Assembly: GCF_014925385.1 (NCBI RefSeq)
Contig: NZ_JACSDK010000009.1
Coordinates: forward strand, 310,001-374,000
Direction of reading: 5' to 3'
DNA length: 64,000 nt
DNA from: Pelagibius marinus
GTDB lineage: Bacteria; Pseudomonadota; Alphaproteobacteria; Kiloniellales; Kiloniellaceae
The notes under the pieces are model-generated. The model was not told where the DNA came from, made no database searches, and saw only the letters and a program-made list of their open reading frames with translations. Shown piece by piece: positions 1 to 64,000 of this stretch. A program made the position numbers and the translations under genes. Each line of letters opens with the position of its first letter. The stretch's first letter is position 1.

Positions 1-719
1 AACACGCCGGTGGGCACGCTGGTGGGATGGTTGTTGCCGGCCTGGGTCGGCACCTCGCCCTTGGCCAGCCAGCGCGCGGCCTGGAAATCCAGCATGAAGA
101 TCTGCGACTGCAGCAGCGAGGTGTGCAGCCACTGGCCCTCGCCCGTCTTCTCGCGGCTGATCAGGGCGACCAGGATACCGTGGGCGCAGAACAGCCCCGC
201 CGTCAGGTCGGCCAGCGGGATGCCGACGCGGTAGGGCCCGCGCCCCGGCTCGCCGGTGATCGACATCAGGCCGCCCATGCCTTGGGCGATCTGGTCGAAG
301 CCCGGGCGCTTGGAATAGGGCCCGTCCTGGCCGAAGCCGGAGATACTGGCCAGAATGATGCGCGGGTTGATCGCCTTCAGCGCCGGATAGTCGATCTTCA
401 GCCGCTCCTTCACGTCGGGGCGGAAGTTCTCGATCACCACGTCGGCCTTCTCGGCCAGCTTGTAGAAGATCGCCAGGCCCTCGGGGTCCTTCAGGTTGAG
501 GGTCAGGCTGCGCTTGTTGCGCTGCAGGTTCTGAAAGTCCGGCGTGTTGCGGCCGGCGCCCAGCGCCCCGTCCGGCTCCAGGCTCTCCGGGGGCTCGATC
601 TTGATGACGTCCGCCCCCCAGTCGGCGAGCTGGCGGGCCGCCGTCGGGCCCGAACGCACGCGCGTCACATCCAGCACCCGGATGTGCGAGAGGGCTTCAG
701 AGGCCGGAACATGGGTCAT
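1..719 (-). CDS. CaiB/BaiF family (class III) CoA-transferase, partial (C-terminus beyond window)
   Basis: The minus-strand frame opens at an ATG at 719 and stays open to base 1, so about 239 N-terminal residues are visible and the rest lies outside. The protein has the N-terminal class III CoA-transferase pattern: a leading strand (HIRVLDVTRVRSGP), ADWGADVIKIEPP, a stretch like NLQRNKRSLTLNLK, then VVIENFRPDV and SISGFGQDGP. Members of this family move CoA between carboxylic acids in the cytoplasm. The start is supported by GGAGACAGGT just before the ATG. It is the last visible gene of the tctC-B-A/SDR/MmgE operon, 22 nt after the MmgE stop, so it probably activates the imported acid or a breakdown product. 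The substrate cannot be read from sequence. The residue after the leading strand is Arg-Ser-Gly-Pro where many homologues have Ala-Gly-Pro. Confidence 0.9.
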   Translation of the reverse strand, partial: MTHVPASEALSHIRVLDVTRVRSGPTAARQLADWGADVIKIEPPESLEPDGALGAGRNTPDFQNLQRNKRSLTLNLKDPEGLAIFYKLAEKADVVIENFRPDVKERLKIDYPALKAINPRIILASISGFGQDGPYSKRPGFDQIAQGMGGLMSITGEPGRGPYRVGIPLADLTAGLFCAHGILVALISREKTGEGQWLHTSLLQSQIFMLDFQAARWLAKGEVPTQAGNNHPTSVPTGV

Positions 720-741
720 ACCTGTCTCCTCATTCCCGGTT

Positions 742-2142
742 TTAGCTGTGCCGCGCGACTTGCTTCAGGCCACCGGCATCCGCGGCGGTGAAGGCGTCGC
801 GGGCGAAGGCGGCCAGCGCCTCGGCCTGGTCGTCGCTCCAGCCGCCGAAGCGCAGGTTGCCGCGGAACTTTTCCCACAGCTCGGCCTCCTCCAGCGGCGC
901 GCCGCGGCCGCCGCGCAGGCAGGGCTGGTTCGCTGCCAGCCGCCGGCCGTCCTTCAGCGTCACCACCAGGTCGCCGGTGTAGTTCCGGGGATATTCGTTC
1001 GCCGGGTCGATCTCATAGGTCACCTTGGCCGCCTGGGCCAGCACCGCCGGGTCGGCGATGCGCGCCTCGGTGAACTGCTCCAGGCCCGCGCCGCCGTCGA
1101 GCAGCGCCACCGCGACGCAGTAGGGCACCGAGAACTTGGCGCCGTAGGGCGTCGAGGGGCGGGCCTTCTCGGCGCGCGGCTCCCAGAGGCGGTGCACCGT
1201 CCCCTCGCCGACCTTGGCGACGATGGTCTCGATCTCCGAGAGGTCGTCGATCTCATCGCGCAGCTTCAGGGCGCAGTCGATGAAGGGCTGCGCCATGGTC
1301 CCGCAGGCATAGGGCTTGAAGGCCAGGTTGGCGACTTCCCAGCGGCTGCCCCAGCCTTCGCCCAGGTGCGAGAAGTCGCGCGGGATGCCCGGCACGGCAA
1401 AGGCATGGAAGGCGCCGTGCTCGCCCTCGAAGACCGTGCGCGGCCCGATGAAGCCGCTTTCCGCCAGCCGCGCCGCGCGCCAGCCGGCACCGGCCGCCCA
1501 GCCGGGATGCAGCCGCTTTGTCCAGGTGCCCTCGGCCAGGTACTCGATGATGCCCGAGGCCAGGGAGCCGACAATGCCCAGCGCCGAGGCGATCTGCGCG
1601 GGCGGCAGGCGCAGGGCGGTCGCCACCCCCGCCGCCGCGCCGAAGGCGCCGCAGACCGCGGTGGGATGGAAGCCCTGGCGGTGCATGGCCGTGGGCGCGA
1701 CCAGGGCGAGCCGGCAGATCAGCTCGGCGCCGACGGCCAGACCCCGCAGCAGGTCCTCACCCGAAAGGTTGCGCTGCTCCCCCGCCGCCAGGATGGCCGG
1801 CACCATGACCGCGCCGACGTGAACCGGCGTGCCCTCGAAGGTGTCGTCGTAGTCCTCGCCGTGAACCGCCGTGCCGTTGGCCAGCGCCGCGGTCATCACG
1901 TCGAAGCCGCCGGGGCGACCGACGATGCTGCAGGGCCCGTTGCCGTCGGCTGCCTGGACGATGGACTCGATGTAGGTTTCGCGCCGCGCCGCCACCATGA
2001 GGCCCAGGGAGTCCATCAGGGTGCGGGTCAGCGCCGTGCGCACCGCCGCGGGAACAGCTTCCGCGCTGAGGCCGTCGGCCCAGCCGGCAACGACCTCGGC
2101 CAGCGCCGCCTCTTCTTGCGTCAGGATGCCGGCCTCGCTCAT
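742..2142 (-). CDS. MmgE/PrpD family protein (2-methylcitrate dehydratase-like)
   Basis: A 466-residue protein of MmgE/PrpD length. The family fold is recognisable from LTRTLMDSLGLMVAA near residue 45, an ANGTAVHGEDYDDTFEG stretch near residue 90, and PAILAAGEQRNLSGEDLL. The C-terminal half holds the CGTMAQPFIDCALKLRDE and PYGAKFSVPYCVAVALLDG blocks. Known members include 2-methylcitrate dehydratase, cis-aconitate decarboxylase and iminodisuccinate epimerase, all acting on polycarboxylates in the cytosol. The ATG at 2142 overlaps the SDR stop as ATGA, so the genes are translationally coupled. The frame stays open upstream across the SDR gene, but that stretch is a shadow. Next to a Tct transporter, a lyase and an aconitase-like pair it most likely dehydrates or isomerises the imported acid. 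The exact reaction is unknown. Confidence 0.88.
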   Translation of the reverse strand: MSEAGILTQEEAALAEVVAGWADGLSAEAVPAAVRTALTRTLMDSLGLMVAARRETYIESIVQAADGNGPCSIVGRPGGFDVMTAALANGTAVHGEDYDDTFEGTPVHVGAVMVPAILAAGEQRNLSGEDLLRGLAVGAELICRLALVAPTAMHRQGFHPTAVCGAFGAAAGVATALRLPPAQIASALGIVGSLASGIIEYLAEGTWTKRLHPGWAAGAGWRAARLAESGFIGPRTVFEGEHGAFHAFAVPGIPRDFSHLGEGWGSRWEVANLAFKPYACGTMAQPFIDCALKLRDEIDDLSEIETIVAKVGEGTVHRLWEPRAEKARPSTPYGAKFSVPYCVAVALLDGGAGLEQFTEARIADPAVLAQAAKVTYEIDPANEYPRNYTGDLVVTLKDGRRLAANQPCLRGGRGAPLEEAELWEKFRGNLRFGGWSDDQAEALAAFARDAFTAADAGGLKQVARHS

Positions 2143-2888
2143 GGCAGATAGACCCCGCCGTTGACGTGGAAGGTCTGGCCGGTCAGGTAGTCCGACTCGG
2201 GCCCGCAGAGCAGGGCGATGACGGCGGCCACCTCCTCCGGCGTGCCGCGCCGGCCGACCGGCGGCAGCGCCTTGTCCGGATGCTGGCCGCGCGCGCCCGC
2301 CGAGGCGCCGCGTCGGGTCTCGATCTCGCCGGGGACGACGCAGTTGGCGGTGACGCCGCGCCCGGCGTATTCGATCGCCAGCGCCTTGGACAGGCCGACC
2401 AGGGCGGCCTTGGAGGCCACCACGTGGGCCCGTTTCGCCGCCCCCCTGTGGCCGGACAGGCCGCCGATGTTGATGATGCGCCCCCAGCCCGCTTCCAGCA
2501 TCGGCGCGATCACGGCGCGGCTGCACAGGAAGGCGGCGTCGAGGTTGACTGCCAGGACCGCGCGCCACTCCGCCAGGTCCATCTCCTCGAAAGGCACCGC
2601 CCGGCGCAGCGCCGCGTTGTTCACCAGGACGGCCGGCCGGCCCAGCGCCGCGGCCGCCTCGACCAGCCGCGCGGACGTCGCCTCCTCGGTGAGGTCGCCC
2701 AGCGTCACCCTGGCCGGAGGCCCCGCCTGTTCGACCAGTCCCGCCGTTTCCTCGGCGCCTTCCTTGTCGGAGCCGCTGTGCACCAGCACGGCGAAGCCCT
2801 GGCGCGCCAGCGCCAGCGCGGCCGCGCGGCCGATGTTGCGCGCCGCGCCGGTGACGATCGCCACCCGGTATGAGTCTCCCGTGCTCAT
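2139..2888 (-). CDS. SDR-family protein with substituted catalytic Ser and Tyr
   Basis: A 249-residue short-chain dehydrogenase/reductase fold. The nucleotide-binding TGAARNIG motif lies near residue 14, LVNNAAL keeps the structural Asn-Asn-Ala, and the C-terminus ends GQTFHVNGG as usual. The catalytic residues are unusual. The usual NISS serine block reads NIGG, and the YxxxK block reads VVASK, so both the serine and the tyrosine are missing while the lysine is kept. It may therefore use a different mechanism, act as a binding or scaffold protein, or be inactive. GGGGAGG precedes the ATG. It lies 9 nt downstream of tctA and overlaps the MmgE/PrpD gene by 4 nt, so it belongs to the same operon. 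Confidence 0.88.
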   Translation of the reverse strand: MSTGDSYRVAIVTGAARNIGRAAALALARQGFAVLVHSGSDKEGAEETAGLVEQAGPPARVTLGDLTEEATSARLVEAAAALGRPAVLVNNAALRRAVPFEEMDLAEWRAVLAVNLDAAFLCSRAVIAPMLEAGWGRIINIGGLSGHRGAAKRAHVVASKAALVGLSKALAIEYAGRGVTANCVVPGEIETRRGASAGARGQHPDKALPPVGRRGTPEEVAAVIALLCGPESDYLTGQTFHVNGGVYLP

Positions 2889-2897
2889 CGCCTCCCC

Positions 2898-4391
2898 TCA
2901 AGTCGCCTCTTTGGCCGCGCGGCGCCTGTCGCGGAACAGGGCCCAGAGCGGCGAGGAGAGGCTGAGCAGGGTCAGCGCAAAGAACAGCAGCACGATGGGG
3001 CTCTCGAAGAGCCTGAAGAAGTTGTTGTCGTGGATAATCATCGCCTGGGAGAAGGTCTCCTCCACCAGTTTGCCGAGGATCAGGCCCATCACCAGCGGCG
3101 CCGGCGAGAAGCCGTGGCGCATCATGAGGAAACCGACGATGCCGGAGATCAACATCACCCAGACATCGAACATGGAGGCACCGTAGGCATAGGAACCGAC
3201 CATCGAGAAGACGAAGACCGCCGGCCACAGCAGGCGGCTCGGCACGAAGGTGACAAGGGAGAAGAACTTCGCGCCGACCAGGCCGATGACGAGGAAACCC
3301 AGATTGGCGACCAGCATGGCGCCGAAGATGGCGTAGATGAACTCCGGCGTCTCGTTGATCAGGTAGGGTCCCGGCCGGAAGCCGTGCATGATGAGGGCCG
3401 CCAGAATCAGCGCGGTGGAGCCGCTGCCAGGGATGCCGAGCGCCAGCGTCGGCACCATGGCGCCGCCGGCCGCGGCGTTGTTGGCCGCCTCCGGCCCGAC
3501 GATACCTTCCGGCGTGCCGCTGCCGAACTCCTCTTTCTTCTTCGACCAGCGCTTGGCCTCGTTGTAGCCCATGATGGCCGCGACGGTGGAGCCCTCGGCG
3601 GGAAGGATGCCGATGAAGGTACCGAGAACCGAGGAACGCAGGATGGTGAACTTGAGCTCCTTGAGTTCCTTGATGCTCGGCAGCTTGGTGGCTGTCGCGC
3701 GGATCCGCTCGAAAGCCTTGTCCAAGACCTGCGATTGATTGAGCATCTCGCCCAAGGCAAAAAGCCCGATCAGTACCGGCACAAAATTGATGCCTTCCTC
3801 CAACTCCGGAATATCGAAGGTGAAGCGCTCAACGCCTGTGGTCAGATGCAGACCTATCGTGCCGATCAACACGCCGACGGCACCGGAAATGAGGTTGCGC
3901 AGGGATGACCTGCCGCTCATGGAGGCCAGCATGGAAAGCGCGAAGACCGCCAGGGCGAAATACTCCTGCGGCCGGAACTCCAGCGCCACCGAGGCAAGCA
4001 GCGGGGCGGCAAAGATGAAGACAATCAGGCTGAAGACCCCACCCGTGACGCTCGACACGGTCGCCAGCCCCAAGGCGCGACCGGGTTCTCCTTTCTTGGC
4101 CATGGGATAACCATCGAGAGCGGTGGCCGCCGCCGGTGGCGCACCCGGCGCATTGATCAGGATCGCCGTGATGGAACCACCGAAGGTGCCGGCACAGTAG
4201 AGCGCCGCCATCATGGAGATGGCGGGCACCGGCTCAAACTGGATGGTGAAGGGAATCAGCAGGGCGATTGCCATGGGCGAGCTCAAGCCCGGCAGGGCCC
4301 CGACGAGCACGCCGATGACGACGCCGCCCAGAATGAGCGCGATATTGAACGGATCTAAAAGAAGGCCGAGGCCTTCGGCAACGGCTTCCAT
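2898..4391 (-). CDS. tctA: Tripartite tricarboxylate transporter large permease, TctA family
   Basis: A 497-residue protein with about a dozen hydrophobic segments. It carries the TctA signatures GVLVGALPGLSSPMAIAL near residue 25, GTFGGSITAILINAPGAPP near residue 68, and a second LGIPGSGSTALILAALIMHG in the middle. TctA forms the large inner-membrane channel subunit of a proton- or sodium-driven carboxylate importer together with TctB and periplasmic TctC. The ATG at 4391 sits 6 nt after AGGAG; a GTG one codon earlier lies too close to that ribosome-binding site. Order is tctC-tctB-tctA on the minus strand with short gaps, then catabolic enzymes, which fits substrate-induced uptake and breakdown. 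Confidence 0.95.
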   Translation of the reverse strand: MEAVAEGLGLLLDPFNIALILGGVVIGVLVGALPGLSSPMAIALLIPFTIQFEPVPAISMMAALYCAGTFGGSITAILINAPGAPPAAATALDGYPMAKKGEPGRALGLATVSSVTGGVFSLIVFIFAAPLLASVALEFRPQEYFALAVFALSMLASMSGRSSLRNLISGAVGVLIGTIGLHLTTGVERFTFDIPELEEGINFVPVLIGLFALGEMLNQSQVLDKAFERIRATATKLPSIKELKELKFTILRSSVLGTFIGILPAEGSTVAAIMGYNEAKRWSKKKEEFGSGTPEGIVGPEAANNAAAGGAMVPTLALGIPGSGSTALILAALIMHGFRPGPYLINETPEFIYAIFGAMLVANLGFLVIGLVGAKFFSLVTFVPSRLLWPAVFVFSMVGSYAYGASMFDVWVMLISGIVGFLMMRHGFSPAPLVMGLILGKLVEETFSQAMIIHDNNFFRLFESPIVLLFFALTLLSLSSPLWALFRDRRRAAKEAT

Positions 4392-4400
4392 CACTTGCTC

Positions 4401-4946
4401 CTACCTGATCGAGACCCCGGCCACACCAGGATCGAAGTAGACGCCCAGAACAACACTGAAAAGGAAAGCGACGCAGAGGGGAAAGAAGACGGCGAAGGGC
4501 AGCACGAACCGCAGCCGCCGCTCACCCCAAAGGAGAGGGATGACCAGGCAGACAGCCACCATCGTCAGCAAGGTCCCGAGCCATTGCTCCGCAATGATGA
4601 TCGCTACCAGCGCCGCCATGGTCACCCAGGCGATGCGCTTGACTGGCGCACGCCGGTCCTTGTCGATGTCCTTGCCCTTGCGCTTCAGCAGAATATGCTC
4701 GAAGGGCATCACCAGCGCCAACAACGCGACAATGACCAGCAGAATCCGTGGGAACATCTGCGGTGGGATGTTCTGCGTTAGGAGATCTGAGACTTCCTCG
4801 AACTGCGTCGTCTCGTAGTAGAGCCACGCGACGATGCAGAGAATGAGGATCGCCAGGAGAGTATCGACCGGATGGAGGAGGCGCGCGACACCCTCGGACG
4901 ATCGCGCGTCCTCCACGCCCCCGGCCCCGTCAGTCTCTTTGGACAT
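4401..4946 (-). CDS. tctB: Tripartite tricarboxylate transporter small subunit, TctB family
   Basis: A 181-residue protein with four hydrophobic segments after a charged N-terminus. Its size and topology are those of TctB, the small membrane subunit of the Tct carboxylate importer. The second half contains the PQMFPRILLVIVALLALVMP segment that recurs in this family. The gene lies between tctC (33-nt gap) and tctA (9 nt from the chosen tctA ATG) on the same strand. Sequence conservation in TctB is low, so position and topology carry much of the call. Confidence 0.88.
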   Translation of the reverse strand: MSKETDGAGGVEDARSSEGVARLLHPVDTLLAILILCIVAWLYYETTQFEEVSDLLTQNIPPQMFPRILLVIVALLALVMPFEHILLKRKGKDIDKDRRAPVKRIAWVTMAALVAIIIAEQWLGTLLTMVAVCLVIPLLWGERRLRFVLPFAVFFPLCVAFLFSVVLGVYFDPGVAGVSIR

Positions 4947-4978
4947 GAGGTTTTCCTAGAGGCTGAAACGAAGTTTGA

Positions 4979-5959
4979 TTACTGATTCAAAAGGCCGAGC
5001 TCTTTCAGGGCATCGGCGGCCTTCTGGTATTCCTCCTTCAGGTGCTTGTCCCAGACTTCGGTGCCGGCGACGCTGTCTTCCGGGGTCAGGCCGGCGCTCT
5101 TCAGGTAGTTGGCGAAGACCTCGTGCTGCATCGCCTTGACCATTGCCTCGGAGAGCATGCCGACCTTGTCCGGCGGCGTCGTTGCCAGAACGGCGTAGCC
5201 GCGGGTGGTCGAGGTCTTCACCTCATAGCCCAGCTCGTAGGTCGACGGCACGTCGGGGAAATCGGCGAGGCGCTTTTCCGCCATCACCGCCAGGGCGCGG
5301 AAGGCGCCATCCTCGACCTGGGACCGCGCTTCACTGACGTTCGGCAGGGTGGCGTCGATGGCCCCCGACAGCAGGGCCTGCACCATCTGCGCGCCTGAGC
5401 CGAAGGGCACGACCTTGTACTGGAAGCCGGCCTCCTTGGCGAGCTGGGCCAGCCCGATGTGCTCGGTGCCGCCGATCTGGGCGACGCCGAAGTTCAGCGG
5501 CGCCTTCTTGGAGGCCGCGATCAGGTCGTCGAGGGATTTGATATCACCCTTGCCGTTCACAACGATGAAGGTGGGGTCGTCCATGGCACGGGCGATGCCG
5601 ACGATGTCGTCGATCTTCATGTCCGACTTGCCGCGGGCCATGGTGTAGAGGTGCGACTGGGTCAGCGCCATGACGGTGCAGCCGTCGGCGGGCTTGCTGA
5701 GGACGTAGTTCTGGGCCTTGGCGCCGGAGCCGCCGCGATGGGCGACGACGGCCATGTCGGTCTTCAGCTCGCGGCGCGTGCGGATCATCATCATGCGCGC
5801 GGTGGTGTCGGTGCCGCCGCCGTAGCTGGAGTGGATGACGACTTCGATGTTGCAGGGATAGCCTTCGTCCTGCGCCGCCGCCGGGGCGGCATAGGCGGCA
5901 ATGACGCCGAAGACCGCAGCGGCGAGGCCGCGGCAAGCTGTCTTCAATCCTGTCTTCAT
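4979..5959 (-). CDS. tctC: Tripartite tricarboxylate transporter substrate-binding protein, TctC/Bug family
   Basis: A 326-residue periplasmic solute-binding protein. A Sec signal peptide (MKTGLKTACRGLAAAVFG, then a cleavage region near AAPAAAQ) is followed by the Bug-family core: VVIHSSYGGGTDTTARMM, MAVVAHRGGSGAKAQNYV, FGVAQIGGTEHIGLAQLA and VPFGSGAQMVQALLSGAID. Family members bind carboxylates such as citrate or tartrate, or amides, and hand them to TctAB. The ATG at 5959 has GGGAGGAAACC directly in front, and longer upstream starts lack this. It is the first gene of the minus-strand operon. A putative ATTGT-NN-ACAA operator lies at 6104-6115, about 145 nt upstream. Confidence 0.93.
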   Translation of the reverse strand: MKTGLKTACRGLAAAVFGVIAAYAAPAAAQDEGYPCNIEVVIHSSYGGGTDTTARMMMIRTRRELKTDMAVVAHRGGSGAKAQNYVLSKPADGCTVMALTQSHLYTMARGKSDMKIDDIVGIARAMDDPTFIVVNGKGDIKSLDDLIAASKKAPLNFGVAQIGGTEHIGLAQLAKEAGFQYKVVPFGSGAQMVQALLSGAIDATLPNVSEARSQVEDGAFRALAVMAEKRLADFPDVPSTYELGYEVKTSTTRGYAVLATTPPDKVGMLSEAMVKAMQHEVFANYLKSAGLTPEDSVAGTEVWDKHLKEEYQKAADALKELGLLNQ

Positions 5960-6103
5960 GGTTTCCTCCCAATTAGGCCTTTGTGGCGCCGGTCTCTTAC
6001 GTGGACCGGCTTTGATCGCGGGGCAGGTCTCCAGGCGGTCGCGCGAGCGCGCCGCCGCCCTGGGGCGGACCGGCGACATACAGGATGCTCAACTGGAGGC
6101 AAA

Positions 6104-6115
6104 ATTGTCAACAAA
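6104..6115. promoter_or_regulatory. Putative operator ATTGT-CA-ACAAA (tct side)
   Basis: ATTGTCAACAAA matches ATTGT-NN-ACAAT at 11 of 12 positions, treating the central two as free. Variants of the same element occur at 6223, 11241 and 11348, each time in front of island genes. The form resembles GntR/FCD-type operators, but no such regulator lies in this part of the window. Confidence 0.55.
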
Positions 6116-6141
6116 ATGACCTTGAAAAATGAACGCTGAGA

Positions 6142-6158
6142 ATTGACGGCACGTCAAT
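6142..6158. promoter_or_regulatory. Perfect palindrome ATTGACG-GCA-CGTCAAT
   Basis: Seven-base arms separated by three bases form a perfect inverted repeat midway between the two divergent genes. It differs from the ATTGT-NN-ACAAT element, so it may bind a second regulator. No second copy was noticed in the window. Confidence 0.45.
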
Positions 6159-6222
6159 GGCCTGTAAAAAAGCGCAGAATTTCGCAGTGCATCATCGATT
6201 GAGGTGAAGGCTTCGCCCATGC

Positions 6223-6234
6223 ATTGTAGACAGA
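6223..6234. promoter_or_regulatory. Putative operator ATTGT-AG-ACAGA (lyase side)
   Basis: This is an imperfect copy of the shared element. The left arm ATTGT and ACA of the right arm are kept. It lies about 45-55 nt upstream of the plus-strand lyase start at 6278. Confidence 0.45.
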
Positions 6235-6277
6235 GATAAGAACAAACCGACTCCATCACGGCGAAGGGAGGCGCGTC

Positions 6278-7141
6278 ATGCCGGGACCGGGAAGTGCATT
6301 CAAAAGGCTGCTGGACGAGCAGGCCCCGCTGCTCGCGCCGGGCGTCTTCGACGGGCTGTCGGCGGCCATGGTCCGGCGCGCGGGCTTTCACGCGGTCTAC
6401 GCCAGCGGCGGGGCCATCGCGCGCAGCCTGGGTCTGCCGGACCTGGGGCTGGTGGGCATGGCCGAGATGGCGGCCCGCCTGGCGCAGATCGTGGAATCGG
6501 CCGGCCTGCCGGTGCTGGCCGACGCCGACACCGGGCACGGCACCGCGCTGCACGTCCGCCGCACCGTGCGCAGCTTCGAGGCCGCCGGCATCGCCGGCCT
6601 GCACATCGAGGACCAGGGCTTCCCCAAGCGCTGCGGCCACCTTGCCGGCAAGTCGCTGATCGACGCGGCGGAGATGGCCGACAAGATCAAGGCGGCGGTC
6701 GACGCCCGGCGCGACGACGATTTCCTGATCGCCGCGCGCAGCGACGCCATCGCGGTCGAGGGCTTCGACAAGGCCCTGGAACGCGCCGCGTCCTACCGCG
6801 AGGCCGGTGCCGACATCCTGTTCCTGGAAGCCCCGGAAACGCCACGTCAGATCGCCGAAATCCCGCGCCGCCTCACCGGGCCGGTGATGATCAACATGTT
6901 CCGCGGCGGGCGCACGCCCTTCACCCCGACGGCGGAGCTGGGCGCACTGGGCTACCGGCTGGTCATCGTGCCCTCGGACCTGCAGCGCGCCGTCATCCGC
7001 TGCCTGGGCGAGGTGCTGGAGGCACTGGCCCGCGACGGCGATTCAAGCGCAGTGGCCGAGCTGCTCTGCCCCCTGCCCGAGCGCGACGTGGTCGTCGAGC
7101 AGGATGACTGGCTCGACTTCGCCGGGCGCTTCGGCGGCTGA
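6278..7141 (+). CDS. Isocitrate lyase/PEP mutase superfamily lyase (methylisocitrate or 2,3-dimethylmalate lyase-like)
   Basis: A 287-residue TIM-barrel enzyme. The metal-binding run LADADTGHG (Asp82, Asp84) and the EDQ block (Glu111, Asp112) are followed by KRCGH at 117-121. That is the isocitrate-lyase-type catalytic loop with its cysteine, so a carbon-carbon lyase is more likely than a phosphonate mutase. Family members split 2-methylisocitrate, 2,3-dimethylmalate, oxaloacetate or similar acids into pyruvate or glyoxylate plus a second acid. The ATG follows GGGAGGCGCGTC. It is the only plus-strand gene of the island apart from the TSUP permease. It is divergent from tctC and convergent with the dioxygenase gene. 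The aconitase-like pair nearby could produce its substrate by hydration. Confidence 0.88.
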   Translation: MPGPGSAFKRLLDEQAPLLAPGVFDGLSAAMVRRAGFHAVYASGGAIARSLGLPDLGLVGMAEMAARLAQIVESAGLPVLADADTGHGTALHVRRTVRSFEAAGIAGLHIEDQGFPKRCGHLAGKSLIDAAEMADKIKAAVDARRDDDFLIAARSDAIAVEGFDKALERAASYREAGADILFLEAPETPRQIAEIPRRLTGPVMINMFRGGRTPFTPTAELGALGYRLVIVPSDLQRAVIRCLGEVLEALARDGDSSAVAELLCPLPERDVVVEQDDWLDFAGRFGG

Positions 7142-7154
7142 GAGCCGCAGGAAG

Positions 7155-8009
7155 TCAGGCGACGATCGCCTCGTCGCCTTTGATCTGGGTGCGGTGCAGG
7201 ATGCGCCGCGCCGTCTCCTCGAAGCCGTCGCGGCGGTGCAGGATCCAGAGGTTCTGCCACATCAGCAGGTCGCCGGGCCGCCACTGATGCGCCCAGGTAT
7301 ATTTCGGCTGGGTGGCATGCGCCCAGAGTCGGTCGAGCAGCGCGTCGCTCTCCGCCGGCTCGAGGCCCGGCACATAGGCGTGCGGGCGGCGGCCCAGGAA
7401 GAGCGCGCGGCGTCCCGTTGCCGGGTCCTGGCGCACCAGGGGGTGATGCGCGCCCGGTGTCTGCCGGGGGTCGCTGATCTCCTCATAGCCCTTGCGCAGC
7501 ATGCCGGCGCTGTTGTGCGCGGCGTCGTGGATCGCCGACCGCCCCTCGATCGCGGCCTTGAGATCGGCGGGCAGGTCCTCGTAGGCCGCCACCATGTTGG
7601 CGAAGTAGGTGTCGCCCTGCCCCACCGGTATTTCCAGCGCGTGGAGGATCGCCGCCTTGGGCGGGGTCTCGATGTAGGTCATGTCGGCGTGCCACACCGC
7701 CTCGCCGGCACCCAGGTTGCCGATAGGGCGGTTCTCGGCGTCCTTCACGTTGGAGATCACGTTGATCTCCGGAAACTCAGGCAGGAAAGTAACGCCGTAA
7801 GGATTGGGGCCCGGCGGGTCGAGCTCGCCGAAGTTGCGGCTGAAGGCCAGCAGGTCCGGATCGCTCATCTGCTGGCCGCGGAAGACCAGCACCAGATGCG
7901 CGTCCCAGGCCGCCTTGATCTGCTCGACCGTCGCGGAGTCCAAGGGCGCGGCCAGATCGACACCCTGCACTTCCGCGCCCAGGGCCGCGCCCGAGGGAAC
8001 AACCTTCAT
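7155..8009 (-). CDS. TauD/TfdA family Fe(II)/2-oxoglutarate-dependent dioxygenase
   Basis: A 284-residue protein of TauD/TfdA length. The facial triad is visible as WHAD (His107, Asp109) and a distal His at about 258 in LHRRDGF. The 2-oxoglutarate-binding arginine falls in ARRILHRTQIKG near residue 269. Such enzymes hydroxylate a substrate and often release sulfite, an alcohol or an amine. The ATG at 8009 follows AAGGAGGAAGAC. An upstream open frame reaching 8630 is a shadow of the enolase-superfamily gene. It is the last gene of the LeuC/LeuD/enolase operon. A TauE/SafE-like permease in the same putative regulon makes a sulfonate substrate thinkable, but that is only inference. Confidence 0.88.
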   Translation of the reverse strand: MKVVPSGAALGAEVQGVDLAAPLDSATVEQIKAAWDAHLVLVFRGQQMSDPDLLAFSRNFGELDPPGPNPYGVTFLPEFPEINVISNVKDAENRPIGNLGAGEAVWHADMTYIETPPKAAILHALEIPVGQGDTYFANMVAAYEDLPADLKAAIEGRSAIHDAAHNSAGMLRKGYEEISDPRQTPGAHHPLVRQDPATGRRALFLGRRPHAYVPGLEPAESDALLDRLWAHATQPKYTWAHQWRPGDLLMWQNLWILHRRDGFEETARRILHRTQIKGDEAIVA

Positions 8010-8035
8010 GTCTTCCTCCTTCTTCGCCGCCGGTC

Positions 8036-9136
8036 TCAGGCCGTCGCCCCGACGCTGGGCGGCGCAAAGCGATGTGTCTCCAGGCAGCGGGTGCGCAGCT
8101 TCTCGCGGTCCATCTCCGGCCACCAGCCGGCGGGCAGAATGATCTCGCCCGCCTTGAAGGGCAGCGGCTCGGCCAAAAGGCGCGCCTCCGGACGGATCTT
8201 CACGAAGCCGTTGAACTCGCCGGCGTTGTCGATCAGGCCGTCGGCGACGCGCGCCTCCATCCAGCAATTGATCTCGGCGCCCAGGCCGTCGCCCAGGACG
8301 GCGCCCAGCCCCTTGGCCTGGAGATAGCGGATCGCCTGCTCCAGGCCCGCCAAAGAGCCGAAGCGCTTCAGCTTCACCTTGCAGAGGCCGACGCCGTCGA
8401 TGGCGGCGGCGCGGTCGATGTCGGTCAGGGTGCAGATCGGCTCGTCCAGCATCAGCGGCACGCGCGACACGATGGCCACCGCCGCGTTGGCCTGCCAGTC
8501 CTCGGCCGCGCAGGGCTGCTCGAAGAGCTCGACGCCCGCCGGATCGATGGCGGCGGCGAAGCAGCAGCCCGCTTCGCGGCTGTAGGCGCGGTTGGCGTCG
8601 ATGCGCAGCGTCGCGCGCCCGGCCACGCATTCCTGAATCCAGACCAGGCGTTCGATGTCCCCCGCCAGGTCCTTGCCGACCTTGATCTTGAAGGTGCGGA
8701 AGCCCTGCTCCAGGCGCTGCTCCACCTCCTCGGCGATGGCGCCGCGCTCGCTGGCGTTGAAGGCGGTGAGCAGGCGGAAGCGCCGCTCGGTCTTGTTGAC
8801 CAGGCGTTCGGCCCCTTCCAGCATCTCGATGGCGGTGACCAGCGCCGTGGCCGCGACCTTGCTTTCTTTCGAGCGGGCCAGCACCCGGCGCTTGGCCTCT
8901 TCCGCCTCCATGCCGAGCAGCTGCTCGGCCATCTCCCGCGCGAAGGCCCAGCCGCCCTCGCGGGTCTCGGCGCTGGAGCCCGGCGAGATGTGCTGCTCGC
9001 CCCAGCCGACCGCCCCGGCCTCGTCGCGAACCTCCACCAGCAGGGGCTCGAAGCTCTCGAAGGTTCGGTAGGACAGGCGGTAGGGCGTCGTCAGCGGCAG
9101 GTCGACGCGGTGGAGACTGATTTCACGCAGGCGCAT
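8036..9136 (-). CDS. Enolase superfamily enzyme (mandelate racemase/muconate lactonizing-like)
   Basis: A 366-residue protein with an N-terminal capping domain and a C-terminal barrel. It shows the KxK catalytic motif in FKIKVG and metal ligands in RIDANRAY, LFEQPC and LDEPI. A second general-base lysine lies in CKVKLKRFG, and a late GDGLGAEIN loop follows. Together they match the muconate-lactonizing-enzyme subgroup rather than true mandelate racemases. Reactions in the family start with abstraction of a proton next to a carboxylate, giving racemisation, dehydration or cycloisomerisation. An in-frame GTG at 9148 overlaps the LeuD-like stop as GTGA but has no spacing from AAGAAGG. The ATG at 9136, 12 nt from that box, is preferred here. 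The substrate is unknown. Confidence 0.88.
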   Translation of the reverse strand: MRLREISLHRVDLPLTTPYRLSYRTFESFEPLLVEVRDEAGAVGWGEQHISPGSSAETREGGWAFAREMAEQLLGMEAEEAKRRVLARSKESKVAATALVTAIEMLEGAERLVNKTERRFRLLTAFNASERGAIAEEVEQRLEQGFRTFKIKVGKDLAGDIERLVWIQECVAGRATLRIDANRAYSREAGCCFAAAIDPAGVELFEQPCAAEDWQANAAVAIVSRVPLMLDEPICTLTDIDRAAAIDGVGLCKVKLKRFGSLAGLEQAIRYLQAKGLGAVLGDGLGAEINCWMEARVADGLIDNAGEFNGFVKIRPEARLLAEPLPFKAGEIILPAGWWPEMDREKLRTRCLETHRFAPPSVGATA

Positions 9137-9144
9137 AGCCAGTG

Positions 9145-9765
9145 TCACCCTTCTTCAACGGCCAGCCAGGGCAGGCGCGCGCGGTGCGCCTGCTCGAAGG
9201 CATCGATCTCGGCGGCGAACTCCAGCGACAGGTCGATCTCGTTCAAGCCGTTCAGCAGGCAGTGCTTCTGGAAGGGCTCCGCCTCGAAGGCCAGGGTCTC
9301 TCCCGAGGGCCGTGTGATCTCTTCCGCCTCCAGGTTCACCGTCAGGCGGGGAGCCGCGGCGGCGGAGATCTCCTTGCGCAGGTCTGCCACCGTCGCCTCC
9401 GGCAGGGTGATGGTCAAGAGGCCATTCTTCAGACAGTTGGCGGCGAAGATGTCGCCGAAGCTGGGGGCGATGACGACCCGGAAGCCGGAGTCGAGCAGCG
9501 TGTAGACCGCGCCCTCGCGCGAAGAACCGCAGCCGAAGTTGACCCCGGCGACGAGGATCCGGGCGTCGCGGTACTTGTCCTGGTTCAGGGGAAAGTCGTC
9601 CCGCAGCGCGCCGGCGTCGTCGCGGCGGATGTCGTGGAAGGTGAACTGGGCATAGCCCACCGCGCGCGGCTTCTTGATCATGCGCGCGGGAAAGATCTGG
9701 TCGGTGTTGACGTTGGCCTGCTCCAGCGGCACGGCCACGGCGCTCAGGGTCTCAAAAGGGTCCAT
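9145..9765 (-). CDS. Aconitase-family small subunit (LeuD-like)
   Basis: A 206-residue swivel-domain protein. The LeuD-type landmarks are VNTDQIFPARMI near residue 19 and GVNFGCGSSREGA near residue 74, which lines the substrate pocket. The C-terminal part reads LLNGLNEIDLSLE. In leucine synthesis such a subunit pairs with LeuC to isomerise isopropylmalate. Related pairs hydrate citraconate, dimethylmaleate or methylaconitate. The genomic setting, between catabolic enzymes and without leuA or leuB, argues for a catabolic hydratase rather than leucine synthesis. It starts 5 nt after the large-subunit stop. Confidence 0.87.
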   Translation of the reverse strand: MDPFETLSAVAVPLEQANVNTDQIFPARMIKKPRAVGYAQFTFHDIRRDDAGALRDDFPLNQDKYRDARILVAGVNFGCGSSREGAVYTLLDSGFRVVIAPSFGDIFAANCLKNGLLTITLPEATVADLRKEISAAAAPRLTVNLEAEEITRPSGETLAFEAEPFQKHCLLNGLNEIDLSLEFAAEIDAFEQAHRARLPWLAVEEG

Positions 9766-9770
9766 GGCCG

Positions 9771-11192
9771 TCAGCCCTCCGCCAGCAGGTCGCGCACGTC
9801 GCTCAGATGGCCGGTCACGGCCGCCGCCGCCGCCATGGCCGGGCTCATCAGGTGGGTGCGCCCGCCGCGGCCCTGGCGGCCCTCGAAGTTGCGGTTCGAG
9901 GTGGAGGCGCAGCGCTCGCCGGGCTGCAGGCCGTCGCCGTTGATGGCCACGCACATGGAACAGCCGGGCTCACGCCACTCGAAGCCGGCGCCGAGAAAAA
10001 TCTCGTGCAGGCCTTCCTCTTCCGCCTGGCGCTTGATGAGGCCGGAGCCGGGCACCACCATGGCCGGCACGCGGGCCTGGCGGCCCTTGGCGACGGCGGC
10101 GGCGGCGCGCAGATCCTCGATGCGGCTGTTGGTGCAGGAACCGATGAAGACCCGGTCGACGGCGATGGCGCGCAGGTCCTGGCCGGGCCGCAGGTCCATA
10201 TAGGTCAGCGCGCGCTCCATGCGCCGGCGCTCGTCGGCGTCGCCCTCGGCCGCCGGGTCCGGCACCCGCCCGGTCACCGCCAGGGCCTGGTCCGGACTGG
10301 TGCCCCAGGTCACCATGGGTGCGACCTCCCCGCCGGTGATCTCGACCCGCCGGTCGTAGGCCGCGCCCGGCGCGCTCGGCAGGCTGCGCCAATAGGCCAG
10401 CGCCCGCTCCCAATCCTCGCCGCGCGGCGCGTAGGGGCGGCCCTTCACGTAGTCGAAAACCTTGTCGTCGGGCGAGACCAGGCCGGCGCGGGCCCCGGCC
10501 TCGATGGACATGTTGCAGACCGTCATGCGCTCTTCCACCGAGAGGCCGGTGATGCCGGGTCCGGCGTACTCGATGACGTGGCCGACGGCGCCGCCCGCGC
10601 CGATGCGCGCGATGATGGCCAGGATCAGGTCCTTGGCGGTGGTGCCCGCCGGCAGCGGATCGACCACGTCGACCAGCATGGTCTTCGGCCGCGGCCGCCA
10701 CAGCCCCTGCACCGCCAGCACGTGGGCCACCTCGGAGGAGCCGATGCCGAAGGCGTAGGCGCCCAGCGCGCCGTGGGTCGAGGTATGGGAATCGGCCCCG
10801 GCGATCACCAGGCCGGGCTGGGTGATGCCCTGCTCGGGCCCGACCACGTGCAAGATGCCCTGGCGGATGTCGCCCAGCCCGAAGAGCGTGATGTCGTAGG
10901 CGCGGGTGTCGGCCTCGATCAGCTCGACCATGTTGCGGATCTCCGGGTCGGCGATGGCATCGAGCCCCCGCGCCCGGTCCCGGGTCGGCACGTAGTGGTC
11001 GGCAAAGGCGAAGGCCTGGCCGGGGTTGCGCACCTTGCGGTTCTCCCGGCGGATCTTGTCGAAGGCGTGGAAGGAATTTTCCTGCAGCAGCAGGCGGTCG
11101 ATATAGATCAGGCTCTCCCCGTCGTCGCGCCGGGTGATGACGTGACTCTCCCAGATCCTGTCAAAGATCGTCTTGGGCGCCTCTGTCCCCAT
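9771..11192 (-). CDS. Aconitase-family large subunit (LeuC-like, [4Fe-4S] hydro-lyase)
   Basis: A 473-residue LeuC-type protein. The [4Fe-4S] ligands are Cys353 in FIGSCTNSR and Cys411 and Cys414 in [23 protein letters not shown] and [10 protein letters not shown] are further family blocks. With the adjacent LeuD-like subunit it should form a cytosolic hydro-lyase. Known relatives act on isopropylmalate, citraconate, dimethylmaleate or methylaconitate. The ATG at 11192 follows GGGAGGATC; the open frame upstream to 11288 is untranslated leader. A perfect ATTGT-AG-ACAAT element at 11241-11252 lies about 50 nt upstream, placing this operon in the same putative regulon as the tct operon. Confidence 0.9.
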
Positions 11193-11240
11193 GATCCTCC
11201 CGCTCCGCCGGTAATCCCGGCTTTCATTCTCCACATACAA

Positions 11241-11252
11241 ATTGTAGACAAT
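11241..11252. promoter_or_regulatory. Putative operator ATTGT-AG-ACAAT (LeuC-like operon)
   Basis: This is the most symmetrical copy of the shared element, with complete ATTGT and ACAAT arms around AG. It lies 48-60 nt upstream of the LeuC-like start codon on the minus strand. Confidence 0.6.
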
Positions 11253-11347
11253 CCGCGCGGGATTGAAAACTCCGTCACGGTCGATCAAAAATAGCGCTCC
11301 GGAAACGTATAGAACCTCCGGGCCGCCCCTCCGCCTCCGGCCGGGCG

Positions 11348-11359
11348 ATTGTCGACAAA
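11348..11359. promoter_or_regulatory. Putative operator ATTGT-CG-ACAAA (TSUP gene)
   Basis: ATTGTCGACAAA is another copy of the shared element. It lies immediately upstream of the AGGGGA ribosome-binding site of the TSUP permease, where a bound repressor would block transcription. Confidence 0.55.
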
Positions 11360-11373
11360 AAGGGGAAGCTTTG

Positions 11374-12117
11374 TTGGAGCTGGACCTGGTAACCGTCCTG
11401 CTGGTGACCGCGGCAGCCTTCGGGACGGCGGTATTTCACTCGGTCGGCGGCTTTGCCGGCGGCCTGCTGCTGGCGATCTGCCTGGCGCCTATCCTGGGCG
11501 TGAAGGAAACCGTACCGGTGACGGCGACGGCGATGATCGTCTCCAACATGACGCGGGTCTGGGTGTTCCGCCACTCGGTCAACTGGAAGGCCTTCACCGC
11601 GATCTTCGGCGCCGCGGTGCCCTTCATCGTGCTGAGCGCGGTGATCTACATCTCGCTGCCGGTGGCCGTGGTCGCCCTGCTGCTCGGGACCTTCCTGCTG
11701 ATCTCGGTGCCGCTGCGCCGCTACATGGAAAAGCACGACTTCAAGGTCGGCGTGAAGGGGCTGGCCCTGGCCGCGGTGCCCTACGGCCTGATCTCCGGCT
11801 CCACCTTCGGGGCCGGCATGATGCTGGCGCCCTTCCTGCTCGGCTTCGGCCTGGCCGGCGAATACCTGGTCGGCACCGTGGCGGCGCTGGGCTTCGGGCT
11901 CAACCTCACCAAGTCGCTGGTCTTCGGCTTTTCGCCCCTGCTGGGCGCGCCCCTGCTCGCCAAGGGAGTACTGATCGGCCTCTGTACCGTGCCGGGCGCC
12001 TATGTCGGCCGCTGGATCGTGCGCAATACCTCGCTTCGGGTGCACAAGCTCTTCATGGAAGGCTTCATCCTCTGCGGCGCCGCCTATTTCCTGTGGAAAT
12101 TCGCCGAGGGTCTCTGA
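11374..12117 (+). CDS. TSUP (TauE/SafE) family membrane permease
   Basis: A 247-residue hydrophobic protein with about eight predicted membrane segments. It shows the duplicated TSUP pattern, for example [18 protein letters not shown] near the N-terminus and [20 protein letters not shown] in the second half. Family members move sulfite, sulfoacetate or other organic anions across the inner membrane. No ATG fits. The TTG at 11374 lies 7 nt after AGGGGA and begins the first membrane helix, while a TTG at 11371 is an alternative. It is divergent from the LeuC-like operon and has its own copy of the operator. It may export an anion released by the island's enzymes or serve as a second importer. 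Confidence 0.82.
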
Positions 12118-12120
12118 TCC

Positions 12121-12135
12121 CGGCGCAAGGCGCCG
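12121..12135. terminator. Small hairpin between convergent TSUP and nnrS genes
   Basis: CGGCGC-AAG-GCGCCG is a perfect six-base stem exactly filling the gap between two converging genes. No T-run follows on either strand, so its role as a terminator is uncertain. Confidence 0.35.
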
Positions 12136-13320
12136 CTAGTCCGCGAGGTGGAGCCGGCCGTAGCGGAGGACGAAGAGCCCGAAGGCGGCGACCCACAGAA
12201 GCCCCGAGGCCCAGAGCAGCGTCACGTAGGCCGACCCGGCCAGGGGAGCCGCCGCCCGCAGGGCCGCCGAAGCCGCAACACCCAGGTAGATCGCCGCGCT
12301 CCAGCCGTCCCCCGTCAGCGGCCGGCCGCTGTGCCCCAGGGTGGCGCGTGTCATCACCGCCACCGTCATGCCGCCGATGGCCCCGGCGGTCAGCGCGTGC
12401 AGGCCGGCGGTGGGCGCCAGGACCTCCGGCAGCAGCACACCCAGGCCCAGCAATGCGAGGCCCAGCGGCACCCAGGCGAAGCCGAGATGCAAGCTCCACA
12501 CCAGGGGCTCGGCCAGCGTGCGCAGGCCCTGCCAGCGCGCCAGGCGCGCCAGGTTCAGCCCACCGGCGGCGAGCAGCACCCCGCCGGTCAGCGGATGCTC
12601 GGGCAAAAAGACCCAGAGGCCGAGCCCCGCCGCCGTCGTCAGCAGGCTGAGCCGGTCGAAGTGTCCGAAGCCGGCGGGCAGGGCGGCCGCATTCGTCCGG
12701 GCCAGCCAGTTGCGGGTGAAGTTGGGAATGACGCGCCCACCGATGAGGTTGATGAGCAGCACCACGACGCCGATGCCGAGGCGCTGGCCCAAGCCGCCCG
12801 TCTCCGCCAGGCCGGCGGCCTGGAGATGCATCAGGACATTGGCCACGATCAGCAGGACCAGCGCCAGCGGCATCGGCAGGTTGCGCCAATTGCGCCCCGC
12901 CAGGATCTCGCGCAGGGCGACCGCGAAGAGCAGCACCAGAAAGGCAAGGTCGACCGCGGCGGCGGCAAGCGGCCCGGTAATCGCCGAGCCGGCGGCGGCG
13001 GCGCGGCCGGCGATCCAAGCGCCGAACAGCAGCGCCAGGGGCAGGCCCTGCAGCAGCGGGCGCCCGGTCCAGTTGGGGATCGCCGTCAGCAGGAAGCCGG
13101 CGATCACCGCCGCGGCGTAGCCGAAGACCATCTCGTGGGCGTGCCAGGCCGTATAGTCGAAGGCGGTCGGCAGCGCGGCGGCGGCCTGAAAGACGCAGAG
13201 CCATATTGCCACCGCCACCACCGCCCAGACCCCCGCGGCGAGGAAGAAGACGCGAAAGCCGGCACGCAGCAGCGCGGGGCCAGCCGTCGAGGGCGGGACC
13301 GGCTCGTCCGATTTCGTCAT
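12136..13320 (-). CDS. nnrS: NnrS family membrane protein
   Basis: A 394-residue protein with about twelve hydrophobic segments. NnrS landmarks are AWHAHEMVFGYAAAVIAGFL near residue 60, IPNWTGRPLLQG, a GGRVIPNFTRNWL block and TRATLGHSGRPL near the C-terminus. The histidines in these blocks fit the known heme- and copper-containing NnrS proteins. These protect cells from NO and associated iron-nitrosyl damage. The gene is last in the nir operon and its ATG overlaps the HHE-protein stop as ATGA. It should therefore be made together with nitrite reductase. Confidence 0.92.
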   Translation of the reverse strand: MTKSDEPVPPSTAGPALLRAGFRVFFLAAGVWAVVAVAIWLCVFQAAAALPTAFDYTAWHAHEMVFGYAAAVIAGFLLTAIPNWTGRPLLQGLPLALLFGAWIAGRAAAAGSAITGPLAAAAVDLAFLVLLFAVALREILAGRNWRNLPMPLALVLLIVANVLMHLQAAGLAETGGLGQRLGIGVVVLLINLIGGRVIPNFTRNWLARTNAAALPAGFGHFDRLSLLTTAAGLGLWVFLPEHPLTGGVLLAAGGLNLARLARWQGLRTLAEPLVWSLHLGFAWVPLGLALLGLGVLLPEVLAPTAGLHALTAGAIGGMTVAVMTRATLGHSGRPLTGDGWSAAIYLGVAASAALRAAAPLAGSAYVTLLWASGLLWVAAFGLFVLRYGRLHLAD

Positions 13321-13892
13321 GCCCCTTCCCGCGCCGGCTCCTGCGCGCGGCGCGCGCGCATGCGAACCGCCATGGCTTCGAGATCCTTGGGCGTCAGGCG
13401 CCGGCGCGCCAACGGCAGGACCACCGCGTTTTCCAGCGCCAGGTGGCGCCGCTCGCTGCGCGCGAATTCGAGCATCGCCTCGCGCAGGCCGGACTGCGCC
13501 GCGCCGGCGCGCCCTTCACGCAGCGCCGCCTCCAGGCCGGTGTTCATGCGCTCGGCCAGCACACGGCCGCCGGCGTGCTCGGCCGTCAGCGCGGTGAAAA
13601 CCCGCTCGATCTCGTCTTCCGGGGGGCAACGACGCCGCATCATGGGGTAGAGGTCCTCTTCCTCGTCTTGGATGTGCAGCACCAGGTCATGGCGCAAAAA
13701 GGCAATGACTTCCGCCGCCAGGCGCCGGTCCAGGCGGTCGGCGCGGGCCATCTCTTCGAGCAGGTTGCAGAGCTCGCGCTGACGGAAGTGTTCGGCGAAG
13801 AAGAAATCGAGCGGGTCGTCGAGAAGCGCCGTCGAACTCGGTTCGATCCGGCTCTTTTCGGGCGGCGGCGGACCTTTGTTCCCGGCACACAT
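13317..13892 (-). CDS. Hemerythrin HHE-domain protein
   Basis: A 191-residue protein with an HHE cation-binding fold. Metal-ligand candidates are AEHFRQREL near residue 35, FLRHDLVLHIQDEEEDLYP near residue 66, TAEHAGG near residue 105 and RRHLALENAVVLP near residue 148. Such diiron proteins in denitrification loci are linked to NO or oxygen binding and to repair of iron centres. GGAGGAAGG lies before the ATG. It lies between the sirohydrochlorin chelatase gene and nnrS in the nir operon. It is a different type from the bacteriohemerythrin at 28.6 kb. Confidence 0.85.
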   Translation of the reverse strand: MCAGNKGPPPPEKSRIEPSSTALLDDPLDFFFAEHFRQRELCNLLEEMARADRLDRRLAAEVIAFLRHDLVLHIQDEEEDLYPMMRRRCPPEDEIERVFTALTAEHAGGRVLAERMNTGLEAALREGRAGAAQSGLREAMLEFARSERRHLALENAVVLPLARRRLTPKDLEAMAVRMRARRAQEPAREGA

Positions 13893-13967
13893 GGCGACCT
13901 TCCTCCCTCTTCAGTTTCCCGGCGGCGGCGCGCGCGTCCTCCTCAATCTCTTCTCTAGCGTCCGTGG

Positions 13968-14726
13968 TCAGGCCGCGCGGCGTCCGGCCCGGGCGGCCAG
14001 CGCCGTCGCCACGATCGCCGCGACCCTGTCATGCCGGCCGATGGAGTCGAGCAGCAGGCCGTCAAACCCGGCCGCGGCGAGGGCCTGCGGAATATCGCTC
14101 GCGACATGGCCGGCGCGCCCGGCGAAGAACGGCAGGCAGAGCGCCGGGCCCTCGATCTGCGCCGCCTCCGCAAGGAACGGCGCCTCGTCGATGAAGCCGG
14201 GGCGCACTTGGCGGAAAACCGCCGCCCCGGCGATGATGCGCAGCGCCGCGGCGACCGCCTCGCGCGGGGCGGGGTCGCTCGGCGAGCCATGCGCGGCAAG
14301 CAGCAGAGTGGTGCGTGCAGGGGGCAGACCGGCGGCCCGCGCGCCCTCCAGCGCGTAGTCCAGGCACAGCCGGTGCAAGGCCGGATCGAGACCCAGCGGC
14401 CCCAGCATCTCGAAGGACCCGCCGCAGGTCCGGCCGATCCGCTGCGGCAGCTTCTCGCGCACGAACCAGCCGTCGGCCATGAAGACCGGGAAGATCAGCG
14501 GCGCCGTACCCGGCAGGGCCGCCAGCGCCGCCTCCAGCGCGCCGGGCGCAGCCAGCGTCGCGCCAGCGACCGTCACGCCGGGCAGCAGGGCCGCCACTCT
14601 TTCCGCCAGGGCGCGGATCGCCCGCTCCGGCCCGGCCGGCGCGGAGGGCGCGCCGTGGGCCACCAGCAGGGCGGCGCGCCGCTCAGTGGCTGGTGCCGTC
14701 CGAGAAGGTGATCTTGTTCCAGACAT
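13968..14726 (-). CDS. CbiX/SirB-type sirohydrochlorin chelatase
   Basis: A 252-residue protein with two CbiX-like halves. LLVAHGAPSAP (His24) and the later LLLAAHGSPSDP carry the paired metal-handling histidines, and FVREKLPQRIG lies in between. The family inserts Fe or Co into sirohydrochlorin. Here iron is expected, giving siroheme, which the NirDL/G/H proteins decarboxylate toward heme d1. The ATG at 14726 lies inside the end of nirN (44-nt overlap) but has AGGGAAG four bases upstream. The precorrin-2 dehydrogenase needed before this step is not in the window. Confidence 0.85.
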   Translation of the reverse strand: MSGTRSPSRTAPATERRAALLVAHGAPSAPAGPERAIRALAERVAALLPGVTVAGATLAAPGALEAALAALPGTAPLIFPVFMADGWFVREKLPQRIGRTCGGSFEMLGPLGLDPALHRLCLDYALEGARAAGLPPARTTLLLAAHGSPSDPAPREAVAAALRIIAGAAVFRQVRPGFIDEAPFLAEAAQIEGPALCLPFFAGRAGHVASDIPQALAAAGFDGLLLDSIGRHDRVAAIVATALAARAGRRAA

Positions 14727-16251
14727 TGTACTTCCCTGAAGGCTTGCGCATGGGCAGGCGTTTCACTTCTTCCAGCGTCGCGGCGTCGTAGACGATGACC
14801 GCGCCCTCGTCCTCCCAAACGCTGACCAGCGCATGGCGCCCGTCACGGTCGAACTCCACATGGGCGACCGTGGCGCCGGCAACGGGGCGGAGGGTCTTCA
14901 CAATCTCGAGGCTCTTCTTGTCGATGACGTGCATGACGTCGCGGTTGGGACCGAAGAAGACGTCGGACCAGACGTAGGACGAGTTCTCGTGGCTGCGCAG
15001 GAAGAAGCCGGGCCCCAGCGTCTCGATGGTGTCGACGACTTCCCAGCTTTCGATGTCGATGACGGTCAGGCGCGGCTCCTTCAGGTGCGGCGTCGCCATG
15101 ACCCTGCGACCGTCGCGCAGCCAGGAAATGCCGGAGCCCAGATGCGGCAGGCCGGGTAGCGGCAGCTCGGCGATCTCCCGCCCCACGGTCAGGTTGACGA
15201 CGACGCCGCGCGCGCCGTCGCGCGAGGCGCCGATGAGGTTGCGGTAGTCCGGCGTGAAGAAGAAGTCGTCGATTGGCTCGGTCACCTCGATGCGGCGCAG
15301 GGCGAAGAGTCCCTCGGCGGTCGGCAGCGCCTCGACCATGCCCTGCTCGTAGCTGTGGACGAAGCCTTCGTAGACCGCACCGGCTTCGGGATCGGTGGCG
15401 ATCTCCCAGACCTCCGGCGCGTCCTTCAGGGCGAGGATGAAGCTGTCGCGCTGCGGTGCCTGGTAGACCGCCGAGACCCGCGACGTAGTCCCGTCCTTGG
15501 AGGCCACGTCGAAAATCCGCTCGACCGAGAGATCCCCGGTCGTGAGGATCGTCAGGGTGCGCGGCAGGTAGTTGGCCACGGCCAGGTGAAGGCCATCCTT
15601 GGAGATCGCAATGTTTCGGCTGTTGAGGCCGGCGCGCACCCGGCCGACCTCCGCCAGGCTCCAGAGGTCGTACTTCTGCACCCAGCCGTCGCGCGACATG
15701 ATGAAGACGAAGCGGCCGTCGGGCGTGAACTTGGGCCCGCCGTGCACGGCAAAGGGCGTCGGAAAGCGGTCCATGACCGTGAAGCGGTCGCCGTCCAGCA
15801 CGCTGACGTGATGGTCGCCGGTCTCGACCACCAGGAAGAGGTTCAGCGGATCGGCCTCGAAGACCGGTGCCCCGGCCGGCGTGTAATCCGGCGCGAAGGT
15901 CCGGCTGGCCGTGATCTGCTCCGCTCCCCAGGCGGGGACCTGCGCCAGCGGAACGCGCACGAAGGCGGCCAGGGCGGCGATCTCCTCCTCGGAGAGCGTC
16001 CCGGCGAAGGCCGGCATCTGGGTCGCCGCGCGCCCCCCGGCGATGATGGTCGACAGCTTGGCGCCGCGCAGGCGGCTGAGGGCCTCGGGGATCAGCGCCG
16101 GGCCTGTTCCGCCCAGCCGGTCGGCGCCGTGGCAGGCCGCGCAGTGCTCTTCATAAAGCGCCGGGCCCGAAGGCTCGGCGAGCGCCGGGACCGCCAGGCC
16201 GCAGCCGACAGCCGCGGCGAGCAGACTAGAGGAAGCGATGCGCCGGATCAT
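14683..16251 (-). CDS. nirN: NirN, c-type cytochrome/d1-domain protein of heme d1 synthesis
   Basis: A 522-residue exported protein. It has a signal peptide to about residue 25, a cytochrome c domain with CAACH (Cys37, Cys40, His41), and an eight-bladed d1-type propeller like that of NirS. NirN is known as the periplasmic dihydro-heme d1 dehydrogenase that finishes the acrylate side chain and passes the cofactor to NirS. It is shorter than NirS, and the last gene of the d1 set, which fits the Paracoccus/Pseudomonas order. The gene overlaps nirJ by 26 nt. Confidence 0.92.
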
Positions 16252-17434
16252 GGCTCTTCCCGCGGAACGGCGTGACGGTCAGCCGCTGCTCGGACTCGAC
16301 GCCGATCTCCGCGTCGGCCATGTAGCAGGCGGGGTCCTCGGCCCAGGGGTCGCCGGTCAGCTGCAGCGCCCGGATGCGGGTGTTGCCGCCGCAGACATCC
16401 CGGTAGGCGCAGGCTCCGCAGCGCCCCTTCAAGGGGCGCGGGCGCAGGCGGAGCTGGGCCAGCATGGGATCGCTGCCGGTCCACAGCTCGGAGAACTTGT
16501 GCTCCTTCACGTTGCCGATGGTGTAGTCGGACCAGTAGGTGTCGGGATGGACCCTGCCCTGCGGGTCGATGTTGGCCACGCCGACGCCCGAGGAATTACC
16601 GCCCCAGGCCGCCAGGTGCGCGCGCAGGTGGGTGATATTCTCCGCCGGAAAGCGCCGCGCCGCCCACTGCAGGAAGTAGACGGCATCGGCGTCGTTGTTG
16701 CCGGTCACGATCTCCAGCGGGTCGCCGGCCTCGGCCGCGGCCCAGGCGCGCTCGAGCAGCAGGTCCATGGCGTCGCGCGAGCGCCGCCAGCTCGCGTCGG
16801 CACCGCGGTGCTTGTCGCCGCGCCCGGCGTAGACCAGGTGCGAGAGATAGAATTTGTCGACGCCCTCGGCTTCGGTGAGGTCCAGCAGCTCGGGCAGCTG
16901 GGCGGCGTTGTCCTCGGTCAACGTGAAGCGCAGGCCGACTTTCACACCGCGTTCCTTGCAGGCGCGCACGCCGGCGAGGCCCTGCTCGAAGGCGCCCTCC
17001 CGGCCGCGGAACCAGTCGTTGGTGGCGCCGATGCCGTCCAGGCTGATGCCGACATAGTCGAAGCCGATCTCGGCGACGCGGTCGGCGGCCTCTCCGACGA
17101 TGCGGGTGCCGTTGCTGGAGAGCGCCAGGTAGAGCTTCATCTCGCGGGCCCGGGCCGCGATCTCGAAGAGGTCCTTGCGGTCCAAAGGCTCGCCGCCGGA
17201 AAGAATGAGCGCCGGAATGCCGAAAGCGCCCAGATCCTCCAGCACCCCCATGGCTTGTGCGTGACTGAGCTCACCGGGAAAATCGACGTCGGCGGAGACG
17301 GAATAGCAGTGGCGGCAGCGCAGGTTGCAGCGCCGGGTGAGGTTCCAGATGACCACCGGCTTGACCGGGCCCTTGCGGCGGCGCGGCAGTGTCGGCGTCA
17401 CGAGCTGGCGCATGTAGTGGGACAGACGAAACAT
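16226..17434 (-). CDS. nirJ: NirJ, radical SAM enzyme of heme d1 synthesis
   Basis: A 402-residue radical SAM/SPASM protein. The CxxxCxxC cluster is RCNLRCRHC (Cys36, Cys40, Cys43), followed by the SGGEP SAM-binding motif. A C-terminal cysteine set is seen in [14 protein letters not shown] and DPACYM. NirJ converts the didecarboxysiroheme propionates to the keto groups of heme d1 in the cytosol. The ATG at 17434 shares one base with the nirH stop and follows AAGGGAAGG. The TTG just upstream is not needed. Confidence 0.95.
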
Positions 17435-17925
17435 CAAGCCTTCCCTTGCCGGCCGATTCTGAGGCCGGTCTTCTTGAGGATGCGGGTCGAGTAGAGAATG
17501 TCACCTTGCCGGCAGGCCGCGCCCAGCAGGGCGGCAATCTCCGCGCGCTTCTCCTCGACCTCCTCGCGGCTTCTGCCATGAACCATGGCGAAGAGGTTGT
17601 AGGGCCACCGCGGCAGGGCGCGGGGCCGCAGGTAGCAGTGGGAGACGAAATCCAGGTTGCCGACCCGCGCGCCGAGGTCGCTGGCGGCGGCGTCGTCGAC
17701 GTCCCAGACCGACATGCCGTTCGCCACCATGCCGAGCGCGTAGTGGTTGGGCGCGATGCCGATGCGGCGGATGACGCCGCGCGCCTGCAGATCGCGCAGC
17801 AGGTCGATCACCTCGCGTTCCTTGAGCCCGAGCTGTGCGGCCACCTCGGCGTAGGGCGCCGGCGACAGCGGCAGCCCCGCCTGGGTCGCCTCGATGATCC
17901 TGCGTTCGGTCGCATCCAGCATCAT
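17434..17925 (-). CDS. nirH: NirH, siroheme decarboxylase subunit (AsnC-like)
   Basis: A 163-residue protein with an N-terminal winged-helix ([19 protein letters not shown]) and a C-terminal AsnC/Lrp-like sensor fold. It contains [24 protein letters not shown]-type residues typical of the NirDLGH family. The NirDLGH proteins remove two carboxylates from siroheme. It is the nirH position of the conserved DL-G-H-J order. Its start overlaps the nirG stop as ATGA. It does not look like a DNA-binding regulator despite the fold. Confidence 0.88.
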
Positions 17926-18386
17926 GCCGTCACCCTGAAACCGATGAAGAACTCCTCCAGCTTCGGAAAGCGCAGGACGTCCAGGCCGGTCGCCGCTTCG
18001 ATGGCCCGGGCAGTGGCCTCGATCTGCTCCGGCCGCTCCGTCGCCAGCACGAACCACATGTTGAGCGGGTGCTGGCGCTCGTAGTTGTGGGCGACTTCCG
18101 GGAAGGCGTTGACTTCTGCGGCAACCAAGTCGAAGTGGTCGTCGGGCACCGCCATGGCGCAGAGGCAGAAGGCCCCGCCCATGGCCGCGGCGTCGATGAA
18201 GGGGCCGAAGCGGGTGATGGCGCCGCGCCGGCGCAGGTTCTCCAGCCGGGAGATCAGCTCGTCCTCCTCCAGGCCGAGACGCGCCGCCGCCTCGGCGAAG
18301 GGGCGCGGCGACAGCGCGAAGCCCTCCTGCAGGCCGTTGATGATGCGGCGGTCCACCGCGTCGGGATGATAGAGCGGGCGCGTCAT
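17922..18386 (-). CDS. nirG: NirG, siroheme decarboxylase subunit (AsnC-like)
   Basis: A 154-residue protein with the same AsnC-like layout: a helix-turn-helix (LGLEEDELISRLENLRRRG) followed by FCLCAMAVPDDHFD, then NYERQHPLNMWFVLATERPE. Its sequence is closest in pattern to NirD/NirG of cd1 denitrifiers. It acts with NirDL and NirH on siroheme. Both ends overlap neighbours by ATGA, so the four d1 decarboxylase domains are strictly co-translated. Confidence 0.87.
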   Translation of the reverse strand: MTRPLYHPDAVDRRIINGLQEGFALSPRPFAEAAARLGLEEDELISRLENLRRRGAITRFGPFIDAAAMGGAFCLCAMAVPDDHFDLVAAEVNAFPEVAHNYERQHPLNMWFVLATERPEQIEATARAIEAATGLDVLRFPKLEEFFIGFRVTA

Positions 18387-19375
18387 GCGGCGGCTCCGGC
18401 CGAAGGCGCCACCATGGCCCCGGTCTGCTTGAAGCAGCGCAGGCTGAAGAGCACCTGGTGCGGGACCCCGGCCAGACCCGTTTCCTCGCAGGCGCGGTCG
18501 AGCACGATCATGGCCTCGCGCCGCGAGCGCGCGTGGATCATGCAGTAGAGCGTGTAGGGCCAGACCCGGGCGGCCGGGCGGCGCTGGTAGCACAGCGTCA
18601 CCCCCGACACCGCCGCCAGGGCCGGGCCGATCCGATCGGCCTCCTCCGGCGGCAGGTCCCAGACCACCATGGCGTTGGAGCGCCAGCCGAGCGCCCGGTG
18701 CCGCAGGATCACGCCGATGCGCGAAAGCACGCCCGCCGCCGCCAGCGCGGCAATGCGCGAGAGCACCTCTTCTTCCGGCCGGCCCAGCTCGCGCGCGAAC
18801 TCGGCGAAGGGACTTGCCATGATCGGCAGCCCCGTGGACAGACCCTGCATGATTTCCCGGTCGCCCGGCAGCAGCACGCCCGCATCGACGTCGTCGCGCG
18901 CCGGCGGCAGATGCCCCGGCCCGTCAAGCGCGAAAGCGAGGCTGATGTTGAAGGGCCGCACCAGGGGCAGGTCCAGAACCTCCAGCCCCGTGCGCCGGTG
19001 GATACGGGCCAGCGTCGTCTCGACATGGTCGCGGTCCGGGCCGGTCGCCACGAACCAGATGTTCCAGTCGTTCTCGCGCAGGTAGGAGTGGTTCACGCCC
19101 GGCTCCCCACCGATCACTTCCGCGATTTCGTCGATGCGGAATTCCGGCGCCGCTACCGCGGCCAGCGTGCTGGCCCCCGCGACGTTGGGCCGGCAGGTCG
19201 CGCCGATACGGCTGATCGCCCCCGCCTCCGAAAGCCGCAACAGCCGCTCCAGCACCTCCGCTTCCGGGATATCCAGCCGGCGTCCGATTTCGGCGAAGGG
19301 CCGCGATACCAAGGGAAAGTCGCGTTGCCAGCGGTCCAGCAGGGCGCGATCGAGGGAGTCGCGGATCGGGCTCAT
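18383..19375 (-). CDS. nirDL: NirDL fusion, siroheme decarboxylase
   Basis: A 330-residue protein made of two AsnC-like units. The first spans about residues 1-150 with VNHSYLRENDWNIWFVATGP, and the second about 165-320 with VTLCYQRRPAARVWPYTLYC. This is the fused NirD-NirL form known from Paracoccus and some other bacteria, where separate nirD and nirL genes are joined. It decarboxylates siroheme to didecarboxysiroheme with NirG and NirH. It starts three bases before the nirF stop region and ends in the nirG ATGA overlap. Confidence 0.92.
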   Translation of the reverse strand: MSPIRDSLDRALLDRWQRDFPLVSRPFAEIGRRLDIPEAEVLERLLRLSEAGAISRIGATCRPNVAGASTLAAVAAPEFRIDEIAEVIGGEPGVNHSYLRENDWNIWFVATGPDRDHVETTLARIHRRTGLEVLDLPLVRPFNISLAFALDGPGHLPPARDDVDAGVLLPGDREIMQGLSTGLPIMASPFAEFARELGRPEEEVLSRIAALAAAGVLSRIGVILRHRALGWRSNAMVVWDLPPEEADRIGPALAAVSGVTLCYQRRPAARVWPYTLYCMIHARSRREAMIVLDRACEETGLAGVPHQVLFSLRCFKQTGAMVAPSAGAAA

Positions 19376-19378
19376 CGC

Positions 19379-20548
19379 CTAGAGCCCTGTCCGATGGGCG
19401 CGCGCGGTGAAGAAGATGCCCGAGGGGTTCTGCGCCGCGACCTCGCCCAGCTTCTCGAAGCTGTGGGTGTCGTAGATGTCGATCCGTCCGGCGTCGCGCA
19501 CCGAGACCCAGACTTCGTGCCCACGCGGGGTGAACTCCATGTGCAGCACCGCCGGGCCCGGCGTCAGCCGGTGAATGACCTCGCCGGAAGGCGTGTCGAT
19601 CACCTCCACGGTGTCGTTCAGGGGGTGGGCGAAGTTCACCCAGACCTGCTGGCCGTCCGGCCGCGCGACGGCGAAGACCGGCTGGCCGTGTGTCCTGGTG
19701 CGGCCGACCTCCTCCAGGCTGCGCGAATCGATCCACAACACCTCGTGGCGGCCGACGGCGGGCAGCACGAAGCGCTCGCCCGCCAGGGCCCAGCCTTCCA
19801 GGTGCGGCATCTTGTAGACCGGCAGAGGTTCCTCGCCGCGTCCGTAGCCGGCCAGGATGCGCCGCGGGATCGGGGGCTGCTGCCAGAGATCGAGGGCGGT
19901 CAGGCCGTCCTCGCCGAACAGGCCGGCGATGTAGCGCCGCCCGTCGGCGGTGATCAGCGCGTCGTAGGGATTGCGGCCGATGCCCTGGACCCGGGTAATT
20001 TTGGGAGGAGTGACCGCCGCTTCGCCCTTCGAGAAGTCGGCGATCCAGGTCTCGCCCGCGTCCCAGAGGGTAAAGACGAAGCGCCGCCCCGGCGCATCCA
20101 CCAGCCCGATGGTCTTCGACCCGGTCGGGATGTCCGCCACCATCTTCAGGGTCCCGGCATCGAAGACGCGCACGCCGCCCGGCTCGTAGTTCGACACCGC
20201 GACCAGGCGGCCGTCGTCGGAGATCGCCCCGCCGATGGCGTTGCCCGACTGCAGCACACGCCCGGCAACGCTCTGGGTCAGCAGATCGACCTTGCTGAGC
20301 CCGCCGTCGCGGCCGAAGACGTAGGCGAAGCGCTCGTCCGGCGAGAAGACGACCGAAGCATGGGACAGGTCGCCCAGCCCCTCGACCCGGCCGATTGCCG
20401 CATGATCCGACTGGTCGATGATGAGCAGCGCCCCGCTCGCCCGCTCCACCACCACCCCCAGGTCGCCGGTGGCGCGAAGGGAATCGGCCTGCGCGCGCCA
20501 CGGCAGGGCCGCCAGGACAAGGCAGAGAAGAGCCATGAAGCGGGTCAC
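19379..20548 (-). CDS. nirF: NirF, d1-propeller heme d1 biosynthesis protein
   Basis: A 389-residue exported protein: a short signal peptide (LLCLVLAALPWRAQA) followed by a NirS-like propeller without a cytochrome c domain. NirF acts after NirJ on the heme d1 precursor in the periplasm. A GTG start at 20548 overlaps the nirC stop as GTGA and has GGAGG six bases upstream; an ATG four codons later is the alternative. Conserved propeller stretches such as LHMEFTPRGHEVWVSVRDAG resemble NirN and NirS, which points to shared ancestry. Confidence 0.92.
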   Translation of the reverse strand: MTRFMALLCLVLAALPWRAQADSLRATGDLGVVVERASGALLIIDQSDHAAIGRVEGLGDLSHASVVFSPDERFAYVFGRDGGLSKVDLLTQSVAGRVLQSGNAIGGAISDDGRLVAVSNYEPGGVRVFDAGTLKMVADIPTGSKTIGLVDAPGRRFVFTLWDAGETWIADFSKGEAAVTPPKITRVQGIGRNPYDALITADGRRYIAGLFGEDGLTALDLWQQPPIPRRILAGYGRGEEPLPVYKMPHLEGWALAGERFVLPAVGRHEVLWIDSRSLEEVGRTRTHGQPVFAVARPDGQQVWVNFAHPLNDTVEVIDTPSGEVIHRLTPGPAVLHMEFTPRGHEVWVSVRDAGRIDIYDTHSFEKLGEVAAQNPSGIFFTARAHRTGL

Positions 20549-20865
20549 TGAGCGCCTCCGTTCAGCAGGTAGTTGGCGATCCAGCGCGCCTCGGCCTCGC
20601 TGAGGAGCGGGCGCCAGGGCGGCATCGGCGTGCCCGGCACGCCGTCCAGGACGATCTCGGTCAGGACGTCGAGCGGCTTGCCCGCCAGGTTTTCCGGCCG
20701 CAGGTCGGACCCGAGCCCGCCTTTCAGCGTCAGGCCATGGCAGGAGCCGCAGTCCTGCAGCACCAGCCGCTCCAGTTCCGCCGCCCGGCCCGGCGGCAAT
20801 TCCGCCGCTGCGGCCGGCCCCGCGGCCAGGCCGCAGAGCAGCAGGATCGGAAAGGCCTCATGCAT
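20545..20865 (-). CDS. nirC: NirC, small periplasmic c-type cytochrome
   Basis: A 106-residue monoheme cytochrome: a signal peptide to about residue 21, CGSCH at 39-43, and a methionine in GTPMPPWRP as the probable sixth ligand. NirC can pass electrons to NirS and may serve NirF or NirN during heme d1 maturation. The ATG overlaps the nirE stop by eight bases, and the stop overlaps the nirF GTG, so it is tightly coupled within the operon. Confidence 0.9.
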   Translation of the reverse strand: MHEAFPILLLCGLAAGPAAAAELPPGRAAELERLVLQDCGSCHGLTLKGGLGSDLRPENLAGKPLDVLTEIVLDGVPGTPMPPWRPLLSEAEARWIANYLLNGGAQ

Positions 20866-21649
20866 AGACGGCGTCCCTGGATGGGCTGGTGGCGAGCAGC
20901 GCCAGGACGGTGTCCGGGCAACTGCGGTAGAGGGAGACGACCTCGCCGATCACGAAGAGCACCGGTCCGCGCAGAGACGCCGCCGCCGCGTCTTCGGCAA
21001 TCCTGCCGAGACTGGAAACCAGGCGGAGCTCTTGCGGTGTCGTCGCGCTGGCCACCGCCATGACCGGGTGCGACGCGGGCAGGCCCTCGCCCAGCAGCCG
21101 CGCGGCGATCTCCGCGATGGCGCCGGCGCCCATGTAGACGACCAGCGTCGTCTGAGGGTCGGCCAGACCCGCCCAATCGAGATCGAGCGGGCGGTCCTCG
21201 CGGCAGTGGCCGGTGATATAACGGATACCGCTTGCCAGGCCGCGATGGGTCAGCGGCACGCCGGTCGCCGCCGCCGCGCCCTGCGCCGCGGTAATGCCGG
21301 GCACGATCTCGAAGGGAACGCCGGCGGCGCTCAAGGCCGCCGCCTCTTCGGAGCCGCGGCCGAAGATCATCGGGTCGCCGCCCTTCAGGCGCACGACCGT
21401 CAGGCCGTCCAAGGCCAGCTCGACCAGGATTTCGTTGATCCGCTCCTGCGGGACGGGGTGGGACTTCGGCGCCTTGCCCACCGGTATGAGGCGCGCCAGC
21501 GGCGGCGTCAGCGCCAGCACCTCTTCCGACACCAGACGGTCGTAGACCACGGCCTGCGCCTCACCGAGGATACGCGCGGCTTTCAGAGTTAGAAGCTCCG
21601 GGTCCCCCGGCCCGGCGCCCACGAGAAAAACCTGACCCGGCTTCCTCAT
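20858..21649 (-). CDS. nirE: NirE, uroporphyrinogen-III C-methyltransferase
   Basis: A 263-residue SUMT of the CobA/NirE type. The SAM-binding VFLVGAGPGDPELLTLKA lies at the N-terminus, followed by VVRLKGGDPMIFGRGSEE near residue 82, PFEIVPGITAAQGAAA and a PLTHRG block. It makes precorrin-2 from uroporphyrinogen III and commits tetrapyrrole to heme d1. It is the second gene of the nirS operon, behind a strong hairpin at 21683-21712. It lacks the dehydrogenase/ferrochelatase domain of CysG. Confidence 0.94.
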   Translation of the reverse strand: MRKPGQVFLVGAGPGDPELLTLKAARILGEAQAVVYDRLVSEEVLALTPPLARLIPVGKAPKSHPVPQERINEILVELALDGLTVVRLKGGDPMIFGRGSEEAAALSAAGVPFEIVPGITAAQGAAAATGVPLTHRGLASGIRYITGHCREDRPLDLDWAGLADPQTTLVVYMGAGAIAEIAARLLGEGLPASHPVMAVASATTPQELRLVSSLGRIAEDAAAASLRGPVLFVIGEVVSLYRSCPDTVLALLATSPSRDAVYA

Positions 21650-21682
21650 CGCCTTCTCCCTACCTTGCCCCGCCGCCTGAAA

Positions 21683-21712
21683 GGGGGCGGCCTCACCTCG
21701 ATGGCCGCCCCC
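21683..21712 (-). terminator. Strong intercistronic hairpin between nirS and nirE
   Basis: GGGGGCGGCC and GGCCGCCCCC form a perfect ten-base stem with a ten-base loop in the 77-nt gap after nirS. On the transcribed strand only TTT follows. Partial termination or protection of the nirS message from 3' decay is more likely than a full stop, because nirE and later genes depend on read-through. Confidence 0.6.
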
Positions 21713-21726
21713 CAGGGGAGGTCCCG

Positions 21727-23557
<1,831 letters not shown>

Positions 23558-23608
23558 GGCGGTGCGCGGCGGCTCCCCGCAAGTTTGCAAAACAGATTGG
23601 AGTAACCG

Positions 23609-25690
23609 ATGCGGCTGTTCCGGGCCTTCCTGGTGGCATGCGTAGCTCTTGCCGCCCCCGCCATGATTGGTGCGGCGCCGGCCGCCGGTGATCTGCTTCG
23701 GGCGGACGCCCCGACACAGGCGGAGCCGGATCCGGCTCTCGCCGCGCGCCTCTTCGGCAGCGACGAGACCCTGCGCGTGGTGCGGGAGGAGGGCGGCGTG
23801 CCCGGCTGGTCCGTCAGTTCGCCCGACGGGCCGCTCGGCTACATCGCCTCGACCTGGGAAATTTCCCACTCGGTCGGTTATTCCGGGCGCCCCATCGACA
23901 TCCTGGTCGCCGTCACGGAGGCAGGTCGGATCGCGGGGGCGCAGCTCGTGCGCCACAACGAGCCGATCCTGACGCTGGGCATCTCCACGGCCGATATCGC
24001 GCGCTATATCGACAGCTTCGCCGGCATCGACCTGACCCGCCCCCCCGCCGAAGCCGGGACCGGCGGCGTGGCGGCGCCCGACGTGATCGCCCGCGCCACC
24101 GTGTCCAGCGGCGTCATCCGGGATTCCATACTGCGCACGGCGCGTACCGTCGCCCTGGCGCGCAGCGCAGCCGGCGGCGCCAGGATCGACCGCCTGCGCT
24201 TTGCGGCAAAGACCTGGGCGGAATTGCAGGCGCTGGGCGCGCTGGCCCATGCCACCGTCACCCTCGACCAGGCGCGGGCCGCCCTCGGCGGCGCCAAGGT
24301 CCCGATCCCCTCCGGCAAGGCGCCCTTTATCGACCTCTGGGCTGCGCTGCTCGACCCGCCGACGATCGGTCGCAACCTGCTGGGTCAGCAAGCCTACTCC
24401 CGCGCGGTGGCGACCCTCGGCGCGGAGGAGGTGGCGCTCTTCGTCGCTTCCGCCGGCCTGCACTCGCACCGCGGCACGGCCTGGCGGCGCAGCGGCGTCT
24501 TCGAACGTCTGCGCGTGGTCCAGGACGGCGCGACCTTTGAGGTCCGCGCCGAGAACTACCTACGCCTCGATCGCCTGGCGGCCGAAGGCGCCCCGGACTT
24601 CAAGGAACTGAGCCTGTTCCGGCTGCCGACCACGAGCTTCGACCCGACCCGGCCCTTCACCATCGAGGTGACCGCGACCCGCGAGACGGAAAGGGGCGAG
24701 GTGGCCATGCGGATCCCGCTGGACTATGCGCTACCCGGCGTCTTCGTGCAGGCGGCCGCCGCGCTGGCGGAGGTCGAGCCTCTCTGGATCGGCGCCTGGC
24801 AGCGCAAGCGCTTCGAGGTCATCGGCGTCGGCCTGATGCTGACGGTGCTGGCGCTGATCCTGTTTCTGCAGCAATCCTTCGTGCGCCGGCCCAGGCTATG
24901 GCGCTGGGGCCGCATCGGCTTTCTCAGCGTGACGCTGGTCTGGCTGGGCTGGATCGCCGGCGGCCAGCTCTCGGTGGTCCACATCATCGCCTTCGTGCAG
25001 TCCCTCCTGACCGGCTTCCGCTGGGAGACCTTCCTGATCGAACCGGTCGTCTTCATGCTCTGGAGCTTCGTCGCCCTGGGTCTGCTGTTCTGGGGCCGCG
25101 GCGTCTTCTGCGGCTGGCTCTGTCCCTTCGGCGCGTTGCAGGAATTGACCAACGAGATCGCCCAACGCCTCTCGGTGCCCCAGGTCCAGGTTCCTCAGGT
25201 GGTGCAGGAGCGCCTCTGGGTCATCAAGTACACGCTCTTCGTGGCGATCCTGGGCCTGTCCTTCTATTCGATGGAGCAGGCCCTGGTGCTGGCCGAGGTC
25301 GAGCCCTTCAAGACGGCGATGTCGATGCTCTTCATCCGCGCCTGGCCCTTCGTGCTCTTCGTCGCGGTGATTCTCGTGGCCGGCTTGTTCATCGAGCGCT
25401 TCTACTGCCGCTATCTCTGCCCGCTGGGCGCGGCCCTGGCCATTCCCGCCAAGCTGAAGCTCTTCGACTGGCTGAGCCGGCGCCCGCAGTGCGGCCGCGA
25501 ATGCCGGCTCTGCGAGAAGCTCTGCACGGTGGGCGCCATCGACCCAATCGGCCGCATCAACCCCAACGAATGCGTCCTCTGCCTGCGCTGTCAGATGATC
25601 TATCACGACGCGAACAGCTGCACGATCCTGAAGCGCCGCCAGGCGCGCATGAACCCGGGCGAGCCCCCATCCGAACCAAGGCCGTCTTGA
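23609..25690 (+). CDS. nirI: NirI (NosR/NirI family flavo-iron-sulfur membrane protein)
   Basis: A 693-residue protein. It has a signal peptide, then a periplasmic FMN-binding domain with an ApbE-type flavinylation site (DVIARATVSS, Thr164). About six membrane helices from residue 410 on carry the polyferredoxin-type motifs CGWLCPFGAL and CRYLCPLGAA. C-terminal CxxxCxxCxxxC and CxxCxxC clusters follow. NirI is a NosR homologue required for nirS expression or electron supply in Paracoccus. The name NirI is preferred over NosR because it is divergent from nirS, followed by an ApbE gene, and no nosZ is present. GGAG precedes the ATG by six bases. Confidence 0.88.
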   Translation: MRLFRAFLVACVALAAPAMIGAAPAAGDLLRADAPTQAEPDPALAARLFGSDETLRVVREEGGVPGWSVSSPDGPLGYIASTWEISHSVGYSGRPIDILVAVTEAGRIAGAQLVRHNEPILTLGISTADIARYIDSFAGIDLTRPPAEAGTGGVAAPDVIARATVSSGVIRDSILRTARTVALARSAAGGARIDRLRFAAKTWAELQALGALAHATVTLDQARAALGGAKVPIPSGKAPFIDLWAALLDPPTIGRNLLGQQAYSRAVATLGAEEVALFVASAGLHSHRGTAWRRSGVFERLRVVQDGATFEVRAENYLRLDRLAAEGAPDFKELSLFRLPTTSFDPTRPFTIEVTATRETERGEVAMRIPLDYALPGVFVQAAAALAEVEPLWIGAWQRKRFEVIGVGLMLTVLALILFLQQSFVRRPRLWRWGRIGFLSVTLVWLGWIAGGQLSVVHIIAFVQSLLTGFRWETFLIEPVVFMLWSFVALGLLFWGRGVFCGWLCPFGALQELTNEIAQRLSVPQVQVPQVVQERLWVIKYTLFVAILGLSFYSMEQALVLAEVEPFKTAMSMLFIRAWPFVLFVAVILVAGLFIERFYCRYLCPLGAALAIPAKLKLFDWLSRRPQCGRECRLCEKLCTVGAIDPIGRINPNECVLCLRCQMIYHDANSCTILKRRQARMNPGEPPSEPRPS

Positions 25691-25700
25691 CTATGGTCAA
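25687..25700. promoter_or_regulatory. Perfect FNR/Nnr box TTGAC-TATG-GTCAA before nirX
   Basis: Both five-base arms are complete. The box overlaps the nirI stop codon and is centred about 64 nt upstream of the nirX GTG. This suggests that nirX and the following cytochrome c gene have a promoter of their own in addition to read-through from nirI. Confidence 0.8.
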
Positions 25701-25757
25701 GGTGGATCATCCCCGAAACCGCCAGAGTTTGCAGGCTGGAAAGGATAGACTACCGCC

Positions 25758-26705
25758 GTGCGACCTGTCTCGAAACCAAGTCTGAGCCGACGCCGCTTCC
25801 TGGCCATTTCGGCGGCCACCGCGGCGCTGCCGGCCGCCGCGCGCGCCGCCCGGCCGGTCACGCGTTGGCGCGGCGCCGCCCTCGGCGCCCAGGCATCGAT
25901 GACACTCGTGGGCGTGCATGAGGCCGAGGCGACGGACGTCTTCGCCGCGGTCGAGGAGGAGATAGACCGGCTGGAAGGGCTTTTCAGCCTCTACCGCCGC
26001 GGCTCGCTGCTGGCCCGCCTGAACGCGGAGGGCCGGCTGACGGCACCGCCCGGCGAGTTTCTGGACCTGCTTGAGTTGTCGGACCGGCTGCAGCGGACGA
26101 CCTGCGGCGCCTTCGATCCGACGATCCAGCCCCTGTGGCTGCTGCACGCCGCGGCAGCGACGGAGCGGCGGCGCCCGACAGCCGGCGAAGTCGCCGCAGT
26201 GCGGGAAAGCTGCGGCTGGCGACACCTCGAGATTTCGCCCCGGGAGGTGGCCTTCACCCGTCCGGGCATGGCCCTCACCTTCAACGGGATCGGCCAGGGT
26301 TACATCGCCGACCGCGTCGCGGCACTGCTGCGCGGTATGGGACTGCGCGACGTCCTTGTCGACATGGGCGAGATCGCCGCCCTCGGGCGGCGGCCGGACG
26401 GCAGGCCCTGGCGCGCCGGCATCAGCCTGCCCGAAGGCCGCATCGTCCGCGAGGTCCGTCTGGGCGAGCGCTGCCTGGCCACCTCCGCGCCGCTCGGCAC
26501 CCTGCTCGACCCCGCGGGGCGCGTCGGCCATATCCTGGACCCGCGCAGCGGAGAGCCGGGCGGACGCTGGAAGCTGGTTTCCGTCGCCGCCGACCGCGCC
26601 GCCCTGGCCGACGGGCTTTCGACCGCCTGCTGCCTGCTGTCCCGCGACGCCATCGCCGTGGCGCTCGGCGCGCATCCCGACGCCTCCCTCGAGGCCCTGC
26701 TCTAA
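25758..26705 (+). CDS. nirX: NirX, ApbE-type FAD:protein FMN transferase with Tat signal
   Basis: A 315-residue protein. A twin-arginine signal (SRRRFLAISAA) precedes an ApbE domain with LFSLYRRGSLLARLNAEG, CGAFDPTIQPLW, FNGIGQGYIADRVA and DMGEIAALGRRPDG. ApbE proteins link FMN covalently to a threonine, and NirI upstream carries such a site (Thr164). NirX of Paracoccus is the NosX paralogue next to NirI. The GTG at 25758 is the only start that keeps the Tat motif near the N-terminus. An Nnr box lies directly upstream. Confidence 0.9.
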   Translation: MRPVSKPSLSRRRFLAISAATAALPAAARAARPVTRWRGAALGAQASMTLVGVHEAEATDVFAAVEEEIDRLEGLFSLYRRGSLLARLNAEGRLTAPPGEFLDLLELSDRLQRTTCGAFDPTIQPLWLLHAAAATERRRPTAGEVAAVRESCGWRHLEISPREVAFTRPGMALTFNGIGQGYIADRVAALLRGMGLRDVLVDMGEIAALGRRPDGRPWRAGISLPEGRIVREVRLGERCLATSAPLGTLLDPAGRVGHILDPRSGEPGGRWKLVSVAADRAALADGLSTACCLLSRDAIAVALGAHPDASLEALL

Positions 26706-26732
26706 TCAGACATATCCCAAGGAGACGAAATC

Positions 26733-27116
26733 ATGCGGACATTGAAGATTGCCGTTCTTGCCGGCGCCCTCGCCTGTTTCGCCACGCCGGCCCTGGCCGA
26801 CGGCGACGCTGAGAATGGCGAGAAGGTCTTCCGGAAGTGCAAGGCCTGCCACGCCGTCGGCGAGGACGCCAAGAACAAGGTCGGCCCGCAGCTCAACGGC
26901 ATCGTCGGCGCCACCGTCGGCTCGGTCGAGGACTTCAAGTACTCCGACGCCTTCCAGGAAAAGCACGCCGAGGGCATGGAGTGGACCGAAGAGAACCTCG
27001 ATGCCTACCTGGCCAAGCCCAAGGACCTGATCCCCGGCACCAAGATGACCTTCGCAGGCCTGCGCAAGGAAGGCGAGCGCGCGGACGTGATCGCCTATCT
27101 GAAACAGTTCGAATAG
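26733..27116 (+). CDS. Class I periplasmic cytochrome c (c550/c2 type)
   Basis: A 127-residue monoheme cytochrome. It has a 22-residue signal peptide, CKACH at 36-40, the HAVGEDAKNKVGPQLNGIVG stretch of mitochondrial-type cytochromes c, and Met105 in PGTKM as sixth ligand. It is a plausible soluble electron carrier between the bc1 complex and NirS, and it could also feed the CuA-type oxidoreductase at 33-35 kb. It follows nirX by 27 nt with AAGGAG before the ATG. The rather acidic sequence suits docking to lysine-rich partners. Confidence 0.92.
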   Translation: MRTLKIAVLAGALACFATPALADGDAENGEKVFRKCKACHAVGEDAKNKVGPQLNGIVGATVGSVEDFKYSDAFQEKHAEGMEWTEENLDAYLAKPKDLIPGTKMTFAGLRKEGERADVIAYLKQFE

Positions 27117-27140
27117 GGGACAGGCAACGCGGCGAGCGCG

Positions 27141-27716
27141 CTACACAGCCAGCGCCTGGGCCAGGTGGTCCGGCAGATCGAACTCGGCGGCGACCCGGGC
27201 GCGGCCCTCGGCGGACATCTTGCGGGCGGTCTTGGTGACGATCCCGGCGATCTGCTCGGCGTCGCGCCCCGCGGCGAAGTCGGCGAAGTACCAGCGCAGG
27301 AAGACGAGGCAGATGACGTCCTCGAGCATCTGCACCTCGGCGTCGTGCTTCAGCCGCTCCTTGCGTAGCATGGCGGCGGCCCGCTGGCAGTCGTCCTCCG
27401 GATAGCCGGCCTCCGCCATCAGCCCCGCGACCCGCTCGGCGTGGAAGGCGCCCTGCGCCTTGCGCCATTTGAGATAGCCGGGACGGCCTTCGGGGTAGGA
27501 ACTGCGCGGCATCTTCCAGCGCTCGATGTGCTGGCCGCGGGCGGCGATCTGCAGCAGCTCGCTCGGCTGCGGGCAGATCCGCGCCAACTCGTCCGACATG
27601 CGTCGTCCGTAGAGCAGGGCGGCGGGGCCTGCCTCCGCCCCCTCGCCCTCCACGGTCGGGTCTTGCGCGTTGGCGGCGTCGATCGCGGCGAGAACCGCCT
27701 CCAGCCGACCGCTCAA
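27141..27716 (-). CDS. DUF4202 family protein
   Basis: A 191-residue soluble protein without signal peptide. It matches the DUF4202 pattern in LEAVLAAIDAANAQDP, AARGQHIERWKMPRSSYPEG, YLKWRKAQGAFHAERV and MLEDVICLVFLRWYFADFA. The paired His residues (GQHIERW, AFHAERV) and Asp residues recall an HD-like hydrolase, but this is only a visual impression. The biochemical role is unknown. It overlaps the Dnr-like regulator gene by four bases and so belongs to the regulator's operon, next to the cd1 genes. Confidence 0.8.
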   Translation of the reverse strand: MSGRLEAVLAAIDAANAQDPTVEGEGAEAGPAALLYGRRMSDELARICPQPSELLQIAARGQHIERWKMPRSSYPEGRPGYLKWRKAQGAFHAERVAGLMAEAGYPEDDCQRAAAMLRKERLKHDAEVQMLEDVICLVFLRWYFADFAAGRDAEQIAGIVTKTARKMSAEGRARVAAEFDLPDHLAQALAV

Positions 27717-28420
27717 TGGACGCGGCTCCAGGCCATCGCGGGATCCTCGCCCACGTAGGCCCGCAGCGCCGCGACGTCCGAGATGGCCGCGTGATTCTGA
27801 TTGACGCAGACCCCGATCTCCTTCAGCCGCGCAAAGGAGCGCGAAAGGCTCTCCGGCTTCATGCCAAGCCGGCCCGCGATCAGCACCTTGTCGTAGGGCA
27901 GCGTGACGGCACAGCCGCCCTCGTCGACCGGGCAGAGATCGAGCAGGAACTCAGCCACCCGCTGGGCGCCGGTATGCGCCTTCAACTGCTCGACCTGGGC
28001 AACCAGGGCATGCAGGTGCCTGAAGGTCGAGGCGAGCATCGCCGTGCAGAGTTCCGGATGCGGTTTCATCAGTCCCAGGATCAGGCCGGCGCTCACCGGC
28101 ATGACGCGGCAGTCGGTGACGGCCTCGGCGCCCACCGGATAGACGTCGTTCTGGAAGGCCGCGGCCTCTCCGAAGCTCTGCCCCTTGGTGAAGACGCCCA
28201 CCACCGCCTCGGCGCCGTTTTGCGAAATGCGGAACAGCTTCACCCAACCTTCCAGCACGATGTAGACGATCTCCGCGGGCTCACCCTGCAGAAAAATCGT
28301 CGTGCCGCGCCCGAAGGTGCGGATCTCGGTCTGGGAAAGGATGGTATCAAGCAACTGGTCCGGGACGCTCGAAAGGAGTATGGACTCCTTGGCGACGCGC
28401 CAATCGTCATTCGGTCGCAT
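27713..28420 (-). CDS. Crp/Fnr-family regulator without N-terminal cysteine cluster (Dnr/Nnr-like)
   Basis: A 235-residue protein with a cyclic-nucleotide-type barrel (EIVYIVLEGWVKLFR, KGQSFGEAAAF), a long dimer helix, and a C-terminal winged helix with KPESLSRSFARL. The Glu-xx-Ser-Arg recognition residues are those of proteins that bind TTGAT/C-N4-ATCAA/GTCAA. The N-terminal cysteines of FNR are absent, as in heme-based NO sensors such as Dnr and NnrR. It is therefore the likely NO-responsive activator of the five FNR/Nnr boxes found here. A one-mismatch box lies at 28476-28489, upstream of its own gene. Confidence 0.85.
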   Translation of the reverse strand: MRPNDDWRVAKESILLSSVPDQLLDTILSQTEIRTFGRGTTIFLQGEPAEIVYIVLEGWVKLFRISQNGAEAVVGVFTKGQSFGEAAAFQNDVYPVGAEAVTDCRVMPVSAGLILGLMKPHPELCTAMLASTFRHLHALVAQVEQLKAHTGAQRVAEFLLDLCPVDEGGCAVTLPYDKVLIAGRLGMKPESLSRSFARLKEIGVCVNQNHAAISDVAALRAYVGEDPAMAWSRVH

Positions 28421-28475
28421 GGCTTATCCCCTTGTGCTTGCGGCAATTGATACCGCTCCCCCCGCACCTCCGGCA

Positions 28476-28489
28476 TTGAGGTGAATCAA
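28476..28489. promoter_or_regulatory. FNR-type box TTGAG-GTGA-ATCAA before the Dnr-like gene
   Basis: This has one change from TTGAT-N4-ATCAA. It is centred about 62 nt upstream of the regulator ATG on the minus strand. It suggests activation by FnrL or autoregulation. Confidence 0.65.
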
Positions 28490-28590
28490 CACCAACTGCT
28501 CGCCCACGGCAAGGTGACAGGCTGAACCGCCTGGAATCGCTGAATTTTCCGCTGGCAGATGAAAAATCCTAGGCCGCGGCAGGGCCCACG

Positions 28591-28998
28591 CTAGGAATGG
28601 GAATGCGGACCCAGGCGGCGGTGAAGCCGCGAGTCGTGGACCCGGAAATGATCGGCGAACCAGGCCTCGAGCGTCGCGACGAGACGGTCGACCGAGGCTT
28701 CCGGCGTGCCGGCCGCGTCGTCCATGAGGTCGCGCAGGGCGTCCAAGAGGCGCTCATGATCGGCCTTGTGCTCGGCCAACGCGTCGTAGCGCGCCTCGCG
28801 CATCTGCCGTTCCTCCAGGGCGAAATGCGCCGAGATGGCGCGCAGAAGATCGCCGAAGCCGCGTTCGACGTCGGCCTCCGGGCGCCGCTCCAGGATCGCG
28901 CCGGCGGTGCGGTTCACCAGATCGATGAGCTGGCGGTGCTCATGATCCACCGCGGGGTCGCCGACGCTGAACTCGGGCTTCCATTCGATCGGAGCCAT
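28591..28998 (-). CDS. Bacteriohemerythrin
   Basis: A 135-residue single-domain hemerythrin. Diiron ligand candidates follow the canonical order: His in AVDHEH (18-21), HFALEE (His58, Glu62), HKADH (His77, His81) and WFADHFRVHD (His117, Asp122). Bacteriohemerythrins bind oxygen and some bind NO. The ATG at 28998 has AGGGAGACC in front; a longer frame to 29019 lacks such a site. It is the last gene of the heme-copper oxidoreductase operon and 17 nt after the hypothetical gene. Confidence 0.88.
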   Translation of the reverse strand: MAPIEWKPEFSVGDPAVDHEHRQLIDLVNRTAGAILERRPEADVERGFGDLLRAISAHFALEERQMREARYDALAEHKADHERLLDALRDLMDDAAGTPEASVDRLVATLEAWFADHFRVHDSRLHRRLGPHSHS

Positions 28999-29015
28999 GA
29001 CGGTCTCCCTTCGGC

Positions 29016-29522
29016 TCACTTGAATACAAAGCCGCCCGATTCCGGGCGAAAATCGATGACGAAGCTCTGCGCCGGGACGAGGGTCACCTGCGTTTCGCCC
29101 ACATAGTCGAAGCCCTGCGTGGCGGGACGGTCGCGCAGGCGCACGGCGATATCGTGGCGGCCCGCCGGCAGAGGAAAGCGCTGGTAGATGCGCGACGGGC
29201 CGCTGCCGGCGATGCCGCGCGCCGGCAGCTCCTCGGCCAGCACCGTCGCGCCGTCGATCTCGATCTCGACGTAGATCGGCGGCCGGCGGCGGTCACAGAC
29301 CTTGGCGATTCGCATGTTCGGCGGCAGCTCGGCCAGCTCTTCCGGCGTTCGCTCGCGGCAGGAGGCGCTGCGGTCGCCGCTGTGCGTAAAGCTGACGCGC
29401 AGCAGCGCCATGTCCGCCGGCAGGCTCTGCCAGCCGGGCGCCGCCGAGAGGTAGGCGACGGCGAGCGACAGCGCCAGCGTGGCCGCGCCGCCCAGGATGA
29501 GATGCCGCAGGCGCCCCTTCAT
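29016..29522 (-). CDS. Membrane-anchored protein of unknown function in the heme-copper operon
   Basis: A 168-residue protein not assigned to a known family. One N-terminal hydrophobic segment (residues about 8-28) would anchor it in the inner membrane with the rest outside. Two cysteines occur in the exported part (SASCRER and KVCDRR). The C-terminal half reads like a beta-rich domain with PPIYVEIEIDGATVLAEE and ending VIDFRPESGGFVFK. Its ATG overlaps the stop of the cytochrome b/ferredoxin gene, so it is translated with that protein. A role in assembly or as an accessory subunit is possible but unproven. Confidence 0.75.
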   Translation of the reverse strand: MKGRLRHLILGGAATLALSLAVAYLSAAPGWQSLPADMALLRVSFTHSGDRSASCRERTPEELAELPPNMRIAKVCDRRRPPIYVEIEIDGATVLAEELPARGIAGSGPSRIYQRFPLPAGRHDIAVRLRDRPATQGFDYVGETQVTLVPAQSFVIDFRPESGGFVFK

Positions 29523-31105
29523 TCGGCGAGCTCCCGTTGGACGGCCGTCGCCTCGCCCTTTGCCAGTTCATCCTGGCTCAGCGGGCGCGCCTTGTCGTAG
29601 GACGGCTGCGCGGCGAGCTGTTCGGCAAAGGCCGCGGTTTCCCGCCGCAGCCGGCCGGTCTCGCTGGGCCCGGCCCAGACCACCAGCAGGCGCTCACGCG
29701 GGACCCGTTCCCGCAGGAAGGGATCGCGCCGGCGCGCCACGCGCTCACGCATCCACTCGCCGCCCAGGCGGTTCCAGCATTCGCGTTCGGCGCAGCCGGC
29801 GATGCAGATGCCGTCGGCGAGGCCGCGGCTGATGATGAAATCGAGCAAGGCCGGCGGCGCCATCGCCACGCAGGGCAGGACGATGCGGCCCGCTTCCGGC
29901 AGGCCGCCGGCGCCATGGCCGCAGGCCAGGGTGAGGACGCGGCCCGGCCCCGACAGTCCGCCCGCGGCGGCGATCACCTGGGTGCGCAGCTCGGCCAGCG
30001 AGTAGGCCGGCAGATCGATGCCCGTGACCAGATCGCCCGAGCGGCGGAACGGCGTCGAGGAAGGACAGGCCCCCATGCAGATGCCGCAGGCGACACAGCG
30101 GTCGGCATTGACCTCGACCTCGTGGGGAAAGGGCGCCCCGTCGCTGCGCGGCACCAGGTTGATCGCGGAGTAGGGACAGTCGGCGACGCAGCGCGCGCAG
30201 CCGTTGCAGTGGTCAAGCGCCACCACCGCCGCCGGCGCCTCTTTGCGGCGGGGAAGCCACGGCAGGCCGATCAACAGCACGCTGAAGACCAGGACGCCGG
30301 TCCAGATGACGCCTGCGGGCAGCAGCTCGATGACCGGGTAGAGACTGAGGAGGAACCAGTCGATGCCGACGCGGGCGGGCACCGTCGCCAGGTCCGCGGG
30401 CGCCTGGGAGGTCGCCGGCATCAGCAGCGACGCGGCGACCAGGGCCACCAGCGTCAGCACGGCAAGGCCGCGCGCCGGCTTGGTGCGCGCCTGGCTGATG
30501 CGCTGGATGTGGATCCACATGGCGAGCAGCAGCAGCAGCGGAATGGCGATGTGCAGGAACACCATCAGCGTGAAGAAGCGGCTGGAGAGGCTTTCCGGCG
30601 TCAGGAAGTTGCGCGCGATGGGTTCGGCGAAGACCGGCAGAGCGTCCAACAGCTCGGTAGTGGTCAAGGCGACGTACTGCGCCAGTTCGTCCCACACCAG
30701 CCAGTAGCCGGTAATGCCCGAGAGGTAGACGAACCACAGCACCGGCACCCCGGTGATCCAGGAAAACCAGCGCCGCCCCCGATAGCGGTCGAAAACCAAC
30801 TCACGCAGCAGGTGGACCAGCATCGCCAGGACCATGAGGTCCGAGGCGTAGCGGTGCAGGCTGCGGGCGAGCCCGGCGTGGAACCAGTGGTCCTCGGTCA
30901 GCCACTGCACCGAGGCATAGGCGTCCACAACGCCGGTGTCGAAGAAGATGAAGAGGTAGATCCCGGTTCCCGCGACGATCCAGAACAGGAACCAGCCCAG
31001 CGGGCCGAGGTTGGCCAGCGGGTTCCAGTCGGGACCGAACAACCGGTCGAGGCCGCGTTCGACCCGGTCGAAGCCGCGACGAAGTACGCTGCGAAGCCCC
31101 ATCAT
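29519..31105 (-). CDS. Cytochrome b / two [4Fe-4S] ferredoxin / MvhD-like fusion protein
   Basis: A 528-residue membrane protein with three parts. Residues about 1-300 resemble the N-terminal half of cytochrome b, with His pairs spaced like bis-heme ligands in LHRYASDLMVLAMLVHLL and FLHIAIPLLLLLAMWIHI. A ferredoxin domain follows with CNGCARCVADCP and CVACGICMGACP. The last 150 residues look like the MvhD/FlpD domain (CGHGAGG, LPCVAMAPPAL, CIAGCAERECW). It could move electrons between quinol and a cytosolic or membrane partner. The start MMGLRS overlaps the SCO stop as ATGA. Its direct partner is unknown. Confidence 0.82.
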   Translation of the reverse strand: MMGLRSVLRRGFDRVERGLDRLFGPDWNPLANLGPLGWFLFWIVAGTGIYLFIFFDTGVVDAYASVQWLTEDHWFHAGLARSLHRYASDLMVLAMLVHLLRELVFDRYRGRRWFSWITGVPVLWFVYLSGITGYWLVWDELAQYVALTTTELLDALPVFAEPIARNFLTPESLSSRFFTLMVFLHIAIPLLLLLAMWIHIQRISQARTKPARGLAVLTLVALVAASLLMPATSQAPADLATVPARVGIDWFLLSLYPVIELLPAGVIWTGVLVFSVLLIGLPWLPRRKEAPAAVVALDHCNGCARCVADCPYSAINLVPRSDGAPFPHEVEVNADRCVACGICMGACPSSTPFRRSGDLVTGIDLPAYSLAELRTQVIAAAGGLSGPGRVLTLACGHGAGGLPEAGRIVLPCVAMAPPALLDFIISRGLADGICIAGCAERECWNRLGGEWMRERVARRRDPFLRERVPRERLLVVWAGPSETGRLRRETAAFAEQLAAQPSYDKARPLSQDELAKGEATAVQRELAE

Positions 31106-31944
31106 TGCATCGCGCGGCTGCGCAAGCTCTTCGCAAGGCGCCGGTTGCCCAGCCACAGGCGCAGGATCACGGTGCCGGTGATCAGCAGCGACAGCCCGCC
31201 GAAGAAGATGCCGAAGAAGATCCCGTAGTCGAAGCGGTAGGCCCCGGTCAGCGGGTTGTAGACCGTGCAGAGGAAGGAGACCCGGTCCCAGAGATCCGCC
31301 GGCGCGAGGGAGCGGGTGACCCTGCCGAGCACCAGGTCCTTCAGCGGTTCCATGAGCACCGGCAGCGGGAAGGTCTCGCCGTAGACCTGACGGTAGACCC
31401 GCCCCTCGGCATCCAGGATCGTGGTCTGGGTCACGTGGTCGAAGCCGCCGGCCGCCGAGCGCAAGCTGAAGCCCAGGTCCGACAGCAGCGCTTCCGTGGT
31501 GTCGGCGTCGGCGCTGGCGAGGAACCAGTTCTCGACGCCGTCCAGGTGGTGGGTGTCGGCGAAGGCGCTGAGCTGCGCCGGGCGGTCCCGCCCGGCGTCG
31601 AAGCCGAAGGTCAGGACCGCGAAGCTCTGTGACCCGAGGGCACGGCGCGCCTCCGCAACGGCGTCGCGCAAATGGTCCGTGGTGATCGGGCAGACCGTGC
31701 TGCAGCTGGTGAAGACCAGCGAGATGACCAGGGGACGGCCGCGCAGCTCGGCCAGGGCCAGGGGCGCGCCGTTCCGGTCGGTCAGTACATGGGCTCCGAC
31801 ACTGCCGCCGATCACGGCCTGACTGCGCTCGTAGGCGACGCGGGCGTCGAGCTGAGGCACGGCCGCAGGCGCGGAGGGCACCGCCGCGAGCAGCAGGACG
31901 CCGCCCAGCGCCGCCGGCAGAAGCCCCCGGTTCAGAACGCCCAT
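31102..31944 (-). CDS. SCO1/SenC family copper chaperone with C-terminal membrane helix
   Basis: A 280-residue protein: a signal peptide, then a thioredoxin-like SCO domain with CSTVC (copper ligands) and the later GFDHVTQT histidine. Past the SCO fold is a C-terminal extension with a hydrophobic helix (GIFFGIFFGGLSLLITGTVI), so the protein is probably anchored at this end. SCO proteins load the CuA centre of oxidase subunit II, and a CuA subunit is encoded three genes upstream. The ATG at 31944 follows GAGGGGG and overlaps the end of the heme O synthase gene by 13 nt. Confidence 0.87.
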   Translation of the reverse strand: MGVLNRGLLPAALGGVLLLAAVPSAPAAVPQLDARVAYERSQAVIGGSVGAHVLTDRNGAPLALAELRGRPLVISLVFTSCSTVCPITTDHLRDAVAEARRALGSQSFAVLTFGFDAGRDRPAQLSAFADTHHLDGVENWFLASADADTTEALLSDLGFSLRSAAGGFDHVTQTTILDAEGRVYRQVYGETFPLPVLMEPLKDLVLGRVTRSLAPADLWDRVSFLCTVYNPLTGAYRFDYGIFFGIFFGGLSLLITGTVILRLWLGNRRLAKSLRSRAMQ

Positions 31945-32813
31945 CGAACCCCCTCGTCCAGGATCACACCCAGAGCGAGCAGGGCAAACTGCAACAGCGA
32001 GGCGCGGAAGGTCGCCATCGCCAGACGCTGGTCGGGCCGGCGCATCAGGCGCCAGCTGGCCCGGAGGAAGGGCAGCCCGCCGGCCGCGGCGAAGAGCCCG
32101 TAGACCGGCCCCATGCCGAACAGCAGCGGCATGAAGGACAGGGCCACCAGCGCCGCCACGTGACTGAAAATGGTCGGGCCCCAGAAGGACGGCTCGGTCA
32201 CGACCGGCAGCATCGGCACCTGGGCATCGCGGTAGTCTTCGCTGCGGGCCGCCGCCAGGCTCCAGAAGTGCGGCGGCGTCCAGAGAAACAGCACCGCCGC
32301 CAGCAGCAGCGGCACGGGCCCGATAAGCGGCTCCGTCGGCGCCGCGGCCGCGGCGGCCCCTGCCAGCACGGCGAAGCTGCCCGCGGCCCCGCCGATCACC
32401 ACGTTCCACACCGTGCGCTTCTTCAGCCACACGGTGTAGACCAGGCCGTAGGTCGCGGCGCCGCAGAACACCAGCACGCTGGCCAGGGCGCCGCCCACCG
32501 AGTAGGCCATGAGCAGCGAGGCGGCCAGCAGCGCCGTGAAGGTGATCGGCCAGATCGCGCCCGCCTTCAACGTTCCCTTGGCGAAGGGGCGGTTGCGGGT
32601 ACGCTTCATCAGGCGGTCGCCGTCGCGCTCGAGGTACTGGTTGAAAGCCCCCGCCGCGCCGGAAGCGCCCAGCACGGCGATGGAAAAGACCAAGGCTTCA
32701 AGCGGCCCCAGCGCCGGGCCTCCGGTGAGGATTCCGACCAGCGCCGCCAGCGCCACGAAGGAGCCGATCCGCAGCTTGAGGATCGAAACCGTCATTCTGA
32801 GCGCAGCGATCAT
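31932..32813 (-). CDS. ctaB: Heme O synthase-like protoheme farnesyltransferase (CtaB/UbiA family)
   Basis: A 293-residue protein with about eight membrane segments. The first prenyl-diphosphate motif is FNQYLERDGDRLMKRT. LKKRTVWNVVIGGAAGSFAVL and LFLWTPPHFWSLA are CtaB blocks. It should convert heme B to heme O. No ctaA (heme A synthase) is present here. The dedicated copy within the operon suggests that the heme-copper enzyme carries a farnesylated heme. It lies 19 nt after subunit I. Confidence 0.9.
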   Translation of the reverse strand: MIAALRMTVSILKLRIGSFVALAALVGILTGGPALGPLEALVFSIAVLGASGAAGAFNQYLERDGDRLMKRTRNRPFAKGTLKAGAIWPITFTALLAASLLMAYSVGGALASVLVFCGAATYGLVYTVWLKKRTVWNVVIGGAAGSFAVLAGAAAAAAPTEPLIGPVPLLLAAVLFLWTPPHFWSLAAARSEDYRDAQVPMLPVVTEPSFWGPTIFSHVAALVALSFMPLLFGMGPVYGLFAAAGGLPFLRASWRLMRRPDQRLAMATFRASLLQFALLALGVILDEGVRWAF

Positions 32814-32832
32814 GGTTAGGCTCTCCCTTGTC

Positions 32833-34563
32833 TCAATGGAACAGCCAGAGCTCGGACAGGTACTTCCAGTTCACGAAGTAGTAGAGCACGAAGGCCGTGA
32901 AGAAGATGCCGACGAGGATGATTGTGCCGGGCAGCTTCAGCGTGCCTTCGCTGCCGTACTGCGACACCGCTTCGCGTCCCTGGTCGTGCAGCGGAAAGAC
33001 CATCTTCGCCCCCGGACGGTCGAGCCGTGGACCGGCGAGGATCGAAGCGACAACCACGACTATGAACATGATCCCGCCCAGGGCGGCCAGAATCGCCGCG
33101 ATACCGTTCAGTCCCATCATGAGGTAGGCGCCCGGCGCGAACTCGAAGGCATGGGCCGCATCCGTCAGCGCAAGGTCCCAGTGACGCCGCGCGACGCCCA
33201 GCGTGCCCGCCCCCATCATGAAGAGCGATATGCCGCCGGCGCCGAAGCCGAAGATATAGGGCTGCCAGCGCGCCACGCCCGGCCAGATGATGTCGCGCTG
33301 AAAGATCAGCGGCACCACGAGGTAGGTCATCGCCATGAAGGCCAGAGTGGTGCCGGCGACCACCGTGCCGTGGAAGTGCCCGGGCACATAGATCGTGTTG
33401 TGCATCAGCACGTTGAGCTGCTCGGTGCCCAGCACGACCCCGGAAATGCCGCCGATGAAGCCGAACATCACCAGCGAGAGGAACATGCCGGCGAAAGCCG
33501 GGTTGCCCCAGGGCGCCTTGGTCAGCCATTCGAAGGCGCCGCGCGTGAAGCCGTTGCGGCGCTGCGCCGCCTCGATCGCGCCGGGCACCGTCAGGCCGTG
33601 GACCATGGACCCCATGACGGCCAGATACATCATGTAGCTGGTGTTGACGATCTTCCAGGTCGAGCTCATGCCCGGCTCGGCCAGCAGGTGGTGGGCGGAG
33701 GCGAGCTGCAGGAAGAGGATGTACATGAGGAAGGCCATGCGGCTGACCTTCTCCGATAGCGGCTTGGCACCGACGACCATGGCCCCGATCGCATACCAGA
33801 TCGCGACATGGGCGGAGACGTTGATCTGCTGCGACGAGTGCCCCATGCCCCACCACACGACCTTGTACATCAGCGAGTCGATCTCGGAGACCAGGCCGAT
33901 CGACCACAGCCAGGTGGGGATCAGGATGATGGCGCCGGAGGCCAGGGTGAAGACCGCGATGATGCCGGCCGTGATCGCGCCGAAGGTGACCAGCGGCACC
34001 GAGCCGTTATAGGTCTGCTCCGCCTTGGCCACCACAAGGGTTCCGAAAAACACCATGACCCCGATCAGCGCCCCGACCGCGAAGATGATCAGCGAGAGAT
34101 AGAACCACTGCGAGGCCATCATCGGCGGGTAGGAGGTGAACATCACCGAGGAGTCGCCGCGCAGGACCGCGTAGTTCGCCATGCCCGCGCCAACGAGCAT
34201 CAGCACGAAGGAAAGCCAGGCGAATCGCGGCGTCGCGAGTCTCGCCCCCAGCACCACGGCGGAGGCGAAATAGAGCACGGCGATCTCGAAGAAGATGATC
34301 CAGAACAGCAGCACGTTGGCGCCGTGGCCGGTCAGGACCAGATAGAACATCTCCGCCGGCAGCAGCTGCACCGCCGGCCAGCGCGTCAGCGCGACCAGCA
34401 GTCCCATCACCCCGCCGAGGGCCAGGAAGACCACCGCCGCCACGGCGTTGACGCGGATCAGCAGCTCGGCGTTGCGTTCGACCCGCAGCCCGGTGAAACG
34501 GCAGGTGCGATAGTTGGCTTCGATGCCCGGGGCCGCGAAGGCGCCTTCTTCAATCGTGGTCAT
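32833..34563 (-). CDS. Heme-copper oxidoreductase subunit I with Gln in place of active-site Tyr; candidate NO reductase
   Basis: A 576-residue protein with about twelve or more membrane helices. All six metal-binding histidines are present: His80 (LTGHG), His242 (GHSSQQ), His291-His292 (SAHHLL), and His396 and His398 (PGHFHGT). PGHFH recalls B-type oxidases. The residue four after His242 is Gln246, whereas oxygen-reducing A and B types have the cross-linked Tyr there and NorB has Glu. No Tyr was seen at the helix-VII position used by cbb3 enzymes. Glu93 lies in a membrane segment. In a denitrification locus without norCB, with an Nnr box upstream, NO reduction is the best inference. Alternative families such as eNOR or sNOR are the likely relatives. 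Confidence 0.88.
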   Translation of the reverse strand: MTTIEEGAFAAPGIEANYRTCRFTGLRVERNAELLIRVNAVAAVVFLALGGVMGLLVALTRWPAVQLLPAEMFYLVLTGHGANVLLFWIIFFEIAVLYFASAVVLGARLATPRFAWLSFVLMLVGAGMANYAVLRGDSSVMFTSYPPMMASQWFYLSLIIFAVGALIGVMVFFGTLVVAKAEQTYNGSVPLVTFGAITAGIIAVFTLASGAIILIPTWLWSIGLVSEIDSLMYKVVWWGMGHSSQQINVSAHVAIWYAIGAMVVGAKPLSEKVSRMAFLMYILFLQLASAHHLLAEPGMSSTWKIVNTSYMMYLAVMGSMVHGLTVPGAIEAAQRRNGFTRGAFEWLTKAPWGNPAFAGMFLSLVMFGFIGGISGVVLGTEQLNVLMHNTIYVPGHFHGTVVAGTTLAFMAMTYLVVPLIFQRDIIWPGVARWQPYIFGFGAGGISLFMMGAGTLGVARRHWDLALTDAAHAFEFAPGAYLMMGLNGIAAILAALGGIMFIVVVVASILAGPRLDRPGAKMVFPLHDQGREAVSQYGSEGTLKLPGTIILVGIFFTAFVLYYFVNWKYLSELWLFH

Positions 34564-34574
34564 GCCCTTACCCC

Positions 34575-35129
34575 TTACTCGACGACGCGGATGCGCCCTG
34601 TCATCGTGTGATGACCGATCCCGCAGAACTCGTTGCAGATGATGCCAAAGACGCCGCTATCGGTCGGCGTCAGGGTCACGACGTGCTCGTAACCCGGATG
34701 GACGGAGATGTTGATGTTGGTCGGCTGCAGGGAGAAGCCGTGCTGCCAGTCCGCCGACGACAGATGAATGCGGTAGCTCTGGCCCTTCTGCAATTCCAGG
34801 ATCGGCCAGAACTCCCACAGCCGCGCCAGGATGTAGACATCGCCACCGGCCGGCGGACGAACGACGGGGACCCCCTCTTCCTCAAGGGGCTCGCCGTCAG
34901 CCCCAATGGCCTGGTACTCCTCGGCGAAGGCCTCGACCTTCTCCACATAGCTCTCCGGCCGGATGCGGTAGGTCTCGGTCGACAGGTTCTGCTCGCCGAT
35001 GAAATGCCAGGCGATCATGAAGAAGAACATGAAGAGGCCCCAGAGGAAGGCGATGATGATCCAGCCCAGCTCGGTGCCGTGGATCGGTTCCTTCCACCAG
35101 AGGCGGTTTGTCGGTGGGGTAACGGCCAT
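34575..35129 (-). CDS. Heme-copper oxidoreductase subunit II with CuA site
   Basis: A 184-residue protein with one membrane helix (residues about 21-42) and a periplasmic cupredoxin domain. The CuA ligands are complete: His130 (DWQHGF), Cys165 and Cys169 (CNEFC), His173 and Met176 (GIGHHTM). Between helix and cupredoxin lies an acidic stretch (about 55-97) longer than in small B-type subunits. It should accept electrons from a cytochrome c, for example the one at 26.7 kb. It starts 27 nt after the small subunit and ends 11 nt before subunit I. Confidence 0.9.
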   Translation of the reverse strand: MAVTPPTNRLWWKEPIHGTELGWIIIAFLWGLFMFFFMIAWHFIGEQNLSTETYRIRPESYVEKVEAFAEEYQAIGADGEPLEEEGVPVVRPPAGGDVYILARLWEFWPILELQKGQSYRIHLSSADWQHGFSLQPTNINISVHPGYEHVVTLTPTDSGVFGIICNEFCGIGHHTMTGRIRVVE

Positions 35130-35156
35130 GATGCTGCCTCGCGATAAGAAGTGCCG

Positions 35157-35339
35157 TCAGTTGGCAACGGGAACGGAAGCCACCTCCATCACGCCCCAGA
35201 CAATGTAGAGGACGGCAGGGATCGTGACGCCGAGGAAGAGCAGAAGGAAGGGGTTGTCCAGAACGCGTTGCATGACGGGCACCGGCTCCTGTTTCGCCGC
35301 TTCGCCGCCGCCCGCTTCAGGTGTGTTGCTGTCGCTCAT
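35157..35339 (-). CDS. Small single-helix subunit of the heme-copper oxidoreductase
   Basis: A 60-residue protein with a hydrophilic N-terminal half and one membrane helix (LLLFLGVTIPAVLYIVWGVM). The position before subunit II and the topology recall the small IIa-type subunits of B-type oxidases, but the sequence itself was not recognised. GGGGG lies six bases before the ATG at 35339; an ATG two codons earlier is too close to that box. It is the first gene of the eight-gene operon. Confidence 0.72.
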   Translation of the reverse strand: MSDSNTPEAGGGEAAKQEPVPVMQRVLDNPFLLLFLGVTIPAVLYIVWGVMEVASVPVAN

Positions 35340-35633
35340 TCTCATCCCCCTCAGGATCAATGGCGGAGACAGGCCGCACCCTCCGGCTAACCGGTCGCCA
35401 CGCGCCAGGCGCGCATCGCCGCGGCTGTGCCCGCGTCGGCGGGTGTCACGAAGGGCGCCTGCAAGAATTCGACATCCGATTCCAGCCGCCTCTCCATTCA
35501 GGCAGGTTTCGACGGCTTGTAATTGACTTTGGTCAAGCACAGGAATCGGAAGGCGAAAGCCTTTCAGATCCGACTGCCCGGCTGGCTTCGCAGAGAGGTG
35601 ACGCGCCCGGAGGATCCGGACGCCGAGGGACGA
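35340..35633. other. Promoter region of the heme-copper operon and putA 3' flank
   Basis: This stretch separates the putA stop from the small-subunit gene on the same strand. It holds a perfect Nnr box at 35523-35536. No clear terminator for putA and no credible small gene were seen; the open frame reaching 35540 lacks a ribosome-binding site and coding character. Confidence 0.5.
35523..35536. promoter_or_regulatory. Perfect FNR/Nnr box TTGAC-TTTG-GTCAA upstream of the heme-copper operon
   Basis: Both arms are complete and nearly identical to the boxes at nirS/nirI and nirX. It lies about 190 nt upstream of the first start codon. That implies a leader of roughly 150 nt if the activator binds at the usual -41 position. 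Confidence 0.8.
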
Positions 35634-38600
35634 TCAGGAGGACATGCCGCCGGCGAGAAGGCTCGCGTTGCCGCCTGCCGCGGTGGTGTCGACGCAGAGG
35701 TGGCGCTCGTAGAGGGCATGGGCGCTGTCGGGCCGGCCGGTGACCAGCGGGACAATCGGTCCGTCGCGTTCGGCGAGCGCGCAGGCGTAGTCGCGGGCCG
35801 CCGCCTCGTCGCCCCACCAGATGACGGCGCCGAAGGCGGGGAGGGTGGCGAGGCGCTCCGGCGCCAGCCGCCCTTCGACGGCGACGGCGTGACCGCCCAG
35901 CAGCTCGACCGCGGCGACCTGGTCGCGCGTGGCCGACGCGCCGGGCCCGAGGCAGAGCACGGGCGGGCGCGGATAGGTGAACAGCCGGTTCAGCTCGCCG
36001 GTCGGCCCCGGCATGAGCCGCGACCAGACCGCCTTCCGCCCCTCGGGCGCGGTCAGCGCCGAAGCGACGCGCGCGGGCTCGGCGGAGATGTCTTTATCGA
36101 AGTTGTGGCGCGCGGCCGGCCGGCGCGTGAAGCGCGGCAGGTAATTCGGGCCGCCCGCCTTGGGGCCGGTGCCCGAAAGCCCCTCGCCGCCGAAGGGCTG
36201 GGAGCCGACGATGGCGCCGATCTGGTTGCGGTTGGCGTAGATGTTCCCGGCGTGGACCGAATCGGCAATCTTCTGAACCCGGTCGTCAATGCGGGTGTGC
36301 AGGCCGAAGGTCAGTCCGTACCCGGTCGCGTTCACCGCCTTGATCACCTTGTCGAGCTGGCCCGCCTTGAAGGTCGCCAGGTGCAGCACCGGGCCGAAGA
36401 CCTCGCGCTCCAGATCGCCGATCCCCTCGACGGCGATCAGCGCGGGCGCCACGAAATGACCGCCCGGCAAGGTCTCGAGGCGGTGGATCAGGCGCCCCTC
36501 CAGCTCCGCTTGCAGAACATAGGCGGTAATACTCCTCTGGGCCGCTTCGGTGATGACGGGGCCGACGTCGGTGGAGAGTCGCCAGGGATCGCCCAGTTCC
36601 AGCTCCTGCATGGCGCCGACGATCATCTCCTGCAGTGTGTCGGCGGTATCCTCCTGAACGTAGAGGCAGCGCAGCGCCGAGCAGCGCTGGCCGGCGGACT
36701 GGAAGGCGGAGACCACGATGTCACGGACCGCCTGCTCGGGCAGCGCGGTGCTGTCGACGATCATGGCGTTGAGCCCGCCGGTCTCGGCGATCAGCGGCGT
36801 GCCCGGCTCGAGGTGCCGGGCGATGTTGCGCTGGATGGCCCGCGCGGTGGCGGTGGAGCCGGTGAAGGCCACGCCGTTCACCCGCGGATCGGAGGTCAGC
36901 GCCGCGCCGACGACGCCACCCGCGCCCGGCAGCAGCTGCAAGGCCGCGCGCGGCACGCCCGCCTCGTGCAGGCGCCGCACGCCCCAGGCGGCGATGGCCG
37001 GCGTCGTCTCAGCGGGCTTGGCCAGCACGCCGTTGCCGGCGGCCAGGGCGGCGGCGATCTGTCCGCTGAAGATGGCCAGCGGGAAGTTCCAGGGGCTGAT
37101 GCAGGTGAAGATCCCGCGCGGCGGTCCGGCGAGGTGCTCGGCCTCACCCGCGTAGTAGCGCAGGAAGTCGACCGCCTCGCGCAGTTCGGCCACCGCGTCG
37201 GGCAGCGTCTTGCCGGCCTCGCCGGCCAGCAGCGCGAAGAGCTCGCCGAAATCGCGCTCGTAGAGCTCCGCGGCCCGGCGCAGCACGGCAGCGCGCTCGG
37301 CGACCGGCGCGTCCCACGGCCGGGCCGCCGCCAGCGCCGTCTCGACATCCGTCGCGCTGGCGCTGACGACCTCGCCGATGACCGTGCCGGTGGCGGGATT
37401 GCGGGCCGTCTCCACCTCTCCGCCCTGCACGGGCCCGGCGAGCAGCGGTTGCACCCGCCAGGGCTCGAGAGGTTTGCGCGCCGCGTCGATCCGCGCCAGT
37501 TCCGTCACGTCAAAGAGGTCGAAACCGCGCGCGTTCCGCCGTTCGGGCGCGAAGATCTCGGGCCCGGTCCGCACCACCGGCTCGAAGCGGCCCGGTGCCC
37601 CTTCCAGGGCTTCGAAGGGACAGGCCGCCACCGTGCGCGCCGGAACGTTGCGGTCGACGATCTGGTTCACGAAGGAGGAGTTGGCGCCGTTCTCCAGCAG
37701 CCGGCGTACCAGGTAGGCGAGCAGGTCGCGGTGGGCGCCGACCGGCGCGTAGATACGGCAGCGCGTGCCTTCCTCCGCATGCACGATGTCGTGCAGCGCC
37801 TCGCCCATGCCGTGCAGGCGCTGGAACTCGAAGGTGGCGCGGTCCTGCCCCGCGGCCATTTCCAAGATCGCGGCGACGGTGTGGGCGTTGTGGGTGGCGA
37901 ACTGCGGGTAGAGGCGGTCGGTGAGACCCAACAGCTTGCGCGCGTTGCCCAGGTAGCTGACGTCGGTGGCGGCCTTGCGGGTGAAGACAGGGAAGTCCTC
38001 CAGGCCCTCGACCTGGGCGTGCTTGATCTCCGTGTCCCAGTAGGCCCCTTTCACCAGCCGGACCATGATGCGCCGGTCGTGACGTTCAGCCATCTCGTAG
38101 AGGCCGTCGATCACGTCGGGGGCGCGGCGGCCGTAAGCCTGGACCACGACGCCGAAACCGTCCCAGCCCGCCAGCGCGGGATCGGCCAGCACCGCCTCGA
38201 TCACCTTCAGCGAGAGGCCCAGGCGGTCGGCCTCCTCGGCATCGATGTTGAGCCCCATGCCCGCCTGGGCGGCCTTGCGCGCGAGATCGCGCACCACCGG
38301 CACCAGCTCGTCCATGATCCTGGCGGTCTTGGCCACCTCGTAGCGCGGGTGCAATGCCGAGAGCTTGACCGAGATGCCCGGATTGGCGGCGATCTCCGAC
38401 GCGCTGCAGGCCTCGGCGATGGCGGCGATGGCCTGCGCGTAAGCCCTCGCGTAGCGCGCCGCGTCGCTCCGGGTCATGGCGGCCTCGCCCAGCATGTCGT
38501 AGGAATAAGTGAAGCCCTTTGCCTCCTTCCCCTGGGCACGCGTCATCGCCGCCTCGATGTCCTGGCCCAGCACGAACTGGCGCCCCATCTCGCGCATCGC

Positions 38601-39080
38601 CTGGCCGACGGCGGTGCGGATGACGGGTTCTCCCAGGCGCCGGATCATGCCGCGCAGAGTGCCCGCGATCCCCGGCCGGTCGGCCTCCAGCACCTTGCCG
38701 GTGAGCAGCAGTCCCCAGGTCGAGGCGTTGACAAGCGGCGAGGAGGAGTGGCCGATGTGCCGGCTCCAGTCCGAGGGGGCGATCTTGTCCTCGATCAGGG
38801 CGTCGATGGTCTCGGCGTCGGGCACCCGCAGCAGCGCCTCGGCCAGGCACATGAGCGCCACGCCCTCGTCGGTCGAGAGCCCGTATTCGGCGAGGAAGAC
38901 ATCCATCAGGCCCGGCCGCGCCTCGGCGCGGATTCGCTCCACCAGCGCCGCGGCACGCTCGACGACCGTGGCGCGCGCGCCGGCGTCGAGGGCGGCCATC
39001 TCGGTCAAGGCCTGCAACACCTCGGCCTCGTCACGCCGCTTGTTTGTGTCCCATCGTGGATCGAGGTCGATCATCTTCAT
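35634..39080 (-). CDS. putA: Bifunctional proline dehydrogenase / L-glutamate gamma-semialdehyde dehydrogenase PutA
   Basis: A 1148-residue PutA. The FAD-binding proline dehydrogenase barrel (about 60-470) includes GFTYSYDMLGEAAMT, NPGISVKLSALHPRYE and MVRLVKGAYWDTEIK. The aldehyde dehydrogenase part (about 520-1000) includes CISPWNFPLAIFSGQIAAAL, the ETGGLNAMIVDS glutamate and catalytic SAGQRCSALR cysteine. A C-terminal domain of about 150 residues completes the long form. No obvious N-terminal ribbon-helix-helix is present, so it is not a self-regulating PutA. It converts proline to glutamate at the membrane. The start ATG at 39080 or 39074 follows GAGGGGG. Confidence 0.95.
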   Translation of the reverse strand: MKMIDLDPRWDTNKRRDEAEVLQALTEMAALDAGARATVVERAAALVERIRAEARPGLMDVFLAEYGLSTDEGVALMCLAEALLRVPDAETIDALIEDKIAPSDWSRHIGHSSSPLVNASTWGLLLTGKVLEADRPGIAGTLRGMIRRLGEPVIRTAVGQAMREMGRQFVLGQDIEAAMTRAQGKEAKGFTYSYDMLGEAAMTRSDAARYARAYAQAIAAIAEACSASEIAANPGISVKLSALHPRYEVAKTARIMDELVPVVRDLARKAAQAGMGLNIDAEEADRLGLSLKVIEAVLADPALAGWDGFGVVVQAYGRRAPDVIDGLYEMAERHDRRIMVRLVKGAYWDTEIKHAQVEGLEDFPVFTRKAATDVSYLGNARKLLGLTDRLYPQFATHNAHTVAAILEMAAGQDRATFEFQRLHGMGEALHDIVHAEEGTRCRIYAPVGAHRDLLAYLVRRLLENGANSSFVNQIVDRNVPARTVAACPFEALEGAPGRFEPVVRTGPEIFAPERRNARGFDLFDVTELARIDAARKPLEPWRVQPLLAGPVQGGEVETARNPATGTVIGEVVSASATDVETALAAARPWDAPVAERAAVLRRAAELYERDFGELFALLAGEAGKTLPDAVAELREAVDFLRYYAGEAEHLAGPPRGIFTCISPWNFPLAIFSGQIAAALAAGNGVLAKPAETTPAIAAWGVRRLHEAGVPRAALQLLPGAGGVVGAALTSDPRVNGVAFTGSTATARAIQRNIARHLEPGTPLIAETGGLNAMIVDSTALPEQAVRDIVVSAFQSAGQRCSALRCLYVQEDTADTLQEMIVGAMQELELGDPWRLSTDVGPVITEAAQRSITAYVLQAELEGRLIHRLETLPGGHFVAPALIAVEGIGDLEREVFGPVLHLATFKAGQLDKVIKAVNATGYGLTFGLHTRIDDRVQKIADSVHAGNIYANRNQIGAIVGSQPFGGEGLSGTGPKAGGPNYLPRFTRRPAARHNFDKDISAEPARVASALTAPEGRKAVWSRLMPGPTGELNRLFTYPRPPVLCLGPGASATRDQVAAVELLGGHAVAVEGRLAPERLATLPAFGAVIWWGDEAAARDYACALAERDGPIVPLVTGRPDSAHALYERHLCVDTTAAGGNASLLAGGMSS

Positions 39081-39118
39081 CCACCCCCTCTTGGCACTCC
39101 TGTTGGCCCGAACGACCC

Positions 39119-39167
39119 ATGATATACCGATAAGGCCGTTTCTTTTGACCAAATCTGGCTATATCAT
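39119..39167. promoter_or_regulatory. Paired inverted half-sites ATGATATA...TATATCAT between putA and putR
   Basis: Eight-base complementary arms at 39119-39126 and 39160-39167 lie 41 bases apart, close to four helical turns. This suits binding by an Lrp-type octamer and thus proline-dependent control of putA by the divergent regulator. Confidence 0.55.
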
Positions 39168-39210
39168 AGGCAAAACGCCTGATCTTTCATGCTTTCGCAG
39201 GAATACGGAA

Positions 39211-39687
39211 TTGGCCGACACTTCCCCACTCAAGCTGGACCGGATCGACCGCGCCATTCTCAACGAGTTGGCGCGAAACGCGCGAATCTCAATGATCGAG
39301 CTCGGCCAGAAGGTCGGCCTGTCGAAAACGCCGGTCACCGCCAGGGTGAAGCGCCTGGAGGCGGAGGGGGTGATCACCGGCTATGGCGCCGAGCTCTCGG
39401 CCGGGCGCCTGGGCCTGGAGCACGTGGCCTTTTTGGAGGTGCGGCTGGCCGACACCCGCGAGCAGGCGCTGCAGGCCTTCAACGCGGCGGTGCGGCAGAT
39501 CGCCGAGGTGGAGGAATGTCACATGATCGCCGGCGGCTTCGATTACCTGGTGAAGGTGCGCACCCGCGACATCGGCGACTACCGCCGGGTGCTGAGCGAG
39601 AGCATCTCGCGCCTGCCGCACGTCGCCTCCACCTCCACCTTCGTCTCGATGGAAAGCGTGCGCGACCGGGGTGTCACCCAGGTCTGA
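39211..39687 (+). CDS. putR: Lrp/AsnC-family regulator of proline catabolism (PutR-like)
   Basis: A 158-residue protein with an N-terminal helix-turn-helix (NARISMIELGQKVGLSKTPV) and a RAM ligand-binding domain (ECHMIAGGFDYLVKVRTRD). Its divergent position beside putA matches PutR of alphaproteobacteria, an activator that responds to proline. The start is taken as the TTG at 39211, eight bases after AGGA. No ATG exists near this point, and the very long upstream open frame is a shadow of putA. Confidence 0.88.
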   Translation: MADTSPLKLDRIDRAILNELARNARISMIELGQKVGLSKTPVTARVKRLEAEGVITGYGAELSAGRLGLEHVAFLEVRLADTREQALQAFNAAVRQIAEVEECHMIAGGFDYLVKVRTRDIGDYRRVLSESISRLPHVASTSTFVSMESVRDRGVTQV

Positions 39688-39779
39688 AGGGCCGCGGCCG
39701 TGGCCCAAGCAACGCCTCTGCTCGGTTGACGCCTTGGCCCGGCGCACGGCCAAGTAAGTCACCCGGATCTTGGAGCGGA

Positions 39780-40265
39780 ATGTCGATGACAGCGACCGTG
39801 GCGTTGAGTGCCGAGGAGTGGAAGGGGCTGACGGGATCGGAAGTCGGCGTCTCCGACTGGGTTTGCGTCGGCCAGCCGTTGATCGACGCCTTCGCCGAGG
39901 TCACCGGCGACAAGCAGTTCATCCATGTCGACCCGGCGCGCGCCAAAAAGGAATCGCCCTACGGCGGCACCGTGGCGCACGGCTTCCTCACGCTGTCGCT
40001 GCTGCCGGTCATGGCGCGCAACGCCCTGCCCCACTTCAAGAACGCTGGAGCGCGCATCAACTACGGCTTTGATAAAATCCGATTCCTCGCCCCCGTGCCG
40101 GCGGGTGCCAAAGTCCGTGCGCGCTTCAACCTGATGCAGGCCGACGAGCGCAAACCGGGCGAACTCACCCTGAAATACGCAGTGACGGTGGAGGTACAGG
40201 GCGGTAAGGCACCGGTCGTCGCCGCCGAGTGGCTGTCGCGTGTCCTTCTGGAGGAAGGCGCCTAG
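39780..40265 (+). CDS. MaoC-family (R)-enoyl-CoA hydratase-like protein
   Basis: A 161-residue hot-dog-fold protein with the hydratase motif FAEVTGDKQFIHVDPARA and the GTVAHGFLTLSLLP block, close to the NodN/MaoC pattern. Such enzymes hydrate trans-2-enoyl-CoA to (R)-3-hydroxyacyl-CoA. GGAG lies four bases before the ATG at 39780. It stands alone between putR and a broken IclR-type gene, so the acyl chain it handles is unknown. Confidence 0.88.
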   Translation: MSMTATVALSAEEWKGLTGSEVGVSDWVCVGQPLIDAFAEVTGDKQFIHVDPARAKKESPYGGTVAHGFLTLSLLPVMARNALPHFKNAGARINYGFDKIRFLAPVPAGAKVRARFNLMQADERKPGELTLKYAVTVEVQGGKAPVVAAEWLSRVLLEEGA

Positions 40266-40655
40266 CGCGCGGCGAGTGCGGAGACGGAAGCTTCCGCCGG
40301 CGCGCTCAAGTCGGCAGCGATCTTCACCAGGCGCGGTCCAACCTTCTCGCTGAGATGCTCGGCGGAGGCGGTGAATGAAGGACCGCCACAGATGAGGCCG
40401 AAGACACGCTCGCGGTTCAGCGAAAGCACGGGCACGCCGATGGCGTTCACGCCGGGGCGCCAGTCGCCGAAGGAAGTGACAAAGCCCTGGCTGTCGAGAT
40501 CGCGCAGCGCCTACTCGACACCCTGTTCGATCTTCGCAAAGGTCTCGGGATCGCGCGCGCAGGCCCGCAGCAGGTATTCGCGCGCTCCCTCCGGCAGGCG
40601 CGCCATGGTGGCCCGGCCCATCGCCGAGGAGCCAAGGGGACCACGCCCCCTCGTG
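40262..40655 (-). pseudogene. IclR-family regulator remnant (C-terminal domain, in-frame stop, truncated start)
   Basis: Read on the minus strand from about 40655, the frame gives GPLGSSAMGRATMARLPEG, EYLLRACARDPETFAKIEQG, then an in-frame TAG at 40509-40511, then ALRDLDSQGFVTSFGDW and GVNAIGVPVLSLNRERVF. This is the effector-binding domain of an IclR regulator (the PLGSSAMGRA and GVNAIGVPV blocks are typical). The DNA-binding half is missing where the tRNA-derived repeat region begins, so the gene was probably cut by the events that built the downstream modules. Its stop overlaps the MaoC stop region. Confidence 0.78.
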
Positions 40656-40712
40656 TTCCCCGAAAGTGAAGCGGCCAGCGGAGCCCCTCCCCGGCACTGG
40701 GAACGGAGCTTT

Positions 40713-40831
40713 GAACGAATCCGGAAATGCGGAAAGTGAAGACTTTCCCAGCCCTTTTTCTTGCTGATTTTCAGGGGATTGTGGCGCGCCCGGGAAGACT
40801 CGAACTCCCAACCTCCTGATCCGCAGTCAGG
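40713..40831 (-). repeat. Partial tRNA-Arg copy 1 (3' half plus downstream flank)
   Basis: This segment aligns without gaps to 53006-53124. Positions 40782-40831 correspond to the 3' 50 bases of tRNA-Arg(ACG), from the anticodon stem to CCA, with a few changes, for example in the anticodon and T loop. Positions 40713-40781 match the 3' flank of the intact tRNA, including a GGAAAGT-GAAG-ACTTTCC hairpin. It looks like an attachment-site duplicate left by integration at the tRNA. Confidence 0.8.
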
Positions 40832-41195
40832 GGCGGGCCTGCCTCAAGGTCATTATTTCATACGTATTTTGAATGGCGTAAGAAGGAAGGCCGTCTCCAT
40901 TTAGGGACTCTCATTCCACCTCGGTGATTCCAAAGCCTTATCGGTCAGAGTGGAAACCGGTTCGCACGCTTTCGGATAGGGCAACGTCGTGGCCTGGACG
41001 GTGTCTCCTGCGTACCCAAGGCCGATGTCCAAGCTTGCCCGGTCCAATGCTCTCCTTGTGCCAGGGCCTGCCAGTCGGGGGGGACCCCGATCAGGCGGCA
41101 CCAACCGCCCGGCTACCGGGGCGTTTGGCATTGCGGACGGTCACCAGCGCTCCGCCATGAAGCAGAGAGGAAAGTGGTGCCGGCTTGGTGCCGGC
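40832..41195. other. Gene-free module end with a block shared with 46.53-46.6 kb
   Basis: No gene was found. A block at about 40908-40980 resembles 46531-46605, with CTCATTCC, a shared ATTCCAA and CAGAGTGGAAAC in the same order. Both copies lie just beyond a partial tRNA-Arg. The rest shows no clear structure. Confidence 0.55.
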
Positions 41196-42206
41196 TCAGT
41201 CAATTTCGATGACAGCCTTTATCAGCCCCGACTTCCGGGCCGCCCAGACAGGAATGCTGCTGGCCGCCTCGCGCAAGGGGATACGATGCGTGATCAGGCG
41301 GTCGACCGGGACGGCCCCCTCCCTGATCGCCGACATGACATGCGCGAAATCCGCCGAGGTGGCGTTCCGGCTGCCCAGCAGGGTCATCTCCCGGCTGTGG
41401 AAGACCGGGTCCGAGAAGGTGATCGTCTCCTTGACGACGCTGACCAGCACGTAGCGCCCGCCGTGCGCGACGAATTCGAAGCCGGCTTCGATCGCCTGCT
41501 GGCTGCCCGTCGCGTCGAAGACGATATCGAAACCCTCGCCGCCCGTCAGTTCGCCAATGGCCGGCGCGACATCGCCCCCCGCCAACGCCGCCTCGGCCCC
41601 GGTGACGGCCTTCGCCGTTTCGGCGCGCTCGGGATCGCGGTCCATCACCGTCACGCTGGCACCGGCCAGCCGCGCGAAGAGCGCGGCGCCGAGGCCGATC
41701 GGCCCGGCCCCGACGACCAGCGCCCTGTCGCCGCCGCGCACCGCGCCGCGCCGCACGGCGTGGGCGCCGATGGAGAGGAATTCCACGGTCGCGCACTGGT
41801 CTACGCTCAAACCCTGAGCGGGTATCAGGTTGGGCAGCGGCACGCAGAGCCGTCCGGCCATGCCGCCGTCCTGGTGCACGCCCAGCACCGAGATGCGGGT
41901 ACAGCAGTTCGGCTTGCCTGCCCGGCAGGCGACGCAATCCCCGCAGGAGAGATAAGGATTGACCACGCAGATCTCTCCCGGCGCGACGCCAGCTCCCGGA
42001 GGCGCCTCAACAACCTCGACAGCCAGTTCGTGCCCCATCACCCTCGGGTATTCGAGGAAAGGGTGCTTGCCCTCATAGATATGGTAGTCGGTGCCGCAGA
42101 GCCCGACCCGATGCGGGCGCACCAGTGCCGCCTCCGGGCCCGCTTCAGGCGCCGGCGACTGGCGCAACTCCAACCTGCCGGGTTCCACGCAGACAAGGGC
42201 TTCCAC
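41196..42206 (-). CDS. Zinc-dependent medium-chain alcohol/polyol dehydrogenase
   Basis: A 336-residue MDR protein. The catalytic zinc site is VGLCGTDYHIYEGKHP with MGHELAVEV, and the structural zinc site is seen as CGDCVACRAGKPNCC. The NAD-binding motif is VVGAGPIGLGAALFA, and the acidic residue after beta-2 (VMDRDPE) favours NAD. The pattern resembles L-idonate/L-gulonate 5-dehydrogenase-like sugar-acid or polyol dehydrogenases. The GTG at 42206 lies eight bases after GGAGG. It follows the sugar-binding protein gene by 78 nt, so it may oxidise the imported sugar or polyol. Confidence 0.85.
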   Translation of the reverse strand: MEALVCVEPGRLELRQSPAPEAGPEAALVRPHRVGLCGTDYHIYEGKHPFLEYPRVMGHELAVEVVEAPPGAGVAPGEICVVNPYLSCGDCVACRAGKPNCCTRISVLGVHQDGGMAGRLCVPLPNLIPAQGLSVDQCATVEFLSIGAHAVRRGAVRGGDRALVVGAGPIGLGAALFARLAGASVTVMDRDPERAETAKAVTGAEAALAGGDVAPAIGELTGGEGFDIVFDATGSQQAIEAGFEFVAHGGRYVLVSVVKETITFSDPVFHSREMTLLGSRNATSADFAHVMSAIREGAVPVDRLITHRIPLREAASSIPVWAARKSGLIKAVIEID

Positions 42207-42284
42207 CGCAGACACCTCCGGTTCGGACTTGTTTCGCAAGCGGCAAAGCGAAGGCCGGCATACCTGCCGGCCTTCGCCACCTCC

Positions 42285-43199
42285 TTACTGGAACTTGCTC
42301 ATGTTTTCCTTGGTGACCAGCGCCGCGCCGGAGTCGATCAGCGATTCGACGCGTTCACCGCGAATGGCCTTGACCAAGGCATCCACGCCGAGCTCCGCCA
42401 TCTTGGACGGGAACTGCGCGACCGTGGCATCCTCGGTACCCGCGGCAAGGGCCTCCGCTTCGCCGCAGCAGAAGTCGAAGCCCACCAGGATGGGGCGCTG
42501 GTCCAGGTCGGCGTTCTTGATCGCCTGCGCGGCACCCGCCGCCGGCGGACCGCAGGCGGAGAAGATCGACTTGATGTCGGGGTTGGCGGTCAGGAGGTCC
42601 TGGGCGACGTTGATGCCCAGCTCTTCGGTGCAGTTGGTCGCCCCGCGGCCGACGATCTTGACGTCGACGCCCTGCAGCCCCTCAAGCATGCCGTTCACCC
42701 GATCGTCGAGGGACGGCACGCCGGGCACGCCTTCCAGGATGCCCAGGGTGTCACCATCCTTCAGCTTGGTCTTCAGGTACTCCCCGGCGATCTTTCCGGC
42801 GGCGTAGTTGTCCGTGGTCGCCAGCGCCGTCCGGCCGTCCCAGTCGGGAATGTTGTTGTCCATCAGGACCACCTTCACGCCCGAAGCGATCGCCTTGTCC
42901 AGCGCCGGCGCCACGGTGGGATCGACCGGCGTGATGGCGATGCCCTGGACGCCGTTAATGACCATGGACTCGATGAGCGCGATTTGCCCTTCGATGTCGG
43001 TTGCCGAGGCCCCCTGGCCGTAGATGATCTCAACGCCCGGGTTGGCTGCCGCATAGTCCTTGGCGGCGTTCTCCATGGTGGCAAAGAACGGGACCGGAAA
43101 CTTCGTAATGAAGCCGATCTTCACCGGATCGGCCGCCGACGCCGGGCCGGCAATCCCGGCAAGCAGCGCCATACTCCCTAGCAGCATTCGCAGTTTCAT
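42285..43199 (-). CDS. Sugar ABC transporter periplasmic binding protein (ribose/xylose type)
   Basis: A 304-residue protein: a Sec signal peptide (cleavage near ASAA, residue 22), then a type I periplasmic-binding fold with FITKFPVPFFATMENAAKDY, ITPVDPTVAPALDKAIASG and VVLMDNNIPDWDGR. It also has a cysteine pair in FDFCCGE. The family binds pentoses, hexoses, polyols or autoinducer-2. GGGAGG precedes the ATG at 43199. It is followed upstream in the operon by the permease and ATPase genes. Confidence 0.92.
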   Translation of the reverse strand: MKLRMLLGSMALLAGIAGPASAADPVKIGFITKFPVPFFATMENAAKDYAAANPGVEIIYGQGASATDIEGQIALIESMVINGVQGIAITPVDPTVAPALDKAIASGVKVVLMDNNIPDWDGRTALATTDNYAAGKIAGEYLKTKLKDGDTLGILEGVPGVPSLDDRVNGMLEGLQGVDVKIVGRGATNCTEELGINVAQDLLTANPDIKSIFSACGPPAAGAAQAIKNADLDQRPILVGFDFCCGEAEALAAGTEDATVAQFPSKMAELGVDALVKAIRGERVESLIDSGAALVTKENMSKFQ

Positions 43200-43274
43200 T
43201 TTATTTCCTCCCATTTTTTCATCGTTCCGCAGCGGAACGACTCGTTTTCCGCCGTCTGCCGGCGGCGAGGTCCG

Positions 43275-44039
43275 TTACCCCTCGGCACCGACGATCATGG
43301 AGACCAGCTCCTGCTGGCTGGCACGGCTCGGCCGCAGCTCGCCGACCTTGCGGCCCTGGCGCAGCACCACCGCGCGGTCCGCAAGCTCGACCACCTGCTC
43401 CATGTTGTGGGTAATGACGATCACCGCGTTGCCCTCCGCGCGCAGCTGTACGATGAGATCCAGCACCTTGCGCGACTCGCGCAGGCCCAGGGCGGCGGTC
43501 GGCTCGTCGAGGATCACCAGCTTGCGTGCGAAGACCGTTGCGCGGGCCACTGCGATCGCCTGGCGCTGGCCGCCGGACATCAGCGCCACCGGCGCGTCGA
43601 GCTTGGGCAGCTTGACCCTGAGGCGCTCCAGCACCGCCGCGGTATCCCGGTTCATGGCGCGGCGGTCGAGGAAGCGCAGGCCCCGCGGCAGCCAGCGCGG
43701 CCAGGCGATCTCCCGGCCGCAGTAGAAGTTCTCCGCCGGCGTCAGGTTGTCGAACAGCGCGAGATCCTGGTAGACGGTCTCGATGCCGGCGCGTCGAGCG
43801 GCGGCCGGTGAGTGGACCGGCGCGGCCTCGCCGTCGAGCAGGATTTCGCCTTCGTCCAGGGCGTGCACGCCGCTGATGCACTTCACCAGCGTCGATTTCC
43901 CGGCGCCGTTGTCTCCCAGCAGCGCCAGCACTTCGCCGCGATAGGCTTCCAGGCTGACGTTCTTCAGGGCATGCACCGCGCCGAAACGCTTCTGGGCGTT
44001 GCGCACCGTGAGCACGGGAGGGGTCGCGGCGGCCGTCAT
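43275..44039 (-). CDS. Sugar ABC transporter ATP-binding protein
   Basis: A 254-residue single-domain ATPase with Walker A GDNGAGKST, a Q-loop near VYQDLALFDNL, signature LMSGGQRQAIAVARA and Walker B KLVILDEPTAALG. It is half the length of RbsA/XylG-type double ATPases, so it should act as a homodimer, as in the frc-type fructose importer. Its ATG overlaps the permease stop by four bases. The cargo is probably a sugar or polyol. Confidence 0.93.
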   Translation of the reverse strand: MTAAATPPVLTVRNAQKRFGAVHALKNVSLEAYRGEVLALLGDNGAGKSTLVKCISGVHALDEGEILLDGEAAPVHSPAAARRAGIETVYQDLALFDNLTPAENFYCGREIAWPRWLPRGLRFLDRRAMNRDTAAVLERLRVKLPKLDAPVALMSGGQRQAIAVARATVFARKLVILDEPTAALGLRESRKVLDLIVQLRAEGNAVIVITHNMEQVVELADRAVVLRQGRKVGELRPSRASQQELVSMIVGAEG

Positions 44040-45079
44040 TGGGTCTTCGCCGCCTGGATCGTCCGTGCGCGCTTTTCCAGGTAGTTGCGCAGCACGTCGG
44101 CCTCCACCGCCGCTACGATGATGACGCCGATGGCGATCATCTGGAAGAAGACGTTCACGTTCATCAGGTTGAGCGCGTTGCGGATCACGCCGATCATCAG
44201 CGCGCCGATCAGCGCGTGGCCGAGGTTGCCGCGCCCGCCCAGGAAGCTGGCGCCGCCGATGATCACCGCGGCGATGGTGTCGAGCTCCAGCAGGTTACCG
44301 TAGAGCGGCGAGCTGGCGCCGGTGCGGCCGGAGAGCACGACTGCGCCGATGCCCGCGCAGAGCCCGGAGATCATGTAGGTCGACAGCAGCACGCCCTTCA
44401 CCGGTATGCCGAGTTCCCGCGCCGACTCCGGATCGCCGCCGACGGCATAGATCCAGCGCCCCCAGACCATGGTCTTGGTGAGCACCAGGACGATGGTGGC
44501 GACGCCGAAGACGACGAAGAAGGAATTGGGAAAGCCGAAGGACGACGCGCCGCCGATGAAGGTGATGGCATCGGGCATGCCGCGCATGGTGGTGTGGCCG
44601 ATGCTCAGTTCCAGCGCCAGCCCCTTGCAGATGCTCAGTGTCGCCAGGGTGATGATGAAGGGATGCGGCAGGCGCCCGAAGACGTAGAACAGCCCGTTGA
44701 CCGCGCCCACCACGGTGCCGGCGGCCAGCATCGCCAGGATCACAAGCGTGGGGGAGTCGGTGACGCGGAACATCAGCCCGCCCATGACCGTGGCCAGCGC
44801 CAGGTTGGCGCCGACCGAAAGGTCGATGCCGCGGGTGAGGATGACGAGGTGCTGGCCGATCGCGACGACGGCGATCACCGCGGACTGCGCGAGGATATTG
44901 CTGAGGTTGGCGGGTTTCAGAAAGTTTGGGGTCAGCAGGCTGATGGCGACCGCAAGGGCGATGAGAATCAGCAGCGGCCCCACGCCGAGCAGCCGCAGCG
45001 CCAGCGAAACCGCGGAGCCTCCCCCTCTGGCCCGGTCACCTTCCGGCGCGGCCGTTGCGACGTCCGACTGGTTGGCCAC
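44036..45079 (-). CDS. Sugar ABC transporter permease (RbsC/FrcB type)
   Basis: A 347-residue protein with about ten membrane segments and the carbohydrate-uptake-2 permease pattern. Landmarks are VVAIGQHLVILTRGIDLSVG near residue 75, LPHPFIITLATLSICKGLAL, ELDTIAAVIIGGASFLGGRG and VIRNALNLMNV. It is the first gene of the minus-strand operon permease-ATPase-binding protein-dehydrogenase. Two TTATCGA elements lie in the divergent promoter between it and the GntR gene. Confidence 0.93.
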   Translation of the reverse strand: MANQSDVATAAPEGDRARGGGSAVSLALRLLGVGPLLILIALAVAISLLTPNFLKPANLSNILAQSAVIAVVAIGQHLVILTRGIDLSVGANLALATVMGGLMFRVTDSPTLVILAMLAAGTVVGAVNGLFYVFGRLPHPFIITLATLSICKGLALELSIGHTTMRGMPDAITFIGGASSFGFPNSFFVVFGVATIVLVLTKTMVWGRWIYAVGGDPESARELGIPVKGVLLSTYMISGLCAGIGAVVLSGRTGASSPLYGNLLELDTIAAVIIGGASFLGGRGNLGHALIGALMIGVIRNALNLMNVNVFFQMIAIGVIIVAAVEADVLRNYLEKRARTIQAAKTQ

Positions 45080-45116
45080 CTTGCCTCCCTGACAAACCGA
45101 CCGTTTTGCTTGATTG

Positions 45117-45133
45117 TTTCTTATCGAGAAAAA
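45117..45133. promoter_or_regulatory. Putative GntR operator copy 1, TTCTTATCGAGAAA core
   Basis: This is a near-palindrome around TATCGA, and TTATCGA recurs 43 bases away at 45164-45170. It lies close to the permease side of the divergent promoter. Confidence 0.5.
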
Positions 45134-45160
45134 CCCACCCTAGGCCGGTGGTCAATTTGT

Positions 45161-45176
45161 TTTTTATCGATTAAAG
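45161..45176. promoter_or_regulatory. Putative GntR operator copy 2, TTTTTATCGATTAAAG
   Basis: This is a near-palindrome centred on ATCGAT, four helical turns from copy 1 and about 30 nt before the GntR start codon. The regulator probably represses both its own gene and the transport operon. Confidence 0.5.
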
Positions 45177-45204
45177 TACAATTCAATTAAGAGGCCGGAG
45201 CGGG

Positions 45205-46152
45205 ATGAAATCTGACGTCGTCTTCAAGCGCGCCTACAACGACTCGCTGGACCTGATCGCCGAGCTGGGCGTCGGCGCGGCACTGCCCTCCGAGAACGCC
45301 CTGGGCGCGCGCCTGGGGGTCAGCCGCACCACGGTGCGCAAGGTCCTCGCCGCACTGGCCGACAAGGGGGCGGTGTCCGGTGCGCCGCGCCAGCGCCGCG
45401 TGCGCGCGGTCGTGCAGCCGACACAGCGCTTTCCCGACGCCGAGACCGTGCCCCTGGGCGCCCAGGTCGAACGTCGCTTCATGGAGTGGATGCTGCGCGA
45501 CAACGCCTGCCCGGGCACCGCGGTGAACGAACTGGAACTGGCCCGCCAACTCGGCACCGCGACCACCAGCATCCGTGAGTTCCTCAACCGCTTCCAGCGC
45601 TTCGGGCTGATTGAGAAGCGCCCCAACGCCGGCTGGATCCTGAAGGGTTTCACCTCCGACTTCGCGCTGGAGCTCTTCGAAATCCGCGAGCTCTTCGAGC
45701 TGCGCTCGGCGCGCGCTTTCGCGAAGCTGCCACCCGCTTCGCCGCTCTGGCGGCAGATCGAGGCCCTGCGCGAGGAGCACCTGCGGCTGCTCGACGAAAT
45801 CGAGCAACGCTTCCACGACTTCTCCGATCTCGACAACCGCTTTCACCGCCTGATCAACGCGGCCCTGCCCAACCGTTTTGTCGAGGACTTCTACGAGATC
45901 ATCGCAATGATCTTTCACTATCACTACCAGTGGAACAAGCAGGACGAGCGCCAGCGCAACGAAGTCGCCATCCGCGAACACCTCGCCTACATCGACGCCC
46001 TGACCAGCCGCGACGTAACCCGGGTGGAAGCCGCCTGCCGGACGCACCTCGCCTCGGCCAAGGAGACCCTGATACGCTCGACGGCGGGCCCGGCTGCGGT
46101 GCCGCCGCAACGCGGGCGCCGCCGACGCCGCGCAGGCGTCACGCCGGCATGA
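45205..46152 (+). CDS. GntR/FCD-family regulator with two winged-helix regions
   Basis: A 315-residue protein, longer than the usual 230-250 of FCD regulators. Residues about 25-60 hold a GntR-type helix-turn-helix (ALPSENALGARLGVSRTTV). Residues about 105-145 hold a second one (ELELARQLGTATTSIREFL, then LIEKRPNAGWI). The FCD sensor follows (LFEIRELFELRSARAF, DLDNRFHRLINAALPN) with metal-ligand-type Asp and His residues. It is divergent from the sugar transporter operon. The arginine-rich tail (GRRRRRAG) is unusual. The inducer is likely the imported sugar. Confidence 0.88.
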   Translation: MKSDVVFKRAYNDSLDLIAELGVGAALPSENALGARLGVSRTTVRKVLAALADKGAVSGAPRQRRVRAVVQPTQRFPDAETVPLGAQVERRFMEWMLRDNACPGTAVNELELARQLGTATTSIREFLNRFQRFGLIEKRPNAGWILKGFTSDFALELFEIRELFELRSARAFAKLPPASPLWRQIEALREEHLRLLDEIEQRFHDFSDLDNRFHRLINAALPNRFVEDFYEIIAMIFHYHYQWNKQDERQRNEVAIREHLAYIDALTSRDVTRVEAACRTHLASAKETLIRSTAGPAAVPPQRGRRRRRAGVTPA

Positions 46153-46824
46153 ACTGCGTCAGCTTCACGTTCAGATAGTCGTGGATTGCCTGGCGGCCGC
46201 CCGCGCGCCACCTGCCCGCGCGCCACCTGCCCGCGCGCAGCCCGCGGCTCAGGGCCTCCGCCTTCGCCCGGACCGGGGGTTTCGATCTTGCCGGCCATCC
46301 TGTGATGCAGCACAGGAACGAATCGGAGATTCTGGAAAGCGGTTCGGAACAAGGCCCAAAGCGCAGGCCTTCCCCGGCCGTTTTCTATTTTATTTTCGGG
46401 GGGTTATGGCGCGCCCGGGAAGAGTCGAACTCCCAACCTCCTGATCCGTAGTCAGAGGCGGGAAAGCGGGAAAAATGGCACTTTTCCACGTTATTTCAAT
46501 GCATTACGGAAAAGTGGTTTCCGCTCTGGGTCTCTCATTCCGTCTCAATCATTCCAATTGCCTATCAGGCAGAGTGGAAACTGGTTTGGACCGTTTCGGG
46601 CAAAATTGCCCACTCCCTGGTCGAGGACCCTTCGCACCAGAAGCGGACCACCAAACACCGACTCAGCGCCGTCCGCTTGGTGCCATGAGCGAACACTGGC
46701 CCGGGTTGTTGCTGATCTCCGAACCGTGATGTTTCGTTGCAGGCTTGTTCAACGTCCGCCGGATATGATCCGCCGCGCTGCTTTTGTCCGGGATTGATGT
46801 GTCACGATTTGGTTCAACTGACCG
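46153..46824. other. Gene-free junction between the two modules
   Basis: The stretch contains a short GC-rich tandem repeat at about 46196-46240 (CGCCACCTGCCCGCG repeated) and the partial tRNA copy 2 at 46407-46455. A block at 46531-46605 is shared with 40908-40980. On the minus strand, a frame ending at 46139 reads IHDYLNVKLTQFMPA and could be the tail of a lost gene. Nothing else coding was supported. Confidence 0.55.
46407..46455 (-). repeat. Partial tRNA-Arg copy 2 (3' half)
   Basis: This matches bases 53075-53123 of the intact tRNA-Arg gene, from CCA to the anticodon stem, including the CCGTAG anticodon region, with one change in the T loop. The upstream 90 bases resemble the other copies only loosely (GAACGAATC and a T-rich end). 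It lies between the sugar ABC module and the TRAP module. Confidence 0.8.
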
Positions 46825-48213
46825 TCACGGCATGAATATCCTCTCTGGCAACCAAGTAACTATGACCGGGAACATCCAGACCAGCGTCAAGGCAACGAGT
46901 TGGATCCCGATAAACGGGAAAACCCCCAGATAAATGTCCGATGTGCGCATGTTCGCCGGCGCCACGCCCCGCAGGTAAAACAGGGCGAAACCGAAGGGCG
47001 GGGTCAGAAAACTCGTTTGCAGATTGATGCCGATCATGACCCCCAGCCAAAGGGGATCGCATCCCATGGCGATCAGTATCGGCCCCACGATCGGCACGAC
47101 GACAAAGATGATCTCGATGAAATCCAGGAAGAAGCCCAGCAGGAAAATGATCAGCATGACGACAGCCATGGCCGTGAATTGCCCGCCGGGAAGATCAGAG
47201 AGAAACTCCTCCACCACCACGTCCCCCCCGAACCCTCGAAAGACAAGACTGAACATGGACGCGCCCAACAGGATCAGGAAAACCATGGAGGTTATCTTCA
47301 TGGTTTGCAGCGAGACCACCCGCAGGATGGAGAGGTTGAGCTGGCGCGCTCGCAGTGCCAGCAGGGTGGCGCCGACAGCGCCGACAGATGCGGACTCCGT
47401 CGGCGTGGCGATCCCCGTCAGAATCGACCCTAGGACAACTACGATCAGCAGGACCGGTGCCAGGACGACCTTTATCGCCTCCAGGACCGCAACCGTCTCC
47501 CGGTCTTCCGCATCGCCGCCTTTCAGCGCCGGGCAGCTGCCCGGCTGCAGCAGCGCCATGGCCACCTGCCAGCCGACATAGAGGCCGACCAGCAGGACGC
47601 CCGGAATCAGGGCCCCGGCGAAGAGATCGATGGCTGTGACGGGTTCGGGGACCAGCTTGCCGGCGCGCTGGGCAGCTATTTCGTTGGCCCCCTGCAGAAT
47701 GTCGCCGAGCAGCACCAGGACGATGGACGGTGGAATGATCTGGCCCAGCGTACCAGAGGCACAGATAAGCCCGGCCCCCAGTCTGGGGCTGTAGCCGGAC
47801 CGCAGCATGACCGGCAGGCTCATGAGACCCATGGTGACCACCGTGGCCCCGACAATTCCGGTGGAAGCTGCCAGCAGCGAGCCGACGATGACCACCGATA
47901 TGCCGAGCCCGCCGCGCATGCGCCCGAACATCCTGCCCATGGTTTCAAGCAGATCGCCCGCCAGGTTGGACTTCTCCAGCATGACGCCCATGAAGATGAA
48001 GAGCGGCACCGCGACGAGCGGCTCGTTCTTCATGACCCCGAAAACGCGTAGTGGATAGACCATCAGCATACCGGCGTTGAACAGCCCGAGGTGGTCGCCG
48101 ACGAACGCAAACAACAGCGAGACGCCCCCCAGCGTCAGGGCCACCGGATATCCCATGACCAGCGCCAGCAGGCAGACACCGAACATGATGAAACTGAGGT
48201 GTTCCGCAGTCAT
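46825..48213 (-). CDS. dctM: TRAP transporter large permease (DctM)
   Basis: A 462-residue protein with about twelve to thirteen membrane segments and the DctM pattern: MGYPVALTLGG near the N-terminus, ASTGIVGATVVTMGLMSLPV, CASGTLGQIIPPSIVLVLLG and TPTESASVGAVGA. It forms the sodium-driven TRAP channel with DctQ. It is of the longer kind that carries a cytoplasmic or loop insertion near residue 190-260. Its ATG overlaps the dctQ stop as ATGA. Confidence 0.95.
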   Translation of the reverse strand: MTAEHLSFIMFGVCLLALVMGYPVALTLGGVSLLFAFVGDHLGLFNAGMLMVYPLRVFGVMKNEPLVAVPLFIFMGVMLEKSNLAGDLLETMGRMFGRMRGGLGISVVIVGSLLAASTGIVGATVVTMGLMSLPVMLRSGYSPRLGAGLICASGTLGQIIPPSIVLVLLGDILQGANEIAAQRAGKLVPEPVTAIDLFAGALIPGVLLVGLYVGWQVAMALLQPGSCPALKGGDAEDRETVAVLEAIKVVLAPVLLIVVVLGSILTGIATPTESASVGAVGATLLALRARQLNLSILRVVSLQTMKITSMVFLILLGASMFSLVFRGFGGDVVVEEFLSDLPGGQFTAMAVVMLIIFLLGFFLDFIEIIFVVVPIVGPILIAMGCDPLWLGVMIGINLQTSFLTPPFGFALFYLRGVAPANMRTSDIYLGVFPFIGIQLVALTLVWMFPVIVTWLPERIFMP

Positions 48214-48773
48214 TGAAGTGCCTCCCGCGCAACTTCTGCACCCATGTCGATTTGCTCCGCGGCCGCTTCGCCCGTGACCAGGGTTCGCAGGGCACGCAGC
48301 AGCATCGCCAGAAGCTGCAAACCAAAGATGCAGCAGAATGCGGCAATCATGCTTTTCAGAAGGAACAAGCCGGGCAGGCCGCCGATCTCAGCCGACTTCT
48401 CGAGCGACAGCCAGGACCGATGGATCATCGGCCAGCTGCGATCCAGGATCACCCCGACCAGAGGTAGTCCAAGGCAGAGAGTTCCGACGAGATCGACCGC
48501 CGCCTTATACCGGGGGCGGGCGATTCCATAGATCAGGTCGATGCGGACGTGACCGTTGTGCAGCAACGTATAGCCGGCGCCCGCCAGGAAGATCGTGGCA
48601 TGCGTCCAGACATACAGCTCCTGCATCCAGACCCAGCCCAGGCTGAAGACATAGCGCATGACGACAACGGTGAATACATTGACGACAAGCAGCACATTCA
48701 GCCAGGCGACCGCTTTTCCGATCCGGTCGTTTATGGATTCAAGAATGTCGATGGCGGCCGACAATGTTTGCAT
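48210..48773 (-). CDS. dctQ: TRAP transporter small permease (DctQ)
   Basis: A 187-residue protein with four hydrophobic segments. The first is followed by VMRYVFSLGWVWMQELYVWT, the recurrent DctQ block. It partners DctM. The ribosome-binding site before the ATG is weak. A 149-nt gap with two strong hairpins separates it from dctP upstream, which probably lowers its expression relative to the binding protein. Confidence 0.9.
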   Translation of the reverse strand: MQTLSAAIDILESINDRIGKAVAWLNVLLVVNVFTVVVMRYVFSLGWVWMQELYVWTHATIFLAGAGYTLLHNGHVRIDLIYGIARPRYKAAVDLVGTLCLGLPLVGVILDRSWPMIHRSWLSLEKSAEIGGLPGLFLLKSMIAAFCCIFGLQLLAMLLRALRTLVTGEAAAEQIDMGAEVAREALQ

Positions 48774-48813
48774 CGGTCAGCACTCCGGGATGGGTTGGTA
48801 AAGGCGGAAAAAT

Positions 48814-48844
48814 GGGGCTGCAACGGCTGTGGCATTGCAGCCCC
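48814..48844 (-). terminator. Hairpin 1 between dctP and dctQ
   Basis: GGGGCTGCAA and TTGCAGCCCC form a perfect ten-base stem with an eleven-base loop. There is no T-run, so attenuation or protection of the dctP message is more likely than full termination. Confidence 0.6.
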
Positions 48845-48857
48845 AAGTCCTTCCGAG

Positions 48858-48874
48858 AGGGGAGTCACTCCCCT
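48858..48874 (-). terminator. Hairpin 2 between dctP and dctQ
   Basis: AGGGGAG-TCA-CTCCCCT forms a perfect seven-base stem with a three-base loop, 13 bases from hairpin 1. Two adjacent hairpins behind a binding-protein gene are typical of unequal expression within a transport operon. Confidence 0.55.
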
Positions 48875-48922
48875 GACGGCACCTCCGCAGGGCGAGGGTC
48901 GTAGGTTCCCCTGGGAAGACAG

Positions 48923-50017
48923 CTACGCCGACTTGAAGGAGGCCGCACCGCGCGCCGCCAGAAACGCCTGTTCCGAGTACCCGGACCAGTCCAGCATTCC
49001 CTTGCGGAAATCGACGATGTGATTGAACAGCTCTTTGCCCTCCGGCGTGCGGGCGGCCAGCTCCGGAAGCAACTCTGTCGCCCGCGCGCCGATGGCCTGG
49101 ACCAACTCGTCGCTGTACCGGCGAATGTTGACCCCGTGTTCCTTCACCAGCTTTTGCAGGGCGACGTTATTGACGGCCTGAAACTTGGACAGGATCTTCA
49201 GGTTGGTGGCTACCGTCGCCTCGGTGACGATGGCCTTCAGGTCGGCATCCAGGCCTTCCCATTCGTTGAGGTCGAAGAAGCCATCCAGGATTGTCGCCGG
49301 CTCATGCCAACCCGGGTAGTAGTAGTTGTTGACGACCTTGAATAGGCCTTTGCCCATATCGGCTGCGGGACCGATCCATTCGGTGCCGTCGATGGCACCC
49401 GAGGTGAGGGCGGGCAGCACTTCGGATCCGGGCAGGAGGATCACGTTAACGCCGAAGGTCTTCAGGATTTCGCCGCCCAGGCCGGGCATGCGGAACTTGA
49501 GGCCGTCAAGGTCGGCGACCGTGTGAATTTCCTTGGCATACCAGCCGCCCATCTGGTTTCCGGTGTTGCCGAGCGGCAGGAACTTCAGGCCCAGCGGGTT
49601 ATAGGCCGTCTTGTCGGCAATCTCGATGCCTCCGCCGTAGTAGCACCAGGCGTTCTGTTCCTGCGCCGTGAGGCCATAGGGCATCGCCGCCACGAAGGAA
49701 ATGGAATCAGACTTTCCTGCCCAGTAGTACGGAGCGCCGAACCCCATCTGGGCGGTGCCGCTCTGGACTGCGTCGATGGCCTCGAAGGGCTTCACCAACT
49801 CGCCCGCATGATAGGCTTTGATGGACAGGCGCCCGTTGGAGGCTGCCGCGACCTGCGCCGTGAACTCCTCCAGCGCCTGCCCCAGCAGCCCGGCCTTGCC
49901 GAAGGCCGACACGGCGATCCACTGCTTCTTGCCGCTGGCAATGGCCGGTGCGGCGAGCGTGGCGGTGGCGCCCACGACACCAAGCCCCGCTTTGGAAATA
50001 AATTGACGCCTTTTCAT
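48923..50017 (-). CDS. dctP: TRAP transporter substrate-binding protein (DctP), Tat-like signal
   Basis: A 364-residue protein starting MKRRQFISKAGLGVVGATAT, which looks like a twin-arginine-type signal. The DctP fold includes GRLSIKAYHAGELVKPFEAI, GTAQMGFGAPYYWAGKSD, LDGLKFRMPGLGGEILKTFG and TSGAIDGTEWIGPAADMG. The Tyr-Tyr-Trp run resembles TRAP binding proteins for alpha-keto or hydroxy acids, but the ligand is not certain. GGGAGG precedes the ATG at 50017. It is divergent from the histidine kinase gene, which probably controls it. Confidence 0.93.
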   Translation of the reverse strand: MKRRQFISKAGLGVVGATATLAAPAIASGKKQWIAVSAFGKAGLLGQALEEFTAQVAAASNGRLSIKAYHAGELVKPFEAIDAVQSGTAQMGFGAPYYWAGKSDSISFVAAMPYGLTAQEQNAWCYYGGGIEIADKTAYNPLGLKFLPLGNTGNQMGGWYAKEIHTVADLDGLKFRMPGLGGEILKTFGVNVILLPGSEVLPALTSGAIDGTEWIGPAADMGKGLFKVVNNYYYPGWHEPATILDGFFDLNEWEGLDADLKAIVTEATVATNLKILSKFQAVNNVALQKLVKEHGVNIRRYSDELVQAIGARATELLPELAARTPEGKELFNHIVDFRKGMLDWSGYSEQAFLAARGAASFKSA

Positions 50018-50315
50018 CGTAACCTCCCGGTTTGCAGAAGCCTGCACATCAGGCTCTTCTTGTTGTGGCCGCCGCATAGCCATGAATGCGACGGGATTTG
50101 CGGCGCCACACTGGCGAACTCCCCCTGGCCGGGAAATTCGCGTTAGTGGGTAGAGGTGCGCCTGATAACCCCTATGCCTCTGCGTAGTATCCCGGCGGGA
50201 ATACCAAGAACTACGGACGGAAGAGCCGCGGATTATCTGTTAGACTGCAAACGGGAACAGCAGGGGAGACTATCGGCGGCCCACTGTTTGATCGGCCGGG
50301 TTGCCGTGTAAGTGT
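50018..50315. other. Divergent promoter region between dctP and the sensor kinase
   Basis: This 298-nt stretch is gene-free. An imperfect palindrome GTATCCCGGCGGGAATAC lies at 50187-50204 and is a candidate site for the LuxR-type response regulator. No clear -35/-10 pair was fixed by eye. Confidence 0.45.
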
Positions 50316-51794
50316 ATGCGTTTACGATCAAAAATCCTGTTGCTCGCGACCTTGCCGCTGATCGTAGCGATCGTGGTCGTGACCTTGCTCGTGATGCGCG
50401 GGGCAAAGGACCTGTCGGAGCAGGAGATCGCGGTCTTCGAAGCCAATATGCTGGCGGCGAAGCAGGCCGAGCTGCAGAACTACGTCAGCTTGGCGCTGAC
50501 TTCGATCCGCCACATCTACGACGCCGCGGGCCCCAACGACACGGCGGCCCAGGACGCGGTGCGCCAGATCCTGAACGGCATGACCTATGGTCCCGACGGC
50601 TATTTCTTCGTCTACGACTACAGTGGCGTGAACATCGTCCATCCCAAGCAGGAATTTCGCGTCGGCAAGAACTGGTGGGACCTGGAAGACCGGACGGGAA
50701 ACAAGGTGATCCAGGGACTGATCAAGCAGGCGCAGGCCGGCGGCGGCTACCATCGCTATCAGTGGGAGAAGCCATCGTCAGGTGCGATTGCCGACAAGAT
50801 CGGATACGCCGTCGCCCTCGACAAATGGCAATGGATGCTGGGCACCGGCCTCTATATCGACGATGTCGTTGCCCAGGCGGCCGCCATCCGCAGCGATGTC
50901 GAAGAAGGTATCGAGGATACCTTCCTCATCGTGGCGCTGGCCACCGTGCCTGCGGTCCTCCTGGTCTTCCTGACCGGCGTGGCGATCAATATCCACGAGC
51001 GGCGCCTCGCGGACACGAAACTGAAAGCGCTGACTCAGCGGATCGTCGATATCCAGGAGGAAGAGCGCGCCCGTGTGGCTCGCGAGTTGCACGACGGCAT
51101 CAGCCAGATCCTGGTATCGGCGAGATACGTTCTGGAGTCCGTCTTGCACCGGGCAAAGGACGGAGACGGGGAATCGTTGCTGTCCACGCTTGAAACCTGT
51201 GAAGGCCGCCTCAGTCACGCCATTCGCGAAATCCGCCGTATCTCACGGGATCTGCGCCCGCAAATACTGGATGACCTGGGGCTCTCCCCGGCACTCAAGA
51301 GTCTGGTGACCGAGTTTTCCGAGCGCACCGGGATCGAGGTGGACATCAAGACCGTTGCCTTCAAGGATCTTCTGTCGGCGGAGGTCAAGACAGCCCTTTA
51401 CCGGATCGCGCAGGAGGCGCTTACCAACATCGAACGCCATGCCCAAGCCAGCAAGGTTGTCTTACGCCTGGAGTCCCTGCCGACGGGGATTGTTCTGCGC
51501 ATCGCCGATGACGGTATCGGCAACGGTTCCAGCGGCCTCCGCCGTTCCCGAGACAGCGCCCAGGGCTTCGGCCTGCGCAACATGCAGGAGCGCATCGAGC
51601 ACTTTGACGGGCATATCTGGATGGAATTCTCGGACCGGGGGGCGGTCATTGAAGCCCATCTGCCCAAATCGGTCCTGCAGGCTCAAACCGAGCGCTTGAA
51701 AGTGGAAGCGAAGAATGAACCAAAAAGCGCGGATCACGGTTATGTTGGTGGACGACCACCCGCTGGTGCTGGAGGGGATCCGCGCCTGTCTTGA
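50316..51794 (+). CDS. Cache-domain sensor histidine kinase (HisKA_3 type)
   Basis: A 492-residue membrane kinase. Residues about 7-27 and 203-223 are membrane helices. Between them is a single Cache sensor (GPDGYFFVYDYSGVNIVHP, WQWMLGTGLYIDD). A HisKA_3 dimer domain follows with the phosphoacceptor in RVARELHDGISQIL, then a HATPase domain with EALTNIERHA and GFGLRNMQERIE. The last 27 residues overlap the response regulator gene in another frame. It probably senses a small organic acid and controls the TRAP operon. The start is uncertain because no strong ribosome-binding site is seen. Confidence 0.9.
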   Translation: MRLRSKILLLATLPLIVAIVVVTLLVMRGAKDLSEQEIAVFEANMLAAKQAELQNYVSLALTSIRHIYDAAGPNDTAAQDAVRQILNGMTYGPDGYFFVYDYSGVNIVHPKQEFRVGKNWWDLEDRTGNKVIQGLIKQAQAGGGYHRYQWEKPSSGAIADKIGYAVALDKWQWMLGTGLYIDDVVAQAAAIRSDVEEGIEDTFLIVALATVPAVLLVFLTGVAINIHERRLADTKLKALTQRIVDIQEEERARVARELHDGISQILVSARYVLESVLHRAKDGDGESLLSTLETCEGRLSHAIREIRRISRDLRPQILDDLGLSPALKSLVTEFSERTGIEVDIKTVAFKDLLSAEVKTALYRIAQEALTNIERHAQASKVVLRLESLPTGIVLRIADDGIGNGSSGLRRSRDSAQGFGLRNMQERIEHFDGHIWMEFSDRGAVIEAHLPKSVLQAQTERLKVEAKNEPKSADHGYVGGRPPAGAGGDPRLS

Positions 51795-52368
51795 AAACTA
51801 CGAGCATATCCATGTGGTGGCCGAGGTGAACAGCGGAGAGGCCGCCTTGAGTGCGGCCTCCGACACCAAGCCGGATGTGATCCTGATGGACATCAACATG
51901 CCGGGCCTGAACGGGCTGGACGCGACGGAACTGATCAGGGAACGCCTGCCGGAATCGAAGCTTCTGATCCTCTCGATGCACGACAACAAGGAATACATCT
52001 CCAATGCGCTGATGTATGGAGCTCAGGGATATGTCCTGAAAGACGTGCCGACCCGCGAGATCGTCACCGCCATCGAGGCGATTCACGCTGGCGCCACATA
52101 CTTCAGTTCGGGCGTGTCGCATCAGCTGCTTTCCGGACAGGCGGAGAAGGAGAGATCAGGTGCCCTTACCTCCCGTGAACAAACCGTCCTGGTGTTGCTC
52201 GCCGAGGGCAAGAGCAACAAGGAAGTTGCCCGCGAGCTGGAAATTTCCGTTCGCACGGTCGAAACGCATCGAAAGAACATCAAGAGCAAGCTTGAAATCT
52301 CTTCCACGGCTGGCTTGACCCGCTATGCACTTGAACATGGATTGCTGGCAGGACCGAAATCGGGCTAG
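51715..52368 (+). CDS. NarL/LuxR-family response regulator
   Basis: A 217-residue regulator. The receiver domain has VDDHP at 12-16, the phosphorylation site Asp59 in VILMDINMPG, and a lysine in YVLKDVP. The C-terminal LuxR helix-turn-helix is LTSREQTVLVLLAEGKSNKE followed by TVETHRKNIKSKLEI. It starts 80 bases inside the kinase gene, so the pair is strongly coupled. The probable target is the TRAP promoter at 50.0-50.3 kb. Confidence 0.93.
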   Translation: MNQKARITVMLVDDHPLVLEGIRACLENYEHIHVVAEVNSGEAALSAASDTKPDVILMDINMPGLNGLDATELIRERLPESKLLILSMHDNKEYISNALMYGAQGYVLKDVPTREIVTAIEAIHAGATYFSSGVSHQLLSGQAEKERSGALTSREQTVLVLLAEGKSNKEVARELEISVRTVETHRKNIKSKLEISSTAGLTRYALEHGLLAGPKSG

Positions 52369-52537
52369 CCGGGGTCTGCGCGGTCACGGTCTGCGCCCAG
52401 ATGCCGTTCGGGTCGTCGATTAGAAGTCTGCTGCGGGTCAGGTTGGGACATCGGTCTATCACGACCTAGCCCCTAGATGTCCGACCTGCCCGACCTGCCC
52501 GGTCCTGCGGCGTATCCCATCCCAGACCCACCGGTCC

Positions 52538-52759
52538 CCGTCGGACGCTCAAATCGAGAGCCTGCTGGCACGCCTGGAACGTGCAAAGAATCCTGTCTTC
52601 ATGATGGGGCGCATGTCCCGCTCCGCCGACGATTGGGCGGCGCGCGTCGCTCTGGCGGACCTTCTCCGCGCGAAGGAGGGAGCCTGCGTCGTAGTCGATG
52701 CACGGGTCGAACCTGGATATGCGGCCGCGATGTCAAAGGGCATGACCGAGACGGGTTGA
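52538..52759 (+). pseudogene. Thiamine-diphosphate enzyme (acetolactate synthase-like) remnant with internal deletion
   Basis: The plus frame reads LLARLERAKNPVFMMGRMSR and DDWAARVALADLL, resembling the central domain of acetolactate-synthase-like enzymes. It then jumps to CVVVDARVEPGYAAAMSKGM, which resembles their extreme C-terminus, followed by TGA. Roughly two hundred residues between these parts and the whole N-terminal domain are missing. No ribosome-binding site or start was found, so it is a relic. Confidence 0.6.
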
Positions 52760-53023
52760 GCCTGCAAAACGCCGATGCCCAGCGTGCGTGAGCAAGATGT
52801 GCTCCAACCTGCCGCATGCAAGGCGCCTTGAAGCATCAGGCGAAGGCTCTGGATATCCTGTGGGTGGAGCCCATAACGCGGTGGCCGGAGTCCCGCAGTT
52901 GGTCTGGGCCTTGCCGGACTGCGCCCCCCTGGAGCGGACGCCTTAGCCGTCGCGCGACCAAGCATCCGTGCCCGCCTGGCACAAACTACCGGAGACCTGG
53001 GCCCGGAACGAATCCGGAAATGC

Positions 53024-53041
53024 GGAAAGTGAAGACTTTCC
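53024..53041 (-). terminator. Hairpin downstream of tRNA-Arg
   Basis: GGAAAGT-GAAG-ACTTTCC is a perfect seven-base stem about 34 bases past the tRNA 3' end on the minus strand. The same hairpin is kept in the duplicate at 40731-40748. It may end tRNA transcription, though no long T-run follows. Confidence 0.5.
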
Positions 53042-53074
53042 CAGCGCGTTTTCTTGCTGATTCTCAGGGGATTA

Positions 53075-53151
53075 TGGCGCGCCCGGGAAGATTCGAACTC
53101 CCAACCTCCTGATCCGTAGTCAGGTGCTCTATCCAATTGAGCTACGGGCGC
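53075..53151 (-). tRNA. tRNA-Arg (anticodon ACG)
   Basis: The minus strand folds into a complete cloverleaf. Acceptor arms GCGCCCG and CGGGCGC pair, the D arm is GCTC...GAGC, the anticodon stem-loop is CCTGA-CTACGGA-TCAGG with ACG in the centre, and the T arm is GGGAG-TTCGAAT-CTTCC. An encoded CCA lies at 53075-53077. Partial 3' copies at 40.78 and 46.41 kb indicate that this gene served as an integration site. Confidence 0.97.
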
Positions 53152-53458
53152 ACATCAAAGCCGCTAGAAGCGGCGCGGAGGCGGGACCGCCGCCGCGAAG
53201 AGGCCGGACATTACTCGAAGCCTCCGCCCCTTGCAAGACCTTCGAGAAGGGCAAAAAAGCGAGGATTTCCAACCTCGAAGCGCCCTGCCGGACGCTCTCA
53301 ACCACAAGGAAATGGCACTTGTACGCCCAGAATCCATACTCTACTATCTCGCAATCGTTCGAGGGGGGCGGGATAGCAAGACTCTGTAAAGACTTACATA
53401 GTTAATATGTGAGCAGTTCTAAGGTTAAGCTGTCTCGGAAATCTGTACGGAAATCTCT
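53152..53458. other. Intergenic region before the OmpA-like lipoprotein gene
   Basis: No gene was seen in these 307 nt. A short GCCGCT-AGA-AGCGGC hairpin lies at about 53160-53174, in the 5' flank of the tRNA. The AT-rich part from 53310 on probably holds the lipoprotein promoter. Confidence 0.4.
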
Positions 53459-54628
53459 ATGTCGAGCAGACACTTGTTGCCCTTTCGCCGGACCGCTGTC
53501 GTCATCGGCGCGCTTCTCTTCGTGGCGGGCTGCGCCGCCCCTCAGGAAGATAAGAAGCCCGTCAGCAGCAGCGCATCGGCGCCACAGGCCGAGACTTCCG
53601 CGGCCGCCCAGCCCGCCAGCGTAGAGACCGCTCCCGCCTCGTCGGTTCCGGCTGCCCAGGCGCCTGAGATCCTGGGCAATACGGTCTTCGAGCCGCCGAC
53701 GGTCAGCAACATGCGGCCTACCGGCACCGTGGTCGGCCAGAAGATCGAATCGCTGCGCACAGACCTCCTGAAGCTGCAGGAGCAGTTGAAGGCCGAGAAC
53801 GACCAGCTGCAGAGCCTGCGCATCTCGGCGCGCCAGTTCGCCGGCAACTACCATTCCCTGAAGGCGGCCATGAACGCCCGCCTGCAGGTCGGCACCACCC
53901 CCGGCAACCCGGAGCTGGTGGCCCAGTGGAACCAGGCCCAGGCCGAGTTGCAGCAGGTCGGCGCCTCCATCGCCGCCCTGAACACCCTGGCCAGCCAGGT
54001 CTCCGGCACCGCCTCGCTGTCGGCCTTCCTGCTCGAGTCGACCAGCACCACCTTCGAGCTGCGCGGCGCCATCGAGGAAGACCACCGCCAGCTCGCCGTT
54101 CTGGAGGACGAGGTCAACAAGACCGTGGTGGTGATCGACCGCCTGCTCAACGAGCTGAGCGACGACATCGCGCGCACCCAGAACTACTTCGCCAACGAGC
54201 GCTTGAACCTGACCGCCATGCAGGTCGCCATCGACAACGGCGAGTACATCGGCGGCAGCCTGGCCAACCGCGCCTACGGCGTGCCCGCGCCGGCCCCGGC
54301 CGGCGGCGCGGCCAGCCAGGTCGGCGCCCGCCAGCCCCTGGCGGTGATCCGCTTCGACCGCGAGAACCCGCAGTACGAGCAGGCGCTCTTCACGGTGATC
54401 GGCGCGGCCCTGGAACGCCGTCCCAACGCCGCCTTCGACATCGTCGCAGTGGCCCCGGCCGGCGGCGACTCGGCCCGCGTGGCGCTGGACACCAACCGCT
54501 CGCGCCGCAACGCGGAGAATGTGCTGCGCACCCTCACTAACATGGGCCTGCCCGCCGACCGCATGACGCTCTCGGCGACCTCCAGCCCGACCGCCCAGGT
54601 CAACGAGGTGCACGTCTACGTGCGTTGA
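53459..54628 (+). CDS. Envelope lipoprotein with coiled coil and OmpA-like C-terminus
   Basis: A 389-residue protein. A signal with lipobox LFVAGC (Cys about 24) is followed by an Ala/Ser/Pro-rich linker. A long helical region (about 90-250) comes next with repeated Leu/Gln heptad-like stretches (LRTDLLKLQEQLKAENDQLQ and later). A C-terminal domain (about 300-389) resembles OmpA/MotB peptidoglycan-binding folds (ARVALDTNRSRRNAENVLRT, GLPADRMTLSATSS). It probably links the outer membrane to peptidoglycan. A strong terminator follows. Confidence 0.8.
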   Translation: MSSRHLLPFRRTAVVIGALLFVAGCAAPQEDKKPVSSSASAPQAETSAAAQPASVETAPASSVPAAQAPEILGNTVFEPPTVSNMRPTGTVVGQKIESLRTDLLKLQEQLKAENDQLQSLRISARQFAGNYHSLKAAMNARLQVGTTPGNPELVAQWNQAQAELQQVGASIAALNTLASQVSGTASLSAFLLESTSTTFELRGAIEEDHRQLAVLEDEVNKTVVVIDRLLNELSDDIARTQNYFANERLNLTAMQVAIDNGEYIGGSLANRAYGVPAPAPAGGAASQVGARQPLAVIRFDRENPQYEQALFTVIGAALERRPNAAFDIVAVAPAGGDSARVALDTNRSRRNAENVLRTLTNMGLPADRMTLSATSSPTAQVNEVHVYVR

Positions 54629-54653
54629 CCCCGGCAGACAACCGAAGCTTCTC

Positions 54654-54692
54654 GAGGCCGGCTCCGGAAACGGAGCCGGCCTCTCGCTTTTC
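54654..54692 (+). terminator. Rho-independent terminator after the lipoprotein gene
   Basis: GAGGCCGGCTCCG-GAAA-CGGAGCCGGCCTC is a perfect 13-base stem with a GAAA tetraloop, followed by TCGCTTTT. It ends 25 nt after the lipoprotein stop codon begins its 3' leader. Confidence 0.92.
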
Positions 54693-54799
54693 GGGAAGGG
54701 CTTTCGGGGGTGCTTTCCGGGGGGGGGACTGGCCGCCGCCGTCGATCGCCCTAGTTCCTCCCGCAGGCCCTTCTGGCATAGCCCCTCCGGGAGACCCGC

Positions 54800-55255
54800 A
54801 TGATCCGCCTTGCCCGCACCTGCCTTGCACTTGCGCTGCTCTGCGCCGTCCCGGGGGTCGCTGTCCCGACCGGCGCCGCGGCCCAGGACGTGCTGCGGCC
54901 CGCCCCCGGCGACCAGCGGGCCATCCTCGGCACCATCCAGGCCCAGTTGAACGCCTTCCAGGCGGACGACTGGGGCCGCGCCTTTTCCTACGCCACGCCG
55001 CGGCTGCGCGCGCTGTTCCGCACGCCGGAGAACTTCATGGCGATGGTGCGCGGCGGCTATCAGCCGGTCTACCGGCCCCAGTCGGTGGAGTACCTCGACG
55101 CCCGCATCGTCGACGGCAAGACCGGCCAGGCGGTCCGCTTCGTCGGCCCCGACGGCCAGGCGGTCGTCGCCATCTACACCATGGAGCAGCAGCCCGACGG
55201 CAGCTGGCGGATCGCCGCGGTGCAGTTGATCCGCACCGGCGAAGTGACCAGCTAA
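54800..55255 (+). CDS. DUF4864 family exported protein
   Basis: A 151-residue protein with a signal peptide (to about AAAQ, residue 29). Its single domain matches DUF4864 in QLNAFQADDWGRAFSYATP, LRALFRTPENFMAMVRGGY and VYRPQSVEYLDARIV. The fold is probably SnoaL/NTF2-like. Function is unknown. GGGAGACCC lies before the ATG. It stands alone between the lipoprotein terminator and gpt. Confidence 0.85.
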   Translation: MIRLARTCLALALLCAVPGVAVPTGAAAQDVLRPAPGDQRAILGTIQAQLNAFQADDWGRAFSYATPRLRALFRTPENFMAMVRGGYQPVYRPQSVEYLDARIVDGKTGQAVRFVGPDGQAVVAIYTMEQQPDGSWRIAAVQLIRTGEVTS

Positions 55256-55390
55256 GGCCGGCTGGCGGCGAAAAGCCTTTAGACGCCAGCCGCGACTTCC
55301 GCTTTAATCCCCGCTTCGAGTCGGCGCCCCGCCAGGGGCGGCCGCCGTGAACAAGAAGCCTGGAATTGAAGAAGAGGGTGGCCCCTAGAC

Positions 55391-55870
55391 ATGTCCGCCG
55401 GCGAACAGAAGACTTTCCCCGTTTCCTGGGACCAACTCCACCGCGATTCCCGCGCGCTCGCCTGGCGGCTGGTCGAGCAGGGCCCCTTCAAGGGCATCGC
55501 CGCCATCACCCGCGGCGGGCTGGTGCCGGCCGCCGTCATCGCCCGCGAACTGGACGTCCGCCTGATCGACACCATCTGCATCGTCAGCTATCGCGAGGAC
55601 CGCTCCCAGGGCGAGATGGACGTCCTCAAGGCGGTGGAGCACGACAGCGAGGGCTGGCTGCTGATCGACGACCTGGTGGACACCGGCAAGACCGCCCGCA
55701 AGGTGCGCGAACTCATGCCCAAGGCGCATTTCGCCACGGTCTACGCCAAACCGGCCGGCCGCCCCCTGGTCGACAGCTTCGTGACCGAGGTCAGCCAGGA
55801 CACCTGGATCCTGTTTCCTTGGGATACGGCGCTGATGTCGGTGCCGCCGATCATCCAGACGCCACGCTGA
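55391..55870 (+). CDS. gpt: Xanthine-guanine phosphoribosyltransferase
   Basis: A 159-residue phosphoribosyltransferase. The PRPP-binding motif is [14 protein letters not shown] near residue 90. The N-terminal [19 protein letters not shown] and the [20 protein letters not shown] block are those of bacterial Gpt. It salvages xanthine and guanine to XMP and GMP in the cytosol. It is convergent with fnrL. Confidence 0.94.
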
Positions 55871-55906
55871 GGCCTCAAGGGGTTCTCGCGGCTGATCCCG
55901 GAGGGC

Positions 55907-56659
55907 TCAGTAGCCGCCGGCGATCTCCTCCAACGCCTCGCGCTGAGCCAGCTTCACCTGATGATTGGGCAACAGGTTGATGATGCCTTCCTGCTTCAAC
56001 TGCGTGAAAGTGCGGCTTACGGTCTCCGTGGTCAGCCCCAGATAATCGCCGATGTCGGTGCGGCTCATGGACACCAGCACCGGGTCCTCCGGCTGGCCGC
56101 GCTGCTTGGCGCGCTTGGCCAGCATCATCAGGAAGGACGCGATCTTCTCCCGCGCCGTCTTGCGGCCCAGCAGCAGCATCTGCTCCTGCGCCGCCACCAG
56201 CTCGTTGCTGGCGATGCTCAGCAGGCGCTGCTCGATCTTGGGCATACGCTGCATGAGATCTTCCAGCTTGTGGCGCGGGAAGCGGCACAGCAGGCAGGGC
56301 GTCACCGCCTCGGCGCTGAAGGCGTAGGTGTCCTGGGTGGCAAGGCCCAGGAAATCGCCGCCGAAGAGAAAGCCCGTCACCTGGCGGCGGCCGTCGGGCA
56401 GCAGCTTGTAGACCTTGAGGGTGCCGGAGGTGAGGTTGTAAACGTTGCCGGCCTCCTCGCCCTCGTCGAAGAGGGGCGCGCCGGCCTGAAGCTCGACCGA
56501 GGTCATGAGAGCCGAGACCTGGGCCAGCTCGTTCGAATCCAGCGGCGCGCAGATGGTCATGCCGCGTACCGAACAGGCCGCGCAGGGCGAATCGTCTTTG
56601 CGCTCCCGTGCAACGGCCGGCGCCAGCTTGCTCGCGCGGTCAAAATCGAAAACCGTCAT
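55907..56659 (-). CDS. fnrL: FnrL, oxygen-sensing Crp/Fnr regulator with [4Fe-4S] cysteines
   Basis: A 250-residue regulator. Cluster cysteines are Cys26, Cys29 and Cys37 (CAACSVRGMTIC) and Cys122 in TPCLLCRF. A cyclic-nucleotide-type barrel is followed by a winged helix with TTETVSRTFTQL, whose Glu, Ser and Arg read TTGAT half-sites. Under low oxygen it activates respiration and denitrification genes. The ATG at 56659 gives the usual MTVFDF start; a TTG nine codons earlier is less likely. A perfect FNR box lies at 56749-56762. Confidence 0.93.
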   Translation of the reverse strand: MTVFDFDRASKLAPAVARERKDDSPCAACSVRGMTICAPLDSNELAQVSALMTSVELQAGAPLFDEGEEAGNVYNLTSGTLKVYKLLPDGRRQVTGFLFGGDFLGLATQDTYAFSAEAVTPCLLCRFPRHKLEDLMQRMPKIEQRLLSIASNELVAAQEQMLLLGRKTAREKIASFLMMLAKRAKQRGQPEDPVLVSMSRTDIGDYLGLTTETVSRTFTQLKQEGIINLLPNHQVKLAQREALEEIAGGY

Positions 56660-56748
56660 CTCCCACCCATCTCCAAGCAACAACACTCTGCACTCGGCTC
56701 CGCCACCTTATCCCCCACCGGCGCCGCGAGCCTTCCCGCCTTTTTCTT

Positions 56749-56762
56749 TTGATGTGGATCAA
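56749..56762. promoter_or_regulatory. Perfect FNR box TTGAT-GTGG-ATCAA before fnrL
   Basis: Both arms are complete. The centre lies about 97 nt upstream of the fnrL ATG and 97 nt upstream of the plus-strand gene at 56852. Autoregulation of fnrL is the simplest reading, but the divergent gene could also respond. Confidence 0.8.
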
Positions 56763-56851
56763 CGACGCGCAACGCCGCCGAACGTCAATCTTCCAATCTA
56801 GAGAATGCGAACTTAGCGCTGATCCCGCGTCTCAAAGGCGCATAGCTGTGT

Positions 56852-57340
56852 GTGATTAAGGTGACTCGTTTGGTGCGGAAACTCAATGTCAGTTTGCTCC
56901 TGCCGGAGGAGGTGGATCAGGCCTTCCCTCTGATCCGCACCATCTGCCCAGATGCCGACCTGGAAGCCTGGCGCAGCTTCGCCGGCCAGCGCCTGGCCGG
57001 AGGATCCGAACGTGGGAATGGTATCCTAATTGTCCGCAACGAGCAAAGCTGCATTGTCGCCGTGGCGGCCTACATGCTGTCTCACGACCTGCTGCACGGC
57101 CCGATCCTGCTGGCCGACCATTTCGGTGCCCTGGACATCGTCGACCAGGGCAACGTTGCCCGCGCCCTGGAAAGCGGGCTGGAGAAGATCGCCCGGCGCC
57201 ACGGCTGCACGGCGGTGCATACCAACGTGGGCAACAACGGCAGAAAGAGCGACGACGACTGGCTGTGTTCCGTGCTCTTCGAACGTGGCCACCACGTCGA
57301 GGGGCTCCACATGTGCAAGCTGATCCCCGTCAATCTCTGA
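56852..57340 (+). CDS. Possible GNAT-type acetyltransferase
   Basis: A 162-residue protein of GNAT size. It begins with a strand-helix pattern (NVSLLLPEEVDQAFPLIRTI), has a central hydrophobic strand before SCIVAVAAYML, and a helix after DIVDQGNVARALESGLEKIA, as in acetyltransferases. The classical acetyl-CoA loop is not clear, so function stays open. The start is uncertain: GTG at 56852 or a later GTG. It is divergent from fnrL and shares the region with the FNR box. Confidence 0.6.
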   Translation: MIKVTRLVRKLNVSLLLPEEVDQAFPLIRTICPDADLEAWRSFAGQRLAGGSERGNGILIVRNEQSCIVAVAAYMLSHDLLHGPILLADHFGALDIVDQGNVARALESGLEKIARRHGCTAVHTNVGNNGRKSDDDWLCSVLFERGHHVEGLHMCKLIPVNL

Positions 57341-57468
57341 AGCGTTACCGCGCCTTCAAAATCTACCCCTGGCCAAGCCGCGAGCGGCGGTCGATGATAA
57401 CGTGAATCATCGGCGCGGCCCTTCGTTGCGCGCGCCGCAGCACGCCAACCGATCGGGGAGACCGCGCC

Positions 57469-59226
57469 ATGACTTCTGCCGTCACCGCCGAGGCCTTGAA
57501 GCGGCTAAGCCGCCTGCTCGCCGTCCCGTTGCTGCTGGGGCTGCCGCTCCTCGGCGCCTGCAACACGGTGGAAGAGCCCGCGCCGGCGTTGCCGCGCCAG
57601 ATGGTCACCGCCGCCAATCCGCTGGCCGCCGAGGCCGGCATGGCCATGCTGCGCGAGGGCGGCTCTGCCACCGACGCGGCCATTGCCACCGAGCTGGTGC
57701 TGGGCCTGGTGGAACCACAGTCTTCCGGCATCGGCGGCGGCGCCTTCCTGCTGCACTATGACGCCGCCGAGCGCGCGGTGTCCGCCTATGACGGACGCGA
57801 GACCGCCCCGGCCGGTGCCGACGAGGCGCTGTTCCTCGACGCCGAGGGCGAGCCCCTGCCCTTCTGGGATGCGGTGGTCGGCGGCCGCTCGGTCGGCGCG
57901 CCCGGCCTGCTGCGCATGCTGGAAATGGCCCACCGGGAGCACGGCAAGCTGCCCTGGGCGAGGCTCTTCCAGCCGGCAATCCGCCTGGCCGAGGAAGGTT
58001 TCGCCGTCTCGCCGCGCCTGCACGAACTGATCGCCGGGGACAAGTACCTGAAGCGCTACCCGGCGACGGCCGCCTATTTCCACGACGCCGACGGCAACCC
58101 GCTGCCGGTCGGTCACCTGCTGAAGAACCAGGCCTATGCCGATACCCTGCGCCTTGTCGCCGAGGGCGGCGCCGACGCCTTCTACAAGGGCTGGGTGGCG
58201 CTGGACATCGTGAACGCCGTGCGCGATGCGTCGGATAATCCCGGCCTGCTGAGCTACCCCGACCTGCGCGGCTACCAGGCCAAGCGGCGCGAGCCTGTCT
58301 GCCTGCCCTACCGCCGCTGGATCGTCTGCGGCATGCCGCCGCCGACCTCCGGCGGCGTCGCCGTGCTGCAGACCCTGAAGCTGCTGGAGGCCTTCGACCT
58401 CGCCGCCCTGGCGCCGGCGCCCGGCGAAAGCCCGAGCGCCGAAGCAATCCACCTGGTGGCCGAGGCCGAACGCCTGGCCTTCGCCGACCGCGACCGCTTC
58501 CTGGCCGACAGCGACTTCGTCGAGGTACCGGTGGACAAGCTGCTCGACCCGCTGTACCTCGCCGCCCGCGCGGTGCTGATCGACCCGGCGGCCAGCATGG
58601 GCAAGGCCCGCCCGGGCCTGAGGACGCCGCAGGCGCACAGCCCGGCGCAGCTCAATCCGCCCTCCACCTCGCACCTCTCCGTGGTCGACGCCAAGGGCAA
58701 CGCCGTCTCCATGACCGCCTCGATCGAGAGCGCCTTCGGCTCGCGCGTCATGGCGCGCGGCTTCCTGCTGAACAACGAGCTGACCGACTTCTCCTTCCGT
58801 CCCGAGGTCGACGGCCGGCCGGTGGCCAACCGCGTCGCGCCGGGCAAGCGGCCGCGCAGCTCCATGTCGCCAACCCTGGTGCTGGACGGAGAGGGCCGCT
58901 TCGTCATGGCCATCGGCTCGCCCGGCGGCAGCCGCATCATCGGCTACACGACCAAGGCGATCATCGCCGCCCTGGACTGGAACCTGACCATGCAGCAGGC
59001 GGTCGCCCTGCCCAACTTCGTCAACCGCAACGGCGCCACCGACCTGGAGGAAGGCACCGGCATCGAGGCGGCCAAGGCGGGGCTGGAGGCCCTGGGCCAC
59101 GAGGTCAATGTGCGCGGCATGACCAGCGGCCTGCACGGCATCCGCCGGATCCGCAAGGGGCCGGAGGGGGGGGGCCTGGAGGGCGGCGCGGACCCCCGAC
59201 GCGAAGGCGTCGTGCTAACGAAGTAG
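57469..59226 (+). CDS. ggt: Gamma-glutamyltranspeptidase, lipoprotein-type signal
   Basis: A 585-residue precursor. A signal with lipobox-like LLGAC (Cys about 31) is followed by the large-subunit part (MVTAANPLAAEAGMAMLREG, EPQSSGIGGGAFLLHYD). The self-cleavage site is PPSTSHLSVVD with Thr400 as nucleophile, and the small-subunit part has SIESAFGSRVMARGF and MSPTLVLDGEG. It breaks gamma-glutamyl bonds of glutathione and related peptides in the periplasm. The last coding bases form the first copy of a 30-bp tandem repeat. Confidence 0.93.
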   Translation: MTSAVTAEALKRLSRLLAVPLLLGLPLLGACNTVEEPAPALPRQMVTAANPLAAEAGMAMLREGGSATDAAIATELVLGLVEPQSSGIGGGAFLLHYDAAERAVSAYDGRETAPAGADEALFLDAEGEPLPFWDAVVGGRSVGAPGLLRMLEMAHREHGKLPWARLFQPAIRLAEEGFAVSPRLHELIAGDKYLKRYPATAAYFHDADGNPLPVGHLLKNQAYADTLRLVAEGGADAFYKGWVALDIVNAVRDASDNPGLLSYPDLRGYQAKRREPVCLPYRRWIVCGMPPPTSGGVAVLQTLKLLEAFDLAALAPAPGESPSAEAIHLVAEAERLAFADRDRFLADSDFVEVPVDKLLDPLYLAARAVLIDPAASMGKARPGLRTPQAHSPAQLNPPSTSHLSVVDAKGNAVSMTASIESAFGSRVMARGFLLNNELTDFSFRPEVDGRPVANRVAPGKRPRSSMSPTLVLDGEGRFVMAIGSPGGSRIIGYTTKAIIAALDWNLTMQQAVALPNFVNRNGATDLEEGTGIEAAKAGLEALGHEVNVRGMTSGLHGIRRIRKGPEGGGLEGGADPRREGVVLTK

Positions 59227-59290
59227 GGCCGCGAAGGCGTCGTGCTAACGAAGTAGGGCCGCGAAGGCGCCGTGCCGACGAAGCAGGGTG
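59201..59290 (+). repeat. 30-bp tandem repeat, three copies, at the ggt 3' end
   Basis: The unit GCGAAGGCGTCGTGCTAACG plus ten further bases occurs at 59201-59230 and 59231-59260 without change, and at 59261-59290 with five or so changes. The first copy encodes the end of the protein and its TAG stop. The others are outside any gene. Confidence 0.9.
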
Positions 59291-59348
59291 AGCAGGCGGC
59301 GGCAGAGCGGTCTTGCAGTCACCCGGCCACCGACTAGACTGCGCGGCG

Positions 59349-60560
59349 ATGTCCCAAGCCCCCCACAGCAGCGTCACCGAGCTGCCGAGCGTCACCCTGA
59401 AGCCGCACGGCGAAAAGCGCCTCGGCCGCGGTCACCCCTGGGTCTATTCCAACGAGGTGGAGATGGACGCCGCCGCCAAGGCGGTGCCGCCGGGCGGGCT
59501 GGTGCGGCTCTGCGACCGCAAGGGCCGCTATCAGGCGACCGCCTTCTTCAACCGCCATCCGCTGATCGCCGCGCGGGCGCTGAGCCGCGACGAGGCCCAG
59601 CCCATCGACAAGGATTTCCTGGCACAGCGCCTAAGGCGCGCCCTGGCGATCCGCGAGCGCCTGATCGGCGTGCCCTACTACCGCCTGGTCCATGCCGAGG
59701 CCGACGGCCTGCCCGGTGTGGTCATCGACCGCTTCGGCGCAGCGCTCTGCCTGCAGGTCAACACCGCCGGCATGGAGCTCCTCACGCCGCTGCTGCTCGA
59801 AGCCTTGAACGACGTGGTGGCGCCGGAGACCATCGTGCTGCGCAACGACGGCGGCGTGCGCAAACTGGAGCAGCTCGACGAGTATGTGGAGGTCGTGCAG
59901 GGCAGCCTGGACGGCCCGCTGCCGCTGGAGGAGAACGGCGCGCGCTTCTTCGCCGACCTCGCCGGCGGCCAGAAGACCGGCTGGTTCTACGACCAGCGCG
60001 ACAACCGCGCCTGGGCGGCCCGGCTGGCCAAGGATGCCCGCGTGCTGGACTGCTACGCCTTCGCCGGCGGCTTCACCGTGCAGGCGGCCCTGGCCGGGGC
60101 GAGCGAAGTGGTCTCGGTCGACCGCTCGCAGGGCGCCCTCGACCTCTCCGCCCAGGCGGCCGAGGCCAACGGCGTGAGTGAGCGCTGCCGCTTCGTGAAG
60201 GCGGAGGTGTTCCAGGAACTGCAGCGCCAAGCCAGGGCCGGGGAGCGCTACGGCCTGGTCATCGTCGATCCGCCGGCCTTCGTGAAGACGAAAAAGGACC
60301 TGGCCCAGGGTCTCAAGGGCTACCGCAAGATGGTGCGCCTGGCCGCACCCCTCGTTGCGGAAGGCGGCTACCTGCTGGCGGCCTCCTGCTCGCACCACGC
60401 CGACCTGGAGAGCTTCGCCGAGCAGGTGAAGCGCGGCCTCATGGACGCCGGGCGCAGCGGGCGCATCCTGCGCACCTCCGGCGCCGCGCCGGACCATCCG
60501 GTGCATCCGGCCCTGCCGGAAAGCGCCTACCTGAAAGCGCAGATTCTGGCGCTGGATTAG
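59349..60560 (+). CDS. rlmI: Class I SAM-dependent 23S rRNA (cytosine) methyltransferase, RlmI-like
   Basis: A 403-residue protein. An N-terminal PUA-like domain (GHPWVYSNEVE, GGLVRLCDRKGRYQATAFF) is followed by a central RlmI-type domain with GLPGVVIDRFG and GQKTGWFYDQRDNR. The Rossmann methyltransferase has VLDCYAFAGGFTVQAALAGA as SAM loop and VIVDPPAFVKTK as catalytic-type motif. Members make m5C in 23S rRNA. The ATG at 59349 begins the PUA domain; an ATG at 59313 adds an unlikely leader. Confidence 0.88.
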   Translation: MSQAPHSSVTELPSVTLKPHGEKRLGRGHPWVYSNEVEMDAAAKAVPPGGLVRLCDRKGRYQATAFFNRHPLIAARALSRDEAQPIDKDFLAQRLRRALAIRERLIGVPYYRLVHAEADGLPGVVIDRFGAALCLQVNTAGMELLTPLLLEALNDVVAPETIVLRNDGGVRKLEQLDEYVEVVQGSLDGPLPLEENGARFFADLAGGQKTGWFYDQRDNRAWAARLAKDARVLDCYAFAGGFTVQAALAGASEVVSVDRSQGALDLSAQAAEANGVSERCRFVKAEVFQELQRQARAGERYGLVIVDPPAFVKTKKDLAQGLKGYRKMVRLAAPLVAEGGYLLAASCSHHADLESFAEQVKRGLMDAGRSGRILRTSGAAPDHPVHPALPESAYLKAQILALD

Positions 60561-60566
60561 CGGCGG

Positions 60567-62006
60567 CTAGCTCGCCTTCGCCGTGGGCTGGGCGCCGGCC
60601 TGGCGCAGCGGCAGGACCAGGCGGAACAGCGTGCCCTCCGGCCCGGAGCGCTCCAGGCGGATGTCCCCGCCGTGGGCGCGCATGATGTCGTGGGCGATGG
60701 AAAGGCCCAGGCCCGTACCGCCCTCTCGCGTCGAGGCGGCGAAGGGCTTGAAGATGTTCTGCTTGGCGGCCTCCGGCATGCCGGGGCCGTTGTCCTCCAC
60801 GTCGATGACCAGGAAGTCGCGCACCGGGCGCGCTTCCACGCGCACCTCGGCGGCGCCGGCCTCCAGCGCGTTGCGCGTCAGGTTGAAGAACACGCGGTAG
60901 AGCTGCTCACGGTCGGCCTCCACCGCGAAGCCGCGCTCGACCTCATTGGCCAGGGCTTCGCGCCCGCCGCCGACCTCGGCCAGGGCCTCGCGCACTTCGG
61001 TCAGCAGGTCGCGCAGGTCAAAGCTCTGCAGGTCAAGCTGCACCGGCCCCTCGCGGGTGAACTGCAGGGTCTGGGAGCAGAGATGCAGCGCCCGGTCGAT
61101 GGCCCCGACCAGGCTCGGCGCCATGGAGCGCACGGCGGGGTCGCCGCTCTTGCCGAGACGGTCGGAAATGAGGCTGGCGGTGGCCAGGATGTTGCGCAGG
61201 TCGTGGTTGACCTTGGTGACCGCGGTGCCCAGCGCGGCAAGGCGGGTCTTCTGTAGCAGGGCGGCGCGCAGCCCCTGCTGCATGTTTACCAGCTCGCGCT
61301 GGGCGATGCCGATCTCGTCGCTGCGCTCCGAGGGCTGCAGGGCCGCGGCCGCCACCTCCGGATTGGCGCGGAAGGCGGCCATGCTCTCGGTGATGCGGCG
61401 CATGGGCCGCACCATCAGCAGGTGCAGGCTGAGATAGACCAGCGCCGCGGTGAACATGGAGATCACCAGCGACAGGGCGAGGATGCGCCAGGAGTAGTCG
61501 AGCATCGCCCCGCGCAGGGGCGCCTCGTCCATTACCACCTCGACCAGGGTCTGCTCGTCCTTGGGCGAGGGGCCGATGATCCGCAGCAGGCGGTCCTGCG
61601 GCGCCAGCAGGGTCATGACCGCGTCGTGGATCAGGCCGAAGAAGCTGGCCTCGCGCAGGTCGTAGGTGGCGTCGATGTCCTCAGGCGTTTCCACCATGAG
61701 CATCAGCTTGCCGGACCCCGGCTTGGCCAGAGCGACGGTGTAGGCGCCGACGTGCTGCAGAAGCTCGGCCTCCATCTCCTTGCTGACCATGTTGTCGGGG
61801 GTGGCCTCCAGCGCCAGGATCGACAGGTGGGCCGCGGCCAGGCGCTCCTCCAGATAGACCAGCCGCATGCGGCCGATCGAGGGCGCGTAGATCAGCACCT
61901 CCGCCAGCATCACGAAGGCGATGGTCAAGAGCAGCAGCTTGGCCGAAAGGCTCCTGGTGAGGGGCGGCAGTCGAAGACTGTTCCCCGGCGATCTATGGCC
62001 CAACAT
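60567..62006 (-). CDS. Membrane sensor histidine kinase (HAMP-HisKA-HATPase)
   Basis: A 479-residue kinase. Two membrane helices (about 25-45 and 172-195) enclose a periplasmic sensor of about 125 residues without a recognised fold. A HAMP-like linker with MVRPMRRITESMAAFRANPE follows, then the phosphoacceptor in TKVNHDLRNILATAS. A HATPase domain completes it with NLTRNALEAGA, DNGPGMPE and GGTGLGLSIAHDIM. No response regulator lies beside it, so its partner is elsewhere. It is convergent with rlmI, six bases apart. The start at 62006 has only a weak ribosome-binding site. Confidence 0.87.
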   Translation of the reverse strand: MLGHRSPGNSLRLPPLTRSLSAKLLLLTIAFVMLAEVLIYAPSIGRMRLVYLEERLAAAHLSILALEATPDNMVSKEMEAELLQHVGAYTVALAKPGSGKLMLMVETPEDIDATYDLREASFFGLIHDAVMTLLAPQDRLLRIIGPSPKDEQTLVEVVMDEAPLRGAMLDYSWRILALSLVISMFTAALVYLSLHLLMVRPMRRITESMAAFRANPEVAAAALQPSERSDEIGIAQRELVNMQQGLRAALLQKTRLAALGTAVTKVNHDLRNILATASLISDRLGKSGDPAVRSMAPSLVGAIDRALHLCSQTLQFTREGPVQLDLQSFDLRDLLTEVREALAEVGGGREALANEVERGFAVEADREQLYRVFFNLTRNALEAGAAEVRVEARPVRDFLVIDVEDNGPGMPEAAKQNIFKPFAASTREGGTGLGLSIAHDIMRAHGGDIRLERSGPEGTLFRLVLPLRQAGAQPTAKAS

Positions 62007-62158
62007 AATCGGGCTTATAGCATGCCGGCCGCCCCGGCGGGAATCTGCGGCTCGGCGGCCCCCGGGAAGGGCGCCAGGAAAAGCAGCGCCCGCCGCACCG
62101 GCGGGGGGCAAAGCCGGCGATCGGCGGGCGCTGAGACGCAAGGACTAGCTGCGCGTGC

Positions 62159-62440
62159 TTACTTGGCGGCGCAGGGATTGCACGGGTTGGCCGCGCAGGG
62201 ATTGCACGGATTGGCCGCCTGGCAGGGGTTCGCCGCCGCACAGGGGTTGCAGGGGTTGACCGGCTTCTTGGCTGCGCAGGGGCTGCAGGGGTTGCAGGCC
62301 GCCTTGGCGGCACAGGGGCTGCAGGGGTTACAGGCCGCGATCTGCACCGGCAGATCGGTGGCGCTCGCAGCCAGCGGCAGGGCGATGGCGCCCGTCGACA
62401 CGGTCGCGACACTCAGCGCCACCAGGGTTTTCTTCAGCAT
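62159..62440 (-). CDS. Exported Cys-Asn-Pro-Cys repeat protein
   Basis: A 93-residue protein: a signal peptide ([20 protein letters not shown], cleavage probably near ASA, residue 28-32), then a low-complexity mature part with 13 cysteines. The repeats are [10 protein letters not shown] and NPCNPCAA variants. The regular Cys-x-x-Cys spacing suggests metal binding or a disulfide-linked rod. GGAGG lies nine bases before the ATG. Function is not known. It lies 152 nt upstream, on the same strand, of the kinase gene. Confidence 0.85.
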
Positions 62441-62678
62441 CTTACTTGCCTCCAATAATGTTCGGTCTCATCAAGCCGTCTCTTGGGGGCTCCCCCGGGA
62501 AGAGAAGCTCTCACTCTGTCGCGCCGCCGCGGAGAGCGCGGCCGGCGCTGGTGAGAGAACAATGCGCACCACGCCGATCAATCTCGAATCACGGTCCTGC
62601 GATTCGCTTCAACTTCCTGTGAAATTTTGGTGAGCGCAAGCTCCCGGCCCGCGTTGGGCGGCCCCGCCGCCGGGGCTG

Positions 62679-63485
62679 CTAGCGGCGGTTTGCCCCGTTC
62701 CGGCGGCTCTTCACCTTTTTGTAGATCACCGGCACCAGCGACAGGGCAATCAGGGCCACGATAGGCAGCAATACCTCGGGCTGGTAGAGGACGCTCTCGA
62801 TGTCGGCGGCCTTGCCGGCCTCGAAGAGGGCGCCCAGACCGTTGCCGACCGAGGCGTAGACCAGCGAGCCGGGAATGATGCCCAGGAAGGTGCCGAGGAC
62901 GAAGGTCTTGAGGGAGACGCCGACCAGGGCCGGCACCAGGTTGACCAGCCAGAAAGGGAAGAGGGGGATGAGGCGCAGCACCAGCAGGTAGCTGAGCGCG
63001 TTCTCGCGGAAGCCGGCCCGCATGCGGTTGACGGCGGCGCCGGCGCGGTCGCGCAGCAGGTCGCCCAGGGCCGTGCGGGCGGCCAGGAACAGCGCGATGG
63101 AGCCCAGCGTGGCCCCGACCACCGAGCAGGCGGCCCCGCCCAGGATGCCGAAAAGGAAGCCGCCGGCCACCGTCATGATGGCGGCGCCCGGAACGGAGAA
63201 GGCCGCCATCACCGCATAGACCCCGATAAAGACGAGCGGCGCCAGCACGGTGTGCTCGTCAACCAGGGCCATCAGGGCCTCACGGTGCCGCTCCAGGGTG
63301 TCCAGGGCGACGTAGCGGTGACCGCCCAGGGCCAGGAAGGCCAGCAGCCCGGCGACCAGCGCCAAAAGCGGCAGAAAGCGCCGCCAGGCCGGCGGCCGCG
63401 CCGGTCCCCCGTCTGGATTTGCATTGGGCCCGGAACCGGCGCCGTTGTGTCCCGGTTCGGGGGGGCTGGGGGACGGCTGGGTCAT
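62679..63485 (-). CDS. TVP38/TMEM64 (VTT-domain) membrane protein
   Basis: A 268-residue protein. A Pro/Gly-rich N-terminus is followed by five or six hydrophobic segments. The VTT (SNARE-associated) domain is marked by FSVPGAAIMTVAGGFLFGIL, the re-entrant-type SVVGATLGSIALFLAAR, LVLRLIPLFPFWLVNLVPAL and LGTFLGIIPGSLVYASVG. Such proteins are linked to lipid scrambling or transport; the bacterial role is open. AAGGAG lies four bases before the ATG at 63485. Confidence 0.9.
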   Translation of the reverse strand: MTQPSPSPPEPGHNGAGSGPNANPDGGPARPPAWRRFLPLLALVAGLLAFLALGGHRYVALDTLERHREALMALVDEHTVLAPLVFIGVYAVMAAFSVPGAAIMTVAGGFLFGILGGAACSVVGATLGSIALFLAARTALGDLLRDRAGAAVNRMRAGFRENALSYLLVLRLIPLFPFWLVNLVPALVGVSLKTFVLGTFLGIIPGSLVYASVGNGLGALFEAGKAADIESVLYQPEVLLPIVALIALSLVPVIYKKVKSRRNGANRR

Positions 63486-63722
63486 CGGGCTCCTTCTACG
63501 ACCGCGGCGGCGGGGACATGGCGCCGGAAACAGAGTAAACGGGACCTTAACAGGCAATTTCGCCGGCGCCCCGCGGCCGGCCCTCCCCCGGAGGCAAAAA
63601 ATGGCGGAAAACCGGGCGACACAGCGGTTTTACCCGCAGACCGGCGCGGCAGCCAGTCAAGAGGGTGTGAGGCCGCCGGACCGGGGGGAACGAGAATCCG
63701 TCGCTTCCGGCCCTGCCGGTCG

Positions 63723-63751
63723 TTGACAGAGCCCAAGCCCACCCTTATACA
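63723..63751 (+). promoter_or_regulatory. Sigma-70-type promoter of rpmH-rnpA
   Basis: TTGACA at 63723-63728 and TATACA at 63746-63751 are separated by 17 bases, close to the ideal. It lies about 43 bases upstream of the rpmH start and directs transcription rightward. Confidence 0.8.
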
Positions 63752-63793
63752 GCCCCGTCAATTCGAGATTCAGCCTGATATTGGAGTACAGCC

Positions 63794-63928
63794 GTGAAGC
63801 GCACCTATCAGCCCAGTGTGCTGGTTCGCAAGCGCCGCCACGGGTTCCGCGCACGTAAGGGAACCGTTGGCGGGCGTCGCGTCCTTGCCCGTCGGCGCGC
63901 CAAGGGCCGCAAGCGCCTTTCCGCCTAA
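63794..63928 (+). CDS. rpmH: 50S ribosomal protein L34
   Basis: A 44-residue protein beginning at a GTG, with the classic L34 sequence start [18 protein letters not shown] and a basic tail ending GRKRLSA. TTGGAG lies about eight bases before the GTG. It is followed after five bases by rnpA, the usual order. Confidence 0.97.
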
Positions 63929-63933
63929 GTGTC

Positions 63934-64000
63934 ATGATGCCGACCGTAGGGCGGCTCAAGACACGGCCCCAATTCCTCAAGGTCGCGGCGGCCCGGCGCA
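63934..64000 (+). CDS. rnpA: Ribonuclease P protein component, partial (N-terminus only)
   Basis: The frame opens at ATG 63934 (or 63937) and runs off the window after about 22 residues. LKTRPQFLKVAAARR matches the N-terminal block of RnpA. Position directly behind rpmH supports the call. Confidence 0.9.
   Translation, partial: MMPTVGRLKTRPQFLKVAAARR

Follow-up and report, generated by a model that had tools for sequence, protein, structure and literature searches.

The gene at 32833..34563 on the minus strand of the window analysed here very probably encodes subunit I of eNOR, a predicted NO reductase derived from the B-family oxidases. The window is a stretch of 64,000 nt of Pelagibius marinus (assembly GCF_014925385.1, contig NZ_JACSDK010000009.1, positions 310,001 to 374,000 of the forward strand), and all positions below count within it. 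According to Pfam, alignment, and tree, the protein has a heme-copper core with Gln245-Gln246 for the Val-Tyr of oxidases, and it is assigned to eNOR because Gln in place of the cross-linked Tyr is the diagnostic of that family in the text and Table A4 of PMC8756737. Neither the active site nor the family is new. What surprised us is how closely eNOR is tied to a cytochrome b-iron-sulfur-MvhD fusion protein, and how large a fraction of the NirS genomes in the class contains eNOR.

Subunit I and its active site

The open reading frame of subunit I (576 aa, minus strand; the plus-strand reading contains a stop) matches Pfam COX1 (PF00115) with an E-value of 5.4e-58, and its G+C at codon positions 1/2/3 is 0.60/0.43/0.91. 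The first-pass annotation had described six ligand histidines and a Gln four residues after His242. Both descriptions hold: His80, His242, His291, His292, His396, and His398 are all present, and profile alignment places Gln246 on Tyr237 of the Thermus ba3 oxidase (1ehk). The enzyme shares the fold, the six His ligands, and a CuA subunit II with 1ehk. In contrast, besides Gln246 for Tyr237, the same alignment pairs Gln245 with Val236, Asn248 with Trp239, and His322 with Thr312 of the oxidase.

The reference points of that annotation were also borne out. The Tyr of A- and B-type oxidases is seen in the GHPEVY motif of the genome's own A-type oxidase and as Tyr237 in 1ehk, and the Glu of NorB stands at the +4 position in NorB of Sinorhizobium meliloti pSymA, a reference located by Pfam match in an unannotated stretch. 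In cbb3 (C-type) oxygen reductases, the His pair is preceded in helix VII by the cross-linked Tyr. In the cbb3 oxidase of this genome, a Tyr that we take to be the cross-linked one precedes the pair by six residues; at this place, subunit I has Leu285, in agreement with the earlier remark that no Tyr is found there.

Collectively, these residues separate the protein from the following families of the superfamily. A canonical A- or B-type oxygen reductase is ruled out by the absence of Tyr from either known place and by the tree position, and a cbb3 enzyme is ruled out by Leu285. cNOR and qNOR (NorB-type) are ruled out by Gln instead of Glu at +4 and by a CuA subunit rather than NorC or a fused cytochrome c. 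For sNOR, gNOR, and CuANOR (bNOR), the residue at the Tyr place is Asn, Asp, and Asn, respectively, in Table A4 of PMC8756737, and Gln246 excludes all three. NCBIfam returned only oxidase matches for subunit I, far below cut-off. Among the candidate families named beforehand, eNOR matches the Gln246 diagnostic; the altered active site is therefore real, while its novelty had been overrated, since Gln at this place defines a known family.

In an alignment of 131 rows, which are related rather than independent and from which the window copies (L003, L004) and fragments (L017, L019) were left out, Gln occupies position 246 in 114 rows, and the remaining 17 have Tyr (16) or Phe (1). All 114 Gln-type rows also have His242, Gln245, Asn248, Tyr257, His291, His292, Ser319, His322, and His396. 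One conserved proton channel is described for eNOR, and the invariant Tyr257, Ser319, and His322, which may belong to such a channel, stand at what we take to be the K-channel residue places of ba3 oxidase; Tyr257 and Ser319, together with the small extra subunit of the operon, are presumably ba3-like traits. His398 is present in 112 of the 114 rows, with Lys in the other two. The QQxN motif also occurs in 12 further rows, taken from the phylum to which a Saprospiraceae MAG belongs. Position 252 is His or Gln in the Pseudomonadota clade and Met in the Thermus, Thermomicrobium, and Bacteroidota rows.

A tree of 55 hand-chosen rows, midpoint-rooted and with long branches flagged, placed the 40 Gln-type rows in one clade (100/98), apart from the 12 Tyr-type B-family oxidase rows, which form a separate clade (100/100). 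Placement of subunit I inside an oxygen-reductase clade would have spoken against the eNOR reading; in this tree it lies outside the Tyr-type B-family clade, and an earlier tree of 45 rows had the identical split. Within the Gln-type rows, the Pseudomonadota clade that includes the window (25 rows) is supported at 100/100, and the rows outside Pseudomonadota group weakly (73/43). The Thermus and Thermomicrobium Gln-type rows group with the window in this tree, which was built without the Rhodothermus marinus eNOR and also rests on Bacteroidota rows.

The predicted fold of subunit I has a mean pLDDT of 76.5 and a pTM of 0.82, with low confidence near parts of the active site. Its nearest PDB entries are the Thermus ba3 oxidase and 7deg, with TM scores by query length of 0.73-0.78 over the first 21 matches. 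A PDB sequence search at E<=0.001 returned no eNOR structure by molecule name among 28 matched sequences.

Reportedly, Hemp and Gennis, whom PMC8756737 cites, described the eNOR family as an NO reductase in 2008, and Murali et al. are said to have purified eNOR from Rhodothermus marinus (PNAS, 2024). The protein studied here resembles that family in its Gln at the Tyr place, B-type fold, and occurrence with nir genes, in its two subunits with a cupredoxin subunit II directly upstream of subunit I, and in its separate clade near the B-family oxygen reductases. Excerpts of the literature report putative eNOR in Alpha-, Beta-, Gamma-, and Deltaproteobacteria, and an eNOR alignment with one Thermus and one Rhodothermus profundi sequence (PMC8756737), refer to eNOR as biochemically characterised (PMC11388526), and place eNOR in an operon with NirK (PMC4653789). 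Similarly, an excerpt of PMC10734462 describes six Gallionellaceae genomes with narGH plus nirK or nirS; eNOR is present in four of the six. The literature covered also included parts of PMC9270275, PMC12569097, PMC8114936, and PMC10359470.

Several observations concern other members of the superfamily. Haloarchaeal plasmid matches were considered as archaeal eNOR and rejected, as the four inspected have Tyr and are B-type. On Thermus thermophilus plasmids (L131, L133, L172, L173, L174), helix X of the eNOR homologues has HFK in place of HFH; this holds for five of five copies inspected, out of 10 Thermus plasmid records found, and places Lys at the His398 place of the window. The second His of HFH is presumably a low-spin heme ligand, and a His/Lys-ligated heme would be unusual. 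The eNOR of a Saprospiraceae MAG (L070/L150) groups with Hyphomicrobiaceae rows, which points to a recent transfer or a mis-binned contig. Furthermore, a separate heme-copper family was seen in three genomes of the class (L117, 1090-2754, plus strand; L118, 1381-3102, minus strand; L119, 856-2514, plus strand), with YFH, where Tyr replaces the heme-ligand His of HxH, and YH in place of the HH pair. The respective genomes (G073, G283, G137) all have NirK over cut-off, in G283 about 1 kb from the gene.

The operon, its control, and its genome context

Gene neighbourhoods were compared in the best 80 of 518 confirmed relatives (66-87% identity), so the counts describe close relatives, and each denominator includes only those of the 80 loci with enough flank. 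All operon genes of the window lie on the minus strand. A small gene of 60 aa with one hydrophobic stretch (MQRVLDNPFLLLFLGVTIPAVLYIVWG..., 35157..35339), perhaps the counterpart of ba3 oxidase subunit IIa, is followed by subunit II, a cupredoxin with a CuA motif (34575..35129; PF00116, 6.9e-5; TIGR02866, 2.9e-11, below cut-off); the motif of the former precedes subunit II in 75/78 loci, and subunit II is present in 79/79. His130, Cys165, Glu167, Cys169, His173, and Met176 of subunit II, whose roles as CuA ligands we assume from the motif, are conserved at >=97% in 80 rows. Downstream of subunit I lie a heme O synthase (CtaB/CyoE; 31932..32813; TIGR01473, 1.7e-67, over cut-off; 67/78 loci) and a SCO-type copper chaperone with CxxxC and His (31102..31944; PF02630, 8.7e-11 on a longer ORF; 76/76 loci), whose conserved residues are Cys81, Cys85, and His170. 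Beyond the fusion gene (29519..31105), a 168-aa protein of unassigned function (29016..29522; 68/68 loci) has a hydrophobic N-terminus and two conserved cysteines, Cys55 and Cys76, with no match in Pfam or NCBIfam, and a bacteriohemerythrin with a conserved His/Glu/Asp set (28591..29019; TIGR02481, 3.2e-24, over cut-off) occurs in 63/65 loci.

About 9 kb from subunit I lies nirS, encoding the cytochrome cd1 nitrite reductase as the NO source (21727..23493, minus strand; PF02239, 4.1e-151, plus a cytochrome c domain). Divergent from it is a NosR/NirI-like membrane iron-sulfur protein (23609..25690, plus strand; NF046105, 2.4e-185, 617.7 bits against a cut-off of 1000), which is adjoined by ApbE for flavin transfer (25758..26705, plus strand; PF02424, 1.6e-55), and a small cytochrome c (26733..27116, plus strand; PF00034, 2.1e-8) is found in the same region. 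Two heme d1 genes on the minus strand encode a nirF-like cytochrome D1 domain protein (19379-20548; PF02239, 2.5e-95) and a tetrapyrrole methylase (20858-21649; PF00590, 9e-52). Among the relatives, a NirS match (E<=1e-100) lies within the flanks in 21/80 loci, three of which show only 39-43% identity and may be paralogues.

The operon keeps the same gene order on a Defluviimonas plasmid (NZ_CP156080). It was seen on this 165-kb plasmid (L130, 13852-20598) near molybdenum enzyme genes, and the 31 kb examined there contain no annotated nir gene. One plasmid record annotates eNOR subunit I as a cbb3-type oxidase subunit. On two Thermus plasmids (L133, L172), eNOR lies near nirS, with an Rrf2 regulator after it and, by annotation in L172, also a DUF542 protein; this is perhaps an NO-response set. 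Elsewhere in the window, 46825-52368 holds TRAP transporter and two-component genes at a lower G+C of 0.61-0.64, with a tRNA-Arg at 53075, and is perhaps acquired DNA.

An FNR/Dnr-type palindrome, TTGAC-N4-GTCAA (35523..35536), precedes the operon; it lies about 184 bases ahead of the first small gene. Across loci, a TTGA[TC]N4[GA]TCAA box occurs between -1100 and -560 in 51 of 78, a count that omits loci with too short flanks, against a mean of 0.165 and a maximum of 2 in 200 runs of first-order random sequences. The box had first been counted at -1000 to -560 (46 of 84 loci), and the wider range was set after the positions had been seen. Only this enrichment carries weight, because the 64-kb window contains about as many strict boxes (three) as expected by chance; nirS has none upstream. 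A Crp/FNR-family regulator (27713..28420, minus strand; PF00027 and PF13545) with no NCBIfam model over cut-off is perhaps Dnr/NnrR-like, and directly downstream of it is a DUF4202 protein (27141-27716), which was found near eNOR in 5/80 loci. The operon is presumably under NO-responsive control.

The P. marinus assembly (5.44 Mb, 35 contigs, 98.35% complete) contains three PF00115 genes, encoding the A-type oxidase, the cbb3 oxidase, and eNOR subunit I. None of them is NorB, and a NorB query gave no match at E<=1e-8 in the assembly; on the basis of this NorB search, the description of the locus as lacking norCB extends to the assembly, with no norB found that would speak against an NO reductase role. 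NarG and NirS are present, NirK had no match in the assembly at 1e-20, and both NosZ models matched only a stretch of subunit II there, far below cut-off. Given NarG and the lack of a NosZ match over cut-off, the organism is predicted to run nitrate to N2O.

We further examined 289 genomes of the class (Alphaproteobacteria). eNOR was found in 18 (E<=4.2e-246; next genome 1e-34) and NirS in 20 (E<=2.0e-146; next 1e-12); 16 genomes carry both, two have eNOR without NirS, and four have NirS without eNOR. The association gives a Fisher p of 1e-20, uncorrected for kinship, which inflates it. Both eNOR genomes without NirS have NirK over cut-off, so that NirS or NirK is present in 18 of 18 eNOR genomes. 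Where NirS occurs without eNOR, qNOR-length matches were found in two of the four genomes and a cNOR in a third; the fourth (G178, whose NirS match contains one in-frame stop) has neither eNOR nor a NorB match. Within the 18 eNOR genomes, we found one cNOR, one qNOR-length match, and one unclassified weak match (G135). The latter protein (L175, G135:C30; 480 aa) is heme-copper-like, with HH and HAM motifs and no NorB Glu motif.

A NorB search of 49 relatives' genomes, drawn from the 80 loci with L032 and 30 other loci excluded, detected a cNOR/qNOR-type gene in 10. The first tally of 12/49 had included G376, which proved to be cbb3, and G366, which lacks the Glu motif. Among the 10, G352 and G389 were inspected and have the Glu motif, and the five cNOR-like and the qNOR-length matches were judged by score and length. 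Because a NorB-type gene is present in 10/49 relatives and 2/18 class genomes, eNOR is often, not always, the sole NO reductase of its genome. Among the NirS genomes of the class sample, eNOR with its fusion partner outnumbers every other NO reductase (16/20).

The cytochrome b-iron-sulfur-MvhD fusion protein

The fusion protein (528 aa, minus strand) is encoded in 68/68 loci. It consists of a cytochrome b6-like half with four heme histidines (His84, His98, His185, His199), two [4Fe-4S] motifs, and an MvhD/FlpD-like domain with four conserved cysteines. Its predicted model has a mean pLDDT of 80.6; the 50 listed PDB matches all come from cytochrome b-type respiratory chains, at TM scores of about 0.4 by query length. 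Its closest known counterparts are cytochrome b6 and bc1 cytochrome b on the one hand and MvhD of Mvh-Hdr complexes on the other, which it resembles in the four heme histidines, the [4Fe-4S] motifs, and the MvhD-like domain; unlike them, it holds all three parts in one chain and is tied to eNOR.

At E<1e-160, the fusion is present in 19 of the 289 class genomes, namely, all 18 eNOR genomes and G330. Other matches, at E 1e-10 to 1e-18, mostly cover the cytochrome b part alone. The G330 contig, which also has nirS, stops 143 bases past the SCO match, where CtaB and eNOR would come, and the eNOR of this genome may lie in an assembly gap. No copy of the fusion, the 168-aa protein, or the hemerythrin was seen in the ~8 kb around eNOR of Thermus and Thermomicrobium, in contrast to the Pseudomonadota clusters, which keep all three. 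The fusion thus looks like a lineage-bound partner of eNOR.

We propose that the fusion is a dedicated electron or activation partner of eNOR. A more specific version, which we put forward tentatively and consider somewhat unlikely as it stands, is that the Pseudomonadota eNOR is not fed by soluble cytochrome c alone and instead forms a unit with the fusion, which would take its electrons from quinol or a cytosolic donor (iron-sulfur or flavin) as a private wire, perhaps in an energy-conserving loop. The main rival to the partner reading is that the fusion is an assembly or repair reductase, acting in copper loading via SCO or on heme, rather than a donor of turnover electrons. The gene order CtaB-SCO-fusion, which groups the fusion with assembly genes, makes this a real possibility, short of an even chance. 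However, the four heme histidines, two [4Fe-4S] motifs, and MvhD-like domain resemble a full electron wire, and a core assembly step should be shared, yet the gene is absent from the ~8 kb around the Thermus and Thermomicrobium eNOR genes. No eNOR-fusion module for NO respiration was found among the titles and abstract openings listed in the literature searches; the main eNOR paper lies outside that search and may describe one.

Proposed reaction, alternative functions, and implications

In the proposed mechanism, NirS of the cluster would make the NO, and FNR/Dnr-type control would switch the operon on. Electrons would be taken up at CuA and handed on via the low-spin heme to the high-spin heme/CuB site; there, two NO molecules would be joined and reduced to N2O and water. 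Since this reaction would take two electrons and involve no O-O bond cleavage, the cross-linked Tyr, which supplies the fourth electron in oxidases, would not be needed, and Gln245 and Gln246 might serve as hydrogen-bond or proton donors. A proton path via Tyr257, Ser319, and His322 is possible because these residues stand where ba3 has its K-channel residues. The fusion partner might link eNOR to a quinol or cytosolic donor, or activate it, as NosR does for NosZ. The enzyme would thereby share its reaction and its partnership with NirS with cNOR and qNOR, from which it differs in having Gln rather than Glu at His+4 and a CuA subunit instead of NorC.

The first-pass annotation had cast the protein, encoded next to nirS, as an NO reductase responsible for the last step from nitrite to N2O. 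This role is supported, at the level of sequence and gene content, by the eNOR Gln, the tree, NarG and NirS without NorB, the NirS or NirK in every eNOR genome of the class sample, and the upstream FNR/Dnr-type box. A B-type oxygen reductase that has lost its cross-linked Tyr and works as a slow microaerobic oxidase would also have ba3-type oxygen reductases as its nearest solved relatives, and oxidases, too, come with a CuA subunit, SCO, and heme O synthase. However, the Gln-type rows make up a single broad clade in which QQxN is invariant, which argues against a decayed oxidase; moreover, the 18/18 co-occurrence with NirS or NirK, the FNR/Dnr-type box, and a genome that already has A-type and cbb3 oxidases leave such an enzyme very improbable.

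A different question is what an NO reductase would do for the cell. The hemerythrin kept in the operon and the Defluviimonas plasmid operon, with no annotated nir genes in the stretch examined, are compatible with a role mainly in detoxification, or a second function on both NO and O2, rather than in energy-conserving respiration, whereas the position beside nirS in the window, the NirS matches in the flanks of 21/80 loci, and the frequent absence of another NorB from the genome point the other way; we regard such a role as unlikely. Conversion of NO to another product, such as by dismutation, seems extremely improbable: although the site is unlike that of the Glu-type NO reductases, the data offer no support for it, and the known putative dismutases are qNOR-like in an excerpt of PMC6094997, whereas subunit I is B-family-like.

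Searches for norB miss eNOR, and 16 of the 18 class genomes with eNOR (15 of 18 if the unclassified G135 gene counts) would pass as nitrite reducers without cNOR or qNOR. N2O, the putative product of eNOR, is a greenhouse gas, and with eNOR in 16/20 NirS genomes of the sample, the enzyme may be a major source of N2O in Alphaproteobacteria. Finally, the kept fusion partner suggests a concrete way in which another donor could supply a heme-copper NO reductase with electrons.
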